Shown here one piece after another: positions 1-46,166 of a DNA stretch of 46,166 nucleotides. Both the position numbers and the translations under genes were made by a program. The DNA lies in the IMG/VR virus record IMGVR_UViG_3300037491_000056, positions 1 to 46,166 of that record. The stretch is one strand, 5' to 3'. Each line of letters opens with the position of its first letter. Position 1 is the first letter of the stretch. The stretch is from a virus. The notes below the pieces were generated by a model that was not told the DNA's origin, did not search any database, and saw only the letters and a list, made by a program, of their open reading frames with translations.

Positions 1-62
1 TCGATCATCGCCTGCGGGAGGCGATCCTCCGCGCGCATGACGCCGAGGATCCGAATATTTGA
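1..62 (+). CDS. C-terminal end of an unidentified gene (partial)
   Basis: An open frame enters from the left edge and stops at a TGA at 60-62. The last residues read DHRLREAILRAHDAEDPNI. The codons end mostly in G or C and the sequence looks like an ordinary charged helix. There is too little to identify a product, and a chance open frame cannot be excluded. Confidence 0.3.
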   Translation, partial: DHRLREAILRAHDAEDPNI

Positions 63-202
63 CGACCGGACGTCGGTCGGAGGCGATGGCAGGTCGCGGT
101 GTGCGACCCGGGCTGCCTCGGTTCCGACGACACGGCGTTCGGATCGAGCGGGAGCATTGGGTGCGGTCCGGCACCGCGTTTTTTCCGATGGCTTTCTGCC
201 GA

Positions 203-304
203 GAGCATGATTCCGAAAAAGCCTGGCCTGGACCCCGGATCAAAGTCCGGGGCAGGCATGGATCCGGGGTGGGTACCGGTCTTCGGAAAAGATTATGCTC
301 AAAC
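203..304. repeat. Long imperfect inverted repeat, gene-poor stretch 63-348
   Basis: The arms GAGCATGATTCCGAAAA (203-219) and TTCGGAAAAGATTATGCTC (283-301) are near reverse complements. They enclose a second palindrome, GGACCCCGGATCAAAGTCC with flanks. A related word, TTCCGGCGAAGTGGGT, occurs near 15732 and 39862. I see no gene in 63-348 apart from this repeat. Confidence 0.6.
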
Positions 305-348
305 AATAAGGTCGAGCGGGACCACGATTCGAAGAAAAGTCATCCCCC

Positions 349-561
349 CTATGGCTGATGACCGGCTCCTGGCCGGCGCAACAGAGCGTCTCGGAGTTCA
401 TTGAGCCTTGCGAGCTCCTGCTCTTGCTGCGCGATCCGGTCCGCCGCCCTGTTTTCATCTTCGGCACCCGAGTAGGCGGCGGCCTGTTCGACCAAGTCGT
501 TGATATTCTGCCGGATTGCCGCAATGCGCTCGTCAAGTTCGGCGACCGTGGGGCCAGGCAT
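349..561 (-). CDS. Small coiled-coil protein, unknown function
   Basis: This 70-residue protein begins MPGPTVAELDERIAAIRQNI. It is almost entirely charged helix with heptad-like spacing (ELDERIAAIRQ, EQELARLNELRD), so a short coiled coil is likely. The ATG at 561 is chosen because GGGAGA lies about 7 nt upstream; a longer reading to 1035 runs through repeat DNA and is not credible. No signal peptide or membrane segment is visible. Function is unknown. Proteins of this shape often act as oligomeric adaptors, but nothing here shows that. Confidence 0.6.
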   Translation of the reverse strand: MPGPTVAELDERIAAIRQNINDLVEQAAAYSGAEDENRAADRIAQQEQELARLNELRDALLRRPGAGHQP

Positions 562-622
562 CGGCTTTTCTCCCGGGGCGGACCATTCGAAGATCGTAAT
601 ATTTAACAAACGGATACGGTCT

Positions 623-746
623 GCCCTGAGCCAAACTGACGCACCCCGTTTGACGGTCGCCGGCCAATCTGCGAGCTTCCGAAATGCACGGTGCCACTCG
701 CAGGAATCAGACGACGAAAAGTAATAACGGCGCTGTTCCCGATTGC
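623..746. repeat. R5 direct repeat, copy 1
   Basis: First of three copies of a sequence starting GCCAAACTGACGCACCCC and continuing through TGCGAGCTTCCGAAATGCA. It is about 90 percent identical to copy 2 over roughly 120 nt, ending near AAAAGTAATAAC. With copy 2 it fills the space between the genes at 349-561 and 903-1088. Confidence 0.8.
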
Positions 747-765
747 TGATGACCCACCGGCTCCC

Positions 766-890
766 GCCCTGGGCCAAACTGACGCACCCCGTTTGACGGT
801 CGCCCGCCAATCTGCGAGCTTCCGAAATGCACGGTGCCACGCGCAGGAATCGGACAACAAAAAGTAATAACAACGCTGGTTCTGATTGCC
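766..890. repeat. R5 direct repeat, copy 2
   Basis: Second copy, in the same orientation as copy 1 and extending to AAAAAGTAATAACAACGCTGG. The two copies are 143 nt apart start to start, so this is a tandem-like duplication. Confidence 0.8.
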
Positions 891-902
891 CGGTTACGCC
901 GA

Positions 903-1088
903 TCAGTAGGCGGCGTACGAATGCATCGGCAGCCGCTGCGAAGCCGACATCAATTGGAACGTGTCGACCTGATCCGCCGTGGCCGGCTCCGCCTGTTCGG
1001 CGGCACGATTCGACACGAGTGAAGCCCCCGCCCATATGACGGGCGCCGCGACCAGTGCGGCGGCCAAGGCGGCCTTGATCTTGAACAT
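903..1088 (-). CDS. Small exported protein, unknown function
   Basis: This 61-residue protein starts MFKIKAALAAALVAAPVIWA: a short basic N-terminus, then a hydrophobic alanine-rich core, as in a Sec signal peptide with possible cleavage near residue 20-24. The mature part is about 40 residues, hydrophilic and without cysteines. AGGGGGAA sits just upstream of the ATG at 1088. It lies between R5 copies and reads away from the phage genes, so it looks like a bacterial gene at the edge of the phage block. No family is recognised. Confidence 0.6.
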   Translation of the reverse strand: MFKIKAALAAALVAAPVIWAGASLVSNRAAEQAEPATADQVDTFQLMSASQRLPMHSYAAY

Positions 1089-1201
1089 GGTTCCCCCTTC
1101 GCGCGCATGCGCGCGCCCCTGTCTCGCGCCTGTGCTCTTAACAGAGCGCGATTAACAAAGAGAAAATCCCGTTTGCGCCGCGGCACTTGTCGGCGCTTTT
1201 G

Positions 1202-1273
1202 TGCCAAACTGACGCACCCCGTTTGACGGGCGCCGGCAAACCTGCGAGCTTCCGAAATGCAGGGTGCCGCTCC
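1202..1273. repeat. R5 direct repeat, copy 3 (short)
   Basis: Third and shorter copy, about 72 nt, starting GTGCCAAACTGACGCACCCC. It stops after GGTGCCGCTCC and lacks the AAAAGTAATAAC end of copies 1 and 2. It sits just past the 3' end of the minus-strand lipoprotein gene. Confidence 0.75.
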
Positions 1274-1296
1274 AGCATTTTGTGGAGTTCCATCAT

Positions 1297-1845
1297 TTAA
1301 TTCGACAGTAAGATCATGTCGGCCAGCTCCCGCGCGGCCGTTGCAGCGTTGACGTTCACAAACTTGAACAGCGAAGTGCCGTCTTCGGGGCGAGGCCTGA
1401 TCATGTAAGGACCGGCTGCCCCGCCCAGAGCGCTGGCTCCCGCCGCTTCATGGTTCCACTTGGCAAAGTCCGTCGCATCGACCTTGAGATAATACGTTTG
1501 CCCGACGGAGGTGCCGAACGCGTACCGTTCCAGCCTGCCCATCGCCGGAGGTTCCGCGACTAACTCATGACCGCCGGCGGGAACGTCACGATACGTGAAC
1601 GTGCCGGGCTTGAGCCGTCCGACCAGGACCCCGTCAAGCTGCAGCGTCGTGGCGTCGGCGTCGCGCGTTGGGTAAAGCACCACGCGCGACATGCCTGCCG
1701 CAGGCGCGCCGGCGTTGTGCACCACCGCCGGAAAATTGGAGCCGTTGCTCACGCCCGCGCAGCCAAACAAGGCTGCCGCCCCTGTCAGCACCACAGCAAG
1801 CCGCCCCCATGCCGCGGACGCCATGCGTCGCCCCGGCATGAACAT
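1297..1845 (-). CDS. Lipoprotein with DUF2846-like domain
   Basis: This 182-residue protein has a basic N-terminus, a hydrophobic stretch and a lipobox-like AALFGC at about residues 24-29, so it is predicted to be lipid-anchored. The rest (RVVLYPTRDADATTLQLDGV, then a GTFTYRDVPAGGHELV segment and a YYLKVD strand) resembles DUF2846-type periplasmic lipoproteins: small beta domains in which a substrate-independent property or name is mapped to a short string of strands. The exact role of that family is not established. It is oriented away from the phage genes and is probably a bacterial gene. Confidence 0.65.
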   Translation of the reverse strand: MFMPGRRMASAAWGRLAVVLTGAAALFGCAGVSNGSNFPAVVHNAGAPAAGMSRVVLYPTRDADATTLQLDGVLVGRLKPGTFTYRDVPAGGHELVAEPPAMGRLERYAFGTSVGQTYYLKVDATDFAKWNHEAAGASALGGAAGPYMIRPRPEDGTSLFKFVNVNAATAARELADMILLSN

Positions 1846-1930
1846 GCGCTAACCCTCTCCCCATGCCATGAGAAATTGTAGCTGCAGCATGTGCCGCGAC
1901 AAAGCCCTTTCCACCGCCGAGGTCGAATTT

Positions 1931-2344
1931 ATGGCCCATAAAACAAGCGATATGGCTGCGGCAGCTGATGACGCGGCGCTGCGCGAATGTTTGGCAAGAC
2001 TCGACGCCGCGATGGCGGCGTGCGAGGCGCTCGATGACCCCGATCTCGCGCGCCGCGCCGGCCGCAAGCTGCTCGCCGCCGTCGCCTGCGCGGCCGATGC
2101 GCTGTTGCGCGACGGCGCCAAGACCCTGCACGCCGCTCCCGACAAGGTCGCCGCCTTTTTCGACAAGTCGGCCGCCGCGTTCGTGCAGGCGATCGAAGGC
2201 CTGCACAAGCGCGCCGCCCTGATCGATGTCGCGGTGCTCGAGGCCAACGAGATCGCGCCCGCGCGGCCGCGCCCGGCGGACCCGCTGGCGAACGCGATTG
2301 CCGCGTGGTCCTCTCCGGTCATCCCTCCCTCGCGAAGCGACTAG
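1931..2344 (+). CDS. Small helical protein before the terminase; candidate small terminase subunit
   Basis: A 137-residue protein starting MAHKTSDMAAAADDAALREC. The ATG at 1931 is chosen because GAGG lies 8 nt upstream; the frame is open back to 1868 but those residues look non-coding. It is alanine-rich and helical throughout (CLARLDAAMAACEALDDPDL), with no recognised DNA-binding motif. It lies directly before the large terminase, where the DNA-recognising small subunit usually sits, so that role is inferred from position only. An unrelated small virion or packaging factor is equally possible. Confidence 0.5.
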   Translation: MAHKTSDMAAAADDAALRECLARLDAAMAACEALDDPDLARRAGRKLLAAVACAADALLRDGAKTLHAAPDKVAAFFDKSAAAFVQAIEGLHKRAALIDVAVLEANEIAPARPRPADPLANAIAAWSSPVIPPSRSD

Positions 2345-2392
2345 CGCGTGCACACCTACCGACGCTTCAGCGAAAGACGGAGACCAAGCTTG

Positions 2393-2540
2393 CTCCAACC
2401 CTCCCGCCCGTTGGCGGGGAGGGTGGCGCCGCGCAGCGGCGCCGGGTGGGGGGATTTTTCTTCCGTGTGATTTCGTTGCAAGCACCCCCCACCCCTAACC
2501 CCTCCCCGCCATTCGCTGCGCGAATGGGGGGAGGGGGACC
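2393..2540. repeat. R4 C-rich/G-rich palindrome before terL
   Basis: About 150 nt made of nested inverted repeats: CCCTCCCGCC with GGCGGGGAGGG, then CACCCCTAACCCCTCCCCGCC with a terminal GGGGGGAGGGGGACC. Very similar elements are at 24838-24905 and 43881-44035. It fills the gap before the terminase and ends about 10 nt before its ATG. Confidence 0.75.
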
Positions 2541-2549
2541 GAAGCAAAG

Positions 2550-4331
2550 ATGATCCCTCCGCTCCGCGGCGCGCGCTATCTCACCGATGAAGCCGGGTGG
2601 CTCCGCGCGCAGCTGACGGACGAGCTGCCCTACCTCGATTTCGAGCGCACGCGCGCCTGGTATGGCGCCCACGTCGGCGCGCTGACCGCCCGCGAACGCG
2701 CCTTCCTCGCCTGCAACGACCGCTATTTTCTTCTCTCCGGCCCGCTCGGCCGCCTCGACGTGAAGCACCCGTGGCTGTTCGAGCGCTGCCGCGAGGTCGA
2801 GCGCGCGCCCGACGGCCATCTGGATCTGTGGAGCCGCTATCACTACAAGTCGACCATCATCACCTTTGCCGGCGTCATCCAGGAAGTCTTGAGCGACCCC
2901 GATCTGACCGTGGCGATTTTTTCCCACACCAAGCCGATCGCCAAGGCCTTCCTGGTGCAGATCAAGCGCGAGCTGGAGAGCAACGATTATCTGAAGACGC
3001 TCTTCCCCGACGTGCTGTGGCGCGAGCCGGCGCGCGAGGCGCCCAAGTGGTCGGAGAACGAAGGCATCGTCGTCAAGCGGATGTCCAATCCCAAGGAGGC
3101 GACGATCGAGGCGCACGGCCTCGTCGACGGCCAGCCCACCTCGCGCCACTACGGCCTCCTGGTTTACGACGACGTGGTGACGGTCGAGAGCGTCGGTTCC
3201 CCGGAGCAGATCAAGAAAACCACCGACCGCTGGGAGCTGTCCGACAACCTCGGCAAGGCCGAGGGCGTGCGCAAGTGGCACGCCGGCACGCGCTATCATT
3301 TCGGCGACACCTACGGGATCATCCTCGAGCGCGGCGTGCTCGAGCCGCGCATCCATCCGGCGACCGACGACGGCACGCTCAAGGGCAGGCCCGTTTTGCT
3401 CTCGGCCGAACGGTGGGAGGAGATCAAGTCGGCGCAGCGCTCGACCGTGTCGGCGCAGATGCTGCTCGACCCGCGCGCCGGCAACGTCGCGGTGTTCCGC
3501 GCCGAATGGCTCACCGGCTATGAGGTGCGGCCGACATGTCTCAACGTCTACATCCTGTGCGACCCGTCGAAGGGCAGCCGCACCGCGCGCTCGGACCGCA
3601 CCGCGATCGCGGTGATCGGGGTCGACACCGCCGGCAACAAGTATCTGCTCGACGGCGTGCGCCACCGCATGAAGCTCTCCGAGCGCTACCGGTTCCTCAA
3701 GCAGCTCTACGGCTACTGGAGCACGCAGCCGGGCGTGCAGTCGTGCCGCGTCGGCTACGAGCGCTACGGCGCCATGGTCGACGTCGAGGTGATCGCGGAG
3801 TGGCAGCAGCGCGACCGCACCTGGTTCCCCATCGAGGAGCTCAATTTCCCGCGCGACGGCTCCGCCCATTCCAAGCCCGACCGGGTCGAGCGGCTCGAGC
3901 CGGATCTGCGCGCGGGCAAGTTTCTGCTGCCGGCGGTGGTGCATCACCCCGACTTCGGCGGCCCCATCGGCAAGGCCACTTGGCGCGTGTGGAGCGACGC
4001 CGATGCGGCCCGCGCCGGCACGGATTCACCGGAGGCCTCGTTCAAGGCGGGGCAGATCGTCTACACCCCCCTCCTTGGCCCGACGAAGCTGCAGCGCGCC
4101 TGCGAGGCCTCCGGCGAGTTCTATCGCATCGTCCGCCCGATCAAGCGGCTCGACGAGGACCGCAACGGCTACGACCTCACCCGCGCCTTCATCGAGGAGG
4201 CGCTGTTCTTCCCGTTCGCCCCGCACGACGACCTGATCGACGCCTGCTCGCGCATCTACGACATGCAGCCGGTCGCGGCCAGCAAGTGGGAGCGGGCGGA
4301 GTGGGAGCCGCCGGTGCATCCGGATGCGTAA
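2550..4331 (+). CDS. terL: Phage terminase large subunit (packaging ATPase/nuclease)
   Basis: A 593-residue motor protein that pumps DNA into the prohead and cuts it. The N-terminal ATPase has a deviant Walker A, SRYHYKST at about 95-102, and a Walker B, LLVYDD at 203-208. The C-terminal RNase H-like nuclease shows ILCDPSKG (Asp338), an acidic VGYERYG segment near 401-407, and FAPHDDLIDA (Asp560/561), the usual last acidic site. Length is normal for this family. The variant P-loop lacking G-x-x-G occurs in T7/N4-like podoviral terminases. AAG-rich spacing makes the ribosome site weak, and the ATG at 2550 lies just after palindrome R4. It heads the structural genes, as is usual for podoviruses. 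Confidence 0.9.
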   Translation: MIPPLRGARYLTDEAGWLRAQLTDELPYLDFERTRAWYGAHVGALTARERAFLACNDRYFLLSGPLGRLDVKHPWLFERCREVERAPDGHLDLWSRYHYKSTIITFAGVIQEVLSDPDLTVAIFSHTKPIAKAFLVQIKRELESNDYLKTLFPDVLWREPAREAPKWSENEGIVVKRMSNPKEATIEAHGLVDGQPTSRHYGLLVYDDVVTVESVGSPEQIKKTTDRWELSDNLGKAEGVRKWHAGTRYHFGDTYGIILERGVLEPRIHPATDDGTLKGRPVLLSAERWEEIKSAQRSTVSAQMLLDPRAGNVAVFRAEWLTGYEVRPTCLNVYILCDPSKGSRTARSDRTAIAVIGVDTAGNKYLLDGVRHRMKLSERYRFLKQLYGYWSTQPGVQSCRVGYERYGAMVDVEVIAEWQQRDRTWFPIEELNFPRDGSAHSKPDRVERLEPDLRAGKFLLPAVVHHPDFGGPIGKATWRVWSDADAARAGTDSPEASFKAGQIVYTPLLGPTKLQRACEASGEFYRIVRPIKRLDEDRNGYDLTRAFIEEALFFPFAPHDDLIDACSRIYDMQPVAASKWERAEWEPPVHPDA

Positions 4332-4504
4332 TTCTTTACCCCCCTCTAGATGTTGCCGGGCAGCGGCGGCGGGTGGGGGCATCCCTGCCCTAGTCCGGTG
4401 CACGGGGCTCGCCCGACCCCTATCCGCGCTTCGCGCGGCGGGTCCGGCACCCGACGAGCGCAGACATCGCATCATGGATGTGGTAAAACCTCTCAACTAC
4501 CGGG

Positions 4505-7090
4505 TTGAAAATTCCCTGGACCGCTGGTGATGCTTTCACCGACTTCAAGTCCAAATTGGAAGGTCATGATGGCGCCACCAGCGCCGCCGCTATCGAGGCC
4601 AGCATGAATGATGCTCATTCAGATAGTCCCGCCAGCGTAATTATCGAAGCAGGCGCAGTGAAGACTGAAGCGGACGCGGAAGCAAAGGTAATATTACCTT
4701 TGCTCACAGGCGCCAATTTCCTTGAGATTCCACTTAGCTCGATTAGGGGGAAGGACTACCTCGCACCAACGGTCCTGGATAAGAAAGCCGGAAAGGCAGG
4801 TGGTTATTATCCCGATTTTTCAATATGGGAAGTCGCTCTCCCCGTTATGGTCGTCGAAGCGAAGGCCCCCGAGGTGCCCGTTGAAGTCGGATACCGCGAG
4901 GCATCCCTCTATGCTAGACACCTGAATCAACACTATAAGACCGGCGTTAATCCCTGTCATATCATCATTGCCTGTAACGGTCTGGAACTTGCCGTCGGTC
5001 ACTGGGACGCCAAGCCTGAGTTGGTGCTCAAAATCGCCAACATCGGCATTGGTAGCGCTGCGCTCGAGGCGTTCAGAAGGCTCTGCCACCACCGCGTGCT
5101 AGTAGGTCATGCCGCAAAATGCCTTGCCGCAATTCGCCTGGCGCGCGCGGTTCAACCATACTCGATCGCCGGCGGCCAGGCGTTAATTAATTCCAAAAAG
5201 CCGTTCAACACCTTTGCTGCTGAACTATCGCCGCTCATGCGACGCTACTTCACCTCGGCGGCGCAAAACGATGATCGCGACATATACGAAAAGGGCTATG
5301 TCGGTTCAGACGATGTAACAGAATACGATAGGATACTTGAAGCGCTACTTAAGGATAGAATTGTTAGTCGTCGTGGTTCGCTATCACAGGAACTTACTCC
5401 GACGCGCGCGAAGGAACCGAAGCTGGCCGCGGCTATTGGAAGTTTTAAGGACGCTCCTCCAGCTCATGGCCAGCTGCAATTGATAACGGGTGGTGTTGGC
5501 ACCGGTAAATCGTTGTTCGCGCGGCGCTACAAAGAATTGTTACAACCACCAGAACAAAGACGGTGGACCCATTGGGCTTTTATTGATTTCAACACATCCC
5601 CAGAATCCCTTGGCTCGGCTGAGAATTGGTTGTGCCAACAGTTCGTGGACAGCTTTGCCAAAGAAAATCCCGGATTTGACCCGTACGCGAACGAAAATTT
5701 GGCACGTATTTTTTCCCAGGATTTGCAAAAACGGCGCGGCATTTATGACGAAATAAAGAAAAAGATTTCCGCACCTGACGCACAGAAGATGCGTGTCGAT
5801 GACTTACAGAAGTGGCAAAGTGATCCCCAGCGTCTTGCATTCGGTATTTGTCGTCACTTCGCCGGTGAACGTAGAGAAGTAATTGTTGCCGTGATGGACA
5901 ACGTGGATCGGCTTAATTTGGACAATCAGCTTGCGGCGTTTCAACTTTCGCTATGGTTTATGGATCAAACCAAGGCCTTCGTCATTCTACAGATGCGCGA
6001 TGAAACCTACGAGAGGTTTAAGGATCGGCCGCCTTTAGATACCTTCCGTAGTGGAGTTGTGTTCCACATTGCGCCGCCCCGTTTTCTTGACGTTGTGAAA
6101 CGACGATTAGAACTGAGTCTCGAGTATTTGGCGAACAACACCCCTGAAACACTAGCATATTACCTCGGTAGTGGCGCAAAGATTATTTATCCGAACTCAA
6201 TGGTTGGGGAGTTCCTGAAGGGAATCTATCTCGAGCTTTTCGACCGCAAGCATAACGTTTCGCGTATACTTCAGGGACTTGCAGGACGAAATGTTCGTCG
6301 GGCACTCGATATGTTTGTAAGTATTCTCAATTCTGGCCATTTGCGAGAGGAAGCGATTACATCCACCGTAAAAGGCGCTGGTGGAATTGCAATTCCAGAG
6401 TATACGATTTTGAAAATCCTGATGCGAACCGAATATCGTTTTTTCAGCGAGAACTCTGGCTTTGTAAGCAACGTATTTCACTTCGAGGATCAATGGGAAC
6501 AGCCCAACAACTTTATTCTTCCGGACATTCTCTTTTGGCTGTGCGATAACCGCAAAGTGCGAGGCGAGATCGGGTTGGAGGGCTTCTTCTCGGTTGCGCA
6601 CATAGCTGATGTGCTACAGCGTCGGGGGTTCGTACGCGAAGATGTCATGGGTGCGTGTTCTTGGCTTCTTCGTAATCAGCTAATTGAAGCGGACCACATG
6701 AATCAGTCGAAAATCGAGCTATCCGATTGCGTGAAGGTGACCGCGTCGGGCTTTATTCACTTGAGGGTGCTCTGCGAACGGTTGGAGTATTTGTACGGGA
6801 TACTCACGGTTACCCCCATTTCAGAACAGCGGGTCGCCGAACAGATTGCGGAATCCATCCGTAGGGAAAACCAGAGTGGTTACTTGGGTGCGTTTCAAGT
6901 GGCAAGATGTGTTGAGGAGTTTGTTAAGTATCTGCGACGTGAACACAGCGAGTTGAGCAAGGCGTACCCGGAGTTTGGAGGTGATCGAACAGGGTCGAGC
7001 TTTGTGATTAGGCAAATCGAAAGCGCAATTAGTTACTTCAAGAATCCCAGCTCAGGCTCGATTGGACAAGCAAATGTTCTTGACGAGTAA
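4505..7090 (+). CDS. PD-(D/E)XK nuclease fused to P-loop NTPase, candidate defence protein
   Basis: This is an 861-residue protein if it starts at the TTG (4505). An ATG at 4604 with GAGG 5 nt upstream is an equally good start (828 residues); an in-frame TAA at 4484 blocks anything longer. Residues 54-125 resemble the HsdR N-terminal nuclease: TEADAEAKVILPLL, then PDFSIWE (Asp104) and VVEAKAP (Glu118, Lys120), which fits the PD-(D/E)XK pattern. Residues 323-505 are a P-loop domain: Walker A GGVGTGKS (329-336), Walker B VIVAVMDNVDRL (459-470) and a QMRDETYERF segment (497-506). The remaining 350 residues are unassigned and helical. GC is clearly lower than the neighbouring phage genes, so it was probably acquired. 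A nuclease plus STAND/KAP-like switch suggests abortive phage defence; that is inference. It is not a classical R subunit, since no helicase motifs follow. Confidence 0.8.
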   Translation: MKIPWTAGDAFTDFKSKLEGHDGATSAAAIEASMNDAHSDSPASVIIEAGAVKTEADAEAKVILPLLTGANFLEIPLSSIRGKDYLAPTVLDKKAGKAGGYYPDFSIWEVALPVMVVEAKAPEVPVEVGYREASLYARHLNQHYKTGVNPCHIIIACNGLELAVGHWDAKPELVLKIANIGIGSAALEAFRRLCHHRVLVGHAAKCLAAIRLARAVQPYSIAGGQALINSKKPFNTFAAELSPLMRRYFTSAAQNDDRDIYEKGYVGSDDVTEYDRILEALLKDRIVSRRGSLSQELTPTRAKEPKLAAAIGSFKDAPPAHGQLQLITGGVGTGKSLFARRYKELLQPPEQRRWTHWAFIDFNTSPESLGSAENWLCQQFVDSFAKENPGFDPYANENLARIFSQDLQKRRGIYDEIKKKISAPDAQKMRVDDLQKWQSDPQRLAFGICRHFAGERREVIVAVMDNVDRLNLDNQLAAFQLSLWFMDQTKAFVILQMRDETYERFKDRPPLDTFRSGVVFHIAPPRFLDVVKRRLELSLEYLANNTPETLAYYLGSGAKIIYPNSMVGEFLKGIYLELFDRKHNVSRILQGLAGRNVRRALDMFVSILNSGHLREEAITSTVKGAGGIAIPEYTILKILMRTEYRFFSENSGFVSNVFHFEDQWEQPNNFILPDILFWLCDNRKVRGEIGLEGFFSVAHIADVLQRRGFVREDVMGACSWLLRNQLIEADHMNQSKIELSDCVKVTASGFIHLRVLCERLEYLYGILTVTPISEQRVAEQIAESIRRENQSGYLGAFQVARCVEEFVKYLRREHSELSKAYPEFGGDRTGSSFVIRQIESAISYFKNPSSGSIGQANVLDE

Positions 7091-7201
7091 ACGCAAGCGT
7101 GGGCAAGGGTTCATAGTCCTAGGTTGACCAAGCCTAGGCGGGCACGGCGTTGCGCGCCTTCGCCTTGACTTTTGTTCCCGCTGCGTTCTCAATTTCAGGC
7201 C

Positions 7202-7474
7202 ATGTCCGGCATCCGGCGGCTGGTCGATTATCCGTGGGTTCTGGTTCGGGTGCGCTGCGACACGTGCAAGCGGGCAGGGGCCTACCGGCTCGCGCGCCCG
7301 GCGGTCAAGTTCGGCTCGGAGATCCTGCTCGACGACCTGATCGTGCGCCTGTCGTCGGATTGTCCGTGGCGCGACGAGCCGCGCGGCTCCTGCGGTGCGC
7401 GGTTCTCCGACCTGCCGCCGCGCCGTCCCCCCGACATGCCGGCGCGGGCCATGCGCGTCATCGCCGGCGGGTAG
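7202..7474 (+). CDS. Small cysteine-rich (zinc-ribbon-like) phage protein
   Basis: A 90-residue protein starting MSGIRRLVDYPWVLVRVRCD. Cysteines at C19-x-x-C22 (CDTCKRAG) and C-x9-C further on (CPWRDEPRGSC) could bind one zinc ion. The ATG at 7202 is preceded by CAGG; the frame is open to 7172 but the sequence there looks non-coding. It is GC-rich like the phage genes and unlike the cargo gene just before it, so it probably belongs to the phage backbone. No catalytic residues are evident. A nucleic-acid-binding role is a guess. Confidence 0.6.
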   Translation: MSGIRRLVDYPWVLVRVRCDTCKRAGAYRLARPAVKFGSEILLDDLIVRLSSDCPWRDEPRGSCGARFSDLPPRRPPDMPARAMRVIAGG

Positions 7475-7698
7475 AGGTGAGCGCGAACGCCGGGAGGCTG
7501 AGACCCTTACGGGATCTCTTGCAGAAGCAGTCGCTTCCGCTCGTGATCTTTCAGTCCAAATTCCGCAACGGCGGCGGCCTTGGCAGCCGCCTGATCCGGT
7601 GCGGTTACCCGCCCGAGGTGTTCCAGCCCGTGTCCTAAATAGCACTTTGCGGGTTTGCCCTCTTATGCAATCCTTCCGCGAGTTAGGGGAGGGGGCAA

Positions 7699-8082
7699 AT
7701 GAAGTGGCAATGGTTCCTGTGGCAGGTTGTGGCCCCTCTTGCCGGGCCCGTTGTAATGTCAGCCATAGTGGTTTTGCTCTGGTCGACCGGGCAACCGCAA
7801 TTCCCAATTAACTGGACCTTGGTAGTAGGAGAAATGACGCCCTGGGCGCTAACCTTCTACTGTATCACGCTAATTGGTGCTTCCATGTACAATCTTTTGC
7901 CTACTATCGCCCAGCGCCCGGCTCTGGGCGGTGGTTTGATGTTTGCCGCTATCGCGGTATCGCTGTACGCTGGTATGATTGTAATTTGGCGACACGATCC
8001 TACGTTTAATGCGAGCGTACGCGTGTATGCGGTAACTGGCGGGCTCCTCATTTTTTCGGTATACTTGTGCCACAAGGTCTGA
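7699..8082 (+). CDS. Four-helix membrane protein, unknown function
   Basis: A 127-residue protein with four hydrophobic segments at about 7-27, 45-67, 75-96 and 107-125; it starts MKWQWFLWQVVAPLAGPVVM. GAGGGGG lies about 5 nt before the ATG. No conserved motif is recognised. It is probably an inner-membrane protein. The next gene begins 12 nt later and also carries a hydrophobic segment, so the two may be co-transcribed. GC content is lower than the phage genes; it may be imported cargo. A small holin-like role cannot be excluded but nothing supports it. Confidence 0.6.
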   Translation: MKWQWFLWQVVAPLAGPVVMSAIVVLLWSTGQPQFPINWTLVVGEMTPWALTFYCITLIGASMYNLLPTIAQRPALGGGLMFAAIAVSLYAGMIVIWRHDPTFNASVRVYAVTGGLLIFSVYLCHKV

Positions 8083-8094
8083 GAGGGCCGGAAA

Positions 8095-8364
8095 ATGACC
8101 GTGCATCACTCCGCCGCCACTGACGACCCTGCGGTGAGGGCCCAGGAGCGAGAAAGCGTAAGCGCCGGAGCGGCCGGCCTTGGGGCTCTGGGGTCCGTCA
8201 TTGGTCTAGGACTAGCCTCGACTGCTGCCGCGCCAGTCATTGGCCTTGTGGCAGGAGTCGCCGCCGGAGCGGGTCTCGGCTATATCATCAACCGCGTCTG
8301 GTCGAGCCCCCCTGTCGAGACTTATCGAAAAGACGGCAAGATAGCTTGGCCGCCGCGCCCATAG
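8095..8364 (+). CDS. Small glycine-rich membrane protein, unknown function
   Basis: An 89-residue protein. Residues 27-70 (AGLGALGSVIGLGLASTAAA onward) are rich in small residues spaced by three or four, a glycine-zipper pattern found in small oligomeric membrane proteins. The C-terminus (VETYRKDGKIAWPP) is polar. The gene starts 12 nt after the four-helix membrane protein, with AGGGCCGGAAA just upstream of ATG, which suggests one operon. No family is recognised. Possible pore-forming or anchoring roles are only suggested by the composition. Confidence 0.55.
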   Translation: MTVHHSAATDDPAVRAQERESVSAGAAGLGALGSVIGLGLASTAAAPVIGLVAGVAAGAGLGYIINRVWSSPPVETYRKDGKIAWPPRP

Positions 8365-8519
8365 GCCGCCTCAGTTCGCGGCCTCGGCCCTCTAGGACAG
8401 AAGTTAGATATTCCAATTCGGTCTTATATCGGATTTGCGATTCATTGACTTGCAGCCGATTCCCGCTGACCCTGCGCCGCTACTGCGGACCATCCACTTC
8501 CGATCCTGTGCGTTGGCAT

Positions 8520-9257
8520 TCATTGCTGCTTTCTGCCGACGGCAATTACGACCTCTCCCAGATCAGGCCATGGGTCCTTTCGCTGTACCCCATCAAATTC
8601 GATATGGAGGATATCTCGAAAAGCACCTTGGATGGCACCGATTGCATTGGGAGTACTTTGAAACGTTTTAAGGTCACGCACAACGATCCACTGTCCAGGA
8701 GTGCCGAATGAAAGTGGGCCGTTACCTTCGCTGGTGTCGAATCCAGCGTCCTTCAGAACTGCAATGATCTTTTTCGCAAATTGCTCTGCTTCTTCATCAA
8801 AGATCTTCCAGATTACAACAATCGCTCCTTTCGGTCTCGCCGTTTGCAGATATGCCACCATTCTTGCATGTTCGTCCGCGGTGATGTTTCGCGGTTGGCG
8901 CGCAGCAATTTCCTGTTCTAGGGTCAATTTTAGTTGGGCAGCGCGCTCATTCGCCCTAGCCGCCGACTCGTTGGCTTTCGCCGTTTCAGTATTGGCGTTT
9001 GCGATAGCGGCCCGAGCCGAGTCCGCCTCGGCCGATAACCGTGCGGCTTCCACACGAAGGCGCGCCATCTCTTCATCGTGTCTTCTCTGAGTAGCGTCTT
9101 GATCCTCAGCAACCAGCTCGTCTTTTCGTTCCGTATACCGGTGGGAGACAACCTCGCTTACGCCCAACAGAAGCAGGCCGGCTATGCCGGCCCAGAAATA
9201 GAAGTTACTCCACCAGCCTGCGCTTGCGATCGAGTCCCATCCCGGTATCAAGCTCAC
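8520..9257 (-). CDS. Membrane-anchored coiled-coil protein, unknown function
   Basis: About 245 residues from a GTG at 9257, with GGGAG seven nt upstream. A TTG at 9338 is an alternative. Order: a transmembrane helix near 18-38 (FYFWAGIAGLLLLGVSEVVS), a long charged coiled coil at about 45-115 (RRHDEEMARLRVEAARLSAE and following), then a globular domain with GAIVVIWKIFDEEAEQFAKK and PGQWIVVRD. The C-terminal domain with alternating strands and helices could bind a ligand, but no motif is recognised. It is on the minus strand, unlike the phage genes, and is probably bacterial cargo. Similar TM-plus-coiled-coil proteins are common in rhizobial genomes, but I cannot assign this one. Confidence 0.65.
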   Translation of the reverse strand: MSLIPGWDSIASAGWWSNFYFWAGIAGLLLLGVSEVVSHRYTERKDELVAEDQDATQRRHDEEMARLRVEAARLSAEADSARAAIANANTETAKANESAARANERAAQLKLTLEQEIAARQPRNITADEHARMVAYLQTARPKGAIVVIWKIFDEEAEQFAKKIIAVLKDAGFDTSEGNGPLSFGTPGQWIVVRDLKTFQSTPNAIGAIQGAFRDILHIEFDGVQRKDPWPDLGEVVIAVGRKQQ

Positions 9258-9338
9258 GACATCGCTCCCATCGATTGCCGCAGCGGGCAGCAGCTTTGTG
9301 GTTCCTTTAGTGCATGGCGTCGAAGAGGAAAAGAGCAA

Positions 9339-9551
9339 ATGACGCTCCCGACCGAACAGCTGCCGCCCTATTACATGCAGGGCAACGCCATCAACAACCG
9401 CGTCACCGCGACTTCGCGGCCGTGGCTGGTGCTGGTGACGCAAGCCGACCCGAACTTCGAGCGCGATAAGCACCACGAGATCGAATACGAGTTCTCCGGC
9501 CGCTGGTTCTACGCCGACCGCGGCAAGCGCGGCGCTTACGCGAATTATTGA
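9339..9551 (+). CDS. Small phage protein; intact copy of a gene with a 3' remnant after the lectin gene
   Basis: A 70-residue protein starting MTLPTEQLPPYYMQGNAINN, with GAGGAAAAG well placed before the ATG. It is GC-rich in phage style, has no recognised domain and is acidic-aromatic towards its end (EFSGRWFYADRGKRGAYANY). Its last 37 or so codons are found again at 10909-11040 on the same strand, on the far side of the lectin gene. It therefore marks the left edge of an inserted module. The copy here is the complete one. A neck, tail or decoration role is possible. Confidence 0.65.
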   Translation: MTLPTEQLPPYYMQGNAINNRVTATSRPWLVLVTQADPNFERDKHHEIEYEFSGRWFYADRGKRGAYANY

Positions 9552-9595
9552 CGGCAGACGCCCAAGCCGGCGCAAGCATGGCCGCCGGGCCAGGG

Positions 9596-10783
9596 CTAGT
9601 TACCAGGCCACGAGAACCCGTTGTTGTTGAGGCCGTTTCCGATCGGGTTCCAGCCGGTTTGCGAGGGCTGCCAGTTGCTGCCGTCGTAATATTTGTGCTG
9701 CATGCCGTCCTGGTTGATGTACGCGACATGGATTTGTCCGGTGCCGAAGGCCGGGTAGATGCAGTCCGCCGCGGCGGCAGGAACCCAAATCGACGCAGGT
9801 AACCCACCCCCGATATCCTCCACCGCGGAAAATCCGCCGCCCGGGCCGACGGGCTTGGAGCAATGCAACACCCGATCGTCGGTCACGAACAGGTCCACCC
9901 GATTGAAAGGAGTACCGGACTCAACGGCGGCCGGGAATCCGGTCAAATTCATGGCGTTCCATTGCTGCAATGGGTGCCACGATGATGGGTCGGCGAGGTA
10001 AAATGATTTTTGCCAAATCGCCGACGCATCCGCGCTGAAACCGAACACGTCGAACTGAGTGTCGGAGTTCATCCCGGCCGCGACCACCCCGCCAAAGGCC
10101 TCGGGGGCAGTTTCGCTGGCGGCACCGCCCATGCTCTCCCACGTGGTCTGTGATGGCTGCCAGCTGCTGTTGTTCCAATACTGGTGCAGGATGTTGTAGG
10201 GAGGAGGGGTTCCTGCTGCGAACACGTTGAAGCGCAGCGGCGGTCGACCCACCCCGGCAATCGCCGGCGCACCGCGAACTCCGGCACCGAGCAATTCCCA
10301 GCCGGCGGCCGGCTGCCACGCGCCGCTCGCCAGGTATCTGTGGTAGACTTGGCCGCTTGCATCGATTGCAACGACGTCGAGCCTATTGGGGCCGGCGCCG
10401 GTGATTGCAACCGGCGCAGTCCAGTTGCTTGCTGGGTCCTGGAGGGTTATTTCGCCCAGATTGTCCCACGCGCTCGCCGGCTGCCATGCGCTGCCGTTCC
10501 AGAACTTGTGCAGGACCGCCGTGCTCGTTTGCCCGAACCTGTTCCTCGTCACGCCCACGCCCACCACGTCGATCTGCACCGTACCGGGATCGCCGCGCCC
10601 GGCGACCGAGGGTGGGCTCACGAAGTCGGCGCCCAGGGAGTTCCACCCCGACGCCGACGGCTGCCAATTCGCTCCGTCCCAATATTTGTAGATCATCTCG
10701 CGATCCGCCGAGATCGCGAAAATCCAGAACTGTCCGGCCATGCCGACGACGTCGATGCCTTTGGTCCAGAACAAGCGCGCCAT
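9596..10783 (-). CDS. Seven-repeat beta-propeller lectin of the PLL/tectonin type
   Basis: A 395-residue protein starting MARLFWTKGIDVVGM; GGAGAG lies 7 nt before the ATG. Every 50-60 residues a short motif recurs of the form W-D/N-G-x-x-W-Q-P-S/A-x-x-x-W-x-x-L/M-G: WDGANWQPSASGWNSLG, WNGSAWQPASAWDNLG, LASGAWQPAAGWELLG, WNNSSWQPSQTTWESMG, a diverged SSWHPLQQWNAMN, one weak copy, and YDGSNWQPSQTGWNPIG. Between them are strands such as IDVVGV or RFNVFA. This matches the PLL family of seven-bladed sugar-binding propellers (Photorhabdus lectin). No signal peptide is evident. It is minus-strand cargo in the phage block, bounded by repeats of the gene at 9339. A role in host or sugar binding is inferred. 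Confidence 0.85.
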   Translation of the reverse strand: MARLFWTKGIDVVGMAGQFWIFAISADREMIYKYWDGANWQPSASGWNSLGADFVSPPSVAGRGDPGTVQIDVVGVGVTRNRFGQTSTAVLHKFWNGSAWQPASAWDNLGEITLQDPASNWTAPVAITGAGPNRLDVVAIDASGQVYHRYLASGAWQPAAGWELLGAGVRGAPAIAGVGRPPLRFNVFAAGTPPPYNILHQYWNNSSWQPSQTTWESMGGAASETAPEAFGGVVAAGMNSDTQFDVFGFSADASAIWQKSFYLADPSSWHPLQQWNAMNLTGFPAAVESGTPFNRVDLFVTDDRVLHCSKPVGPGGGFSAVEDIGGGLPASIWVPAAAADCIYPAFGTGQIHVAYINQDGMQHKYYDGSNWQPSQTGWNPIGNGLNNNGFSWPGN

Positions 10784-10908
10784 GAACACTCTCCGGTAGG
10801 GCGCGAGCCCGGACGGGCTTGGCCGCATGGCTGGTGTCTATCATTCTGCACGCAACGCGGCTCAGCCTGACACGGCCCGTCGAGCATTTCAATCTCAGGA
10901 TCGCCCTT

Positions 10909-11040
10909 GCCGTGGCTCTCGCTCGTCACCCAGGCGACCCGAACTTCGAGCGCGATAAGCACCACGAGATCGAATACGAGTTCTCCGGCCGCTGGTTCCA
11001 CGCGGACCGCAGCAAGCGCGGCGCTTACGCGAATTATTGA
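10909..11040 (+). pseudogene. 3' remnant of the 9339 gene, truncated and frameshifted
   Basis: From 10909 the sequence matches codons of the intact gene at 9339-9551, including DPNFERDKHHEIEYEF and the final GAYANY plus TGA. It has lost the N-terminal half and one base near 10930. It diverges at a few codons (Tyr to His, Gly to Ser). No start codon is in frame. Downstream of its stop comes repeat R1 and the next phage gene, so this was probably the original location of the gene before the lectin arrived. Confidence 0.75.
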
Positions 11041-11060
11041 TCGGCGGCTTGGCCGCCGAG

Positions 11061-11139
11061 TGAATAGTGAGTAGCGAATAGCGAGTAGTGAAGCGAGCGC
11101 GCTGAACTCGCTATTCGCTATTCGCTATTCGCTACTCGC
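11061..11139. repeat. R1 hairpin repeat of 7-nt units
   Basis: The left arm is built of heptamers such as TGAATAG, TGAGTAG, CGAATAG and CGAGTAG; the right arm is CTATTCG, CTACTCG and similar. Between them are about 20 nt. The arms can form a long hairpin. It separates the 3' remnant at 10909 from the gene at 11173. Copies occur at 16474, 20488, 24108, 30544 and 37519. Confidence 0.85.
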
Positions 11140-11172
11140 GGCTTCCGCAATTCGTTCATCAAGGATCCACCC

Positions 11173-11394
11173 ATGCCCGCAGCCCCCGGCGCCGGCCCGC
11201 AGGCCGGCCACCTCGTCATCTATCGGGCGAACGCCACCACCGCCTATCCCGCCATCATCACCGGCGTGAACGCCAACGGCACAGTCTCGCTCACCACCTT
11301 TCCGCCGGGACAATCGCCCGGCACGCAGTCGAATGTGGCGCACGACTACACCGAGAAGAAATCGGGTGTTTGGTACTTCGCGCCCTATCTGTGA
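11173..11394 (+). CDS. Small phage structural protein
   Basis: A 73-residue protein starting MPAAPGAGPQAGHLVIYRAN. It has a beta-rich look (VIYRANATTAYPAIITGVNA) and no cysteines, membrane segments or known motif. The frame is tight, with its stop 8 nt before the next ATG, consistent with a packed late operon. AAGGATCC lies just before the ATG. It follows repeat R1. A small head- or tail-joining protein is likely from position near the portal gene; no specific function is shown. Confidence 0.6.
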   Translation: MPAAPGAGPQAGHLVIYRANATTAYPAIITGVNANGTVSLTTFPPGQSPGTQSNVAHDYTEKKSGVWYFAPYL

Positions 11395-11401
11395 GAATCC
11401 C

Positions 11402-11869
11402 ATGAGCAATGTGCGCAGCGCGCTGCCGGCGGAGTCCGCCATCGCCGGCGCGGGCGATATGCCCATCCTCGTGCGCGAGGAGATCGGGCGCTCGGGCGGC
11501 CGGCTGATGAAGGTGCAGGCGCGGTTCGTGCCGTCGGGCGACGGCTCTTTTTCGCGCGCGCGTACCGACGTTGCCGCTGCGCGGGCGGTTCGGCGCATTC
11601 TCGACACGGCCTACCCGGGCCACGACTGGGAAGTGGTTGCCGACAGCCACCAGGGCTACGTCGCCTTTCGCATCCCGGTGCTGATGGGCGCGCACTACGC
11701 CTATCTCGTCAAAGGCAAGGACCTCACCGCCGAGGCGGTGCTCAAGGGCGGCGGCGAGCTGCTCGAGCGCTATCGGCTGCCGCGCGGAAAATTCGACCTC
11801 GACCGCTTCCTGGAAGCAAGGGAGCGGGATTCCGTGCTGCTCGATCGCTCACGAAAGGTGCCTTCGTAG
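11402..11869 (+). CDS. Hypothetical phage protein before the portal
   Basis: A 155-residue protein starting MSNVRSALPAESAIAGAGDM; ATG at 11402 lies 8 nt after the previous stop. It is mixed alpha/beta (RMKVQARFVPSGDGSFSRAR-like segments, HDWEVVADSHQGYVAFRIPV). No signal peptide, cysteine pair or enzyme motif is recognised. The TAG stop (11867-11869) is the TAG in the first bases of repeat R2. From its place immediately before the portal it is probably a virion assembly or adaptor component, but the sequence does not show which. Confidence 0.55.
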   Translation: MSNVRSALPAESAIAGAGDMPILVREEIGRSGGRLMKVQARFVPSGDGSFSRARTDVAAARAVRRILDTAYPGHDWEVVADSHQGYVAFRIPVLMGAHYAYLVKGKDLTAEAVLKGGGELLERYRLPRGKFDLDRFLEARERDSVLLDRSRKVPS

Positions 11870-11962
11870 GGCGCATTAGGCGCGCAGCGCCGTAATGCGC
11901 CGGCTGCCTGTCAGACAAATGCAAACGGTGCATTACGCGCCTGCGGCGCTAATGCACCCTAC
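11866..11962. repeat. R2 paired stem-loop repeat; supplies stop of 11402 gene
   Basis: Starts GTAGGGCGCATTA and ends TAATGCACCCTAC. Two stem-loops face each other. Bases 11867-11869 are also the TAG stop of the gene at 11402. Related copies start at 14458, 17108, 24408, 32117 and 37403. Confidence 0.85.
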
Positions 11963-11973
11963 GGGACGTCCCC

Positions 11974-14454
11974 ATGCTCCGCGCCACTCCCCCAGGCGAA
12001 GACCCCGTCGGAGATGCGCGGGTGAGCCAGGTCGGCTTCTTCGAGCAGGGCTCGCCGCCCGGCGAGGACGGGGTCAACAACCTCTACCAGCACGCGCTCG
12101 ACGCCGCGACGCCCCCCGGCAGCGCGCCCGAGCGGGTGGGGACCCCCGGGTCAAGCCCGGGGGCAGGCTCTGCGCCCGATTACCTGCATCTCATCACCAT
12201 CGCCGAGCAGCAGGCGAACCTCTACGTCCAGCAGGTCAACCGGCGCGCCTGGTCGCGGTCCTACCGCGCGTTCCACAACGAGCACTTCGTCGGCTCCAAG
12301 TACGGCCACCGCGACTGGGCCAATCGCTCGAAGATCTTCCGCCCCAAGACGCGCTCGGCGGTGCGCAAGGACCAGGCTGCGGTCGCGGCCTCGCTGTTCG
12401 GCACGGTCGACGCCATCACCTGCTCGGCGGGCGACGAGGCGGACGCCGGCCAGCGCGCCGCCGCCGGCCTGATGCAGGAATTGATCAACTACCGCACCGA
12501 CCGCACCTCCGGCCGCGCCGCGCTGCCGTGGTTCCTGGTGGCGATGGGTGCGCGCCAGGACGCCCAGATCGCCGGCATCTGCGCCTCGAAGCAGTATTGG
12601 AAGCTCGAGCTGCGGAAATCGCACGAGGAGGACGCGACCGACGAAGCCGGCAATCCCGCGCTCTCGCTCAATGCGTCGACCGGCGCCTACGAGACGACGA
12701 AACGCCCCGTTTACGTCCCCGACATCGACCGCCCCGACATCCGCCTGTTCCCGCCCGAGTGCGTGATCATGGATCCGGCGGCCGACTGGACCAACCCGGC
12801 GCAGAGCGCCGCCTACCTGCTGCTCAAGTATCCGATGCGGCTCTACGAGGTGGAGAAGCGCACGCAAGACCCGCTCAACCCGTGGAAGGCGCTGCCGCCC
12901 GATCTCCTCAAGGGCACGGCGGAGGCCTCGAAATTCGACGCCGCGGCGATCCGGCGGGCGCGCGAGTTCGGCCTCGACCGCTTCGACGAGACGCAGAACT
13001 CCGCCGAGTTCGACATCATCTGGGTCTACGAGGCGTTCATCCGCATCGACGGCGAGGACAAGTGTTTCTTCTCGCTCGGCGACAAGGCGTTCCTCACGGA
13101 CCCGAAGCCGGTGCGCGAGGTCTATCCCGAGCAGGCCGGCGACCGGCCGGTCGTCATCGGCTACGGCGCGCTCGAGGCGCACCGCATCTATCCGATGGCG
13201 CCGGTCGAGAGCTGGCAGCAGACTCAAGCTGAGATCAACGACGTCGCCAACCTCTATCTCGACACCATGAAGCAGAACGTCGCGCCGGTGACCAAGGTGG
13301 TGCGCGGGCGCAGCGTCGATCTCGAGGCGCTGCACCGGCGCGGGCCCAACAGCCATATCCTGGTGACCCGCCTCGACGACATCGACTTCGCCCGGCCGGT
13401 CGACATCCCCCAGTCGGTGATCGTCGGCATGGAGAAGCTCGACGTCGACATGGACGACCTCGCCGGCCAGTTCAACGCCGGCTCGGTGCAGACCAACCGC
13501 ACCCTCAACGACACGGTCGGCGGCTTGAAGCTCATCGCCGGCGCCTCGAACGCGGTGCAGGAGTTCGATATCCGCCTGTGGATCGAGACCTGGGCCGAGC
13601 CCGCGCTCGCCCAGGTGGTGCGGCTCGAGCAGTATTACGAATCCGACGCCATCATCCTCGGCATCGCCGGCAGCCGCGCCCAGCTGTGGCAGAAGCACGG
13701 GGTCAACCGCATCACCGACGACCTGATGGACCATCAGGTGACGATCCGCATCAACGCCGGGCTCGGCGTCGGCGACCCGCAGCAGCGGCTCGCCAAGTTC
13801 CGCGACGCCACCGCGGTGTTTGCGCCGCTTGCCGCGCAAACCAAGGAGTTCCAGACCGGTCAGGTGTCGATGAACATCGAGGAGGTGGCGAACGAGGTGT
13901 TCGGCGCGGTCGGCTACCGCGACGGGGGCAAGCGCTTCCTCACGATCCAGCCGCCCAACCCGCAGATGCAACAGCAGCAGCAGCAAATGCAGCAGCAGCA
14001 GCAGGGGCTGATGCTGCAGAACATGCTCGCCGAGATCGCCAAGAAGCGCGCGCAGGCGCAGCACGCCCAGGCGCAGGCCGGCCACGCCCAGATGCTCGGC
14101 ACCGCCGCGATCGCCAAGGTCGGCCTCGAGCAGCGCCGCCAGGCGAGCGACGAGCGCAACTCGGCCTTCGACCACGCCCACCAGGTGCACGACCGCATGC
14201 TCGCCGCGCACGATCAGGGCCACCGCCACGCGATGCAGGTCGCCGATGCGCAGGAGCAGGCGCAGCAACGGGCGATCGAGGCGGCGCGCGAACAGACGCC
14301 GGAAGGCGAGGGTGGCGCGCCCGCGGCGGACACGTCCGATCCCATCCAGCAGCTCGTGGCCGCCCTGCGCGCCCCGCGTCCCCCCGTCGAGTTCGTGCGC
14401 GACCCCACCACAGGGAGGATCTCGGGCGCTCGTTATCTGCAGCCGCAACTGTAG
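11974..14454 (+). CDS. Phage portal protein (podovirus type)
   Basis: An 826-residue protein that would form the dodecameric ring for DNA entry and exit. After a variable N-terminus the central region (LHLITIAEQQANLYVQQVNR, then FHNEHFVGSKYGHRDWANRS near 97-116, RLFPPECVIMDPAADW near 256, and WQQTQAEINDVANLYLDTMK near 413-432) has the alternating alpha/beta and long-helix pattern of P22/T7-like portals. The helical stem is followed by a glutamine-rich stretch (QMQQQQQQMQQQQQ, 13960-14010) and a long coiled coil. A palindromic sequence at 12136-12168 lies in frame in the N-terminus. It is longer than typical portals (500-725) because of the C-terminal coiled-coil tail. The call rests on pattern, length and place in the operon, not on a motif. 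Confidence 0.8.
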   Translation: MLRATPPGEDPVGDARVSQVGFFEQGSPPGEDGVNNLYQHALDAATPPGSAPERVGTPGSSPGAGSAPDYLHLITIAEQQANLYVQQVNRRAWSRSYRAFHNEHFVGSKYGHRDWANRSKIFRPKTRSAVRKDQAAVAASLFGTVDAITCSAGDEADAGQRAAAGLMQELINYRTDRTSGRAALPWFLVAMGARQDAQIAGICASKQYWKLELRKSHEEDATDEAGNPALSLNASTGAYETTKRPVYVPDIDRPDIRLFPPECVIMDPAADWTNPAQSAAYLLLKYPMRLYEVEKRTQDPLNPWKALPPDLLKGTAEASKFDAAAIRRAREFGLDRFDETQNSAEFDIIWVYEAFIRIDGEDKCFFSLGDKAFLTDPKPVREVYPEQAGDRPVVIGYGALEAHRIYPMAPVESWQQTQAEINDVANLYLDTMKQNVAPVTKVVRGRSVDLEALHRRGPNSHILVTRLDDIDFARPVDIPQSVIVGMEKLDVDMDDLAGQFNAGSVQTNRTLNDTVGGLKLIAGASNAVQEFDIRLWIETWAEPALAQVVRLEQYYESDAIILGIAGSRAQLWQKHGVNRITDDLMDHQVTIRINAGLGVGDPQQRLAKFRDATAVFAPLAAQTKEFQTGQVSMNIEEVANEVFGAVGYRDGGKRFLTIQPPNPQMQQQQQQMQQQQQGLMLQNMLAEIAKKRAQAQHAQAQAGHAQMLGTAAIAKVGLEQRRQASDERNSAFDHAHQVHDRMLAAHDQGHRHAMQVADAQEQAQQRAIEAAREQTPEGEGGAPAADTSDPIQQLVAALRAPRPPVEFVRDPTTGRISGARYLQPQL
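12136..12168. repeat. Palindrome inside the portal reading frame
   Basis: GTGGGGACCCCCGGGTCAAG with its complement CCCGGGGGC lies within codons for VGTPGSSPGAGS, so the element is translated in frame. It resembles the intergenic GACCCCGGG / CCCGGGGTC palindromes at 236, 17700 and 43922. Probably an inserted mobile palindrome. Confidence 0.6.
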
Positions 14455-14457
14455 CCC

Positions 14458-14538
14458 GTAGGGCGCAATAGCGCAGCGTATTGCGCCGTTCCGCAACGAG
14501 CCGGCGCATTACGCGGCTTCGCCGCTAATGCGCCCTAC
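14458..14538. repeat. R2 repeat after the portal gene
   Basis: Starts GTAGGGCGCAATAGCGCAGC, ends AATGCGCCCTACATCC. The portal's TAG stop is followed by CCCG and this repeat; GTAGCCCG at the stop is a short R3-like start, so R3 and R2 are fused here. Confidence 0.8.
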
Positions 14539-14546
14539 ATCCACTC

Positions 14547-15530
14547 TCACGCCGCCAGGCGCTGCCAGGCCTGCAGCAATTGCCGCAACGATTGCTCGAC
14601 GTCCGGCGCGGCATCGATCGGCTCCGGCGGCAACGGGTCGATCGCCGGTTGGAGCGTCGCCGCGGCGATGTCTGTTCTAACCGCATCCGTCCCCGCCTTC
14701 GCGGGGACCTCGCGCAGTCCGCGACGGATGCGCATAGAGTCCCCCGGATATCGCGCCGCGCGCTCGTCCGGGCGACGCGCTTCATACGCCTCCGCCTTCG
14801 CGAGGATCTCGCGCAGTCCGCGGCGGACGCGCACGGAATCTGGCGCGGCGCGCTCGTCCGGGCCACGCATCTCACTCCAGCTGCGCACAACCAGCCTGCG
14901 CCGGGCGCGCACCAGCATCGTGCCCACCACGGCCAGCAGGAACGCGATGCCCAACAGCGCGGCGGGAAGCCCGCTGCGCCCGCCCGCGGCCGCTGCGGCT
15001 GGCGGTGGCGGCGCTGCAGGTCGAGGCGGTGCCGCTTCCTGCGGCTTGGGCGGCACCGGCGCAGGGCGCGCGGGTTCGGCCGTCGTGAGCACGGGCCGCG
15101 CCGTTATCCGCTCGGGCACGGGCGCTGCCGTCGCGGCGGCGCGGTCGGCATCCGCGCGTGGCGCCGCGTCGGCCGCGAGGCTGGGCGCCTCGGGCCAGCG
15201 CGAGCCGAAGGCCGCGTCCGGAGTCAGCGCGCCCGCTTGCACCGGCGCGGGAGATTCAACGGGCGGCGATGCGCCGGCGGAGGGCGCCGCTTCCGCCGCC
15301 GCGGCGCTTGGTCGTGCCGATGCGGCGCGGTGGCGCTTCGCGCGCTGCGCGCCGAGATACCAGCATTTGCGGTGGGCGGCGCGGTCGACCCGATAGTACC
15401 AATGGCTGCCCGGCGGCGCCGGCGCGTTTGGTCCGGCAAGGCACTCCTCGCCGCGCGCGGCGCGGTCCGCCGTTCCCGCCGCAACAACAAGAATTGCGAG
15501 TATCACCGGCGCGGTTTGCATGCGCGGCAT
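14547..15530 (-). CDS. Proline/alanine-rich membrane protein of bacterial type
   Basis: A 327-residue protein starting MPRMQTAPVILAILVV, with GGGAGGG about 5 nt upstream. Order: a signal-like N-terminus; a short cysteine-bearing segment with GSHWYYRVDRAAHRKCWYLG (about 43-62); a long low-complexity Pro/Ala region; a transmembrane helix around 200 (ALLGIAFLLAVVGTMLVRAR); then a charged cytosolic tail. The tail holds two copies of a repeat, DERAAPDSVRVRRGLREILA and DERAARYPGDSMRIRRGLRE, that align with a palindromic DNA repeat (14684-14875). It is typical of rhizobial genomes and opposite to the phage genes. Function is unknown. Confidence 0.6.
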   Translation of the reverse strand: MPRMQTAPVILAILVVAAGTADRAARGEECLAGPNAPAPPGSHWYYRVDRAAHRKCWYLGAQRAKRHRAASARPSAAAAEAAPSAGASPPVESPAPVQAGALTPDAAFGSRWPEAPSLAADAAPRADADRAAATAAPVPERITARPVLTTAEPARPAPVPPKPQEAAPPRPAAPPPPAAAAAGGRSGLPAALLGIAFLLAVVGTMLVRARRRLVVRSWSEMRGPDERAAPDSVRVRRGLREILAKAEAYEARRPDERAARYPGDSMRIRRGLREVPAKAGTDAVRTDIAAATLQPAIDPLPPEPIDAAPDVEQSLRQLLQAWQRLAA

Positions 15531-15870
15531 TGGTCCCTCCCGCCTGTGCAACGCGTCCCGCCGCCGTGCGGCGGATGCGGCGTTCGCCTCCATCCCCGGC
15601 AACGGTGTCGCGTTCGATTCGGGCTGCAGTGAGTCGCAAAGCCGGCAGCGATGGTGCAATTGTTTGCACGGGACACTCGCCTCATGCGTGGTGCAAATGA
15701 GGCAAATGTGGCTCGCTAAAGTTCCAGCGCATGTTCCGGCGAAGTGGGTACCGGTTCGCCGATAAGAACATGTGCCAATTAATAAGTATTTTTACCGAAG
15801 GGCTTAAATCCCGCTGAGCAAATGGCTGATACCGCAGCGGGAGGGGGCAAGCGGTGGAAGGGGGCCGGTC
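15531..15870. other. Gene-free stretch between two bacterial-type genes
   Basis: No credible gene. It holds a palindromic segment at about 15722-15776 (TTCCGGCGAAGTGGGTACCG, then ATAAGAACATG), which resembles the repeat near 39862, and the AT-rich start of the next gene's leader. GGAAGGGGG at 15856-15864 is the ribosome site of the GTG at 15871. Confidence 0.5.
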
Positions 15871-16038
15871 GTGCGCGGATTGCTCGCACGTTTCCTGACC
15901 GACACGTCGTCCGGCACGACGATCGAATACGGTTTCATCGTCGCCGGAGTGGCTCTTGCGATCTTCCTCGCGCTCGAGGAACTGGGCGCGCAGCGCCGCA
16001 TCGCCGCGCGGGCGTTTCTCAGATTCAGGAATCAGTGA
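15871..16038 (+). CDS. Flp-type pilin subunit
   Basis: A 55-residue protein starting (GTG) MRGLLARFLTDTSSGTTIEY. GGAAGGGGG lies about 7 nt upstream. Residues 15-36 (GTTIEYGFIVAGVALAIFLA) match the type IVb Flp pilin pattern: a G-x-T-x-I-E-Y prepilin cleavage context with the conserved glutamate at position 5 of the mature helix, then a hydrophobic helix. It would be exported and assembled by a tad system. No tad or rcp gene is nearby, so it is an orphan. The stop lies in a CAGGAATCAGTGATC repeat. The gene is short and easily missed. Confidence 0.75.
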   Translation: MRGLLARFLTDTSSGTTIEYGFIVAGVALAIFLALEELGAQRRIAARAFLRFRNQ

Positions 16039-16205
16039 TCATTTTGATGTTGCCGCCAGCGCATAGCCGACGCTACGCGTCGGCGTTCTTCGATGGCAAG
16101 AACGGCGGCCGAAGGCCGCCTATGCCGCTTGGTTTTGTGATGCACGCGCGCGGGCGGCCGATGTGGCTCGGTCGGACTGACGAAATCCTGATCCCTGATC
16201 CCTGA

Positions 16206-16568
16206 TTACCGATGCCTGGTCCGCGGCCGCACCGTGATGCGCACGCCGCGGTAGGGCCAATAGGTGGGCCAGCCCGAAACGGGCGAATAGACGTGCACGG
16301 CGTGCGGCGCGCATTCCCCGTTTGGCGCGCAGACCGGGAAGGCATAGCGGCCGGGCTGCTTCCAGCTGAGATCATACGGCCCGTAATCGTGGGTATAGTC
16401 GCAGTAGGGCGCGCAATCGACGGCCGCGGCGGGCTGGGCGGCGAAGATGCCCGCGATGGCAGCCGCAATCGAGATAGCGAATAGCGAATAGTGAGTAGCG
16501 AATAGCGAAACCCAGCTCTTTCTATTCGCTATTCGCCATTCGCTATTCGCCCCTTTCCGTTCGATCAC
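16206..16568 (-). CDS. Small secreted cysteine-containing protein whose N-terminus is repeat-encoded
   Basis: A 120-residue frame from a GTG at 16568 (or from a later start). The first 30 residues, including NSEWRIANRKSW and LFATHYSLFAIS, are encoded by repeat R1 at 16474-16550. They run directly into a hydrophobic AAAIAGIFAAQPAAA, so the repeat supplies part of the signal peptide. The mature part has CAPYCDYTHDYGPYD, a further CAPNGEC pair and many aromatics. It resembles small secreted proteins seen in rhizobia. The true start is uncertain: translation may begin at an ATG/GTG within the repeat, or the original start may have been displaced. Confidence 0.55.
   Translation of the reverse strand: MIERKGANSEWRIANRKSWVSLFATHYSLFAISIAAAIAGIFAAQPAAAVDCAPYCDYTHDYGPYDLSWKQPGRYAFPVCAPNGECAPHAVHVYSPVSGWPTYWPYRGVRITVRPRTRHR
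16474..16550. repeat. R1 hairpin repeat inside the 5' end of the 16206 gene
   Basis: Heptamers ATAGCGA / GAATAG run to 16508, then the complementary CTATTCG units 16521-16550. On the minus strand it is translated into the N-terminus of the 16206 gene. Confidence 0.8.
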
Positions 16569-16736
16569 CGCAGCTGATCCTTCACCTTTTCCATGCCGGC
16601 GTGACGATGCAGGCGAGCGCCATCATTACGATCGAGCGCATCGGAATCCTGAAGTGTCGGGAGTGAGGCATCAGGAGTCAGGGCGAGAGGCGTCCGACGC
16701 AGGAGCGCGTTCCCGACGCCCGTTTCCTGACCCTCG

Positions 16737-16883
16737 TTACGTCGGGCTGATGGCGATGGCGCGGGCGGCCGCTTGGTACCAGCTCATCGCCTTGAACAGG
16801 CTCGTCCGCCTGGCGGGCTTACGCTTCTTGCCGGCGGCCTTTCGGGTTTGGAGGCTGCGTTTCCTCAAGTGTTTGCTCGACAT
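16737..16883 (-). CDS. Very small basic protein (48 residues)
   Basis: Sequence starts MSSKHLRKRSLQTRKAAGKK and ends MSWYQAAARAIAISPT before TAA at 16737-16739. GGAG lies 3-4 nt before the ATG (16883). It has an arginine/lysine-rich first half (about 35 percent basic) and an amphipathic helix in the second half. Such small basic proteins may bind nucleic acid or membranes. No family is recognised. It sits between bacterial-type minus-strand genes, and its good ribosome site argues that it is real. Confidence 0.5.
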   Translation of the reverse strand: MSSKHLRKRSLQTRKAAGKKRKPARRTSLFKAMSWYQAAARAIAISPT

Positions 16884-17193
16884 GTACTCCTCGCATGCAA
16901 ACTCCCCCCGTGGACTTCGCCCCGCTCACGAAGTCCCACCGGACGGTAGCATTACGCCTGATCGGGCGGCGATGCAAACCCCACCCGGCGCATGCCGGCT
17001 ATGCAAGGTCTGGCGCCGAAATCGAAGCACGATCATCGGCTTACCGGCGCAACCTCGCAAACAGATTTGTGCAGTGCAGCATGCGTCACCTCTCAGCTTC
17101 GGGAGGCGTAGGGCGCATTAGCGGCGGAGCCGCGTAATGCGCCGCGGCCTCTGCCGCCCATTTCCCCCGCTCGTCCTCTCAGGAGACCCACCG
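16884..17193. other. Gene-free stretch with half of an R2 repeat
   Basis: Contains one stem-loop of repeat R2 at 17108-17145 (GTAGGGCGCATTAGCGGCGG). AGGAGA at about 17180 serves the start at 17194. No other credible gene; a long plus-strand frame through here has non-coding composition. Confidence 0.55.
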
Positions 17194-17652
17194 ATGGCCA
17201 AATATGCAATCACCGGGACGCAATCGACCGTCTCGGGGTCCTACAAGTCCGTCCTGTCGATCGCCGCGACCTCCGGGTCGCTGCGCCGCGGCAAGGTCTA
17301 TGACCTCTTGATCGGCACCAACGGCACGCCGGCCGATAACTATCTGCAATGGGACATCAGCCGCATGACGGCGGCCGGCACCGCCACGTCGGTGACCCCG
17401 CAGGCGCTCGATCCGGCCGACGTCGCCGCGCTCGGCAGCGCCAACAACAACTACACGGCCGAGCCGACCATTACGGCGGGCTCCTCGCTCCTGAACGTCG
17501 GCGTCAATCAGCGGGCATCTTACCGCTGGGTCGCAGCCCCTGGTTCGGAGCTCGTGTTCCCGGCGACCGCGGCGAACGGGCTCGCGCTGCGCACGCTCTC
17601 CGGCGGCTACACCGGCTCGGCCACCGGCGACTGGATGTACGAGGAACAGTGA
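17194..17652 (+). CDS. Virion structural protein, unknown role
   Basis: A 152-residue protein starting MAKYAITGTQSTVSGSYKSV, with AGGAGA before the ATG. It is rich in Ser/Thr/Ala and glycine, beta-rich and without cysteines; it ends GYTGSATGDWMYEEQ. Proteins of this kind are common small beta-barrel decoration or tail components in tailed phages. It is in a phage-style, GC-rich position after the cargo block 14547-16883. The family is not identified. Confidence 0.6.
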   Translation: MAKYAITGTQSTVSGSYKSVLSIAATSGSLRRGKVYDLLIGTNGTPADNYLQWDISRMTAAGTATSVTPQALDPADVAALGSANNNYTAEPTITAGSSLLNVGVNQRASYRWVAAPGSELVFPATAANGLALRTLSGGYTGSATGDWMYEEQ

Positions 17653-17659
17653 GGATGCT

Positions 17660-17786
17660 TTCCCCGGGCGCGGCGCTGCGCCGCGTCAGCGGCGTGCGCC
17701 GCAGACCCGGGGTCCAGGAGCGACACGCGTGGACCCCGGATCAGCACCGCACCGCTGCGCGCTGCGGTGCGTCCGGGGAACGCTGA
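17660..17786. repeat. Palindromic element between structural genes
   Basis: Nested palindromes CGCGGCGCTGCGCCGCG, GACCCGGGGTCC and GTGGACCCCGG, followed by GTGCGTCCGGGGAACGCTGAG. The same class of element is at 26864-26952. Confidence 0.55.
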
Positions 17787-17787
17787 G

Positions 17788-18045
17788 ATGCTCCGCCCGG
17801 GCGGCTACGCTTGCCTCTCCGATCCGGAGGCAGGAGTCAAAGAGTGGGACACGATCACGTGCGCCCACTGCAACTCGATCGTTCACGTCAAGCCGCGCAC
17901 GGATCCCGCGGACATCGGCGGCCTGTGCAAGCAGTGCATGGGCCTGATCTGCCCGGCTTGCGTCGGGCGGGCGTGCGTGCCGTTCCTGAAAAGGCTCGAG
18001 CAGATGGAAGCGCGGGCGCGGCTGCGCGCCGCTTTGGCGGGATAA
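17788..18045 (+). CDS. Small zinc-ribbon-like phage protein
   Basis: An 85-residue protein starting MLRPGGYACLSDPEAGVKEW. Four CxxC-type pairs: CAHC (about 26-29), CKQC (47-50), CPAC (56-59) and a C near 63, which is enough for one or two zinc ions in a ribbon. The ATG at 17788 is preferred to one at 17767, which lies in the repeat. The C-terminal helix (FLKRLEQMEARARLRAAL) is charged. It is a common phage or Rhizobiales pattern, with a probable nucleic-acid or protein-binding role. It is followed after 6 nt by the fibre gene. Confidence 0.65.
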   Translation: MLRPGGYACLSDPEAGVKEWDTITCAHCNSIVHVKPRTDPADIGGLCKQCMGLICPACVGRACVPFLKRLEQMEARARLRAALAG

Positions 18046-18051
18046 CCCGAC

Positions 18052-19365
18052 ATGGGAATCGCATTCGACCGCGTCGGGATGTCGACGTCGACCGCCGGCA
18101 CCGGCACGCTCACGCTCGGTTCGGCGCTCGGCAACGTCAGCCCGAACCTTGCCGCGTTCATGAGCTTCGCCGCGGCGGGCGTCGCCACCGGCCAGTCGGT
18201 GCCGTACCTCATCCTCGATTCCAACAACGCCTGGGAAGTCGGGATCGGGGTCTACACGTCGTCCGGCACGACGCTGACCCGCAACGTGCTGTGGTCGTCG
18301 AACTCGAATGGCGCGATCAGCCTGTCCGGCAACGCGCAGGTTTTCATCACCGAGATCGCGGAGGACATCAACCAGGCGCCGCAAGGGAGCTTTCGCAACA
18401 AGTTCCGCAACCCGGCGATGGACGTCTGGCAGCGCGGCACGTCCTCGAGCACAGTGACGACGGCGGGGGCCTATACGGCCGATGGCTGGATCGTCGTGCC
18501 GACCGGGGCGAGCTGCACGGTGGCGGCGAACGGTCCCGCGGGCAATATCGGCGGCCTCGCCGGCGTCTACTACGACCTGACAATGACGGGGGCGACGAGC
18601 GTCACCGACATCCTGGTCAAACAGAGGATCGAAAGCTACGTCGCCGCTCCGCTCGCCAACCAGACGGTGACGGTGCAGGCGTGGGTCTTCAACAACACCG
18701 GCGCATCGATCACACCGACGCTCACGGTCAAGCACGCCGGCGCGCAGGACAACTGGGCAAGCCCGACGACCGATGTCAACGCGGTGAGCCTGCAATCCTG
18801 CGCCAACGGCGCCTGGACGAACGTCGCCTATACCTTTGTCTCCTCGGGGGTGGCCTATAACGGCCTCGAGGTCACTTTCGACTTCGGCAACAATTTCGGC
18901 ACGTCGGGCAAGTCGGTCTCGATCACCGCCTGCGACATCCGCGTCACGCCGGCGGTCGCGACCGGGCTCAACGCCAACCCGCCGCCGCCGGAGCTGCGGC
19001 CGGTAGCGGCAGAATTGGCGTTCTGCCAGCGCTACTACTACCGGAGGAACTCGCAAAGCACTCAAGACTATTTGGCTCCGGTGCAGGCATACGCATCGAA
19101 CGCGGTGTTCGGCACGGTGCAGCTGCTGCCGGTGCAATTGCGCGCAGCCCCGACGACTTCGCTGTCCGCCATCGGCGACATATCGTGTGCCACAGCCGCC
19201 GGGTCTAATGGTGGAGCATTCACTTCCGGTTCGTTGGATCAAAGCACCGTCTACGTGCTCGGCACGTCGAGCTTCAGCGGCACGTCCGGGCTGTCGGCTG
19301 GAAACTGCGCAACGATCTTCTTCAACAAAACGACCGCGTGGATTGCCGGCAGCGCGGAGCTTTAA
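18052..19365 (+). CDS. Phage fibre or receptor-binding-like protein
   Basis: A 437-residue protein starting MGIAFDRVGMSTSTAGTGTL. It is dominated by Ser/Thr/Gly/Ala/Asn with long beta-prone stretches and few charged residues, as in tail fibres and virion appendages. Residues about 130-290 (AYTADGWIVVPTGASCTVAA, GLAGVYYDLTMTGATSVTDI) resemble a carbohydrate-binding jelly roll with an internal repeat. It begins 7 nt after the preceding gene. No catalytic site is evident. A tail-fibre, spike or decoration role is inferred from composition and operon place. Confidence 0.65.
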   Translation: MGIAFDRVGMSTSTAGTGTLTLGSALGNVSPNLAAFMSFAAAGVATGQSVPYLILDSNNAWEVGIGVYTSSGTTLTRNVLWSSNSNGAISLSGNAQVFITEIAEDINQAPQGSFRNKFRNPAMDVWQRGTSSSTVTTAGAYTADGWIVVPTGASCTVAANGPAGNIGGLAGVYYDLTMTGATSVTDILVKQRIESYVAAPLANQTVTVQAWVFNNTGASITPTLTVKHAGAQDNWASPTTDVNAVSLQSCANGAWTNVAYTFVSSGVAYNGLEVTFDFGNNFGTSGKSVSITACDIRVTPAVATGLNANPPPPELRPVAAELAFCQRYYYRRNSQSTQDYLAPVQAYASNAVFGTVQLLPVQLRAAPTTSLSAIGDISCATAAGSNGGAFTSGSLDQSTVYVLGTSSFSGTSGLSAGNCATIFFNKTTAWIAGSAEL

Positions 19366-19368
19366 GCC

Positions 19369-20517
19369 ATGGCCGCCGGCATCACCGGCCTGACCCAGAC
19401 GGCCGTTGCCGCGCTCGTCCCGAGCGCGAGCGAGCCGGTCCTGGAGTCGAAGTGGCACCAGCCGTTTTCGGAGCCGGTGCGCCAGAGGATCGCGCCGCAG
19501 CTCGCCGTCGCGCTGATCGCGTCGGGGCTGACCTACGTCGAAGCGCCGCCGTTCGCCGAGACCGTCACCGAAGATCGGTGGCATCAGGCATGGTCGGAGC
19601 CCGTGCGGGTTCGCCCGGCGCTGCCGGCGGGCGAACAGCACGTCATCGCGTTCGAGCCGGCGCCGATCGTCTCGATCGGCTGGTATGCGGCGCTCGCCGA
19701 ACCGGTGCGGCTCAAGCCGGGGCTGCCGGCCGCGTTGCAGCAGTTTCTCGCGCCCGATCCGTTCCCGAAGGTCTCGTTCTCCTGGTGGAACTGGCTCGCC
19801 GAGCCGGTGCGGGTCCGGCCCGCATTGCCCGCGGGCGAGCAGCAGGTCTCGCCCTTCGACGAGGACGTCGTCTTCGTCGATCGGTGGTTCCAGCCGCTTT
19901 CGGAACCGGCCCGCGTCCGCCCTGCGGTGCTCGTTCCCGCCACCGAGCAGCAGTTCGAGCCGTTCGACGAAGACATCATCTTCGCCGACCGCTGGTTCGC
20001 CTGGTGGTCGGAGCCGGTGCGGGTCAAGCCGGCGCTCGGCGCCGGCAGTCACCAGGTCCTCGCGTTCGATTCGCTGCCGCTGCCGTTTCTGGGCGGGGGC
20101 GGTGGCTGGTATCTGCCGGATCCGACGCGCCCGCCGGCAGATGAAGAGCCGCCGCAGCGTAAGGTCAAGAAACCGGGACAGCCGCGCCAAATCGAGCCGG
20201 CGACCGCGCCGCCGACGTTTGCCGACGTCATCGGGTCGCAGCAGCCGGCGCGGCTTGCCGACGTGCTCGGCTCGGCCTTCGTGCCGCAGCTGGCTCAGCT
20301 GCGGCCGCCGGCGCTTGACCTCTACCGGCCTCCGGCGCGGCCGGTTGCGCGCACACCGTTGGCGCCGGCCGCGGCGACGGTCGACGCCATCGCCGACCAC
20401 GTCGACGCCATGGATGCGATGGAGGCCTTGCAGGCCCTCGACGAACTCGACCGGCAGGAGCGCGAAGCCGCGATCGCGTTTTTGGCGCGAATAGCGAATA
20501 GCGAAGAGGGCGAGTAG
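19369..20517 (+). CDS. Phage repeat protein with six SEPVR motifs
   Basis: A 382-residue protein. Six times, about every 40 residues, a motif W-x-x-x-x-(S/A)-E-P-(V/A)-R-x-(R/K)-P occurs (residues ~30-240): WHQPFSEPVRQR, WHQAWSEPVRVRPAL, WYAALAEPVRLKPGL, WWNWLAEPVRVRPAL, WFQPLSEPARVRPAV, WFAWWSEPVRVKPAL. The C-terminal third is proline-rich, then helical. The last residues (FLARIANSEEGE) are coded by repeat R1, in which the TAG stop also lies. It starts 3 nt after the fibre gene, so the two are coupled. A scaffold or stalk-like function is conceivable; the repeat is not one I recognise. Confidence 0.65.
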   Translation: MAAGITGLTQTAVAALVPSASEPVLESKWHQPFSEPVRQRIAPQLAVALIASGLTYVEAPPFAETVTEDRWHQAWSEPVRVRPALPAGEQHVIAFEPAPIVSIGWYAALAEPVRLKPGLPAALQQFLAPDPFPKVSFSWWNWLAEPVRVRPALPAGEQQVSPFDEDVVFVDRWFQPLSEPARVRPAVLVPATEQQFEPFDEDIIFADRWFAWWSEPVRVKPALGAGSHQVLAFDSLPLPFLGGGGGWYLPDPTRPPADEEPPQRKVKKPGQPRQIEPATAPPTFADVIGSQQPARLADVLGSAFVPQLAQLRPPALDLYRPPARPVARTPLAPAAATVDAIADHVDAMDAMEALQALDELDRQEREAAIAFLARIANSEEGE

Positions 20518-20592
20518 CGAGTAGCGAATAGCGAATAGGGAAGCGCGACCGTGGCACCTCTTTCTATTCGCTATTCGCCATTCGCTATTCGC
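20488..20592. repeat. R1 hairpin repeat at the end of the SEPVR gene
   Basis: Heptamers of CGAATAG/CGAGTAG type from 20488, a 25-nt centre, then CTATTCG units to 20592. It supplies the last codons and TAG stop (20515-20517) of the preceding gene. Confidence 0.85.
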
Positions 20593-20603
20593 GGGCGCAG
20601 CCC

Positions 20604-20990
20604 ATGACGCGCGATCCTGTGGCAACCCTCGCGCTCGAGCGCGCGGCGCTCGTCTCCGCCGACATCGAGGAGCAGCTCACCGCGCGCGCCAAAGACGGCA
20701 TGCGCCCGCTCGTCGCCGTGCTGGCGAAGGCGCGGCGCGAGGGCGCCGACGCGATCGCGGCGCTCGTCGATACCCCGCCCTCCGATGCGGCGGCGATCAC
20801 GCGGCTGCAGAACGAAGTCAAGCGCTTCGCCGATCTCGTGCGCTGGCTCAAGGAGATCGTCAACGAAGGGCTCGACCAGCGCTACGAGGTCGCCGACGCC
20901 GAACGCGATGAGCTGGAAATCCTGGTTGCGCCTCCAGAGGACGATGCAAAAGCGCAAGCGCAGGCCGAGCGCGCCCGGCTCGGCATCTGA
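20604..20990 (+). CDS. Small helical phage protein
   Basis: A 128-residue, strongly charged and alpha-helical protein starting MTRDPVATLALERAALVSAD. Repeating ELL/ALV positions suggest a coiled coil (LQNEVKRFADLVRWLKEIVN, about 71-90). No known motif. It precedes the scaffold-like gene and could be a minor scaffold or adaptor. The ATG lies just after repeat R1, and the stop (TGA) is directly before repeat R3. Confidence 0.55.
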   Translation: MTRDPVATLALERAALVSADIEEQLTARAKDGMRPLVAVLAKARREGADAIAALVDTPPSDAAAITRLQNEVKRFADLVRWLKEIVNEGLDQRYEVADAERDELEILVAPPEDDAKAQAQAERARLGI

Positions 20991-20992
20991 TC

Positions 20993-21114
20993 GTAGCCCG
21001 GATGGAGCGCCGCAGGCGATCGTAGCCCGGATGGAGCGCGAAGCGCGTAATCCGGGACGGCCGTCCCCGCATTCCGCTTCGCTCCATGCGGGCTACACGC
21101 TCCATGCGGGCTAC
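20993..21114. repeat. R3 repeat (GTAGCCCG family)
   Basis: Starts GTAGCCCGGATGGAGCG, with the complement CGCTCCATGCGGGCTAC at the right end and extra internal copies. Other copies at 31123-31197 and 44478-44554. Confidence 0.85.
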
Positions 21115-21130
21115 AAGCAAGTGAGGACCC

Positions 21131-22474
21131 ATGACCGACCTGCAGACGGCCGCCGAAGCGGCGCGCGTCGCCGCCGAGACCGAGGCCTCGCGCGAGATCG
21201 CGAGCCAGGCGGCGCCCGATAGCCCGAATCCGCCGGCGCCGGCGGCCGATCCCGCGCAACCGGAACAGCGCGCGCCCGACCCCCGGGACGAAGTGCCCGG
21301 GGGCCAGCAACCGAAGCCGCTCGAGCGCGTCACCGCGACCGACCGCAACCGCGCCTCGATCGCCGCCCGCTTCAAGGAGAAGCGCGCCGCCCAAGGCGGC
21401 CAGGTCGAGTTCCACGGCAATTTCCAGGATCCATCGCAGACCTACGGTCCGTATGCAGGGCAGGGCGCGCCGGCGACCGATGACGGAACGCAGCGGACGG
21501 AGGAATCGCAGCCCGCGCAACCCCCAGCAGACACCCAGGCGCAGCCGGCTGGCCCGGTTCCTCCGTCCCCTGCCGCTCCCGAGGCGCCCCGGCTCATTAA
21601 GGTGAAAGTGCACGGCGTCGAGATGCACATCCCGGAAGACCAGGTGGTCGCCGAGGCGCAGAAGTCGCTCGCCGCCGGCAACCTGCTGGAATCCGCCAAG
21701 GATGTGCTCGCGCTGTCACGGCAGCCCTCCTCCGCCCTGCGGGCTACGGAGGGCTTGCCCGCCGAAGCCGAGCGTAGCGAGGCGCAGGCGGGGCCGGATC
21801 CCTACATTGAGCTTGCGCAGAGCATCCAGCTCGAGGGCGCCGAAGCGGCCGGGCCGAAGCTGCGCAGCGCGATCGAGAGCGAGACCGCCAAGGCGCGCCA
21901 GGAGGCCGCCCGCGAAGCGGCGCGTCAGGTGCGCATCGAAAACGAGCTGGCCGCCTCGCAGCGGGCGCTGGCCGCGTTCGAGAAGGCGCATCCGGATCTT
22001 GGCTCCGACGAGTTCGCGCGCGACGCCGTCACCACCCAGGTGCAGCGCGAGATCAACGCCGACCTGCAGGCCGCCGTCACCCAGGGCATCCTCAAGGAGC
22101 TGCCGCGCACGCAGGACGAGCGCAACGGGCTGCACACGCAGCTGCGCGCGTTCGGTGCGCCGGTGCGCGCGATCGGCGAGATTTTCGAACAGGCGGGCAA
22201 CAAATACGCGACCTGGCGGGGCGAGAAACCAGCGCCCCGGCCGTCGCCGCAGCCTGCGCCGCAACCGACCACGCAACCCAATCCCGCGGCCACCGCGCCC
22301 CGCGTCGAGCTCACCACGGCTCGCCAGGAGCGCCGCGCGGCCATCCCCACCCAGCCCGCGAATGCCTCCGTGCCGCCAAGGCCGGCAGCGCCGCTCCCTG
22401 AGCAAACCATGGCTCAGCGGCGCAGCGCGGCCGTGATGGCGATGCGGAAAGCCCGCGGTCAGATCGTGGCGTGA
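21131..22474 (+). CDS. Scaffold-like protein before the capsid
   Basis: A 447-residue protein starting MTDLQTAAEAARVAAETEAS, highly charged and with long predicted coiled coils (ARQEAAREAARQVRIENELA, about 257-276) flanked by Pro/Ala/Gln-rich disordered stretches. That is the composition of phage scaffolding proteins, which are removed from the prohead. It lies directly before the major capsid gene. GTGAGGACCC lies upstream of the ATG. A palindromic element lies in frame at 21727-21796 (ATEGLPAEAERSEAQAGPD) and another at about 21269-21306. No protease motif. An N-terminal part of the capsid is not seen. Confidence 0.65.
   Translation: MTDLQTAAEAARVAAETEASREIASQAAPDSPNPPAPAADPAQPEQRAPDPRDEVPGGQQPKPLERVTATDRNRASIAARFKEKRAAQGGQVEFHGNFQDPSQTYGPYAGQGAPATDDGTQRTEESQPAQPPADTQAQPAGPVPPSPAAPEAPRLIKVKVHGVEMHIPEDQVVAEAQKSLAAGNLLESAKDVLALSRQPSSALRATEGLPAEAERSEAQAGPDPYIELAQSIQLEGAEAAGPKLRSAIESETAKARQEAAREAARQVRIENELAASQRALAAFEKAHPDLGSDEFARDAVTTQVQREINADLQAAVTQGILKELPRTQDERNGLHTQLRAFGAPVRAIGEIFEQAGNKYATWRGEKPAPRPSPQPAPQPTTQPNPAATAPRVELTTARQERRAAIPTQPANASVPPRPAAPLPEQTMAQRRSAAVMAMRKARGQIVA
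21727..21796. repeat. Palindromic insertion in the scaffold-like gene
   Basis: TCCGCCCTGCGGGCTACGGA followed by GGGCTTGCCCGCCGAAGCC and GAGCGTAGCGAGGCGCAGGC. It is translated in frame within the protein and resembles palindromes spread through rhizobial genomes. Confidence 0.55.
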
Positions 22475-22481
22475 ACCCCGT

Positions 22482-22584
22482 CCTCGTCATGCCCCGCGAA
22501 AGCGGGGCATCCAGTAACCCCGGCCTCTCGCTTCTGGCCATGCACGGCGTACTGGATCGCCCGCCTGCGCGGGCGATGACGAGG
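22482..22584. repeat. Intergenic inverted repeat before the capsid
   Basis: CCTCGTCATGCCCCGCGAAA and the complementary GGGCGATGACGAGG bound two nested palindromes (GCCCCGCGAAAGCGGGGC and CGCCCGCCTGCGCGGGCG). ACTGGATCG and CATCCAGT also pair. It is placed between the scaffold-like gene stop and the capsid leader. Confidence 0.75.
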
Positions 22585-22624
22585 TTGGTGGTTTGCGCCC
22601 ATCAATCAGAAAGGAACCCCTTCC

Positions 22625-23611
22625 ATGGCGGGCCAACTTTGGTCTGTCTCCGCGGAAGGTGGCTTCATGTACAGCGACGAACTCTCGGACGTGCTGCGCC
22701 AGCAGGTGCAGCCGTTGACGAAGTTCCGCCAGCTGTGTGACGCCAAAGATGGCTCCGAGAAGGGCCTCAACCGCGGCGACATGTATCACTGGAACGTCTA
22801 TTCGACCGTTGCCACCCAGGGGCGGCAGCTGCTCGAAACCGACCCGATCCCGGAGAGTAACTTCACCGTGCAGCAGCACTCGCTGCAGGTGCAGGAAGCC
22901 GGCAACTCGATCCCCTACACCGGCAAGCTCTCGGATCTCGCCAAGCACGACGTCGTGTCGATCCTCGACAAGACGCTCAAGGACGACGCGCGCAAATACT
23001 TCGACATCGCCGCCATGCTGCAGTTCAACAACTGCCAGCTGCGCGCCTCGACCGCGACCTCGACCACCTCGATCACCCTCGACACCGGCGGAACCGCCAG
23101 CCAGACCAACAACGTCGCGCTCGGCACCGGCCACGTGAAGGCGATCGTCGACACGATGAAGGAGCGCAACATCCCGCCCTACATCGCCGACGATTACGTG
23201 GTGATCAGCCACCCGACCACCTACCGCAACTTCAAGAACCAGCTGGAGACGATCCACCAGTACACCGAGACCGGCATCGTCTTCATCTTCAACGGCGAGG
23301 TCGGGCGCTACGAATCGTGCCGCTTCATCGAGCAGACCTTCATCCCGAAGGGCGGGGCGGCGGATTCGACCACCTGGGACCCGTACGGCGGGACCGCCGA
23401 CGCCTGGGACAACGCCCAGTCGTCGTGGGCGTTCTGGATGGGCGGCGACACGGTCACCGAGGCGCTGTGCATCCCCGAGGAAATCCGCGCCAAAATCCCC
23501 GGCGACTTCGGCCGCTCCAAGGGCATCGCCTGGTACTACCTCGGCGGCTTCGGCCTCGTCCACTCCGACGCGCTCAACGGGCGCATCGTGAAGTGGGATT
23601 CGGCGGCGTGA
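22625..23611 (+). CDS. Major capsid protein (N4-gp56-like)
   Basis: A 328-residue protein starting MAGQLWSVSAEGGFMYSDEL. It has the HK97-like capsid pattern of the N4-gp56 family: an N-arm, a long helix-rich middle (DDARKYFDIAAMLQFNNCQL, about 120-139), then PPYIADDYVVISHPTTYRNF (about 180-199) and the hallmark NGEVGRYESCRFIEQTFIPK (about 223-242). The ATG follows AAAGGAACCCCTTCC. It is the shell subunit; hundreds of copies would form the icosahedron with help from the scaffold-like protein next door. Length is within the family (about 300-400). It may be followed by a head-decoration gene. Confidence 0.85.
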   Translation: MAGQLWSVSAEGGFMYSDELSDVLRQQVQPLTKFRQLCDAKDGSEKGLNRGDMYHWNVYSTVATQGRQLLETDPIPESNFTVQQHSLQVQEAGNSIPYTGKLSDLAKHDVVSILDKTLKDDARKYFDIAAMLQFNNCQLRASTATSTTSITLDTGGTASQTNNVALGTGHVKAIVDTMKERNIPPYIADDYVVISHPTTYRNFKNQLETIHQYTETGIVFIFNGEVGRYESCRFIEQTFIPKGGAADSTTWDPYGGTADAWDNAQSSWAFWMGGDTVTEALCIPEEIRAKIPGDFGRSKGIAWYYLGGFGLVHSDALNGRIVKWDSAA

Positions 23612-23627
23612 GCAGGAGGACACAACC

Positions 23628-24086
23628 ATGACCATTCCGGCTCACTACGCCATCCCGCAGGTGGAGGTGATCACCATCCCCTCGTCCGCCTTCGGCGCCA
23701 CCACGGCGGCCTTCAACTACATCGGCCCCAAGGGCCGCGAAGGCCACGTCGAGGACATCCTCGTCGACATCAGCGCCAACATGGTGGGCACCACCACCGT
23801 GCCGGAGGTCGACGTCGGCACCACCTCGGGCGACACGACCTATGCGCGCTATCGGCTTGGCTCCTCGGCCACGTCGGGCTACACCGCGGCGTCGACCCCG
23901 AAGCGCGCCAGCCAGGAAGCATGGACCGGCAACCCGCCGATCACGCTGTCCGACTACGCCGGCCACGTGGCGATGAACAAGGCCCGCATCCCCAAGGATA
24001 CGGCCTTCGTCGTCACGCTGACCGCCGGCGTCGGCGGCACCCCGGCCGGCACCGGCGTCGTCTACGTCGTCATCAAGTGGTTCTAG
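23628..24086 (+). CDS. Small head decoration-like protein
   Basis: A 152-residue, beta-rich protein starting MTIPAHYAIPQVEVITIPSS; it is rich in Thr/Gly/Ala with few charges. It lies 16 nt after the capsid stop, where decoration or cement proteins often are. AGGAGG lies just before the ATG. No recognised motif beyond that, so the role is inferred from position and composition. Confidence 0.6.
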   Translation: MTIPAHYAIPQVEVITIPSSAFGATTAAFNYIGPKGREGHVEDILVDISANMVGTTTVPEVDVGTTSGDTTYARYRLGSSATSGYTAASTPKRASQEAWTGNPPITLSDYAGHVAMNKARIPKDTAFVVTLTAGVGGTPAGTGVVYVVIKWF

Positions 24087-24107
24087 ACGGCGGCCTGCGG
24101 CCGCCGA

Positions 24108-24182
24108 GCGAATAGTGAGTAGCGAATAGCGAATAGAAAGAGCAGCGAACCACTATTCGCTACTCGCTATTCGCTATTCGCG
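24108..24182. repeat. R1 hairpin repeat after the decoration-like gene
   Basis: GCGAATAGTGAGTAGCGAAT is repeated in the left arm, and CTATTCG/CTACTCG units in the right arm, with a short AT-poor centre between. Confidence 0.85.
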
Positions 24183-24198
24183 CTCCAAAGGAGCCCAA

Positions 24199-24411
24199 AT
24201 GTTTGGCCGCCTGCGCAACGTTCCGGAGCGGATCGCGCCCGCGAACCCGCTGCCCGACAACCGCAAGATCCCCGCGACCGGCGACGCCGGCCGCGACGGC
24301 TACACCTGCCTCTCCCGCGCCGATCGCGAGACCGGCGTGCGCCCGCCCGCCGGCGGGGGCACCCGCGTCGACTGGCCGCCGGAGAGCGACGCGGAAGATT
24401 ATTCGCCGTAG
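24199..24411 (+). CDS. Small phage protein (70 residues)
   Basis: Starts MFGRLRNVPERIAPANPLPD with AAAGGAG before the ATG. It is basic, proline-rich at the C-terminus and probably disordered. Its TAG stop (24409-24411) is the first TAG of repeat R2. Position in the head gene cluster suggests a minor virion or head-completion role. No family recognised. Confidence 0.5.
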   Translation: MFGRLRNVPERIAPANPLPDNRKIPATGDAGRDGYTCLSRADRETGVRPPAGGGTRVDWPPESDAEDYSP

Positions 24412-24484
24412 GGCGCATTAGCGGCGAAGCCGCGTAATGCGCCGCCAACCGGCGCAATACGGCCTTCGGCCTATTGCGCCCTAC
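24408..24484. repeat. R2 repeat; supplies stop of 24199 gene
   Basis: Starts GTAGGGCGCATTAGCGGCGA, ends TATTGCGCCCTAC. Bases 24409-24411 are the upstream gene's TAG. The second half is a stem-loop of the same family in inverted order. Confidence 0.85.
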
Positions 24485-24499
24485 ATCAGGAGAATCCCC

Positions 24500-24823
24500 A
24501 TGGCAAAATCCCCAGGCCGCTTCGGCAAGTTCACCGAGGCCGAGGTCAAGGCCGGCACCGACGCCGGCACCGGCCGCGGCAATCCCAAGCTGCACGAGAG
24601 TTCGGGCATCGTCGATCTGCCCGGCTACCGCACCCAGACCATCAAGCGCGCCTACCCGCTCGACACCTCCGACATGGAGCTGCCGAACGAGACCGGCATG
24701 GCGGGGTTCGGCGGCTCGGAGACCAACCTCAAGCACTCGCTCACCGGCCCCTCCGCGGTGCAGGACAACCGCGGCGACGGCGGCGGCGACGGCAACGAGT
24801 CGCCCTATATCCCCAATCACTGA
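24500..24823 (+). CDS. Small head-joining-like protein; intact copy of a gene with two 3' remnants
   Basis: A 107-residue protein starting MAKSPGRFGKFTEAEVKAGT; CAGGAGA precedes the ATG. It is glycine/aspartate-rich and ends with GDGGGDGNESPYIPNH, a calcium-loop-like acidic tail. No known domain. Two further copies of its 3' part follow: 26542-26847 (101 codons, no start) and 30426-30521 (31 codons). They frame the HipA-like and kinase/TPR modules. Its own role in the virion is unknown; it may be a joining or tail component. Confidence 0.65.
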   Translation: MAKSPGRFGKFTEAEVKAGTDAGTGRGNPKLHESSGIVDLPGYRTQTIKRAYPLDTSDMELPNETGMAGFGGSETNLKHSLTGPSAVQDNRGDGGGDGNESPYIPNH

Positions 24824-25127
24824 ACCGGCAGCCCGACGGCTTTCCCTCCCCCTTGCGGGGAGGGAGGGCGCGCCCGAAGCGAAGCCGAGGCCGGCCGGGG
24901 TAGGGGTCGTAGTGTACGGCAGTATCTCCACCCGGCTCGCTTCGCTCGCCACCCTCGCCGCGCGCTGGGTGCTGGCCGAAATCGGCCGAGTGAACGCAAG
25001 CGGAACGGATTTTTTCTAGGGACCGCTTTCCACAGGCTACCTTGGTCTTGGACAACCCTTAGATATGAGTTGTGGTCGGTACAATTGTATGGTTTAGTGC
25101 CCAAGGTGGCTGGGGGCAAAGCGCGGC
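24824..25127. other. Gene-free stretch with an R4-like palindrome
   Basis: The R4-like palindrome CTTTCCCTCCCCCTTGCGGG is at 24838-24905. The rest of the stretch (to the GTG at 25128) has no strong coding frame. GGGGGCAAAGC at 25111-25122 is a possible ribosome site for the HipA-like gene. Confidence 0.5.
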
Positions 25128-25877
25128 GTGACGTTTGTTTTCTTCGATCCATCGACAGGGCCGCGGGCAAAGGACTGGTTCGACAATCCGATCCAGACGA
25201 TCGCGATTACGAGAAACGGCGACTTCTCGAATAGCGCCGATGGGTCCTGCCCTGTAAAGCTTGCCGACGGCAGCATCGCCTACGCGAAGCCGCGACAAGC
25301 AAACAAACTGGTCATCGCGCGGGAGAAGATTGCTTCCGATCTGGCGCGCTTGCTGTTCCTTCCCGTGGCGCCTGTCGTTATTCGCAGTGGCGAACCGGGG
25401 GTGCCACCTTGGGACCATGATACGGCCTTATCCTTGGCGTGCTTGGAGTCCGCGAGGCTTTGGGATGCCGGTGGAGTTACGCACATCGACAAGGCGGCCC
25501 CTGCGCTCGAGGCCATGCGGGTGTTCTGGACATGGCTCGGAGATAGTGATCATAATGGCCATGGACAAAACGTCCTCTACGAAATTCAAGGCGACCGTTG
25601 CGCAATCGTCGCAATCGACCATTCACATTCGCTCTGCCATGGCAATCAAAACGACCCTCTTGCCGTTATTGCCAGCGCAGGGTACGCCACGGCCGGCCGC
25701 GCCGATTGCCAGGCCGCCCTTACGGATACCGCAGGCCGGATTCACACCCTAGACTGGCCAACTATCGAAGGGCTGGTGCACCGGCTTGATGGCTTGTTAA
25801 CGACTGAGGAGCAGAACCGCATCAAGCGGATTCTTGATGAGCGCCGAAAGCATCTCAATCGGATGCTGGGCATTTGA
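25128..25877 (+). CDS. HipA-like kinase domain protein
   Basis: A 249-residue protein from a GTG at 25128. It has the pattern of HipA-type kinases: a lysine near 54 (SIAYAKPRQA), a glutamate in the helix AREKIASDLARLL (about 64-76), the catalytic-loop-like DSDHNGHGQNVLY (139-151), and the metal-binding IDHSHSL (163-169). HipA enzymes phosphorylate partner proteins and arrest growth. The protein is shorter than HipA (about 440 residues) and lacks its N-terminal subdomain 1, so it belongs to the smaller HipA-like group. The next gene begins 10 nt later and may be its partner or target. GC is lower than the phage genes; it is imported cargo. Function is inferred. Confidence 0.7.
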   Translation: MTFVFFDPSTGPRAKDWFDNPIQTIAITRNGDFSNSADGSCPVKLADGSIAYAKPRQANKLVIAREKIASDLARLLFLPVAPVVIRSGEPGVPPWDHDTALSLACLESARLWDAGGVTHIDKAAPALEAMRVFWTWLGDSDHNGHGQNVLYEIQGDRCAIVAIDHSHSLCHGNQNDPLAVIASAGYATAGRADCQAALTDTAGRIHTLDWPTIEGLVHRLDGLLTTEEQNRIKRILDERRKHLNRMLGI

Positions 25878-25887
25878 GGAGCGGACG

Positions 25888-26412
25888 ATGCCAGACCATA
25901 GACGAGCCCTGTGGCGCATCGAGTTTCGAACGAAGCTAACCCGGGCGGATTCGCTTGTCATTCCGGTCGCGTATTTACTGGACGCGCAGTGGAAGCAAGG
26001 TAACATGCGTTGGCTCGGACTTCTTTTCCGAAAACGGTTGACGCCTGCTGAACTCGACCAGGTAAACACGGCTACATGGCCTGAGCTCACAGAAATCGAG
26101 CCGTTCATGAAACGGCTGTTTGAAGACGCTTGGCGAATGGTCGATCGTGCGGCGGCTGATCTCGGCGCGGCCGCGCTGGCGGCGCGCTATTCGCATTACA
26201 GCTCGCTGCTATTCGCGCGCGCCGGCGAGGGACCCGAGAAACTCATAGACGAGCCAGTCAAGGCATTCTCGCAGCTGTACAGTCACCTACTTGGTCTGCG
26301 AGAACAACTGGCCCCCGTCGTGACGGCTCCCGTCGTTCGTCTGCCGCGGTTTAGGAAGGCTGCTCCCGCGGCGACGAGAGCCGACGTCGCGCTCCTCAAC
26401 GAGGCTGCTTAA
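25888..26412 (+). CDS. Partner protein of the HipA-like kinase, unknown function
   Basis: A 174-residue protein starting MPDHRRALWRIEFRTKLTRA; GAGGAG lies 5-7 nt before the ATG and its start is 10 nt after the kinase stop, so an operon is clear. The first 60 residues look like a small beta-rich fold (SLVIPVAYLLDAQ, MRWLGLLFRKRL), followed by helices. HipA-like kinases are often accompanied by small DUF3037-like proteins; this one has a similar role by position, but I cannot confirm that family. The C-terminus is alanine-rich and basic. It may be the antidote, substrate or regulator of the kinase. Confidence 0.6.
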   Translation: MPDHRRALWRIEFRTKLTRADSLVIPVAYLLDAQWKQGNMRWLGLLFRKRLTPAELDQVNTATWPELTEIEPFMKRLFEDAWRMVDRAAADLGAAALAARYSHYSSLLFARAGEGPEKLIDEPVKAFSQLYSHLLGLREQLAPVVTAPVVRLPRFRKAAPAATRADVALLNEAA

Positions 26413-26541
26413 AGGAGAACAGTGCGTAACCCGCACTGTTCATCCGACCGTCGGCGGTTCGCCCGCCCCGCGGAGTTGGGCTCGCGAGAGCAAAATCGGC
26501 CACTAGGCTTTGCCTCCTGAATTACCCGGAATTGCCGACGG

Positions 26542-26847
26542 CGCTTCGGCAAGTTCACCGAGGCCGAGGTCAAGGCCGGCACCGACGCCGGCACCGGCCG
26601 CGGCAATCCCAAGCTGCACGAGAGTTCGGGCATCGTCGATCTGCCCGGCTACCGCACCCAGACCATCAAGCGCGCCTACCCGCTCGACACCTCCGACATG
26701 GAGCTGCCGAACGAGACCGGCATGGCCGGGTTCGGCGGCTCGGAGGCCAATTTCAAGCACTCGCTCACCGGTGCCTCCGCGGTCCAGGACAACCGCGGCG
26801 ACGGCGGCGGCGACGGCAACGAGAGCCCGTACATCCCGAACCACTGA
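26542..26847 (+). pseudogene. Start-less copy of the 24500 gene
   Basis: Codons 7-107 of the 24500 gene are repeated without indels at about 95 percent nucleotide identity, starting CGCTTCGGCAAGTTCACCGA and keeping the TGA. A TGA lies eight codons upstream of the homology and there is no usable start codon in frame. It sits immediately after the HipA-like module. It carries a few substitutions (Thr to Ala, Asn-Leu to Asn-Phe, Pro to Ala) relative to the intact copy. Confidence 0.85.
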
Positions 26848-27220
26848 GGCGCGCTGGCGCGCCTCAGTGTCCCGGGCGCAGCGCAGCGCGAGGGTCCCCG
26901 TTGCGCTTTTGCGCAACGGGGTGCCCGTAGCGGTGCGATGCAGACCCGGAACCTCCCGCAGTACCACGGCTTACCCTTAGCCCTTGTGGGGAGGGGTGGG
27001 CGCAACTGAGTTGGGCGGGGTACAGTGTGCCCCCAGCACGCCACAAGGATAGGCCACTAAGCGAGCGAGCCAATTACTCTCCAGCAATGCGAAAAATGAA
27101 GCGCCTCGATAACAACTGTTATGCCTGTTGACGACCGTCCCGTCGCAATGAAATCTGCCGTTGTGCCGCGATTTGGACTGATCTATATGGCTTGGGCTCA
27201 GCGATAGTTGGGGCCAGTAG
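26848..27220. other. Gene-free leader of the kinase operon, with a palindrome
   Basis: The palindromic element 26864-26952 (CCCGGGCGCAGCGCAGCG, then GGTGCGATGCAGACCCGG) follows the start-less copy. The rest to 27220 is less GC-rich and may hold the kinase promoter; TTGACG at 27128 is a possible -35 but no convincing -10 is seen. GGGG at about 27209 is the only candidate ribosome site. Confidence 0.45.
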
Positions 27221-28321
27221 ATGTCCAGTAATTACTATCCCGAAGACAAGCCGGATAAGGATCCGCTCCTCGGGGTCCGTCTCAATGACGGGTGGATAAT
27301 TGTCGAAAAGGCCGTCAGGCTTGCGAAGCAAACTGGCGGCGCATTTTCATATGGGTATATCGCAAGCCGCGGGAGTGAACGAGCCTTTATGAAGGCGTAT
27401 GACTTTGAGCGAGCATTTAGTGCCGACGATCCCATGAAGGAATTGGAAAAACTCGTCAAAAGCTACAATTTCGAGCGCGACCTGTTCGATATATGTTCAG
27501 AATATAAAATGACTCGAATCGTCAAAGTTCTTTCTCACGGGGTAGTGACGCATTCTGGAGTACCGTTCGGTCGACTCTATTACTTGCTATTTGAGCTCGC
27601 CGAGAGTGACGCAAGACTTTTCTTGTCGACGCAGCAAGACTGCACTGTGGCTTGGCGGGTTAGATGTTTGCAACACATCGCAACCGCTCTTCAGCAGCTG
27701 CATTTTCGTGGCATTTATCACCAGGATACAAAACCATCGAACGTCCTGATCTTCGGTGAGAGATCAACCAGCAAGCTTGGTGATCTGGGGCGCGCACACT
27801 GTTCAACCAAACAGGCGCCGCACGATACGGCAAAGGTGCCGGGCGCATTCAGATATGCACCTCCAGAATTGCTCTATGGGTCACCAGTGCTCGATGCACG
27901 GCAGCAACGAGGGGCAACGGATCTGTATCTGTTTGGCAGCATGATTTACTTCGTAATGATGGGAGTTCCGATAACGTCTGAATTGATGAACAAGCTTGCA
28001 CCTGAGCATAAGCCAATTTATTTCGGAGGGCGCGATCTGGGAGTGTTTTTTCGCGACGTATTGCCGTTCCTCATCGATGCGCACTCTGAGATTGCTCGAT
28101 TATTTGAAGCCGAGCTCCTGCCAAAGGTTCTGGACGCGGATCTTGTGGCACGCATCGTTATGCTTCTTCGTTATGCAACCGCTCCTGATCCTTTCTTGCG
28201 CGGGCACCCTGCCGCGCGTCGAGTTAAACACGGTGATCCCTATGACCTTCAGCGCTTCATATCGGAGCTGAATGTAATAGCTCGCAGACTGGAGATCAGA
28301 CCAGGAAGAATCAATGCATGA
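27221..28321 (+). CDS. Hanks-type Ser/Thr protein kinase (two-gene system with TPR protein)
   Basis: A 366-residue protein with a full kinase fold: a loop GGAFSYG (39-45), an ATP lysine in AFMKAYD (Lys58), a C-helix glutamate in NFERD (Glu85), the catalytic loop YHQDTKPSNVL (166-176; HQD in place of HRD; Asp169, Lys171, Asn174), DLG in place of DFG (188-190), PPEL (214-217) and the F-helix Asp234 (ATDLYLFGS). All key residues are present, so it is predicted active. No transmembrane segment or sensor domain. GC is much lower than the phage genes. The next gene overlaps it by 8 nt, so both are made together. A stress-response or anti-phage role is possible (other bacterial kinases such as Stk2 do so), but here it is inference. 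Confidence 0.85.
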   Translation: MSSNYYPEDKPDKDPLLGVRLNDGWIIVEKAVRLAKQTGGAFSYGYIASRGSERAFMKAYDFERAFSADDPMKELEKLVKSYNFERDLFDICSEYKMTRIVKVLSHGVVTHSGVPFGRLYYLLFELAESDARLFLSTQQDCTVAWRVRCLQHIATALQQLHFRGIYHQDTKPSNVLIFGERSTSKLGDLGRAHCSTKQAPHDTAKVPGAFRYAPPELLYGSPVLDARQQRGATDLYLFGSMIYFVMMGVPITSELMNKLAPEHKPIYFGGRDLGVFFRDVLPFLIDAHSEIARLFEAELLPKVLDADLVARIVMLLRYATAPDPFLRGHPAARRVKHGDPYDLQRFISELNVIARRLEIRPGRINA

Positions 28322-29906
28322 GATTCCGAAAGATGATGATCGTAAGGTCATCCCGCGATGGCGTCAGCTTCGACGGACACCTGCGACCGAGCTCCGTCTC
28401 GCGCGTGTGCATCGAAGCGTGGACGAAATTGAGATGGAATTTCGAAGGGTGATAGCGGATTGGTCGTCACACAGGACAATTGAAAATGCATCCGAGGTTT
28501 TATTTGTTGGCGCACTGGGAGAGAAATCAGATTTAGTCGAAGATGCGGCGCGGCTGATTATCGAGAGCGATGAGGCGTCACATAACCTAAAGCGGCTTGC
28601 GATTTCCCTTATAAACGAGGAGACGCAGCATGCTGGCGCGCCTGAAGAGACCTTCGATTTGGAAAGCGACTATTCTTTTGAAATAAGGATGATCAAGAGA
28701 AAACTTGAGGAAAATCCGAGGAACGCTGTGTTGCATGTCGAAGTTGCGCGACTGTACGCCTCACAGGGACTGACTAAGCAAGCTGCTTCCCATTTACGTG
28801 TTGCGCTAGAATTGGCACCGACACATAGGTTTGTGCTGCGTTCTGCGGCCCGCTTTTATGTTCACCGAGACGAATTGAAAAGGTCATGGAATATCCTTAA
28901 GTCGGCGGCCGAACACGATCCCTGGGTGGCAGCGGCATTTGTCTCGGTTGCAGACCTCGGCGATCTCGAGGTTCCCGGGATTAAGAAGTTCCGTGAGTTG
29001 ATGGCAGCAAGCGCTGATCCTGGCCAGATAACGGAGTTGGCTGCTGCCCTGGGAACGTTGGAATTAAAAAGTGGGGGAATAAAGAAGGCCCGCAAACTAT
29101 TCAGGGTAAGCGCAAGAGCGCCGAACGAAAACGTTGTGGCCCAGCTCTTTTGGCTGTCGCAACGCTATGGCGTGGCGTTTGACGTGACTCTATTGGAGTC
29201 TGAAAAGACTCACGAAGCACGCGCCGCGCATGCTGCGGTGGCCGAGAGCTGGATGGATGCAATTAAGTCGTGCGCTCAATGGTTTGAGGATGAACCATTT
29301 TCTGTCAGGCCCGCGCAAAAGGGCAGTTTCCTTGCCTGTGAAATGTTGAGGGACTATAAGCTCGGTCAAAATTTCAGTAATCGGGGGTTGCGTGCAAATC
29401 CGAAGGATATAACCTTGCTAAATAATTTGGTGTTTGCCCTCATCATGGATGATAAATTAAGCGAAGCCGCCAGTCATTTAGAAAGAGCCAAGCGCTTGGT
29501 CGTTGACGATAGAGACAAGCTTTTTCTGACAGCGACTGAGGGTCTGCTGCACTATCGACAGGGCCGAATCGCAGACGGGGTGCGCCATTATATGCACGTC
29601 CTCGGAGAGGCGTTGAGTATGAAGAGCCGCTATCTTATTCAGCTTGCCTACCTTCACTTTTGTTACGAGGAGGTTCGCATCGGGCACACGCCACCACTTG
29701 GAATCTCCGATGAGCAAATTAGAAAGGAGTTTGACAACGCAAAGGATGTTTCGATTAGAGAGATATATAACCAAACTCTATTACCGCTACTGGAGGCCAG
29801 GCGCAAGTACGGCCTACAAGAGAAGGGATATCGGCTTGGCGAGGATATATTTGAAAATCCAGCATTGGAGCCGCCGCCCACGCTGGGCGGGTTAGTGGGC
29901 TCGTAG
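28314..29906 (+). CDS. TPR-repeat protein coupled to the kinase
   Basis: A 530-residue, entirely helical protein. The ATG lies 8 nt inside the kinase gene with AGGAAGAATC before it, so translation is coupled. From about residue 125 several TPR-like pairs appear, for example NPRNAVLHVEVARLYASQGL with TKQAASHLRVALELAPTHRF, and later ANPKDITLLNNLVFALIMDD with KLSEAASHLERAKRL. The first 110 residues are helical but not clearly TPR. No enzyme domain or membrane segment. The kinase may use it as a scaffold, sensor or substrate. Codon use is as atypical as in the kinase gene. The end lies in an AT-poor stretch before a decayed sequence. Confidence 0.8.
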   Translation: MHEIPKDDDRKVIPRWRQLRRTPATELRLARVHRSVDEIEMEFRRVIADWSSHRTIENASEVLFVGALGEKSDLVEDAARLIIESDEASHNLKRLAISLINEETQHAGAPEETFDLESDYSFEIRMIKRKLEENPRNAVLHVEVARLYASQGLTKQAASHLRVALELAPTHRFVLRSAARFYVHRDELKRSWNILKSAAEHDPWVAAAFVSVADLGDLEVPGIKKFRELMAASADPGQITELAAALGTLELKSGGIKKARKLFRVSARAPNENVVAQLFWLSQRYGVAFDVTLLESEKTHEARAAHAAVAESWMDAIKSCAQWFEDEPFSVRPAQKGSFLACEMLRDYKLGQNFSNRGLRANPKDITLLNNLVFALIMDDKLSEAASHLERAKRLVVDDRDKLFLTATEGLLHYRQGRIADGVRHYMHVLGEALSMKSRYLIQLAYLHFCYEEVRIGHTPPLGISDEQIRKEFDNAKDVSIREIYNQTLLPLLEARRKYGLQEKGYRLGEDIFENPALEPPPTLGGLVGS

Positions 29907-30059
29907 AGTTCTGAGCGCACTTTTGTTGGGGAGTTCCCCAGCGCCACTCGGGCGCAGCTTCTCAACGATATTGCGCACGAAGCGGAGGCAAGGTTTGCTA
30001 GCAAAATTAAGCGAAGCTGAGATTAAGTGAAAGAGCCCTGGCCGGACTGTATTTCGGAT

Positions 30060-30310
30060 GCAGCGGTCGTTTGCTACCTGATCTCCCTGGCGCTTGCCGG
30101 GGATTGAGTATGCGCACGAGAGTCCGCCCGACCAGGGTTGGTTTATCCTGGCATTTGGAATGTTTGCATTCCCCACGTCAGGAGGGCTGGCGTCGTTGGC
30201 ATGGTGCGCAAAGCCGTTTGCCATCCTCGCCTATATTTTTTCCAAGACCCGCGAGCATGGCGTTGCCTTGAGCTGTCCTCGGCAGCAGTCGTCACTGATT
30301 CCTGCTGGCG
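30060..30310 (+). pseudogene. Eroded membrane-protein fragment (tentative)
   Basis: Three reading frames together look like one small membrane protein: frame one gives AAVVCYLISLALAG, the next GWFILAFGMFAFPTSGGLAS and ILAYIFSKTREHGVALSC, and the third VTDSCWRSMAPSG. Hydrophobic segments in successive frames suggest two frameshifts, but without homologues this is weak. The stretch 29907-30425 otherwise has no gene. Confidence 0.35.
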
Positions 30311-30425
30311 CTCCATGGCGCCATCGGGTTCGAGCGATCACGGCGCCGGGCGGAACCATAGTGAGCGAAAACGCTTCGACGGCGCGGGTTGCGGCGGCAA
30401 CGGCCCCGGTTCGCTACCATCGTCC

Positions 30426-30521
30426 CTCAAGCACTCGCTCACCGGCCCCTCCGCGGTCCAGGACAACCGCGGCGACGGCGGCGGCGACGGCAACGAGAGC
30501 CCGTACATTCCGAACCACTGA
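30426..30521 (+). pseudogene. Shortest 3' remnant of the 24500 gene
   Basis: The last 31 codons of the 24500 gene (LKHSLTGPSAVQDNRGDGGG and on to ESPYIPNH) plus TGA are repeated a third time. It shares codon choices with the 26542 copy (AGCCCGTAC) and others with the intact copy (GGCCCC). It is followed by repeat R1 and the next phage gene, as in an undisturbed operon. Confidence 0.85.
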
Positions 30522-30543
30522 GGCGGCGGCTTCGCCGCCGCCG

Positions 30544-30623
30544 GCGAATAGCGAGTAGCGAATAGCGAGTAGTGACGCGCGCTCGCTGTTCTTTCTATTC
30601 GCTATTCGCCATTCGCTATTCGC
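30544..30623. repeat. R1 hairpin repeat before the 30641 gene
   Basis: Heptamers GCGAATA / GCGAGTA on the left, CTATTCG units on the right to 30623. Spaced by about 20 nt. AAGGAG of the next gene's ribosome site begins about 7 nt after it. Confidence 0.85.
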
Positions 30624-30640
30624 GGTTTGAAGGAGCTCCG

Positions 30641-31126
30641 ATGCCCAACGACGTTCATCCCCTGCGCCTCGACCGCTCGCGCTATCACTCGAGCGAGCAC
30701 GGCGACCATCCCAACCGCGCCCGCTTCTGGCAGGACGGCCTGCCGTTCGACGCCCACGGTGAGCTGTGCACGGAACTGTGCAGCGCCGACCAGATGGCGG
30801 CCGCGGACGCCAAGGCGCCGCGGGCGCCAGATGTCGGACATCAGATGTCAGATGTCGGAGATCAGATGTCGGGAAGCAACGATCCGACCTCTGACATCCG
30901 ACCTCTGTCATCTGAGGTCAATCTCGAGCTCTGGGCCAAGGGCGAAGCCCGCTACGTGCCGGCCAAGGTCTTCGCCGCCATCCGCGAGCGCTACAACAAG
31001 TCGGTGACGACCTTCGCCGACGCCATCGAGTTCCTGGTCAATGACGCGAAGCTGATCCCGGCGAGCGAGGCGTCGAAGCAGCTGCTCGCCGGCGGCGGGA
31101 CGGCACCTGTGCGCGAAGAGGCGTAG
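30641..31126 (+). CDS. Phage protein with in-frame palindromic insertion
   Basis: A 161-residue protein starting MPNDVHPLRLDRSRYHSSEH; AAGGAG precedes the ATG. Both halves look phage-encoded (FWQDGLPFDAHGELCTELCS; VNLELWAKGEARYVPAKVFA and following helical segments). Between them, residues about 64-93 (PDVGHQMSDVGDQMSGSNDP onwards) are a translated inverted repeat at 30829-30919. The stop TAG (31124-31126) is the TAG of repeat R3. The function is unknown; its place before the gp4-like gene suggests a minor tail or head-completion protein. Confidence 0.55.
   Translation: MPNDVHPLRLDRSRYHSSEHGDHPNRARFWQDGLPFDAHGELCTELCSADQMAAADAKAPRAPDVGHQMSDVGDQMSGSNDPTSDIRPLSSEVNLELWAKGEARYVPAKVFAAIRERYNKSVTTFADAIEFLVNDAKLIPASEASKQLLAGGGTAPVREEA
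30829..30919. repeat. Inverted repeat inserted in the 30641 gene
   Basis: Words AGATGTCGGACATCAGATGT on the left and ACATCCGACCTCTGTCATCT on the right are near complements and are read in frame. Similar GACATC/GATGTC hairpins are common in rhizobial intergenic DNA. Its length lets the host frame continue. Confidence 0.65.
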
Positions 31127-31197
31127 CCCGGATGGAGCGCGAAGCGCGTAATCCGGGGCGGCCGTTCCCGCATTCCGCTCCGCTCCATGCGGGCTAC
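31123..31197. repeat. R3 repeat; supplies stop of 30641 gene
   Basis: Starts GTAGCCCGGATGGAGCG, ends CTCCATGCGGGCTAC. Bases 31124-31126 are the stop of the upstream gene. Confidence 0.85.
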
Positions 31198-31211
31198 GGG
31201 AGCAGGTTCTG

Positions 31212-32120
31212 ATGACCTACGCCATGACGTACACGAGCCTGGTGGCCGACAAGAACACCGCCGGCTCGATCGCCCGCTGGGTGAACTATTCCAAGCTCGA
31301 CGCCGACCAAGTGCTCCAGGAGGCGCAGAGCCTGCTCTATTCCATGCTGCGCACCCGCGAGATGCGCGCGCACTTCAACTTCGACCTGGGCGTGGGCGCG
31401 TCGCAGGTCGCCTTGCCGGCCGGCTTCCTCGATCCGATCGGCAAGATTTCCATGCTCGGCACCGGCGCCAAGATCGAGCAGCGCTACCCCAACTTCATCC
31501 AGCGCCGGCGCACCTATACCGAGACGACCGGCAGCCTCGGGCCCAATCCGTTCACCACCGCAGCGGGCTCGACCCTCGTCACCGTCGCGCTCGCGAACCA
31601 CGGCTTCTCGCAAGGGTCGACGTTCTTCACCGCCGGCGCGACCGCCTTCAACGGCGTGACCATCGCCGGCACCTTCGACGTGGTGGCGATCGTCGACGCC
31701 AACGATTTCGCCATCGACGTCACCCCGCTCGGCGCGCCGCCGTCCGCGAGCGGGGCGGGCGGCGGGACCGCCGTCACCTATATCTGCGACAACCTCGTCC
31801 AGGGCACGCCGATCTACTGGGGCGTGTGGAACGAGACGATCTTCTTCGACGTGGCCTTTGCCCAGCAGACCAACTGCAATCTGCAGTACTTCCAATCGCT
31901 GCCGATCCTGTCGGCGGCGAACCCGACCAACTTCCTCACCAACCGCTACCCGCACCTGCTGCGCAAGGCCTGCACCGCGCAGGCCTGGGACTTCATGCGC
32001 AACGACACCGAATACCAGAAGGACGTGACCGCGCTCTCGGCCCTCGTCGAGCAGACAAACGCCGAGGCCGACCTGATGTACCGCGGCGCCGTGTTCGACA
32101 CGTACCTGCACGATGAGTAG
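31212..32120 (+). CDS. P22-gp4-like head/tail adaptor (tail accessory protein)
   Basis: A 302-residue protein starting MTYAMTYTSLVADKNTAGSI. The first 110 residues are helical (SIARWVNYSKLDADQVLQEA, LLYSMLRTREMRAHFN), as in the P22 gp4/T7 gp11-type adaptor that sits between portal and tail. Residues about 111-190 form a beta-rich insert: NPFTTAAGSTLVTVALANHG, DVVAIVDANDFAIDV. An insert of the same type occurs in the gene at 35574. After it the helical fold resumes (YQKDVTALSALVEQTNAEAD). The TAG stop (32118-32120) belongs to repeat R2. The family is given by order and pattern, not by a diagnostic motif. Confidence 0.65.
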   Translation: MTYAMTYTSLVADKNTAGSIARWVNYSKLDADQVLQEAQSLLYSMLRTREMRAHFNFDLGVGASQVALPAGFLDPIGKISMLGTGAKIEQRYPNFIQRRRTYTETTGSLGPNPFTTAAGSTLVTVALANHGFSQGSTFFTAGATAFNGVTIAGTFDVVAIVDANDFAIDVTPLGAPPSASGAGGGTAVTYICDNLVQGTPIYWGVWNETIFFDVAFAQQTNCNLQYFQSLPILSAANPTNFLTNRYPHLLRKACTAQAWDFMRNDTEYQKDVTALSALVEQTNAEADLMYRGAVFDTYLHDE

Positions 32121-32196
32121 GGCGCATTAGCGCCGCAGGCGCGTAATGCGCCGACATGCGTCACGGCGCATTACGGCTTCGCCTAATGCGCCCTAC
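32117..32196. repeat. R2 repeat; supplies stop of 31212 gene
   Basis: Starts GTAGGGCGCATTAGCGCCGC, ends TAATGCGCCCTACGAGG. The upstream gene stops on its TAG. Confidence 0.85.
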
Positions 32197-32207
32197 GAGG
32201 ATCCCCC

Positions 32208-34052
32208 ATGGCGGATACTTACACCTCGACCCTCGGCACCATCGTGATGGGCATCGGGGGCGACAACAACACCTGGGGCACGAATCTCAACAACGGCGTC
32301 TTCCAGATCCTCGAGGACGCGATCGCCAACCCGACGACCATCGCGGTCGGCACCGGCGGCACCACCGATCTGTCGGGCTCGCCGCCGCCCGCGGGACCGA
32401 GCCAGGTTCGGTTCGCCCAGCTCGTCATCACCGGCGGTCCGCTCACCTCCAACGCGACCATCATCGTCCCGGCGCTCAACAAGAGCTGGATCGTCATCAA
32501 CGATGTGACCCTGAACGGGTTCAGCGTGTTCATGAAGACGCCGGGCGGAACCCCGGCGCTGATCCCGACCAACGTCACCTCCCAGGTCATCTGCGGCACG
32601 CAGGTCAACGTCGGCCCCTTCAACTGGGGGCAGGTGCAGATGCCGGACGGCACGGCGGCCGCGCCGAGCTACAGCTTCGGTAACGAGACCGGCTCCGGCT
32701 GGCGCCGCGCCGGCACCCAGGACATGCGCCTGTCGATCGCCGGCGCCGACGTGCTGCAGGTGACCGGGCCTGGGGCGGGCACGCCGAGCGTCGTCAACGT
32801 GCTCTCGCCGAACGCGTTGGAGGTCAACGGCGTCTCCGTCATCCAGGCGTGGGTTGCGGCCGGCGGCACCGCCGACGCCATCACCGCGACCTTCAACCCG
32901 GCGGTCACCGCGCTCACCGACGGGCTCATTGTCGGCGTGCGCGCCGGCGCTGCGAACGCCACGACGACGCCCACCTTCGCGCCGAACGGGCTGACCGCCC
33001 ACACGATCACCAAATCGGGCGGCACCGCGCTGGTGCCCGGCGACATCGCCGGCGCGCTCGCCGAACTGCTGCTGCGCTATAACCTGGCGAACACGCGTTG
33101 GGAGCTGCTCAATCCCGTCTATCCGGTGCAGCCGGCCGCCGTCCCGCCGCAGGGGCGCCTGACGCTCGTGAGCGGCACGCCGGTGATGAACGCCGACGCG
33201 ATCGGCGCGACGGCGGTCTATTACACGCCGTCCGACGCCGGGAATCTCTGCCCGGTCTACAACGGCAGCGTCTTCATCAACGAAGCGTTCTCCGAGCAGA
33301 CGCTCACCTTGGTGAGCAATCACCTCGCGAGCACGATCTACGACGTGTTCGCCTTCTTGAACGCCGGCGCATTCACGATCGGCACCGGGCCGGCGTGGGC
33401 GAACTCGGCCGCGGGTGCCGGCTCGCGCGGCACCGGCGCCGGCACGACCCAGCTCGCACGCGTCGGCGGCCTCCTCACCAACGCGGTGCAGATCACCGCG
33501 CGCAACGGATCGACCACCTATACGGTCCCGGCCAACCAAGGCACTTATCTCGGCTCGATCTTCATCGACGCCGCCGCCGGACAGGTCACCTGCCACTTCG
33601 GTTTCGGCACGTCGCGCAAGTTCGGGGTGTGGAACGCGTTCAACCGCGCGCCGATCGCGCTGCGCGCCGGGGCCGCTGGCACCGTCTCGATCCCGCAGCA
33701 ATCCAGCCTCGGCATTTGGGCCGCGAACGTCAGCAACACGGTGTTCACCGGCCTCGCCGAGGAGATGTTCGACAACAGCGCGCTGCTGAGCGGAGCGAAT
33801 GTCAACAATTCAAGTGCTGGACCTTCCAGTGCGGTTGGATGGAACGCGACGAACGCTGCATCGGGCTTCGGTGGACAGGGTGTGGCCGCCGCCGGCGGCA
33901 ATGCGCTGTCCTGCACGATGACGGCACGTTACGTCGCGCCACCGGCGCTCGGCATCAATACGGCGAATGGTCTTGCGAACGTCCCGGCCGGTGGCTGGAA
34001 CACGCAATCAGGCGAACTCGGCAACTTGCTGGTCTCCGCTTGGCGGGGATAA
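32208..34052 (+). CDS. Tail fibre-like phage protein
   Basis: A 614-residue protein starting MADTYTSTLGTIVMGIGGDN. The N-terminus (NNTWGTNLNNGVFQILEDAI) has the WGxxLN-type pattern of tail-fibre attachment domains. It is otherwise rich in Thr/Ala/Gly/Asn with repeating beta segments: IIVPALNKSWIVINDVTLNG, then NPAVTALTDGLIVGVRAGAA, GLTAHTITKSGGTALVP. It is probably a host-range fibre or spike. Its last about 120 nt are read through on the other strand by a methyltransferase gene (33929-34750), which indicates cargo landed right at its end. AGGATCCCCC precedes the ATG. Confidence 0.7.
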   Translation: MADTYTSTLGTIVMGIGGDNNTWGTNLNNGVFQILEDAIANPTTIAVGTGGTTDLSGSPPPAGPSQVRFAQLVITGGPLTSNATIIVPALNKSWIVINDVTLNGFSVFMKTPGGTPALIPTNVTSQVICGTQVNVGPFNWGQVQMPDGTAAAPSYSFGNETGSGWRRAGTQDMRLSIAGADVLQVTGPGAGTPSVVNVLSPNALEVNGVSVIQAWVAAGGTADAITATFNPAVTALTDGLIVGVRAGAANATTTPTFAPNGLTAHTITKSGGTALVPGDIAGALAELLLRYNLANTRWELLNPVYPVQPAAVPPQGRLTLVSGTPVMNADAIGATAVYYTPSDAGNLCPVYNGSVFINEAFSEQTLTLVSNHLASTIYDVFAFLNAGAFTIGTGPAWANSAAGAGSRGTGAGTTQLARVGGLLTNAVQITARNGSTTYTVPANQGTYLGSIFIDAAAGQVTCHFGFGTSRKFGVWNAFNRAPIALRAGAAGTVSIPQQSSLGIWAANVSNTVFTGLAEEMFDNSALLSGANVNNSSAGPSSAVGWNATNAASGFGGQGVAAAGGNALSCTMTARYVAPPALGINTANGLANVPAGGWNTQSGELGNLLVSAWRG

Positions 34053-34750
34053 GACCACCAAGATCGGGGCCACCACGAGCGAGCTTGAGGCAGCGCCGCA
34101 TTCCTAAACAGCACGTCATAAGCAAAGACTTCGACGATCTCAAATTCTGGGAGCAGGGCGCAAATCTCGGATAGGCCGATCTGCCCGTCGTAGTCACCGC
34201 TCTCCAAACATTCGGTGTAAAAAAAACGGGTGCGCTTGAGCGTCTCGGCAGCGCCCCTTATGAGGTCCTCTTCGGCACCCTGGACATCGGCCCAGATCAA
34301 ATCGATCGCGTCGATGTTTCGCGCCACATCGTCGAGACGAACGACCTGAATCGTGATCTCGCGGTCGAAGGTCATCCACGGATACGCGGTGATGACCCCG
34401 GTCGGCTTGCGGATCGATCCGGAGGCGTCCCAATCGTCGCCCGTATAACCAGGAGGGCGCCCGCTGCACTGGTGAAAGGTGGCCTGCCCGCCGCGGTCGG
34501 CAACCGCGCATTCGAGGAGCGTCACATCGCGCAGTTCGGCTCGTGCGCGGAACTTCGCAATGGCCCGCGGCTCCGGCTCGAACGCCAGGATGCGCGCACG
34601 AGGAAACAATCGTCGAAAGCCGACTGTCGTGCTGCCGTCATGCGCGCCCACTTCGATGATGGTAGGCCGGCGGGGCAGAAGGCTCTTGAACTCGGGGAGC
34701 GGCTTACCGTCTCGATACGCGCTCCGCAGGGATTGGACGAGGTTCGCCAT
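33929..34750 (-). CDS. FkbM-type methyltransferase with a C-terminus antisense to the fibre gene
   Basis: A 273-residue protein from ATG 34750 (MANLVQSLRSAYRDG). Rossmann motif IIEVGAHDGSTTVGFRRLFP (about 31-50), an acidic strand LAFEPEP and a later IDLIWADVQGAEEDL (about 148-162) mark a SAM-dependent methyltransferase of the FkbM type, usually acting on sugars or small metabolites. The family part ends near residue 225; the last about 45 residues (ARSWWPRSWWSYPRQ...) are encoded by the reverse strand of the fibre gene's end, so the original stop has been lost. It sits head-to-tail with a second FkbM gene. It may decorate glycans, even fibre-related ones, but that is inference. Confidence 0.75.
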   Translation of the reverse strand: MANLVQSLRSAYRDGKPLPEFKSLLPRRPTIIEVGAHDGSTTVGFRRLFPRARILAFEPEPRAIAKFRARAELRDVTLLECAVADRGGQATFHQCSGRPPGYTGDDWDASGSIRKPTGVITAYPWMTFDREITIQVVRLDDVARNIDAIDLIWADVQGAEEDLIRGAAETLKRTRFFYTECLESGDYDGQIGLSEICALLPEFEIVEVFAYDVLFRNAALPQARSWWPRSWWSYPRQAETSKLPSSPDCVFQPPAGTFARPFAVLMPSAGGAT

Positions 34751-34812
34751 GCCCGTCACCCGTACCGCAACCAAGGTTTGAGGTCCAATCGCTGATCAAC
34801 ACCAAGAGCGGC

Positions 34813-35532
34813 CTACCGCGGGCGCTCCATCAATGCGAATAAGGCGTTGTACGTGGTTCGGACAATCGGCTCGTAACCCCAGCCACCGAGCAGGGCAAGG
34901 AAATCAGCGGGCGGCCGGCACAACTCTACGCAGATTACGAATGGCCTGAAGCGATCAAAATCGATGCTGGCGACAATCTCGTAATCTAGCCCCTCTGTGT
35001 CGATCGAGATGAAATGCGGGGTCGTGCCGGAAAGGGCGATGACATCGTTGATCGGCATCAGCGGAATTTCAATACGATCGGCAATCGGCCCCGACCAGGT
35101 CTGATCACGTGAGGAGATCAAGCTATTAAAGAGGCGGTTCTCATACCGGCAGAGCGTACCGGACCGCTTATTATCGAAAGCAATCCCGGCTTGGATGACT
35201 AGATCGCGCGGGCGCTTGGCTCGGAGCTTCCTGACCTGATCAGGGTCAGGTTCGACCAAAACGCCGCTCGCGCCCCAGCGATACATTAGAAAGGTGTTAC
35301 TGAGCTGACAGGGGTGACCGGCACCGACATCTAGGTAGCGGATGTCCTGTTTGCGAAGACCGAAATGGTCACAGAGCCAGGAAAGCGCGATCGCATCTTC
35401 GCCGTCCGCCGAGAATACGATGCGGCCATGCTCGTCTTTCCTTGAAAGCTCGTAGCCAAGGGCACCAATCGCCGACATGACAAATCGCCGCGCCGGCCGG
35501 CTGATGTCGCGGATCTTCTGCGTCACGCCCAT
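34813..35532 (-). CDS. FkbM-type methyltransferase
   Basis: A 239-residue protein from ATG 35532 (MGVTQKIRDISRPARR). The SAM-binding region IRYLDVGAGHPCQLSNTFLM (about 64-83), then VLVEPDPD and PHFISIDTEGLDYEIVASID (about 171-190) are typical of FkbM. A close upstream frame MVAIVLTGM might be used instead. Its leader is similar to that of the neighbouring FkbM gene (GGTTGCG...ACGGGCATGG), so the two may have arisen by duplication or travel together. Both read against the phage genes and are cargo. The substrate is unknown. Confidence 0.75.
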   Translation of the reverse strand: MGVTQKIRDISRPARRFVMSAIGALGYELSRKDEHGRIVFSADGEDAIALSWLCDHFGLRKQDIRYLDVGAGHPCQLSNTFLMYRWGASGVLVEPDPDQVRKLRAKRPRDLVIQAGIAFDNKRSGTLCRYENRLFNSLISSRDQTWSGPIADRIEIPLMPINDVIALSGTTPHFISIDTEGLDYEIVASIDFDRFRPFVICVELCRPPADFLALLGGWGYEPIVRTTYNALFALMERPR

Positions 35533-35573
35533 GCCCGTGAGCACTATCGCAACCATGCCGTGAAGTCGAATCG

Positions 35574-37406
35574 ATGGCGCAGCCGATCCCCCTTCCCATC
35601 ACCCCGCCGCCGGGCGTGGTGGTCACCGAGACCGGCAAGACGGCGGCGGGGCGGTGGACCGCGTGCGACGCCATCCACTTCGTGCGCGGCATGCCGCAGA
35701 AGATCGGCGGCTGGGTGCGCCAGACCGCGACCCCGACCTCCGGCCAGCCGCGTGCCAGCCACGCCTGGCGCGACAACCAGGCGAACGAGTTCATCGCCGT
35801 CGGCACCTATCGCAAGCTCTACGTCTACGACACGAACCTGGCGCAGAACGACGTGACCCCGTTCCGCCGCACCTCGGCGGGGCTGGCCGGCGGCGCGGCG
35901 CTCACCAACCCGTTCACCACCAACACGACCGCGGGGACGCAGTCGCAAGTCTCCGTCGCCGACACCGGCCACGGCGTGGGCGTGGGCGACACGGTGATCT
36001 TCACTTCGGTCGGCTCGGGCGTCGGCGGGCTCACCGCGGGCCAGCTCACCGGGACCTTCCTGGTGCTCTCGGTCACCGACGCCAACCATTACGTGTTCGA
36101 CTGCGGGGTCGCCGCCACCTCGGCCGCGACCGGCGGCGGCACGGTGCAATACCAATACGAGATCACGGTCGGCACCGAGCTCGGCAGCCAGGGCACCGGC
36201 TTCGGCGTCGGGCCCTACGGCTCGAGCACCTACGGCTCGCCGCGCTCCGGCTCCTCGATCTTCTTCGAGCCGCGGGTGTGGTCGTTCGACCACTTCGGCC
36301 AGCTCCTGCTCGCGACCTACAACACCGGCGCGATCTACCTGTTCGACCCCACGCAAGCGCAACCGTGGCCGCGCGCCGCGCTCGCCTCGGCGGACGCCGA
36401 GGCGCCGACCACCTGCCGGTTCATGTTCGTGACGCAGGAGCGCTTCGTCGTCGCACTCCTGACCGGCATGGTGATCCAGTGGTGCTCGCAGGGCGATTAC
36501 ACCACCTGGACGCCGACCGCGCAGAACACGGCGAACTCGCGCACGCTCACGGTCGGCACCAAGCTCGTCGCCGGCCGCGTGCTCGGGCCGTTCCTCTCGC
36601 TCATCTGGTCGGACGCCGCGGCGTACCTGATGCAATGGACCGGCAGCCTCTACGTCTACAACACCTCGATCCTCGCGACCGAGTGCGGGCTGATCTCGCC
36701 CGGCGCCGCGGTGACCGTCAACGGCATCGCCTATTGGATGGGGTTCGACAATTTCTTCATGTACGACGGCTCGGTGCACCCGATCTACAACGTCGAGGAT
36801 ATCCGCAAGGCGGTGTTCGATGCGGTCGACAAGCTGATCGGCACCTACCAGTGCCACGCCATATACGTGCCGAAGTACAACCGCATCGACTTCCACTATA
36901 CGACGAGCGGCAATGCCAACCCGACGCTCTTGGCGCGCTACCACATCAACGACCAGTGCTGGGCGCCGGGCACGGCCGGCGGCACCCGCTGCTCGGGCAC
37001 CCACTTCCAGCAGGGCGACACGCGGGTGATCGCCTTCGACGTCGACGGCTACGGCTACCAGCACGACAACGGCAACGACGCCAACGGTGTTGCTTTGCCG
37101 TGGAACCTCACCTTGGCGCCGTTCGCCCTCGATAAGTCGCTCTCGGTGTGCGAGATCGACGGCATCGAGAGCGATTTCAAGGACCAGGCCGGGACCATCA
37201 CCTTCACGTTGTCGACCTACGACCGCCTGGGCGACGCCGCGCCGGAGGACAGCGAGACCGAGACCGTCTCGCCCGGCGACCAGCTCATCGACTGGCATTC
37301 CTCCGGCCGCTACCTCAGCCTGTCGATCTCGTCCGCCGCGCTCGGCTCATACTTCCGCTGGGGCGTGCCGCAGGCCTACGTCAAGCCGCTGGGGCTGCGG
37401 CGGTAG
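35574..37406 (+). CDS. P22-gp10-like tail stabilisation / tubular protein
   Basis: A 610-residue protein starting MAQPIPLPITPPPGVVVTET. It has the pattern of P22 gp10/T7 gp12-type tail hub proteins: repeated beta-propeller-like stretches (FEPRVWSFDHFGQLLLATYN, about 236-255), later LLARYHINDQCWAPGTAGGT and YGYQHDNGNDANG. A beta insert at about 113-195 (NPFTTNTTAGTQSQ, LVLSVTDANHYVFDCG) resembles the insert of the gp4-like gene and may be a shared FCCH-like module. No enzymatic motif. The gene follows the FkbM pair and ends on the TAG of repeat R2. The order gp4, fibre, gp10-like is as in P22-like phages. Confidence 0.75.
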   Translation: MAQPIPLPITPPPGVVVTETGKTAAGRWTACDAIHFVRGMPQKIGGWVRQTATPTSGQPRASHAWRDNQANEFIAVGTYRKLYVYDTNLAQNDVTPFRRTSAGLAGGAALTNPFTTNTTAGTQSQVSVADTGHGVGVGDTVIFTSVGSGVGGLTAGQLTGTFLVLSVTDANHYVFDCGVAATSAATGGGTVQYQYEITVGTELGSQGTGFGVGPYGSSTYGSPRSGSSIFFEPRVWSFDHFGQLLLATYNTGAIYLFDPTQAQPWPRAALASADAEAPTTCRFMFVTQERFVVALLTGMVIQWCSQGDYTTWTPTAQNTANSRTLTVGTKLVAGRVLGPFLSLIWSDAAAYLMQWTGSLYVYNTSILATECGLISPGAAVTVNGIAYWMGFDNFFMYDGSVHPIYNVEDIRKAVFDAVDKLIGTYQCHAIYVPKYNRIDFHYTTSGNANPTLLARYHINDQCWAPGTAGGTRCSGTHFQQGDTRVIAFDVDGYGYQHDNGNDANGVALPWNLTLAPFALDKSLSVCEIDGIESDFKDQAGTITFTLSTYDRLGDAAPEDSETETVSPGDQLIDWHSSGRYLSLSISSAALGSYFRWGVPQAYVKPLGLRR

Positions 37407-37519
37407 GGCGCATTAGCGGCCGATCGGCCGCGTAATGCGCCGCAAGCGATCCGTCGTCGAGCGCAGTCCGCGACGGATCGCCAGAAAACGGCGCAATACG
37501 CTGCGCTATTGCGCCCTAC
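37403..37519. repeat. R2 repeat; supplies stop of 35574 gene
   Basis: Starts GTAGGGCGCATTAGCGGCCG, ends TATTGCGCCCTAC, with an extra GATCCGTC/GACGGATC stem in the middle. The TAG at 37404-37406 is the upstream gene's stop. R1 follows directly. Confidence 0.85.
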
Positions 37520-37621
37520 GAATAGCGGATAGCGAATAGCGAATAGAAAGAAGCGCAGCGCGCCCGCTTCACTATTCGCTACTCGCTATTCGCTACTCAC
37601 TGCTCACTACTCGCTATTCGC
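37519..37621. repeat. R1 hairpin repeat between tail gene and bacterial block
   Basis: GAATAGCGGATAGCGAATAG on the left and ACTATTCGCTACTCGCTATT on the right, with a central AAAGAAGCGCAGCGCGCCCG. It is fused to the end of R2. Confidence 0.85.
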
Positions 37622-37627
37622 TCCCTC

Positions 37628-38089
37628 TCAACACCGCGTCACCGTCACCTTGACGACGCCGCCGCTTTCGCCCGGCACGTCGTAGCCGTGCGACTGGCAG
37701 CCGATGTGGTCGGCGGACGCGGGCGCTGGCGGGGCGAACACCGCTGCAGGTTCCGGCGCGCCGATCGCCCCGGTGACGTCGCTCGGAACGTAGGCGGCGC
37801 CGGCGTCGGAGAACGGATAGGCCGCGCCCGCGCCGTTGCCGTTATGCAGCGCGAACCGGTGGAAATTCCAGCGGTGGAAACGCCACGCGAACCGTGCCGG
37901 CCAGCGCCGCGCAAAGCCGTGCCCGAAGTGGGGCGCGATGCGATGCGGAAAACCGAACACCGGGCCGACGTGAAGGCCGCCGCCGAACCCGTGGCCGCCG
38001 CCGCGCGCGAGCGCGCCGGCCGGAACGATAAGCATGCCGGCCAGCACGGCGACGGCAGCGCGGTGCGAGAACGCCTTCCTCTTGTTCAT
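37628..38089 (-). CDS. Secreted Gly/His-rich protein
   Basis: A 153-residue protein starting MNKRKAFSHRAAVAVLAGML, a typical signal peptide with possible cleavage near 28-29 (ALA). The mature part starts glycine/histidine/phenylalanine-rich (RGGGHGFGGGLHVGPVFGFP) and has two cysteines near the C-terminus (CQSHGYDVPGESGGVVKVTV, then a terminal RC). The pattern is common in small secreted Bradyrhizobium-like proteins. It is minus-strand and bacterial. Metal binding by the histidines is conceivable. Confidence 0.6.
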   Translation of the reverse strand: MNKRKAFSHRAAVAVLAGMLIVPAGALARGGGHGFGGGLHVGPVFGFPHRIAPHFGHGFARRWPARFAWRFHRWNFHRFALHNGNGAGAAYPFSDAGAAYVPSDVTGAIGAPEPAAVFAPPAPASADHIGCQSHGYDVPGESGGVVKVTVTRC

Positions 38090-38620
38090 ACCGGTATTCC
38101 TTTGCAGCAGAGGACAGACGACAGCGGATGGAAGGAGACCCGCGCGGCCTGGCGTCTGTCCTTGGTCCGTCCTCTGTCGTCGGTTATCCGTTCATCTTTC
38201 ATTTACCTTGTCCGGTTGCCGCAGGGGTGTCCAGGCGTTCCCGGCCTCCCGAGCGCACCTCCCATCCGCATAGTTAATGCGGGCGCGGAACCGGGCGATT
38301 TCGCCCGCCTGCGCGCCTGATACCCGGTGGCAGGTTCCCTTGCGTCAATTAGTCTAAGTTGTCGCGACCGCCGCGCGCGCGGCTCGCGGGATTTCTACTC
38401 AATTCATATGCGTTATGCCGCGCTTCCGTTCCCGGAACCCTCGATTGATAAAAACGCTCGTGCAGGGCAAGCGCCCCCGTATTATTGCGCGCTCGTTACT
38501 GCCGCGGACATGTGCTATCGGAGGCGTCTGTTTCCGCTCGCATGAGTCGGGAAGGCGCGTCCGGATGGCGTTCCGGCCGCGGCAAAACAACAGGTTGTGG
38601 CAACAAGAGGGATGCTTTCG
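38090..38620. other. Leader region of the XRE gene with a hairpin repeat
   Basis: A palindrome at about 38107-38185 (AGAGGACAGACGACAGCGG with CGTCCTCTGTCGTCGG) resembles the GACATC-type inverted repeats inside the gene at 30641. The rest, to 38620, has no strong gene. A 46-residue plus-strand frame near 38408 is not convincing. GAGGG at 38607 precedes the ATG at 38621. Confidence 0.5.
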
Positions 38621-39091
38621 ATGGCGGCCGAAGCACGAGATCCACGGAGACCCGACAACGTCGACGTCGAGGTCGGACGATTGGTGCGCGTTCAACGCAT
38701 TGCGCGCGGCCTGTCGCAAACCGAGCTCGGAAACCAGATCGGCGTCACGTTCCAGCAGGTGCAGAAATACGAGAGCGGGGCCAACCGCATTTCCATGGGG
38801 CGGCTGACGCGCATCGGGCGCACGCTCGGCGTGCAGGTGACGTACCTGTTGGGGGCGAACAGGAAGGCGGCGCCGGCGGCCGCGGTCAATCCGAAGGATC
38901 AGGCCAAATTTTCCGAGGCGGTGGGCATGCTCGGCCGCATCGGCGCCTTGCGGCTGCTCAAGGCGTTTTCCGCCATTCCCAACAAGCCCGCGGGCCTGCG
39001 CGAGAGCATCGTGCAAATGGTCGAGGGCGCCGCGACGGCGGCGTCTCGCAACGGGGGGACGCGGCGGGGCAGGAAAAGAAGGACTCAGTAA
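38621..39091 (+). CDS. XRE-family DNA-binding regulator
   Basis: A 156-residue protein from ATG 38621 (MAAEARDPRRPDNV). Residues about 18-72 form an HTH_XRE domain: VGRLVRVQRIARGLSQTELG, then NQIGVTFQQVQKYESGANRI, with the usual Q-V-Q-K-Y-E-S-G signature. The C-terminal half is helical (FSEAVGMLGRIGALRLLKAF) and ends in a basic tail. Regulators of this form are very common in Rhizobiales. It could be a phage-type repressor, but its surroundings (secreted protein, coiled-coil protein, RTX gene) suggest a host regulator. Confidence 0.8.
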   Translation: MAAEARDPRRPDNVDVEVGRLVRVQRIARGLSQTELGNQIGVTFQQVQKYESGANRISMGRLTRIGRTLGVQVTYLLGANRKAAPAAAVNPKDQAKFSEAVGMLGRIGALRLLKAFSAIPNKPAGLRESIVQMVEGAATAASRNGGTRRGRKRRTQ

Positions 39092-39131
39092 TCAGTGACC
39101 GGTTATCAGATCGGAAATTACACGCATACTT

Positions 39132-39177
39132 CTGATCACTGATCACTGATCACTGATCACTGATCACTGATCACTGG
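39132..39177. repeat. Tandem 7-nt repeat CTGATCA
   Basis: Six or more tandem copies of CTGATCA directly follow a related sequence (ATCAGTGACCGGTTATCAG, 39096-39114). It ends at the stop of the 39178 gene. Related CTGATCC units occur at 16188-16205. No spacer structure, so it is not a CRISPR array. Confidence 0.85.
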
Positions 39178-39693
39178 CTATGCGGCCGCCGACCGTGCCT
39201 GCGCCTCGCGCAGCAGCTTGGTGCGGATCGCGTGCTCGATGTTCCTGAGCGCGGCTTCCGCGTCGACCGCCCGCGCCTCGGCCGCTTGCGCCCGGGTCGC
39301 GGCGGCAAACGCCTCCGCTTCCGCGGCGGCAACCCGCCCTTCCGCGCGTTTGAGCGCCTCGACCGCCTCCTGCAGCCGCGCGGCGGTTTCATTCATCGCC
39401 TCGCGGCGCGCGGTCTCCGCCGACTCGACGCGGGCTTCCGCCGCGTGCAGCTTCTCGATGGCGCTGCGCACGAGCGACTTCGCGCGCGCTTCGGTATCGT
39501 TGGCGCGATCCTCGATGTCGGTGATGGCCTCGGCCGCCTGATAGACAAGCTCGAGCGCGGCGGCGCCGCGGCCGCGCGCGGCGCCCGGGGCCGGGCGATC
39601 CAGGTTCACCACCTTCCCGGGCGCCTCGGCGGCCGAGCCGGCGAGATGCTCGCGCATGTGCCCGCGCAGCCAGTGGGTGGGGTCCTGCGACAT
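39178..39693 (-). CDS. Alanine-rich coiled-coil protein
   Basis: A 171-residue protein from ATG 39693 (MSQDPTHWLRGHMREH); AAAGGTTCGACCG is just upstream. From about residue 50 to the end it is a continuous charged/alanine coiled coil (ARAKSLVRSAIEKLHAAEAR and more). Such proteins are common in rhizobial genomes and may be structural or membrane-associated. No signal peptide and no phage-type motif. Its stop abuts the CTGATCA tandem repeat. Confidence 0.6.
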   Translation of the reverse strand: MSQDPTHWLRGHMREHLAGSAAEAPGKVVNLDRPAPGAARGRGAAALELVYQAAEAITDIEDRANDTEARAKSLVRSAIEKLHAAEARVESAETARREAMNETAARLQEAVEALKRAEGRVAAAEAEAFAAATRAQAAEARAVDAEAALRNIEHAIRTKLLREAQARSAAA

Positions 39694-40558
39694 CGGTCGA
39701 ACCTTTCGAAAGCGTAAAGACCGCCGATATTTACCAACAGATGGTGAACGGGCTGTTAACGGGGGCGCCGCTCAGCCTCTCGGTTCCCCTCCCCCCGCGC
39801 GCGAAGCGCGTGGGTCAGGGGTGGGGGCAAAGGCAGGATAGAGGCAGCGGCCTCTAGCGTATGTTCCGGCGAAGTGGGTCCCGGTTCGCCGATAAGAACC
39901 TGCGCCAATCAATACTTTCTAGAGCATGTCCCGATTCCGAAGGAACGAAAGATGCTCTGGCGTGTGAGGGAGACGGGACGGCTGGCCCCGCGATGCGCGG
40001 CGAGTTCAGCCACGACGTCCGCAATAGGCAGGATACCGGACGCAACGCGGACATGGGGGCCGGCATCCGAAGCCCTTCACAACAACGGACATTGAGTGCG
40101 TCCGGCCGCTCGCACGGCCCAGAAAATTGAGCCCGATCAATGAGCGATTCCCGGTAGCCAGGCAGCCCCTGCGCCTCCTGCGGCGAGAGCATGCGGTGGA
40201 TGTCGTCGGGCCGCAGCAGCGCTACGCACCGGGCGTCGTACCCTCTCGGTGAACATCAAAGGTCAATCGATCGGCGTACCGCCCGGTAGAACTTTGCCCG
40301 GCACGTCTCAGAATGACCCATAACAGTGCCCATCAGTGCGCAGGCACGATTGGCCGAACCGCGCAAAAGATGCCATCGGAAGTTCGGTGCATTTCATTTC
40401 GCAGTTGAATTAGCGAATGTTTCGATACCTTCGGAATATTCACGGATAGTCCGCTCAAGCGATTGACGACCTTGATCGCCTGAGGGCACTATTTTGGACG
40501 CTCGGCCGGCCATCGTCGGAGCGAGTTTTTCGATAAAACAACTGAGGAAGCAACCTTA
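39694..40558. other. Gene-poor stretch with repeats and a possible gene remnant
   Basis: Contains a G/C-rich palindrome (about 39785-39815), a sequence resembling the 15722 repeat (TTCCGGCGAAGTGGGTCCCG at 39862), and a minus-strand frame near 40150-40260 whose peptide (LLRPDDIHRMLSPQEAQGLP) looks gene-like but lacks a good start and continues poorly. No other gene is supported. The AT-rich 40380-40558 contains the leader of the next gene and may hold its promoter. Confidence 0.45.
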
Positions 40559-43360
40559 ATGACTCTTCCCGTCACGCTTTTCGACACATCAAACAATCCC
40601 ATCGGATCGTTCTCGACTATCCAGGCCGCCGTGAACGCGGCAGCCAACGGCGACACCATTCAAGTCGCCCCCGGCACCTACCAGGAACAGGTCACCGTCA
40701 ACGGCTTGACGAACCTCACGATCGAGGGCACGGGCGCAGACCCGAGCCAGACGGTCATTCTTTCACCTGACTACACCAGTCTCGTTTCCAACATACAGAA
40801 CCCCGGCGAGAATCATACCTTCACCGATGCGCTGGTCGGCGCCGAGAACGGCGCCAGCGTCACGGTCAGTAATCTGACGGTCAATGGAAACAATCAAGGC
40901 GTGATCTACGCCCTCGGTGCCAACGGCGGCGGCGACCTTATCGGCATCGAGGGGGTGAACTCGAGCCTCAGTGTCAGCAACGTCCACGTCACCGGCACCG
41001 AGGACGTCGAGTCGGGAGTGCTGCAAGGCGGCCAGGGCAACGCGGGCATCATCGTTAACGACACAAACAGCTCGACGCAGACGTTCACGATAAGCGGCTC
41101 GACGGTCGACAACTTCCAGAGAGACGGTATCCGGATGGAAGGGGCGGGGCTGACCGCCAACGTGAACAATAACACCGTCACCGGGGTTGGTGCGAATCCC
41201 ACCAATCTTTCGCAGAACCTCATCGAGTTAGAACTCGGCGCAACCGGCTCGATCACACAGAACCAAGTTACCGGGGTCAGCGATGCAAATTTTGGCTCGA
41301 ACGGCGTTATCATATTCCAGTCCGGCAGCGGAGTGACGGTCAGCAACAATACCGTGACAGGCCTTGCCGGCAACGTGAATAGCGCGGGTATTTATTTCCT
41401 GGGCGTCGACGCGCCGACCGCCGAGGGCAACACCATAACCGATCAAGGTTTTGCTCTCGCCGATGACGGCTCGTTCGGCGCATTCAACACAGCGCTCGTC
41501 CAGGACAACAACACTTACACCGGGAATGCGCTGAATTATTTTTTCTTCCCCGACCCCACGTCAACGAACGCCTGGACGGTCACCGGCACCGGTGGACCGG
41601 ACGATCTGGAAGGCAGCACCAACAACGACGTATTCACGGTGATGGGCGGCGCCCCCAACGGCAATACGTTTGTCGGCAACGGCGGCGTCGATACCGTCCA
41701 AGGTTACGGCGCGGGCTACCACGTCGCCATTCAGACCAACCAATGGGTGGTCACCAACGGCGCGGTCACCGACAGGCTGACCGGCATCGAGAGGGTCGTC
41801 ATCAACGGCCAGACCTACGACCTCGTGGACAATCAGGGACAGGACGTGGGCGGCTTCCAGACCCTGCAGAGCGCCGTCAATGCCGCCCAGCCCGGCGATA
41901 TCGTCGTCACGGACATCGGGTCGGCCAGCGTCACCGTCGGGGTCGACAACCTCACCTTCGAGCCGCTGCAGGCCGCCACCGGCATCACGCTGACGCTCGC
42001 AAGCACCGGCGTGCACACAATCATGCTCGCCGACTACGCGCCGGGCCAGGGTGTGCCCGTGACGGTTCACGGCAACGACCTCGGCGACACATTCCAGGGC
42101 AACGACGGCGGGGATACGTTCACCGGCGGCGCCGGCAACGACACGATCAGCGGCGGAGCCGGGGTCGACACGCTCTCGGGCGGCGCCGGCGCCAACGTCT
42201 TCAGGTCCACGGCCCTGGACCTCAACGGCGACACGATCACCGATCTCGAGCACGGCGACGAGATCGTCATCACCGACGCCGACCCGGCGCATTTCTCGTT
42301 CCACTTCTCCGGCACGACCTTGAGCTTCGACCCGAACACGGCGGCAAGCGCCACCTTTGACACGGTCACGCTTGCGAATGCGCCGACGCTGCCTTTCTCG
42401 GTAACGGCCGATCCGGTGAGTGGCGTCGACCTCCGCCTCAGAGCCTTGCACCCGAACGACTTCAACGGGGACGGGATCTCCGATCTGCTGTGGCGGTCCC
42501 AACAGACCAAGGTGGCGACGGGCGAAGTCGATACCTGGCTGATCAATAATGGGCAGATGACCGGAGGCGCGGCGTTAAGCACGCTGTCGACTGCCTGGCA
42601 GTTCGCCGGGACCGGCGACTTCACCGGCAACGGCACCAGCGACGTGCTGTGGCAGAACGTCCCGTCCGGCGAGGTCGATACCTGGTTGATCACCAACGGC
42701 CAACTCACCGGCGGCAGCGCGATCGGCCACGCGTCGAGCGTGTGGCAGCCGCTGGGAACCGGCGATTTCAACGCCGACGGCACCAGCGACATTCTGTGGC
42801 GCAACACCTCGACCGGTGAGGTCGACACCTGGCTTATGAACAATGGCCAGATGACCGGAGGCGCCGCGTTGGGCACCGTGTCGAGCGCCTGGCAGTTCGC
42901 GGGCATCGGCGACTTCAACAATGACGGCACCAGCGACGTGCTATGGCACAACACCACGACCGGCGAGGTCGATACCTGGCTGATCAGCAACGACCAGGTC
43001 AACGGCGGCACGGCGATCGGCCACGCGTCGAGCGTGTGGCAGTCGCTCGGAACCGGTGATTTCAACGGCGACGGCACCAGCGACATTCTATGGCGCAACA
43101 CCTCGACCGGCGAGGTCGACACTTGGCTCATGACCAACGGCCAGATGACCGGAGGCACCGCGTTGGGCACCATGTCGAGCGCGTGGCAGCTTGCGGGCAT
43201 CGGCGACCTCACTGGCAACGGCACCAGCGATGTCGTGTGGCGCAACACCACGACCGGTCAGGTTGAGACCTGGCTGATCGCCAACGACCATGTCACCGGC
43301 GGCAGCGTGATTGGCACGGTGTCGAGCATCTGGCAGCCCCAGGTGATACATACCAGCTAG
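40559..43360 (+). CDS. Large surface/secreted protein: beta-helix, RTX and FG-GAP repeats
   Basis: A 933-residue protein. Residues 1-330 are a right-handed parallel beta-helix (FSTIQAAVNAAANGDTIQVA, then short repeating NNTVTG turns), as in pectate-lyase-like adhesins. RTX nonapeptides GGAGNDTISGGAGVDTLSGG lie near 516-550, typical of calcium-binding type I secretion substrates. From about 630 to the end six FG-GAP/VCBS-like repeats of about 50 residues recur: DFNADGTSDILWRNTSTGEV, DTWLMNNGQMTGG and so on. No N-terminal signal peptide, which fits type I secretion. It belongs to the host, not the phage, and may act in adhesion or as a carbohydrate-active surface protein. The C-terminal secretion signal is not visible. 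Confidence 0.8.
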   Translation: MTLPVTLFDTSNNPIGSFSTIQAAVNAAANGDTIQVAPGTYQEQVTVNGLTNLTIEGTGADPSQTVILSPDYTSLVSNIQNPGENHTFTDALVGAENGASVTVSNLTVNGNNQGVIYALGANGGGDLIGIEGVNSSLSVSNVHVTGTEDVESGVLQGGQGNAGIIVNDTNSSTQTFTISGSTVDNFQRDGIRMEGAGLTANVNNNTVTGVGANPTNLSQNLIELELGATGSITQNQVTGVSDANFGSNGVIIFQSGSGVTVSNNTVTGLAGNVNSAGIYFLGVDAPTAEGNTITDQGFALADDGSFGAFNTALVQDNNTYTGNALNYFFFPDPTSTNAWTVTGTGGPDDLEGSTNNDVFTVMGGAPNGNTFVGNGGVDTVQGYGAGYHVAIQTNQWVVTNGAVTDRLTGIERVVINGQTYDLVDNQGQDVGGFQTLQSAVNAAQPGDIVVTDIGSASVTVGVDNLTFEPLQAATGITLTLASTGVHTIMLADYAPGQGVPVTVHGNDLGDTFQGNDGGDTFTGGAGNDTISGGAGVDTLSGGAGANVFRSTALDLNGDTITDLEHGDEIVITDADPAHFSFHFSGTTLSFDPNTAASATFDTVTLANAPTLPFSVTADPVSGVDLRLRALHPNDFNGDGISDLLWRSQQTKVATGEVDTWLINNGQMTGGAALSTLSTAWQFAGTGDFTGNGTSDVLWQNVPSGEVDTWLITNGQLTGGSAIGHASSVWQPLGTGDFNADGTSDILWRNTSTGEVDTWLMNNGQMTGGAALGTVSSAWQFAGIGDFNNDGTSDVLWHNTTTGEVDTWLISNDQVNGGTAIGHASSVWQSLGTGDFNGDGTSDILWRNTSTGEVDTWLMTNGQMTGGTALGTMSSAWQLAGIGDLTGNGTSDVVWRNTTTGQVETWLIANDHVTGGSVIGTVSSIWQPQVIHTS

Positions 43361-43592
43361 AGGCTCGTCGACACTGACGATTGCAACGGCGACGGGCGGA
43401 CCGAGTCTCCGGTTCCGCGCCGACCGAGCATATCTAGTCCAGATTGCCCCGGATAGCGGACGTAGTTCGCACGACTCCGGTAGCTGATTTAGGCCTGGAC
43501 GCGGCAATAAGTCCAAACAGTGCAACGCCGGACCTGAAAAGTCGGCGGCCTGAACTCTTTTATCAACCCACTTTCCGGCCGAAGGCACTGTC

Positions 43593-43859
43593 ATGAAACC
43601 CATCACCTTGCCGCCGTCGCCGCCGGGATCCGATCCGGCGGCGCAGTTCGCCTGGATCCGGGCGTGCCTGCAGACGATCGAGCGGGCGTCCCAGGAGGAG
43701 CCGGCGCAGATCTTCGACAGCTACTCGTCCGACACGACCCCAACCACAACGAGGCAGGTCCTTGTCACGGCGCCGACGACGCAAAACCTCGCAGCGGTCA
43801 TCGCCACCCTCATCGCCGACTTCCGCGCCCGCGGGGTCAAGCGGACAGGGCCGACCTAA
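43593..43859 (+). CDS. Small phage protein after the bacterial block
   Basis: An 88-residue protein starting MKPITLPPSPPGSDPAAQFA. The middle (CLQTIERASQEEPAQIFDSY) is helical, and residues 55-88 are beta-rich. No motif. GC-rich, with phage-like composition, and it resumes the phage gene order after the 37628-43360 block. It may be a small tail or capsid component, such as a chaperone or adaptor for the following virion genes. Confidence 0.55.
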   Translation: MKPITLPPSPPGSDPAAQFAWIRACLQTIERASQEEPAQIFDSYSSDTTPTTTRQVLVTAPTTQNLAAVIATLIADFRARGVKRTGPT

Positions 43860-43880
43860 TGGGGCCGCGCGGCCCGACGG

Positions 43881-44035
43881 CTTTCCCTCCCCCGCGAGCG
43901 GAGCGAGCGCGGGGAGGGTGGCGACCCCGGGCTTGACCCGGGGGAGCCGGGTGGGGGCGCTTTCTTTTGCGCAAGCGCCCCCCACCCCTGACCCCTCCCC
44001 GCCACGCGCTTCGCGCGCGGGGGGAGGGGAACCGA
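43881..44035. repeat. R4 palindrome overlapping the start of the GNAT-like gene
   Basis: CTTTCCCTCCCCCGCGAGCG on the left and CGCGGGGGGAGGGGAACCGA on the right are near complements; nested palindromes with GACCCCGGG and CTTTCTTTTGCGCAAGCG lie between. The copy is similar to 2393-2540. Possible start codons of the next gene lie inside it. Confidence 0.8.
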
Positions 44036-44481
44036 CAGGCCGCGCCGGCCATTTCATCCGCGCCGCCTCGTCGGACGCCGACGTCGTCGCCATCCACCGC
44101 TTCCTGTGCACGGTCGCGCGGCCCGTGCTGCACTGTCCGATCAACGGCGAGAAGTCGATCGCCGAGGTGTGGCGCGTGGTCAAACGGGGCGACTACGGCT
44201 TTGCCCTCATCGCGCTCGAAGACGGAGAACTCGTCGGCACGCTCGGCGCCATCTTCGTGCCCTGGTGGTACGGCGACGACCACTTCTTCACCGACCGCTG
44301 GTTCTTCACGCTGCCCGGCCATCGCTGGGCCGGTCCACGACTCCTCGCCGAAGGCGATGCGATAGCACGTCAAGTCGGCGTGCCGCTGATCGTGAACCTC
44401 AAGCAGCGCCGGACCACGGCGGCGGTGACGTTCGTCAAACCACTTCTGTTAGGAGAGCGGCGAACAGCGAATAGATCGTAG
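43951..44481 (+). CDS. GNAT-like phage protein, start inside a repeat
   Basis: A 176-residue protein if it begins at the GTG at 43951 (GGGGGAG 5 nt upstream). No ATG start is seen, and the frame is open far upstream. After a repeat-encoded segment the body has the GNAT look: HFIRAASSDADVVAIHRFLC, DYGFALIALEDGELVGTLGA, FVPWWYGDDHFFTDRWFFTL and LLAEGDAIARQVGVPLIVNL. GNAT-like virion or tail genes are common in T7/N4-like phages. The C-terminus (GERRTANRS) is encoded by R1 and R3, and the TAG stop (44479-44481) is part of R3. The original start may have been replaced by the repeat. Acetyltransferase activity is not proven. Confidence 0.6.
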   Translation: MGALSFAQAPPTPDPSPPRASRAGGGEPTGRAGHFIRAASSDADVVAIHRFLCTVARPVLHCPINGEKSIAEVWRVVKRGDYGFALIALEDGELVGTLGAIFVPWWYGDDHFFTDRWFFTLPGHRWAGPRLLAEGDAIARQVGVPLIVNLKQRRTTAAVTFVKPLLLGERRTANRS

Positions 44482-44554
44482 CCCGCATGGAGCGCAGCGG
44501 AATGCGGGGAAAGCCGCCCCGGATTGCGCGGCTGCGCCGCTCCATCCGGGCTAC
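44478..44554. repeat. R3 repeat; supplies stop of GNAT-like gene
   Basis: Starts GTAGCCCGCATGGAGCG, ends CTCCATCCGGGCTAC. Bases 44479-44481 are the gene's TAG. A short R1-like CTATTCGCTATTCGC follows at 44563-44580. Confidence 0.85.
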
Positions 44555-44598
44555 GGGGAACAACTATTCGCTATTCGCTCGCTTGCGGAGCGAGCGCC

Positions 44599-45693
44599 AT
44601 GTGCTTCGGCATGACCACCACGAACCAGCAAACGACGACCCCGTCCGGCGTCATCCAGGCGGCGGGGCAGAACAATCTGTCGTTCGCCCAAAGCCTCGCC
44701 GGCAATCCCTTCAGCGCGCCGCTGCAGGGCATTGCCGGTTTCACCCCGCAGCAGAGCCAGGCCTTCGGCCAGATCGGCAACCTCGCCTCGGCGCCGAACG
44801 CCAACAACCCGTTCTACAACACGATCGCCAACGATTACGCCAGCTACGGTTCGGCGCCGGCCATGAGCGTCAGCCTGCCGAGCGTGCTCGGCGGCAACGT
44901 CAACCCGGCGACCGCTTCGCTCTCCCAATACGTCGATCCCAACCTGCAATTCGAGCTCAACCCGACGCTCGCGGCGATCTCGCGCCAGGCCGACATCGCC
45001 TTGACCGGCGCCGGCGGGGTCGGCAGCCAGGCGACCGCGGCGGGCGCCTTCGGGGACACGCGCCAGGGCATCCAGAACGCGCAGACCGACTACGACGCCA
45101 TGCTCGCCGCCGGCCAGGCGACCGGGCAGGCCTATCAGAACGCGTTCCAGAACGCGGCAAATTTGCGCGGGGTCGACGTCTCCAACTTGATGAACGCCCA
45201 GACCACCAACGCGGCGCTGCGCCAGCAGCGGCTGCAGAACATGCTCGGTTCCGGCAACGCGCTCACCAACCTCTCGCAGTACACGACCGGCACCGGGCTC
45301 GACCTCGCCCAGGCGCTCAACCAGGCCGGCACCCAGCAGCAGCAGAACACCCAGCAGCAGATGAACGCGGCCTATAACCAGCAGCTGCAGAATTTGCTCG
45401 GGCCCTACCAGTATCAATTGCCCGCGCTCAACCAGACGCTCTCGTCCTCATACCAGAGCCAGCCGATCACCACGCAGACGCAGCAGCCCAACAACGCCGG
45501 CTGGAATCTGGCCGGGTCGCTGCTTGGCTCCGCCTTCTCCGGCCTCGGCACCGGCATCGGGCTCGGCACGGGAGCAAGTTTGTTCGGCGGCTCCAACACG
45601 CTCGGCAACATGATCGGCAGCAACTCGAGCATCCCTTACGTGAACACGCCGACCGGCATCATGCCCGCATCGATGTACACGCAGGGGGCCTGA
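44599..45693 (+). CDS. Gly/Gln-rich virion protein, ejection-type candidate
   Basis: A 364-residue protein starting MCFGMTTTNQQTTTPSGVIQ; GGAGCGAG precedes the ATG. Ser/Asn/Gln/Ala-rich, with helical stretches (NPTLAAISRQADIALTGAGG) and Gln-rich coils. The C-terminus has a glycine-rich, hydrophobic region (SLLGSAFSGLGTGIGLGTGA), as in podovirus DNA ejection or internal virion proteins that cross the cell envelope. The identification rests on composition and position after tail genes. The next gene begins 1 nt after its stop and is similar in style, so they may form an ejection operon. Confidence 0.6.
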   Translation: MCFGMTTTNQQTTTPSGVIQAAGQNNLSFAQSLAGNPFSAPLQGIAGFTPQQSQAFGQIGNLASAPNANNPFYNTIANDYASYGSAPAMSVSLPSVLGGNVNPATASLSQYVDPNLQFELNPTLAAISRQADIALTGAGGVGSQATAAGAFGDTRQGIQNAQTDYDAMLAAGQATGQAYQNAFQNAANLRGVDVSNLMNAQTTNAALRQQRLQNMLGSGNALTNLSQYTTGTGLDLAQALNQAGTQQQQNTQQQMNAAYNQQLQNLLGPYQYQLPALNQTLSSSYQSQPITTQTQQPNNAGWNLAGSLLGSAFSGLGTGIGLGTGASLFGGSNTLGNMIGSNSSIPYVNTPTGIMPASMYTQGA

Positions 45694-45694
45694 C

Positions 45695-46166
45695 ATGGCG
45701 TCCGACAGCATCTTCGGCTCCGGTGTGCTCGGCACGGATTTCCTGCCGCCGTCGCCGCTCTATCCGATCCAGCAGCTGCTCGATCCGAACGCGCCGCCGG
45801 CCGCGGTCCCCGCGGCACCCAACAGCGCGACGCAACCGGCCGCGAGCGCCGCGACGGCAACCCCCAACGACGCGACCGCCCCGCCGGCGCAGCCCGGCGG
45901 CCTCAACGTCCCGCTTGCCCCGCCGGCCGGTATGACGCCGCCGACCCCGCCCGGGCAGGGCGCCGCTTGGGGCAACATGCCGCCCATCATCGGCAATGCG
46001 CTGGGCGGTGCCCTCGCGCCTCAGGCCAACGCAGCCGGTCTGTTCGGGCCGAACACGGGACGCTTCATGTCGGCGCTCGGCGCCGGCCTGTCGAGCGCGG
46101 GGCAGAACTGGAACAAGCCGGCCGCCGCGGCTTTTGCGAGCGGCGCCGGCGCGGCGATCCAGGGCG
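45695..46166 (+). CDS. Second ejection-type virion protein (cut by right edge)
   Basis: At least 157 residues starting MASDSIFGSGVLGTDFLPPS; open at the window edge. The N-terminal part is proline/alanine-rich and probably disordered (PNAPPAAVPAAPNSATQPAA), then glycine/alanine-rich (GNALGGALAPQANAAGLFGP). The start lies 1 nt after the previous stop, suggesting coupled translation. As in its neighbour, an internal or ejection role is inferred; the missing 3' part would be needed to decide. Confidence 0.6.
   Translation, partial: MASDSIFGSGVLGTDFLPPSPLYPIQQLLDPNAPPAAVPAAPNSATQPAASAATATPNDATAPPAQPGGLNVPLAPPAGMTPPTPPGQGAAWGNMPPIIGNALGGALAPQANAAGLFGPNTGRFMSALGAGLSSAGQNWNKPAAAAFASGAGAAIQG

Follow-up and report, generated by a model that had tools for sequence, protein, structure and literature searches.

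Partial 3' copies of core genes behind cargo modules suggest one-sided homologous recombination in a soil phage

In a short-tailed soil phage, a small conserved gene is followed by two successive cargo modules, each closed by a 5'-truncated copy of that same gene. With moderate confidence, and from sequence comparison, we propose that such remnants are the scars left when cargo was gained by recombination, homologous on one side of the cargo and nonhomologous on the other. The novelty of this reading would lie in cargo gain that leaves core-gene tails behind as scars, the type of recombination itself having been proposed before.

RESULTS

The phage and its overlapping contig. The window, by which we mean the whole stretch of DNA that was analyzed, is a metagenomic record of 46,166 bases from a virus collection (IMGVR_UViG_3300037491_000056). 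Judging from its capsid, portal, adaptor, and terminase genes, it belongs to the SU10-like short-tailed phages. A contig of 59,388 bp (IMGVR_UViG_3300043159_000017) overlaps the window at 99.99% identity and has the same arrangement of the conserved gene (here SG) and cargo. This contig also encodes a repressor containing an S24 peptidase domain, and a temperate lifestyle is therefore probable. Profile searches found no integrase in either cargo module, in agreement with the preliminary description of this DNA, and none was recognized on the 59-kb contig, which may be incomplete.

Three copies of SG. In the gene block that extends from capsid to adaptor, SG is located between genes of 70 and 161 aa. 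Alignment and a protein search confirmed the described layout of one intact gene and two 3' copies (Table 1): against the whole 46-kb record, the SG protein matched exactly three places (E = 1.5e-71, 8e-66, and 2e-17), so chance resemblance is excluded. The reported identity of about 95% between the first two copies was measured as 95.4% at the nucleotide level, with zero indels. The HipA-like pair (25128 to 26412) occupies the first gap and the kinase/TPR pair (27221 to 29906) the second, and the phage order resumes after the shortest copy, all as first described.

Table 1. Coordinates of SG, its partial copies, the cargo genes, and the second site in the window
Feature	Position	Strand	Remarks
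Intact phage gene, 70 aa	9339-9551	+	Found by self-comparison of the window; empty sites in L096 to L099
Cargo, 410-aa lectin-like protein with DUF346 repeats	9596-10828	-	
3' remnant of the 9339 gene, about 44 codons to the stop	10909-11040	+	91% identical; frame broken near the left end
SG copy 1, intact, 107 aa, small conserved phage gene	24500-24823	+	Single copy at the same position in 27 relatives
SG copy 1 tail, 14 positions unlike copy 2	24703-24823	+	Left (homologous) junction would lie at or before 24703
Cargo 1 gene 1, putative HipA-like kinase, 249 aa	25128-25877	+	Weak HipA_2 match; DHNGHGQN and IDHS motifs by eye
Cargo 1 gene 2, no known family	25888-26412	+	ATG at 25888; TTG-started frame opens at 25834
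SG copy 2, 3' remnant, codons 7 to 107 plus stop	26542-26847	+	No start codon at the 5' end
Cargo 2 gene 1, protein kinase PDC-M71A	27221-28321	+	PDLC04780 E = 7e-94; Pkinase E = 1e-14
Cargo 2 gene 2, TPR protein PDC-M71B	28314-29906	+	PDLC04781 E = 2e-111
SG copy 3, 3' remnant, last 31 codons plus stop	30426-30521	+	
Next conserved phage gene, 161 aa	30641-31126	+	Directly after SG in cargo-free relatives

The differences between copies are unevenly placed. The first 185 nt of copy 2 match copy 1 without a single difference (0/185), and the remaining 121 nt contain 14 differences; copy 3, compared over its 96 nt, departs from copy 2 at 4 positions and from copy 1 at 9. In close relatives, 9 of the 23 variable SG sites fall within the first 185 nt; on that basis, all 14 differences would be confined to the last part with a probability of about 0.001 (0.004 when adjacent changes are counted once). 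Since the heads of copies 1 and 2 are identical and their tails differ, the SG tail, not the 5' part, looks like the exchanged segment; both heads look resident, with tails from different lineages. The earlier idea that the 5' part is replaced each time, as in elements that rebuild the gene they enter, does not fit this pattern. In this donor-free comparison, the hybrid pattern of copies 1 and 2 is consistent with one junction inside shared homology, as in homology-facilitated illegitimate recombination. On the other side, the same kind of comparison finds that the cargo-to-remnant junctions join unlike sequence at variable positions of the gene.

Relatives at the SG site. A comparison with relatives lacking cargo had been suggested as a check. 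SG was present once, with no extra copies, in all 27 related loci in which the search detected it (overlapping contig excluded; a few of the 27 form near-identical pairs). Two loci about 95% identical to the window (L005 and L006) have SG, a short spacer, and the 161-aa gene, with neither cargo nor remnant, and in eleven close SG loci only a short spacer separates SG from the next phage gene. The sequence of the spacer 3' of SG is not conserved. Extra copies are thus tied to cargo, as had been supposed, SG being single in the 27 loci and the same architecture recurring at other genes. One locus, L030, has an SG-like gene (spotted by reading open reading frames), behind which come different cargo and then the 161-aa gene, leaving no space for a remnant; its cargo, in the same spacer between SG and the 161-aa gene (L030:12202-13674), encodes a TPR protein of 490 aa that weakly matches glycosyltransferase 9. 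Because L030 carries cargo without a remnant, remnants accompany cargo but are not obligatory.

More distant relatives (L026 to L045) have no remnants near the capsid gene, and their terminase is single copy where present. In one of them, L044, the 152-aa gene after the capsid gene is tandemly duplicated (L044:6026-7001), with both copies open and about 72% identical in nucleotides. Vibrio phages with related capsids (L104 to L106) were considered for comparison and set aside; their structural regions are compact, lack comparable cargo, and provide no test.

Cargo in the SG gaps. The third-codon-position GC content (GC3) of the cargo genes is 0.52 to 0.66, against 0.92 to 0.94 for most phage genes (0.83 for the gene at 30641), and the cargo is therefore foreign by composition. 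Morons are foreign genes added to phage genomes between conserved genes; likewise, the genes of foreign composition here lie between genes that are adjacent in relatives, where the sites are empty. The first gene of cargo 1 scored 15.4 bits (E = 0.011) against HipA_2 (PF20613), below the Pfam cut-off of 27, and had no matches in PADLOC, NCBIfam, plasmid records, or phage records. For the second gene, profile searches of Pfam, PADLOC, and NCBIfam found no family.

The two genes of cargo 2 correspond to PDC-M71, a candidate phage defense pair in PADLOC-DB 2.0. Both match near full length and in order, M71A adjoining M71B with an 8-nt overlap; the window pair differs in being phage borne and in lying inside the virion gene block. 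A literature search under the name PDC-M71 found no papers. A PDC-M71-like two-gene order also occurs on Rhizobium etli and Arthrobacter plasmids, with 34 to 38% identity in the kinase. On the R. etli plasmid pRetIE4771b (L107:2180-9601), genes for a site-specific integrase, TniQ, and a recombinase flank the pair. We found no donor phage with the same cargo: IMG/VR searches with the kinase and the HipA-like protein returned the overlapping contig only, and searches of plasmid and phage records with the HipA-like protein returned nothing. Elsewhere in the window, an 861-aa low-GC3 protein encoded after the terminase (4505 to 7090), with weak AAA and HSDR_N matches and assigned to phrog_14719 (function unknown), is another cargo, with no detected remnant.

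A second site and terminase remnants. The same architecture recurs in the window at the gene at 9339 (Table 1), and the phage gene order resumes after its remnant. In four relatives (L096 to L099), the 9339-type gene occurs once with the next phage gene directly after it, and the 59,388-bp contig shows both places as well. Compared with the intact gene, the remnant is divergent over its left 35 nt and nearly identical over its right 107 nt; the divergence is on the left, opposite to the right-side divergence in SG copies 1 and 2.

Variable DNA behind the terminase gene of L097 and L098 holds two terminase 3' remnants. Remnant A reaches the stop codon and is 85% identical to the phage's own gene over 141 nt, beyond which it is decayed. 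Remnant B in L097 is nearer to the window terminase than to L097's own gene, which suggests that alleles of different lineages have been mixed at these sites. One terminase remnant is present in L096, whose own terminase lies off the contig. When both ends of 15 core genes were surveyed across 32 loci, the remnants were only C-terminal ends of upstream genes, always on the same strand as the upstream gene; no N-terminal ends of downstream genes occurred as remnants in this survey. The other extra matches were the in-place tandem duplication in L044, repeats within the 161-aa gene, and an apparent remnant in L099 (4905 to 5025), which was dropped because what is repeated there seems to be the end of a short gene on the minus strand. 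The total is six remnants at three genes, not all of them surely independent.

Dispersed repeats. Six spacers of the window (11042 to 11160, 16459 to 16550, 20500 to 20600, 24088 to 24195, 30524 to 30640, and 37510 to 37624) contain palindromes with GCGAATAG/CTATTCGC. Five of these were folded (-53 to -73 kcal/mol; z of -6 to -11), and spacers of related phages hold related copies. We rejected the intergenic GCGAATAG hairpins as cargo boundaries, as they are positioned after remnants and not at cargo edges. Two further intergenic repeat families (24408 to 24504, 32117 to 32212, and 14458 to 14538; 21021 to 21096, 31122 to 31197, and 44477 to 44555) have palindromic parts, measure 76 to 100 nt, and resemble bacterial REP-type elements. 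A repeat containing GCCAAACTGACGCACCCCGTTTGACGG occurs three times near the left end of the window (627 to 746, 766 to 889, and 1200 to 1272) and also in L099. A 933-aa protein with FG-GAP and RTX-type repeats is encoded at 40559 to 43360 and has a tandem internal repeat at about 42516 to 43336.

DISCUSSION

A model of cargo gain. Successive insertions at one site, as originally suggested, are the best reading of the SG region, and the architecture recurs at other genes. In the model that we favor, incoming DNA would bring cargo linked to a related allele of the tail of the upstream gene and would pair with the resident gene, a step supported by the mosaic of copies 1 and 2. A crossover inside the resident gene would yield an intact hybrid gene followed by the cargo. 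The far end of the cargo, which has no homology, would then be joined to another resident genome copy at a random point in the same gene, leaving a 5'-truncated resident tail after the cargo and a whole downstream gene. Repetition at the same gene would stack modules, each closed by a tail remnant; the stacked pattern is what we observe, and its order of assembly is the model's. Selection would retain only those outcomes in which the upstream and downstream genes are both intact. Under this model the pattern of copies 1 and 2 is expected, since both heads would be resident and the tails would come from different lineages. The variable breakpoints and the cargo of L030 would be expected too, because the right junction would be random. 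The single SG copy in the 27 loci, the mixing of terminase alleles, and the low GC3 of the cargo likewise favor the model. Either cargo could have come first; in the simplest reading cargo 2 is the older, because entry would be at the full gene.

Two observations count against the model. The remnant at the 9339 site differs from its gene on the left and not on the right. In addition, the restriction to 3' ends needs selection or a directional process to explain it; the missing 5' remnants of downstream genes may reflect selection against truncated copies that bear a start, or a directional process. We also considered, tentatively and as something rather doubtful, that loading is directional: new modules would always enter via homology to the 3' tail of a core gene, displacing older ones outward, so that remnants would record the order of gain and serve as ready homology arms by which ordinary homologous recombination could move any module between related phages.

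Alternative explanations. A Campbell-type single crossover of circular DNA carrying a fragment of the gene tail plus cargo would also leave an intact gene, cargo, and a truncated tail. It gives the observed order and the direct repeats without an integrase, and it accounts for the fact that only 3' ends of the upstream gene are found. However, it predicts a donor head in copy 2, where 3 to 9 differences in 195 nt would be expected between lineages and none was seen in 185, and it does not provide for the cargo without remnant in L030. We consider it unlikely.

The duplication in L044 lends some plausibility to a different sequence of events, in which a tandem duplication of SG came first and the spacers took up cargo afterward, with loss of the 5' ends of the downstream copies. 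The neighboring gene has indeed been duplicated in this group, but a tandem SG or terminase tail lacking cargo was seen in none of the relatives, and the same series of events would be needed at three genes. The chance that duplication came first seems small.

Selection on the tail itself might produce the 3'-only bias at all sites if the tail held a signal (a promoter, a terminator, or a coupling element) required by the downstream gene, so that only tail-copying insertions survived. Against this, consensus scans for promoters and terminators around the SG copies gave matches near the chance level, the spacer after the gene is not conserved, and L030 manages without a remnant. There is little to recommend this explanation.

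Islands accrete in tandem at gene 3' ends by site-specific recombination, with a fixed att core and an integrase, and the stacked elements are likewise separated by partial 3' copies of the target gene. This was the analogy preferred in the preliminary description. An att site in the gene tail, as in islands at the 3' ends of tRNA and protein genes, would explain why the tail is restored, a remnant is left, and the same gene is used again. The left breakpoints, however, never fall at the same place: they lie at codons 7 and 77 of SG, at about codon 30 of the 70-codon gene, and at about codon 520 of the terminase, so there is no fixed att site; no shared att core was seen at the remnant breakpoints, the modules lack an integrase, and three unrelated genes would have served as sites within one phage group. 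Together with the cargo of L030, this also speaks against integrase-type elements, and we hold site-specific integration to be very improbable.

An assembly chimera of two single-cargo strains joined through the 185-nt identical SG stretch, a run longer than typical assembly word lengths in a metagenomic contig, is highly implausible: the cargo-to-remnant junctions join unlike sequences and so do not stem from repeat collapse, identity runs at other remnants are just 61 to 64 nt, the longer overlapping contig (though perhaps not fully independent) has the same order, and even a true chimera would leave each single cargo with its remnant.

Relation to known systems. The closest parallel to one-sided recombination at a core gene comes from type VI secretion system (T6SS) effector-immunity arrays, for which homology-facilitated illegitimate recombination has been proposed, with stacked modules anchored in a conserved upstream gene (2017, PMC5361080). 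As in our model, the upstream gene is the homologous anchor, the far end is nonhomologous, and older modules are displaced downstream (PMC5361080). In the arrays, an effector domain or gene is what gets displaced, and the immunity genes stay; in the window, the anchor gene is whole, its own tail is left behind, and the cargo is unrelated to it. Rhs C-terminal displacement and orphan modules, as portrayed in that study (Jackson et al. 2009, Koskiniemi et al. 2014, via PMC5361080), similarly combine a constant 5' gene with an exchangeable 3' region and strings of displaced 3' pieces; there the pieces are the functional cargo, while those in the window look like scars of a structural gene.

Where phage mosaics bear traces of homology, these mostly lie on a single side (De Paepe et al. 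2014, PMC3945230), which fits our model. As in phage morons and mosaics generally, genes of foreign composition stand here between conserved virion genes. The window differs in that its cargo is closed by core-gene tail remnants, at several genes. De Paepe et al. also argue that, in phages, illegitimate recombination occurs less often than homologous recombination (PMC3945230), which counts against our model. To call the process undescribed, as was done at first, is too strong given its resemblance to the recombination proposed for T6SS and Rhs arrays, but in the texts searched, phage cargo followed by tail remnants of core genes was not described. The initial interpretation as a whole is partly supported.

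The gain of cargo by phages is usually inferred from end states, the join itself leaving no trace. If the model holds, tail remnants would be a readable scar that marks each gain and hints at the allele of origin and the order of events. Such remnants can be searched for across phage genomes, which would make both the mechanism and the direction of cargo gain testable. In the phage studied here, they accompany a candidate defense pair situated in the virion gene block.
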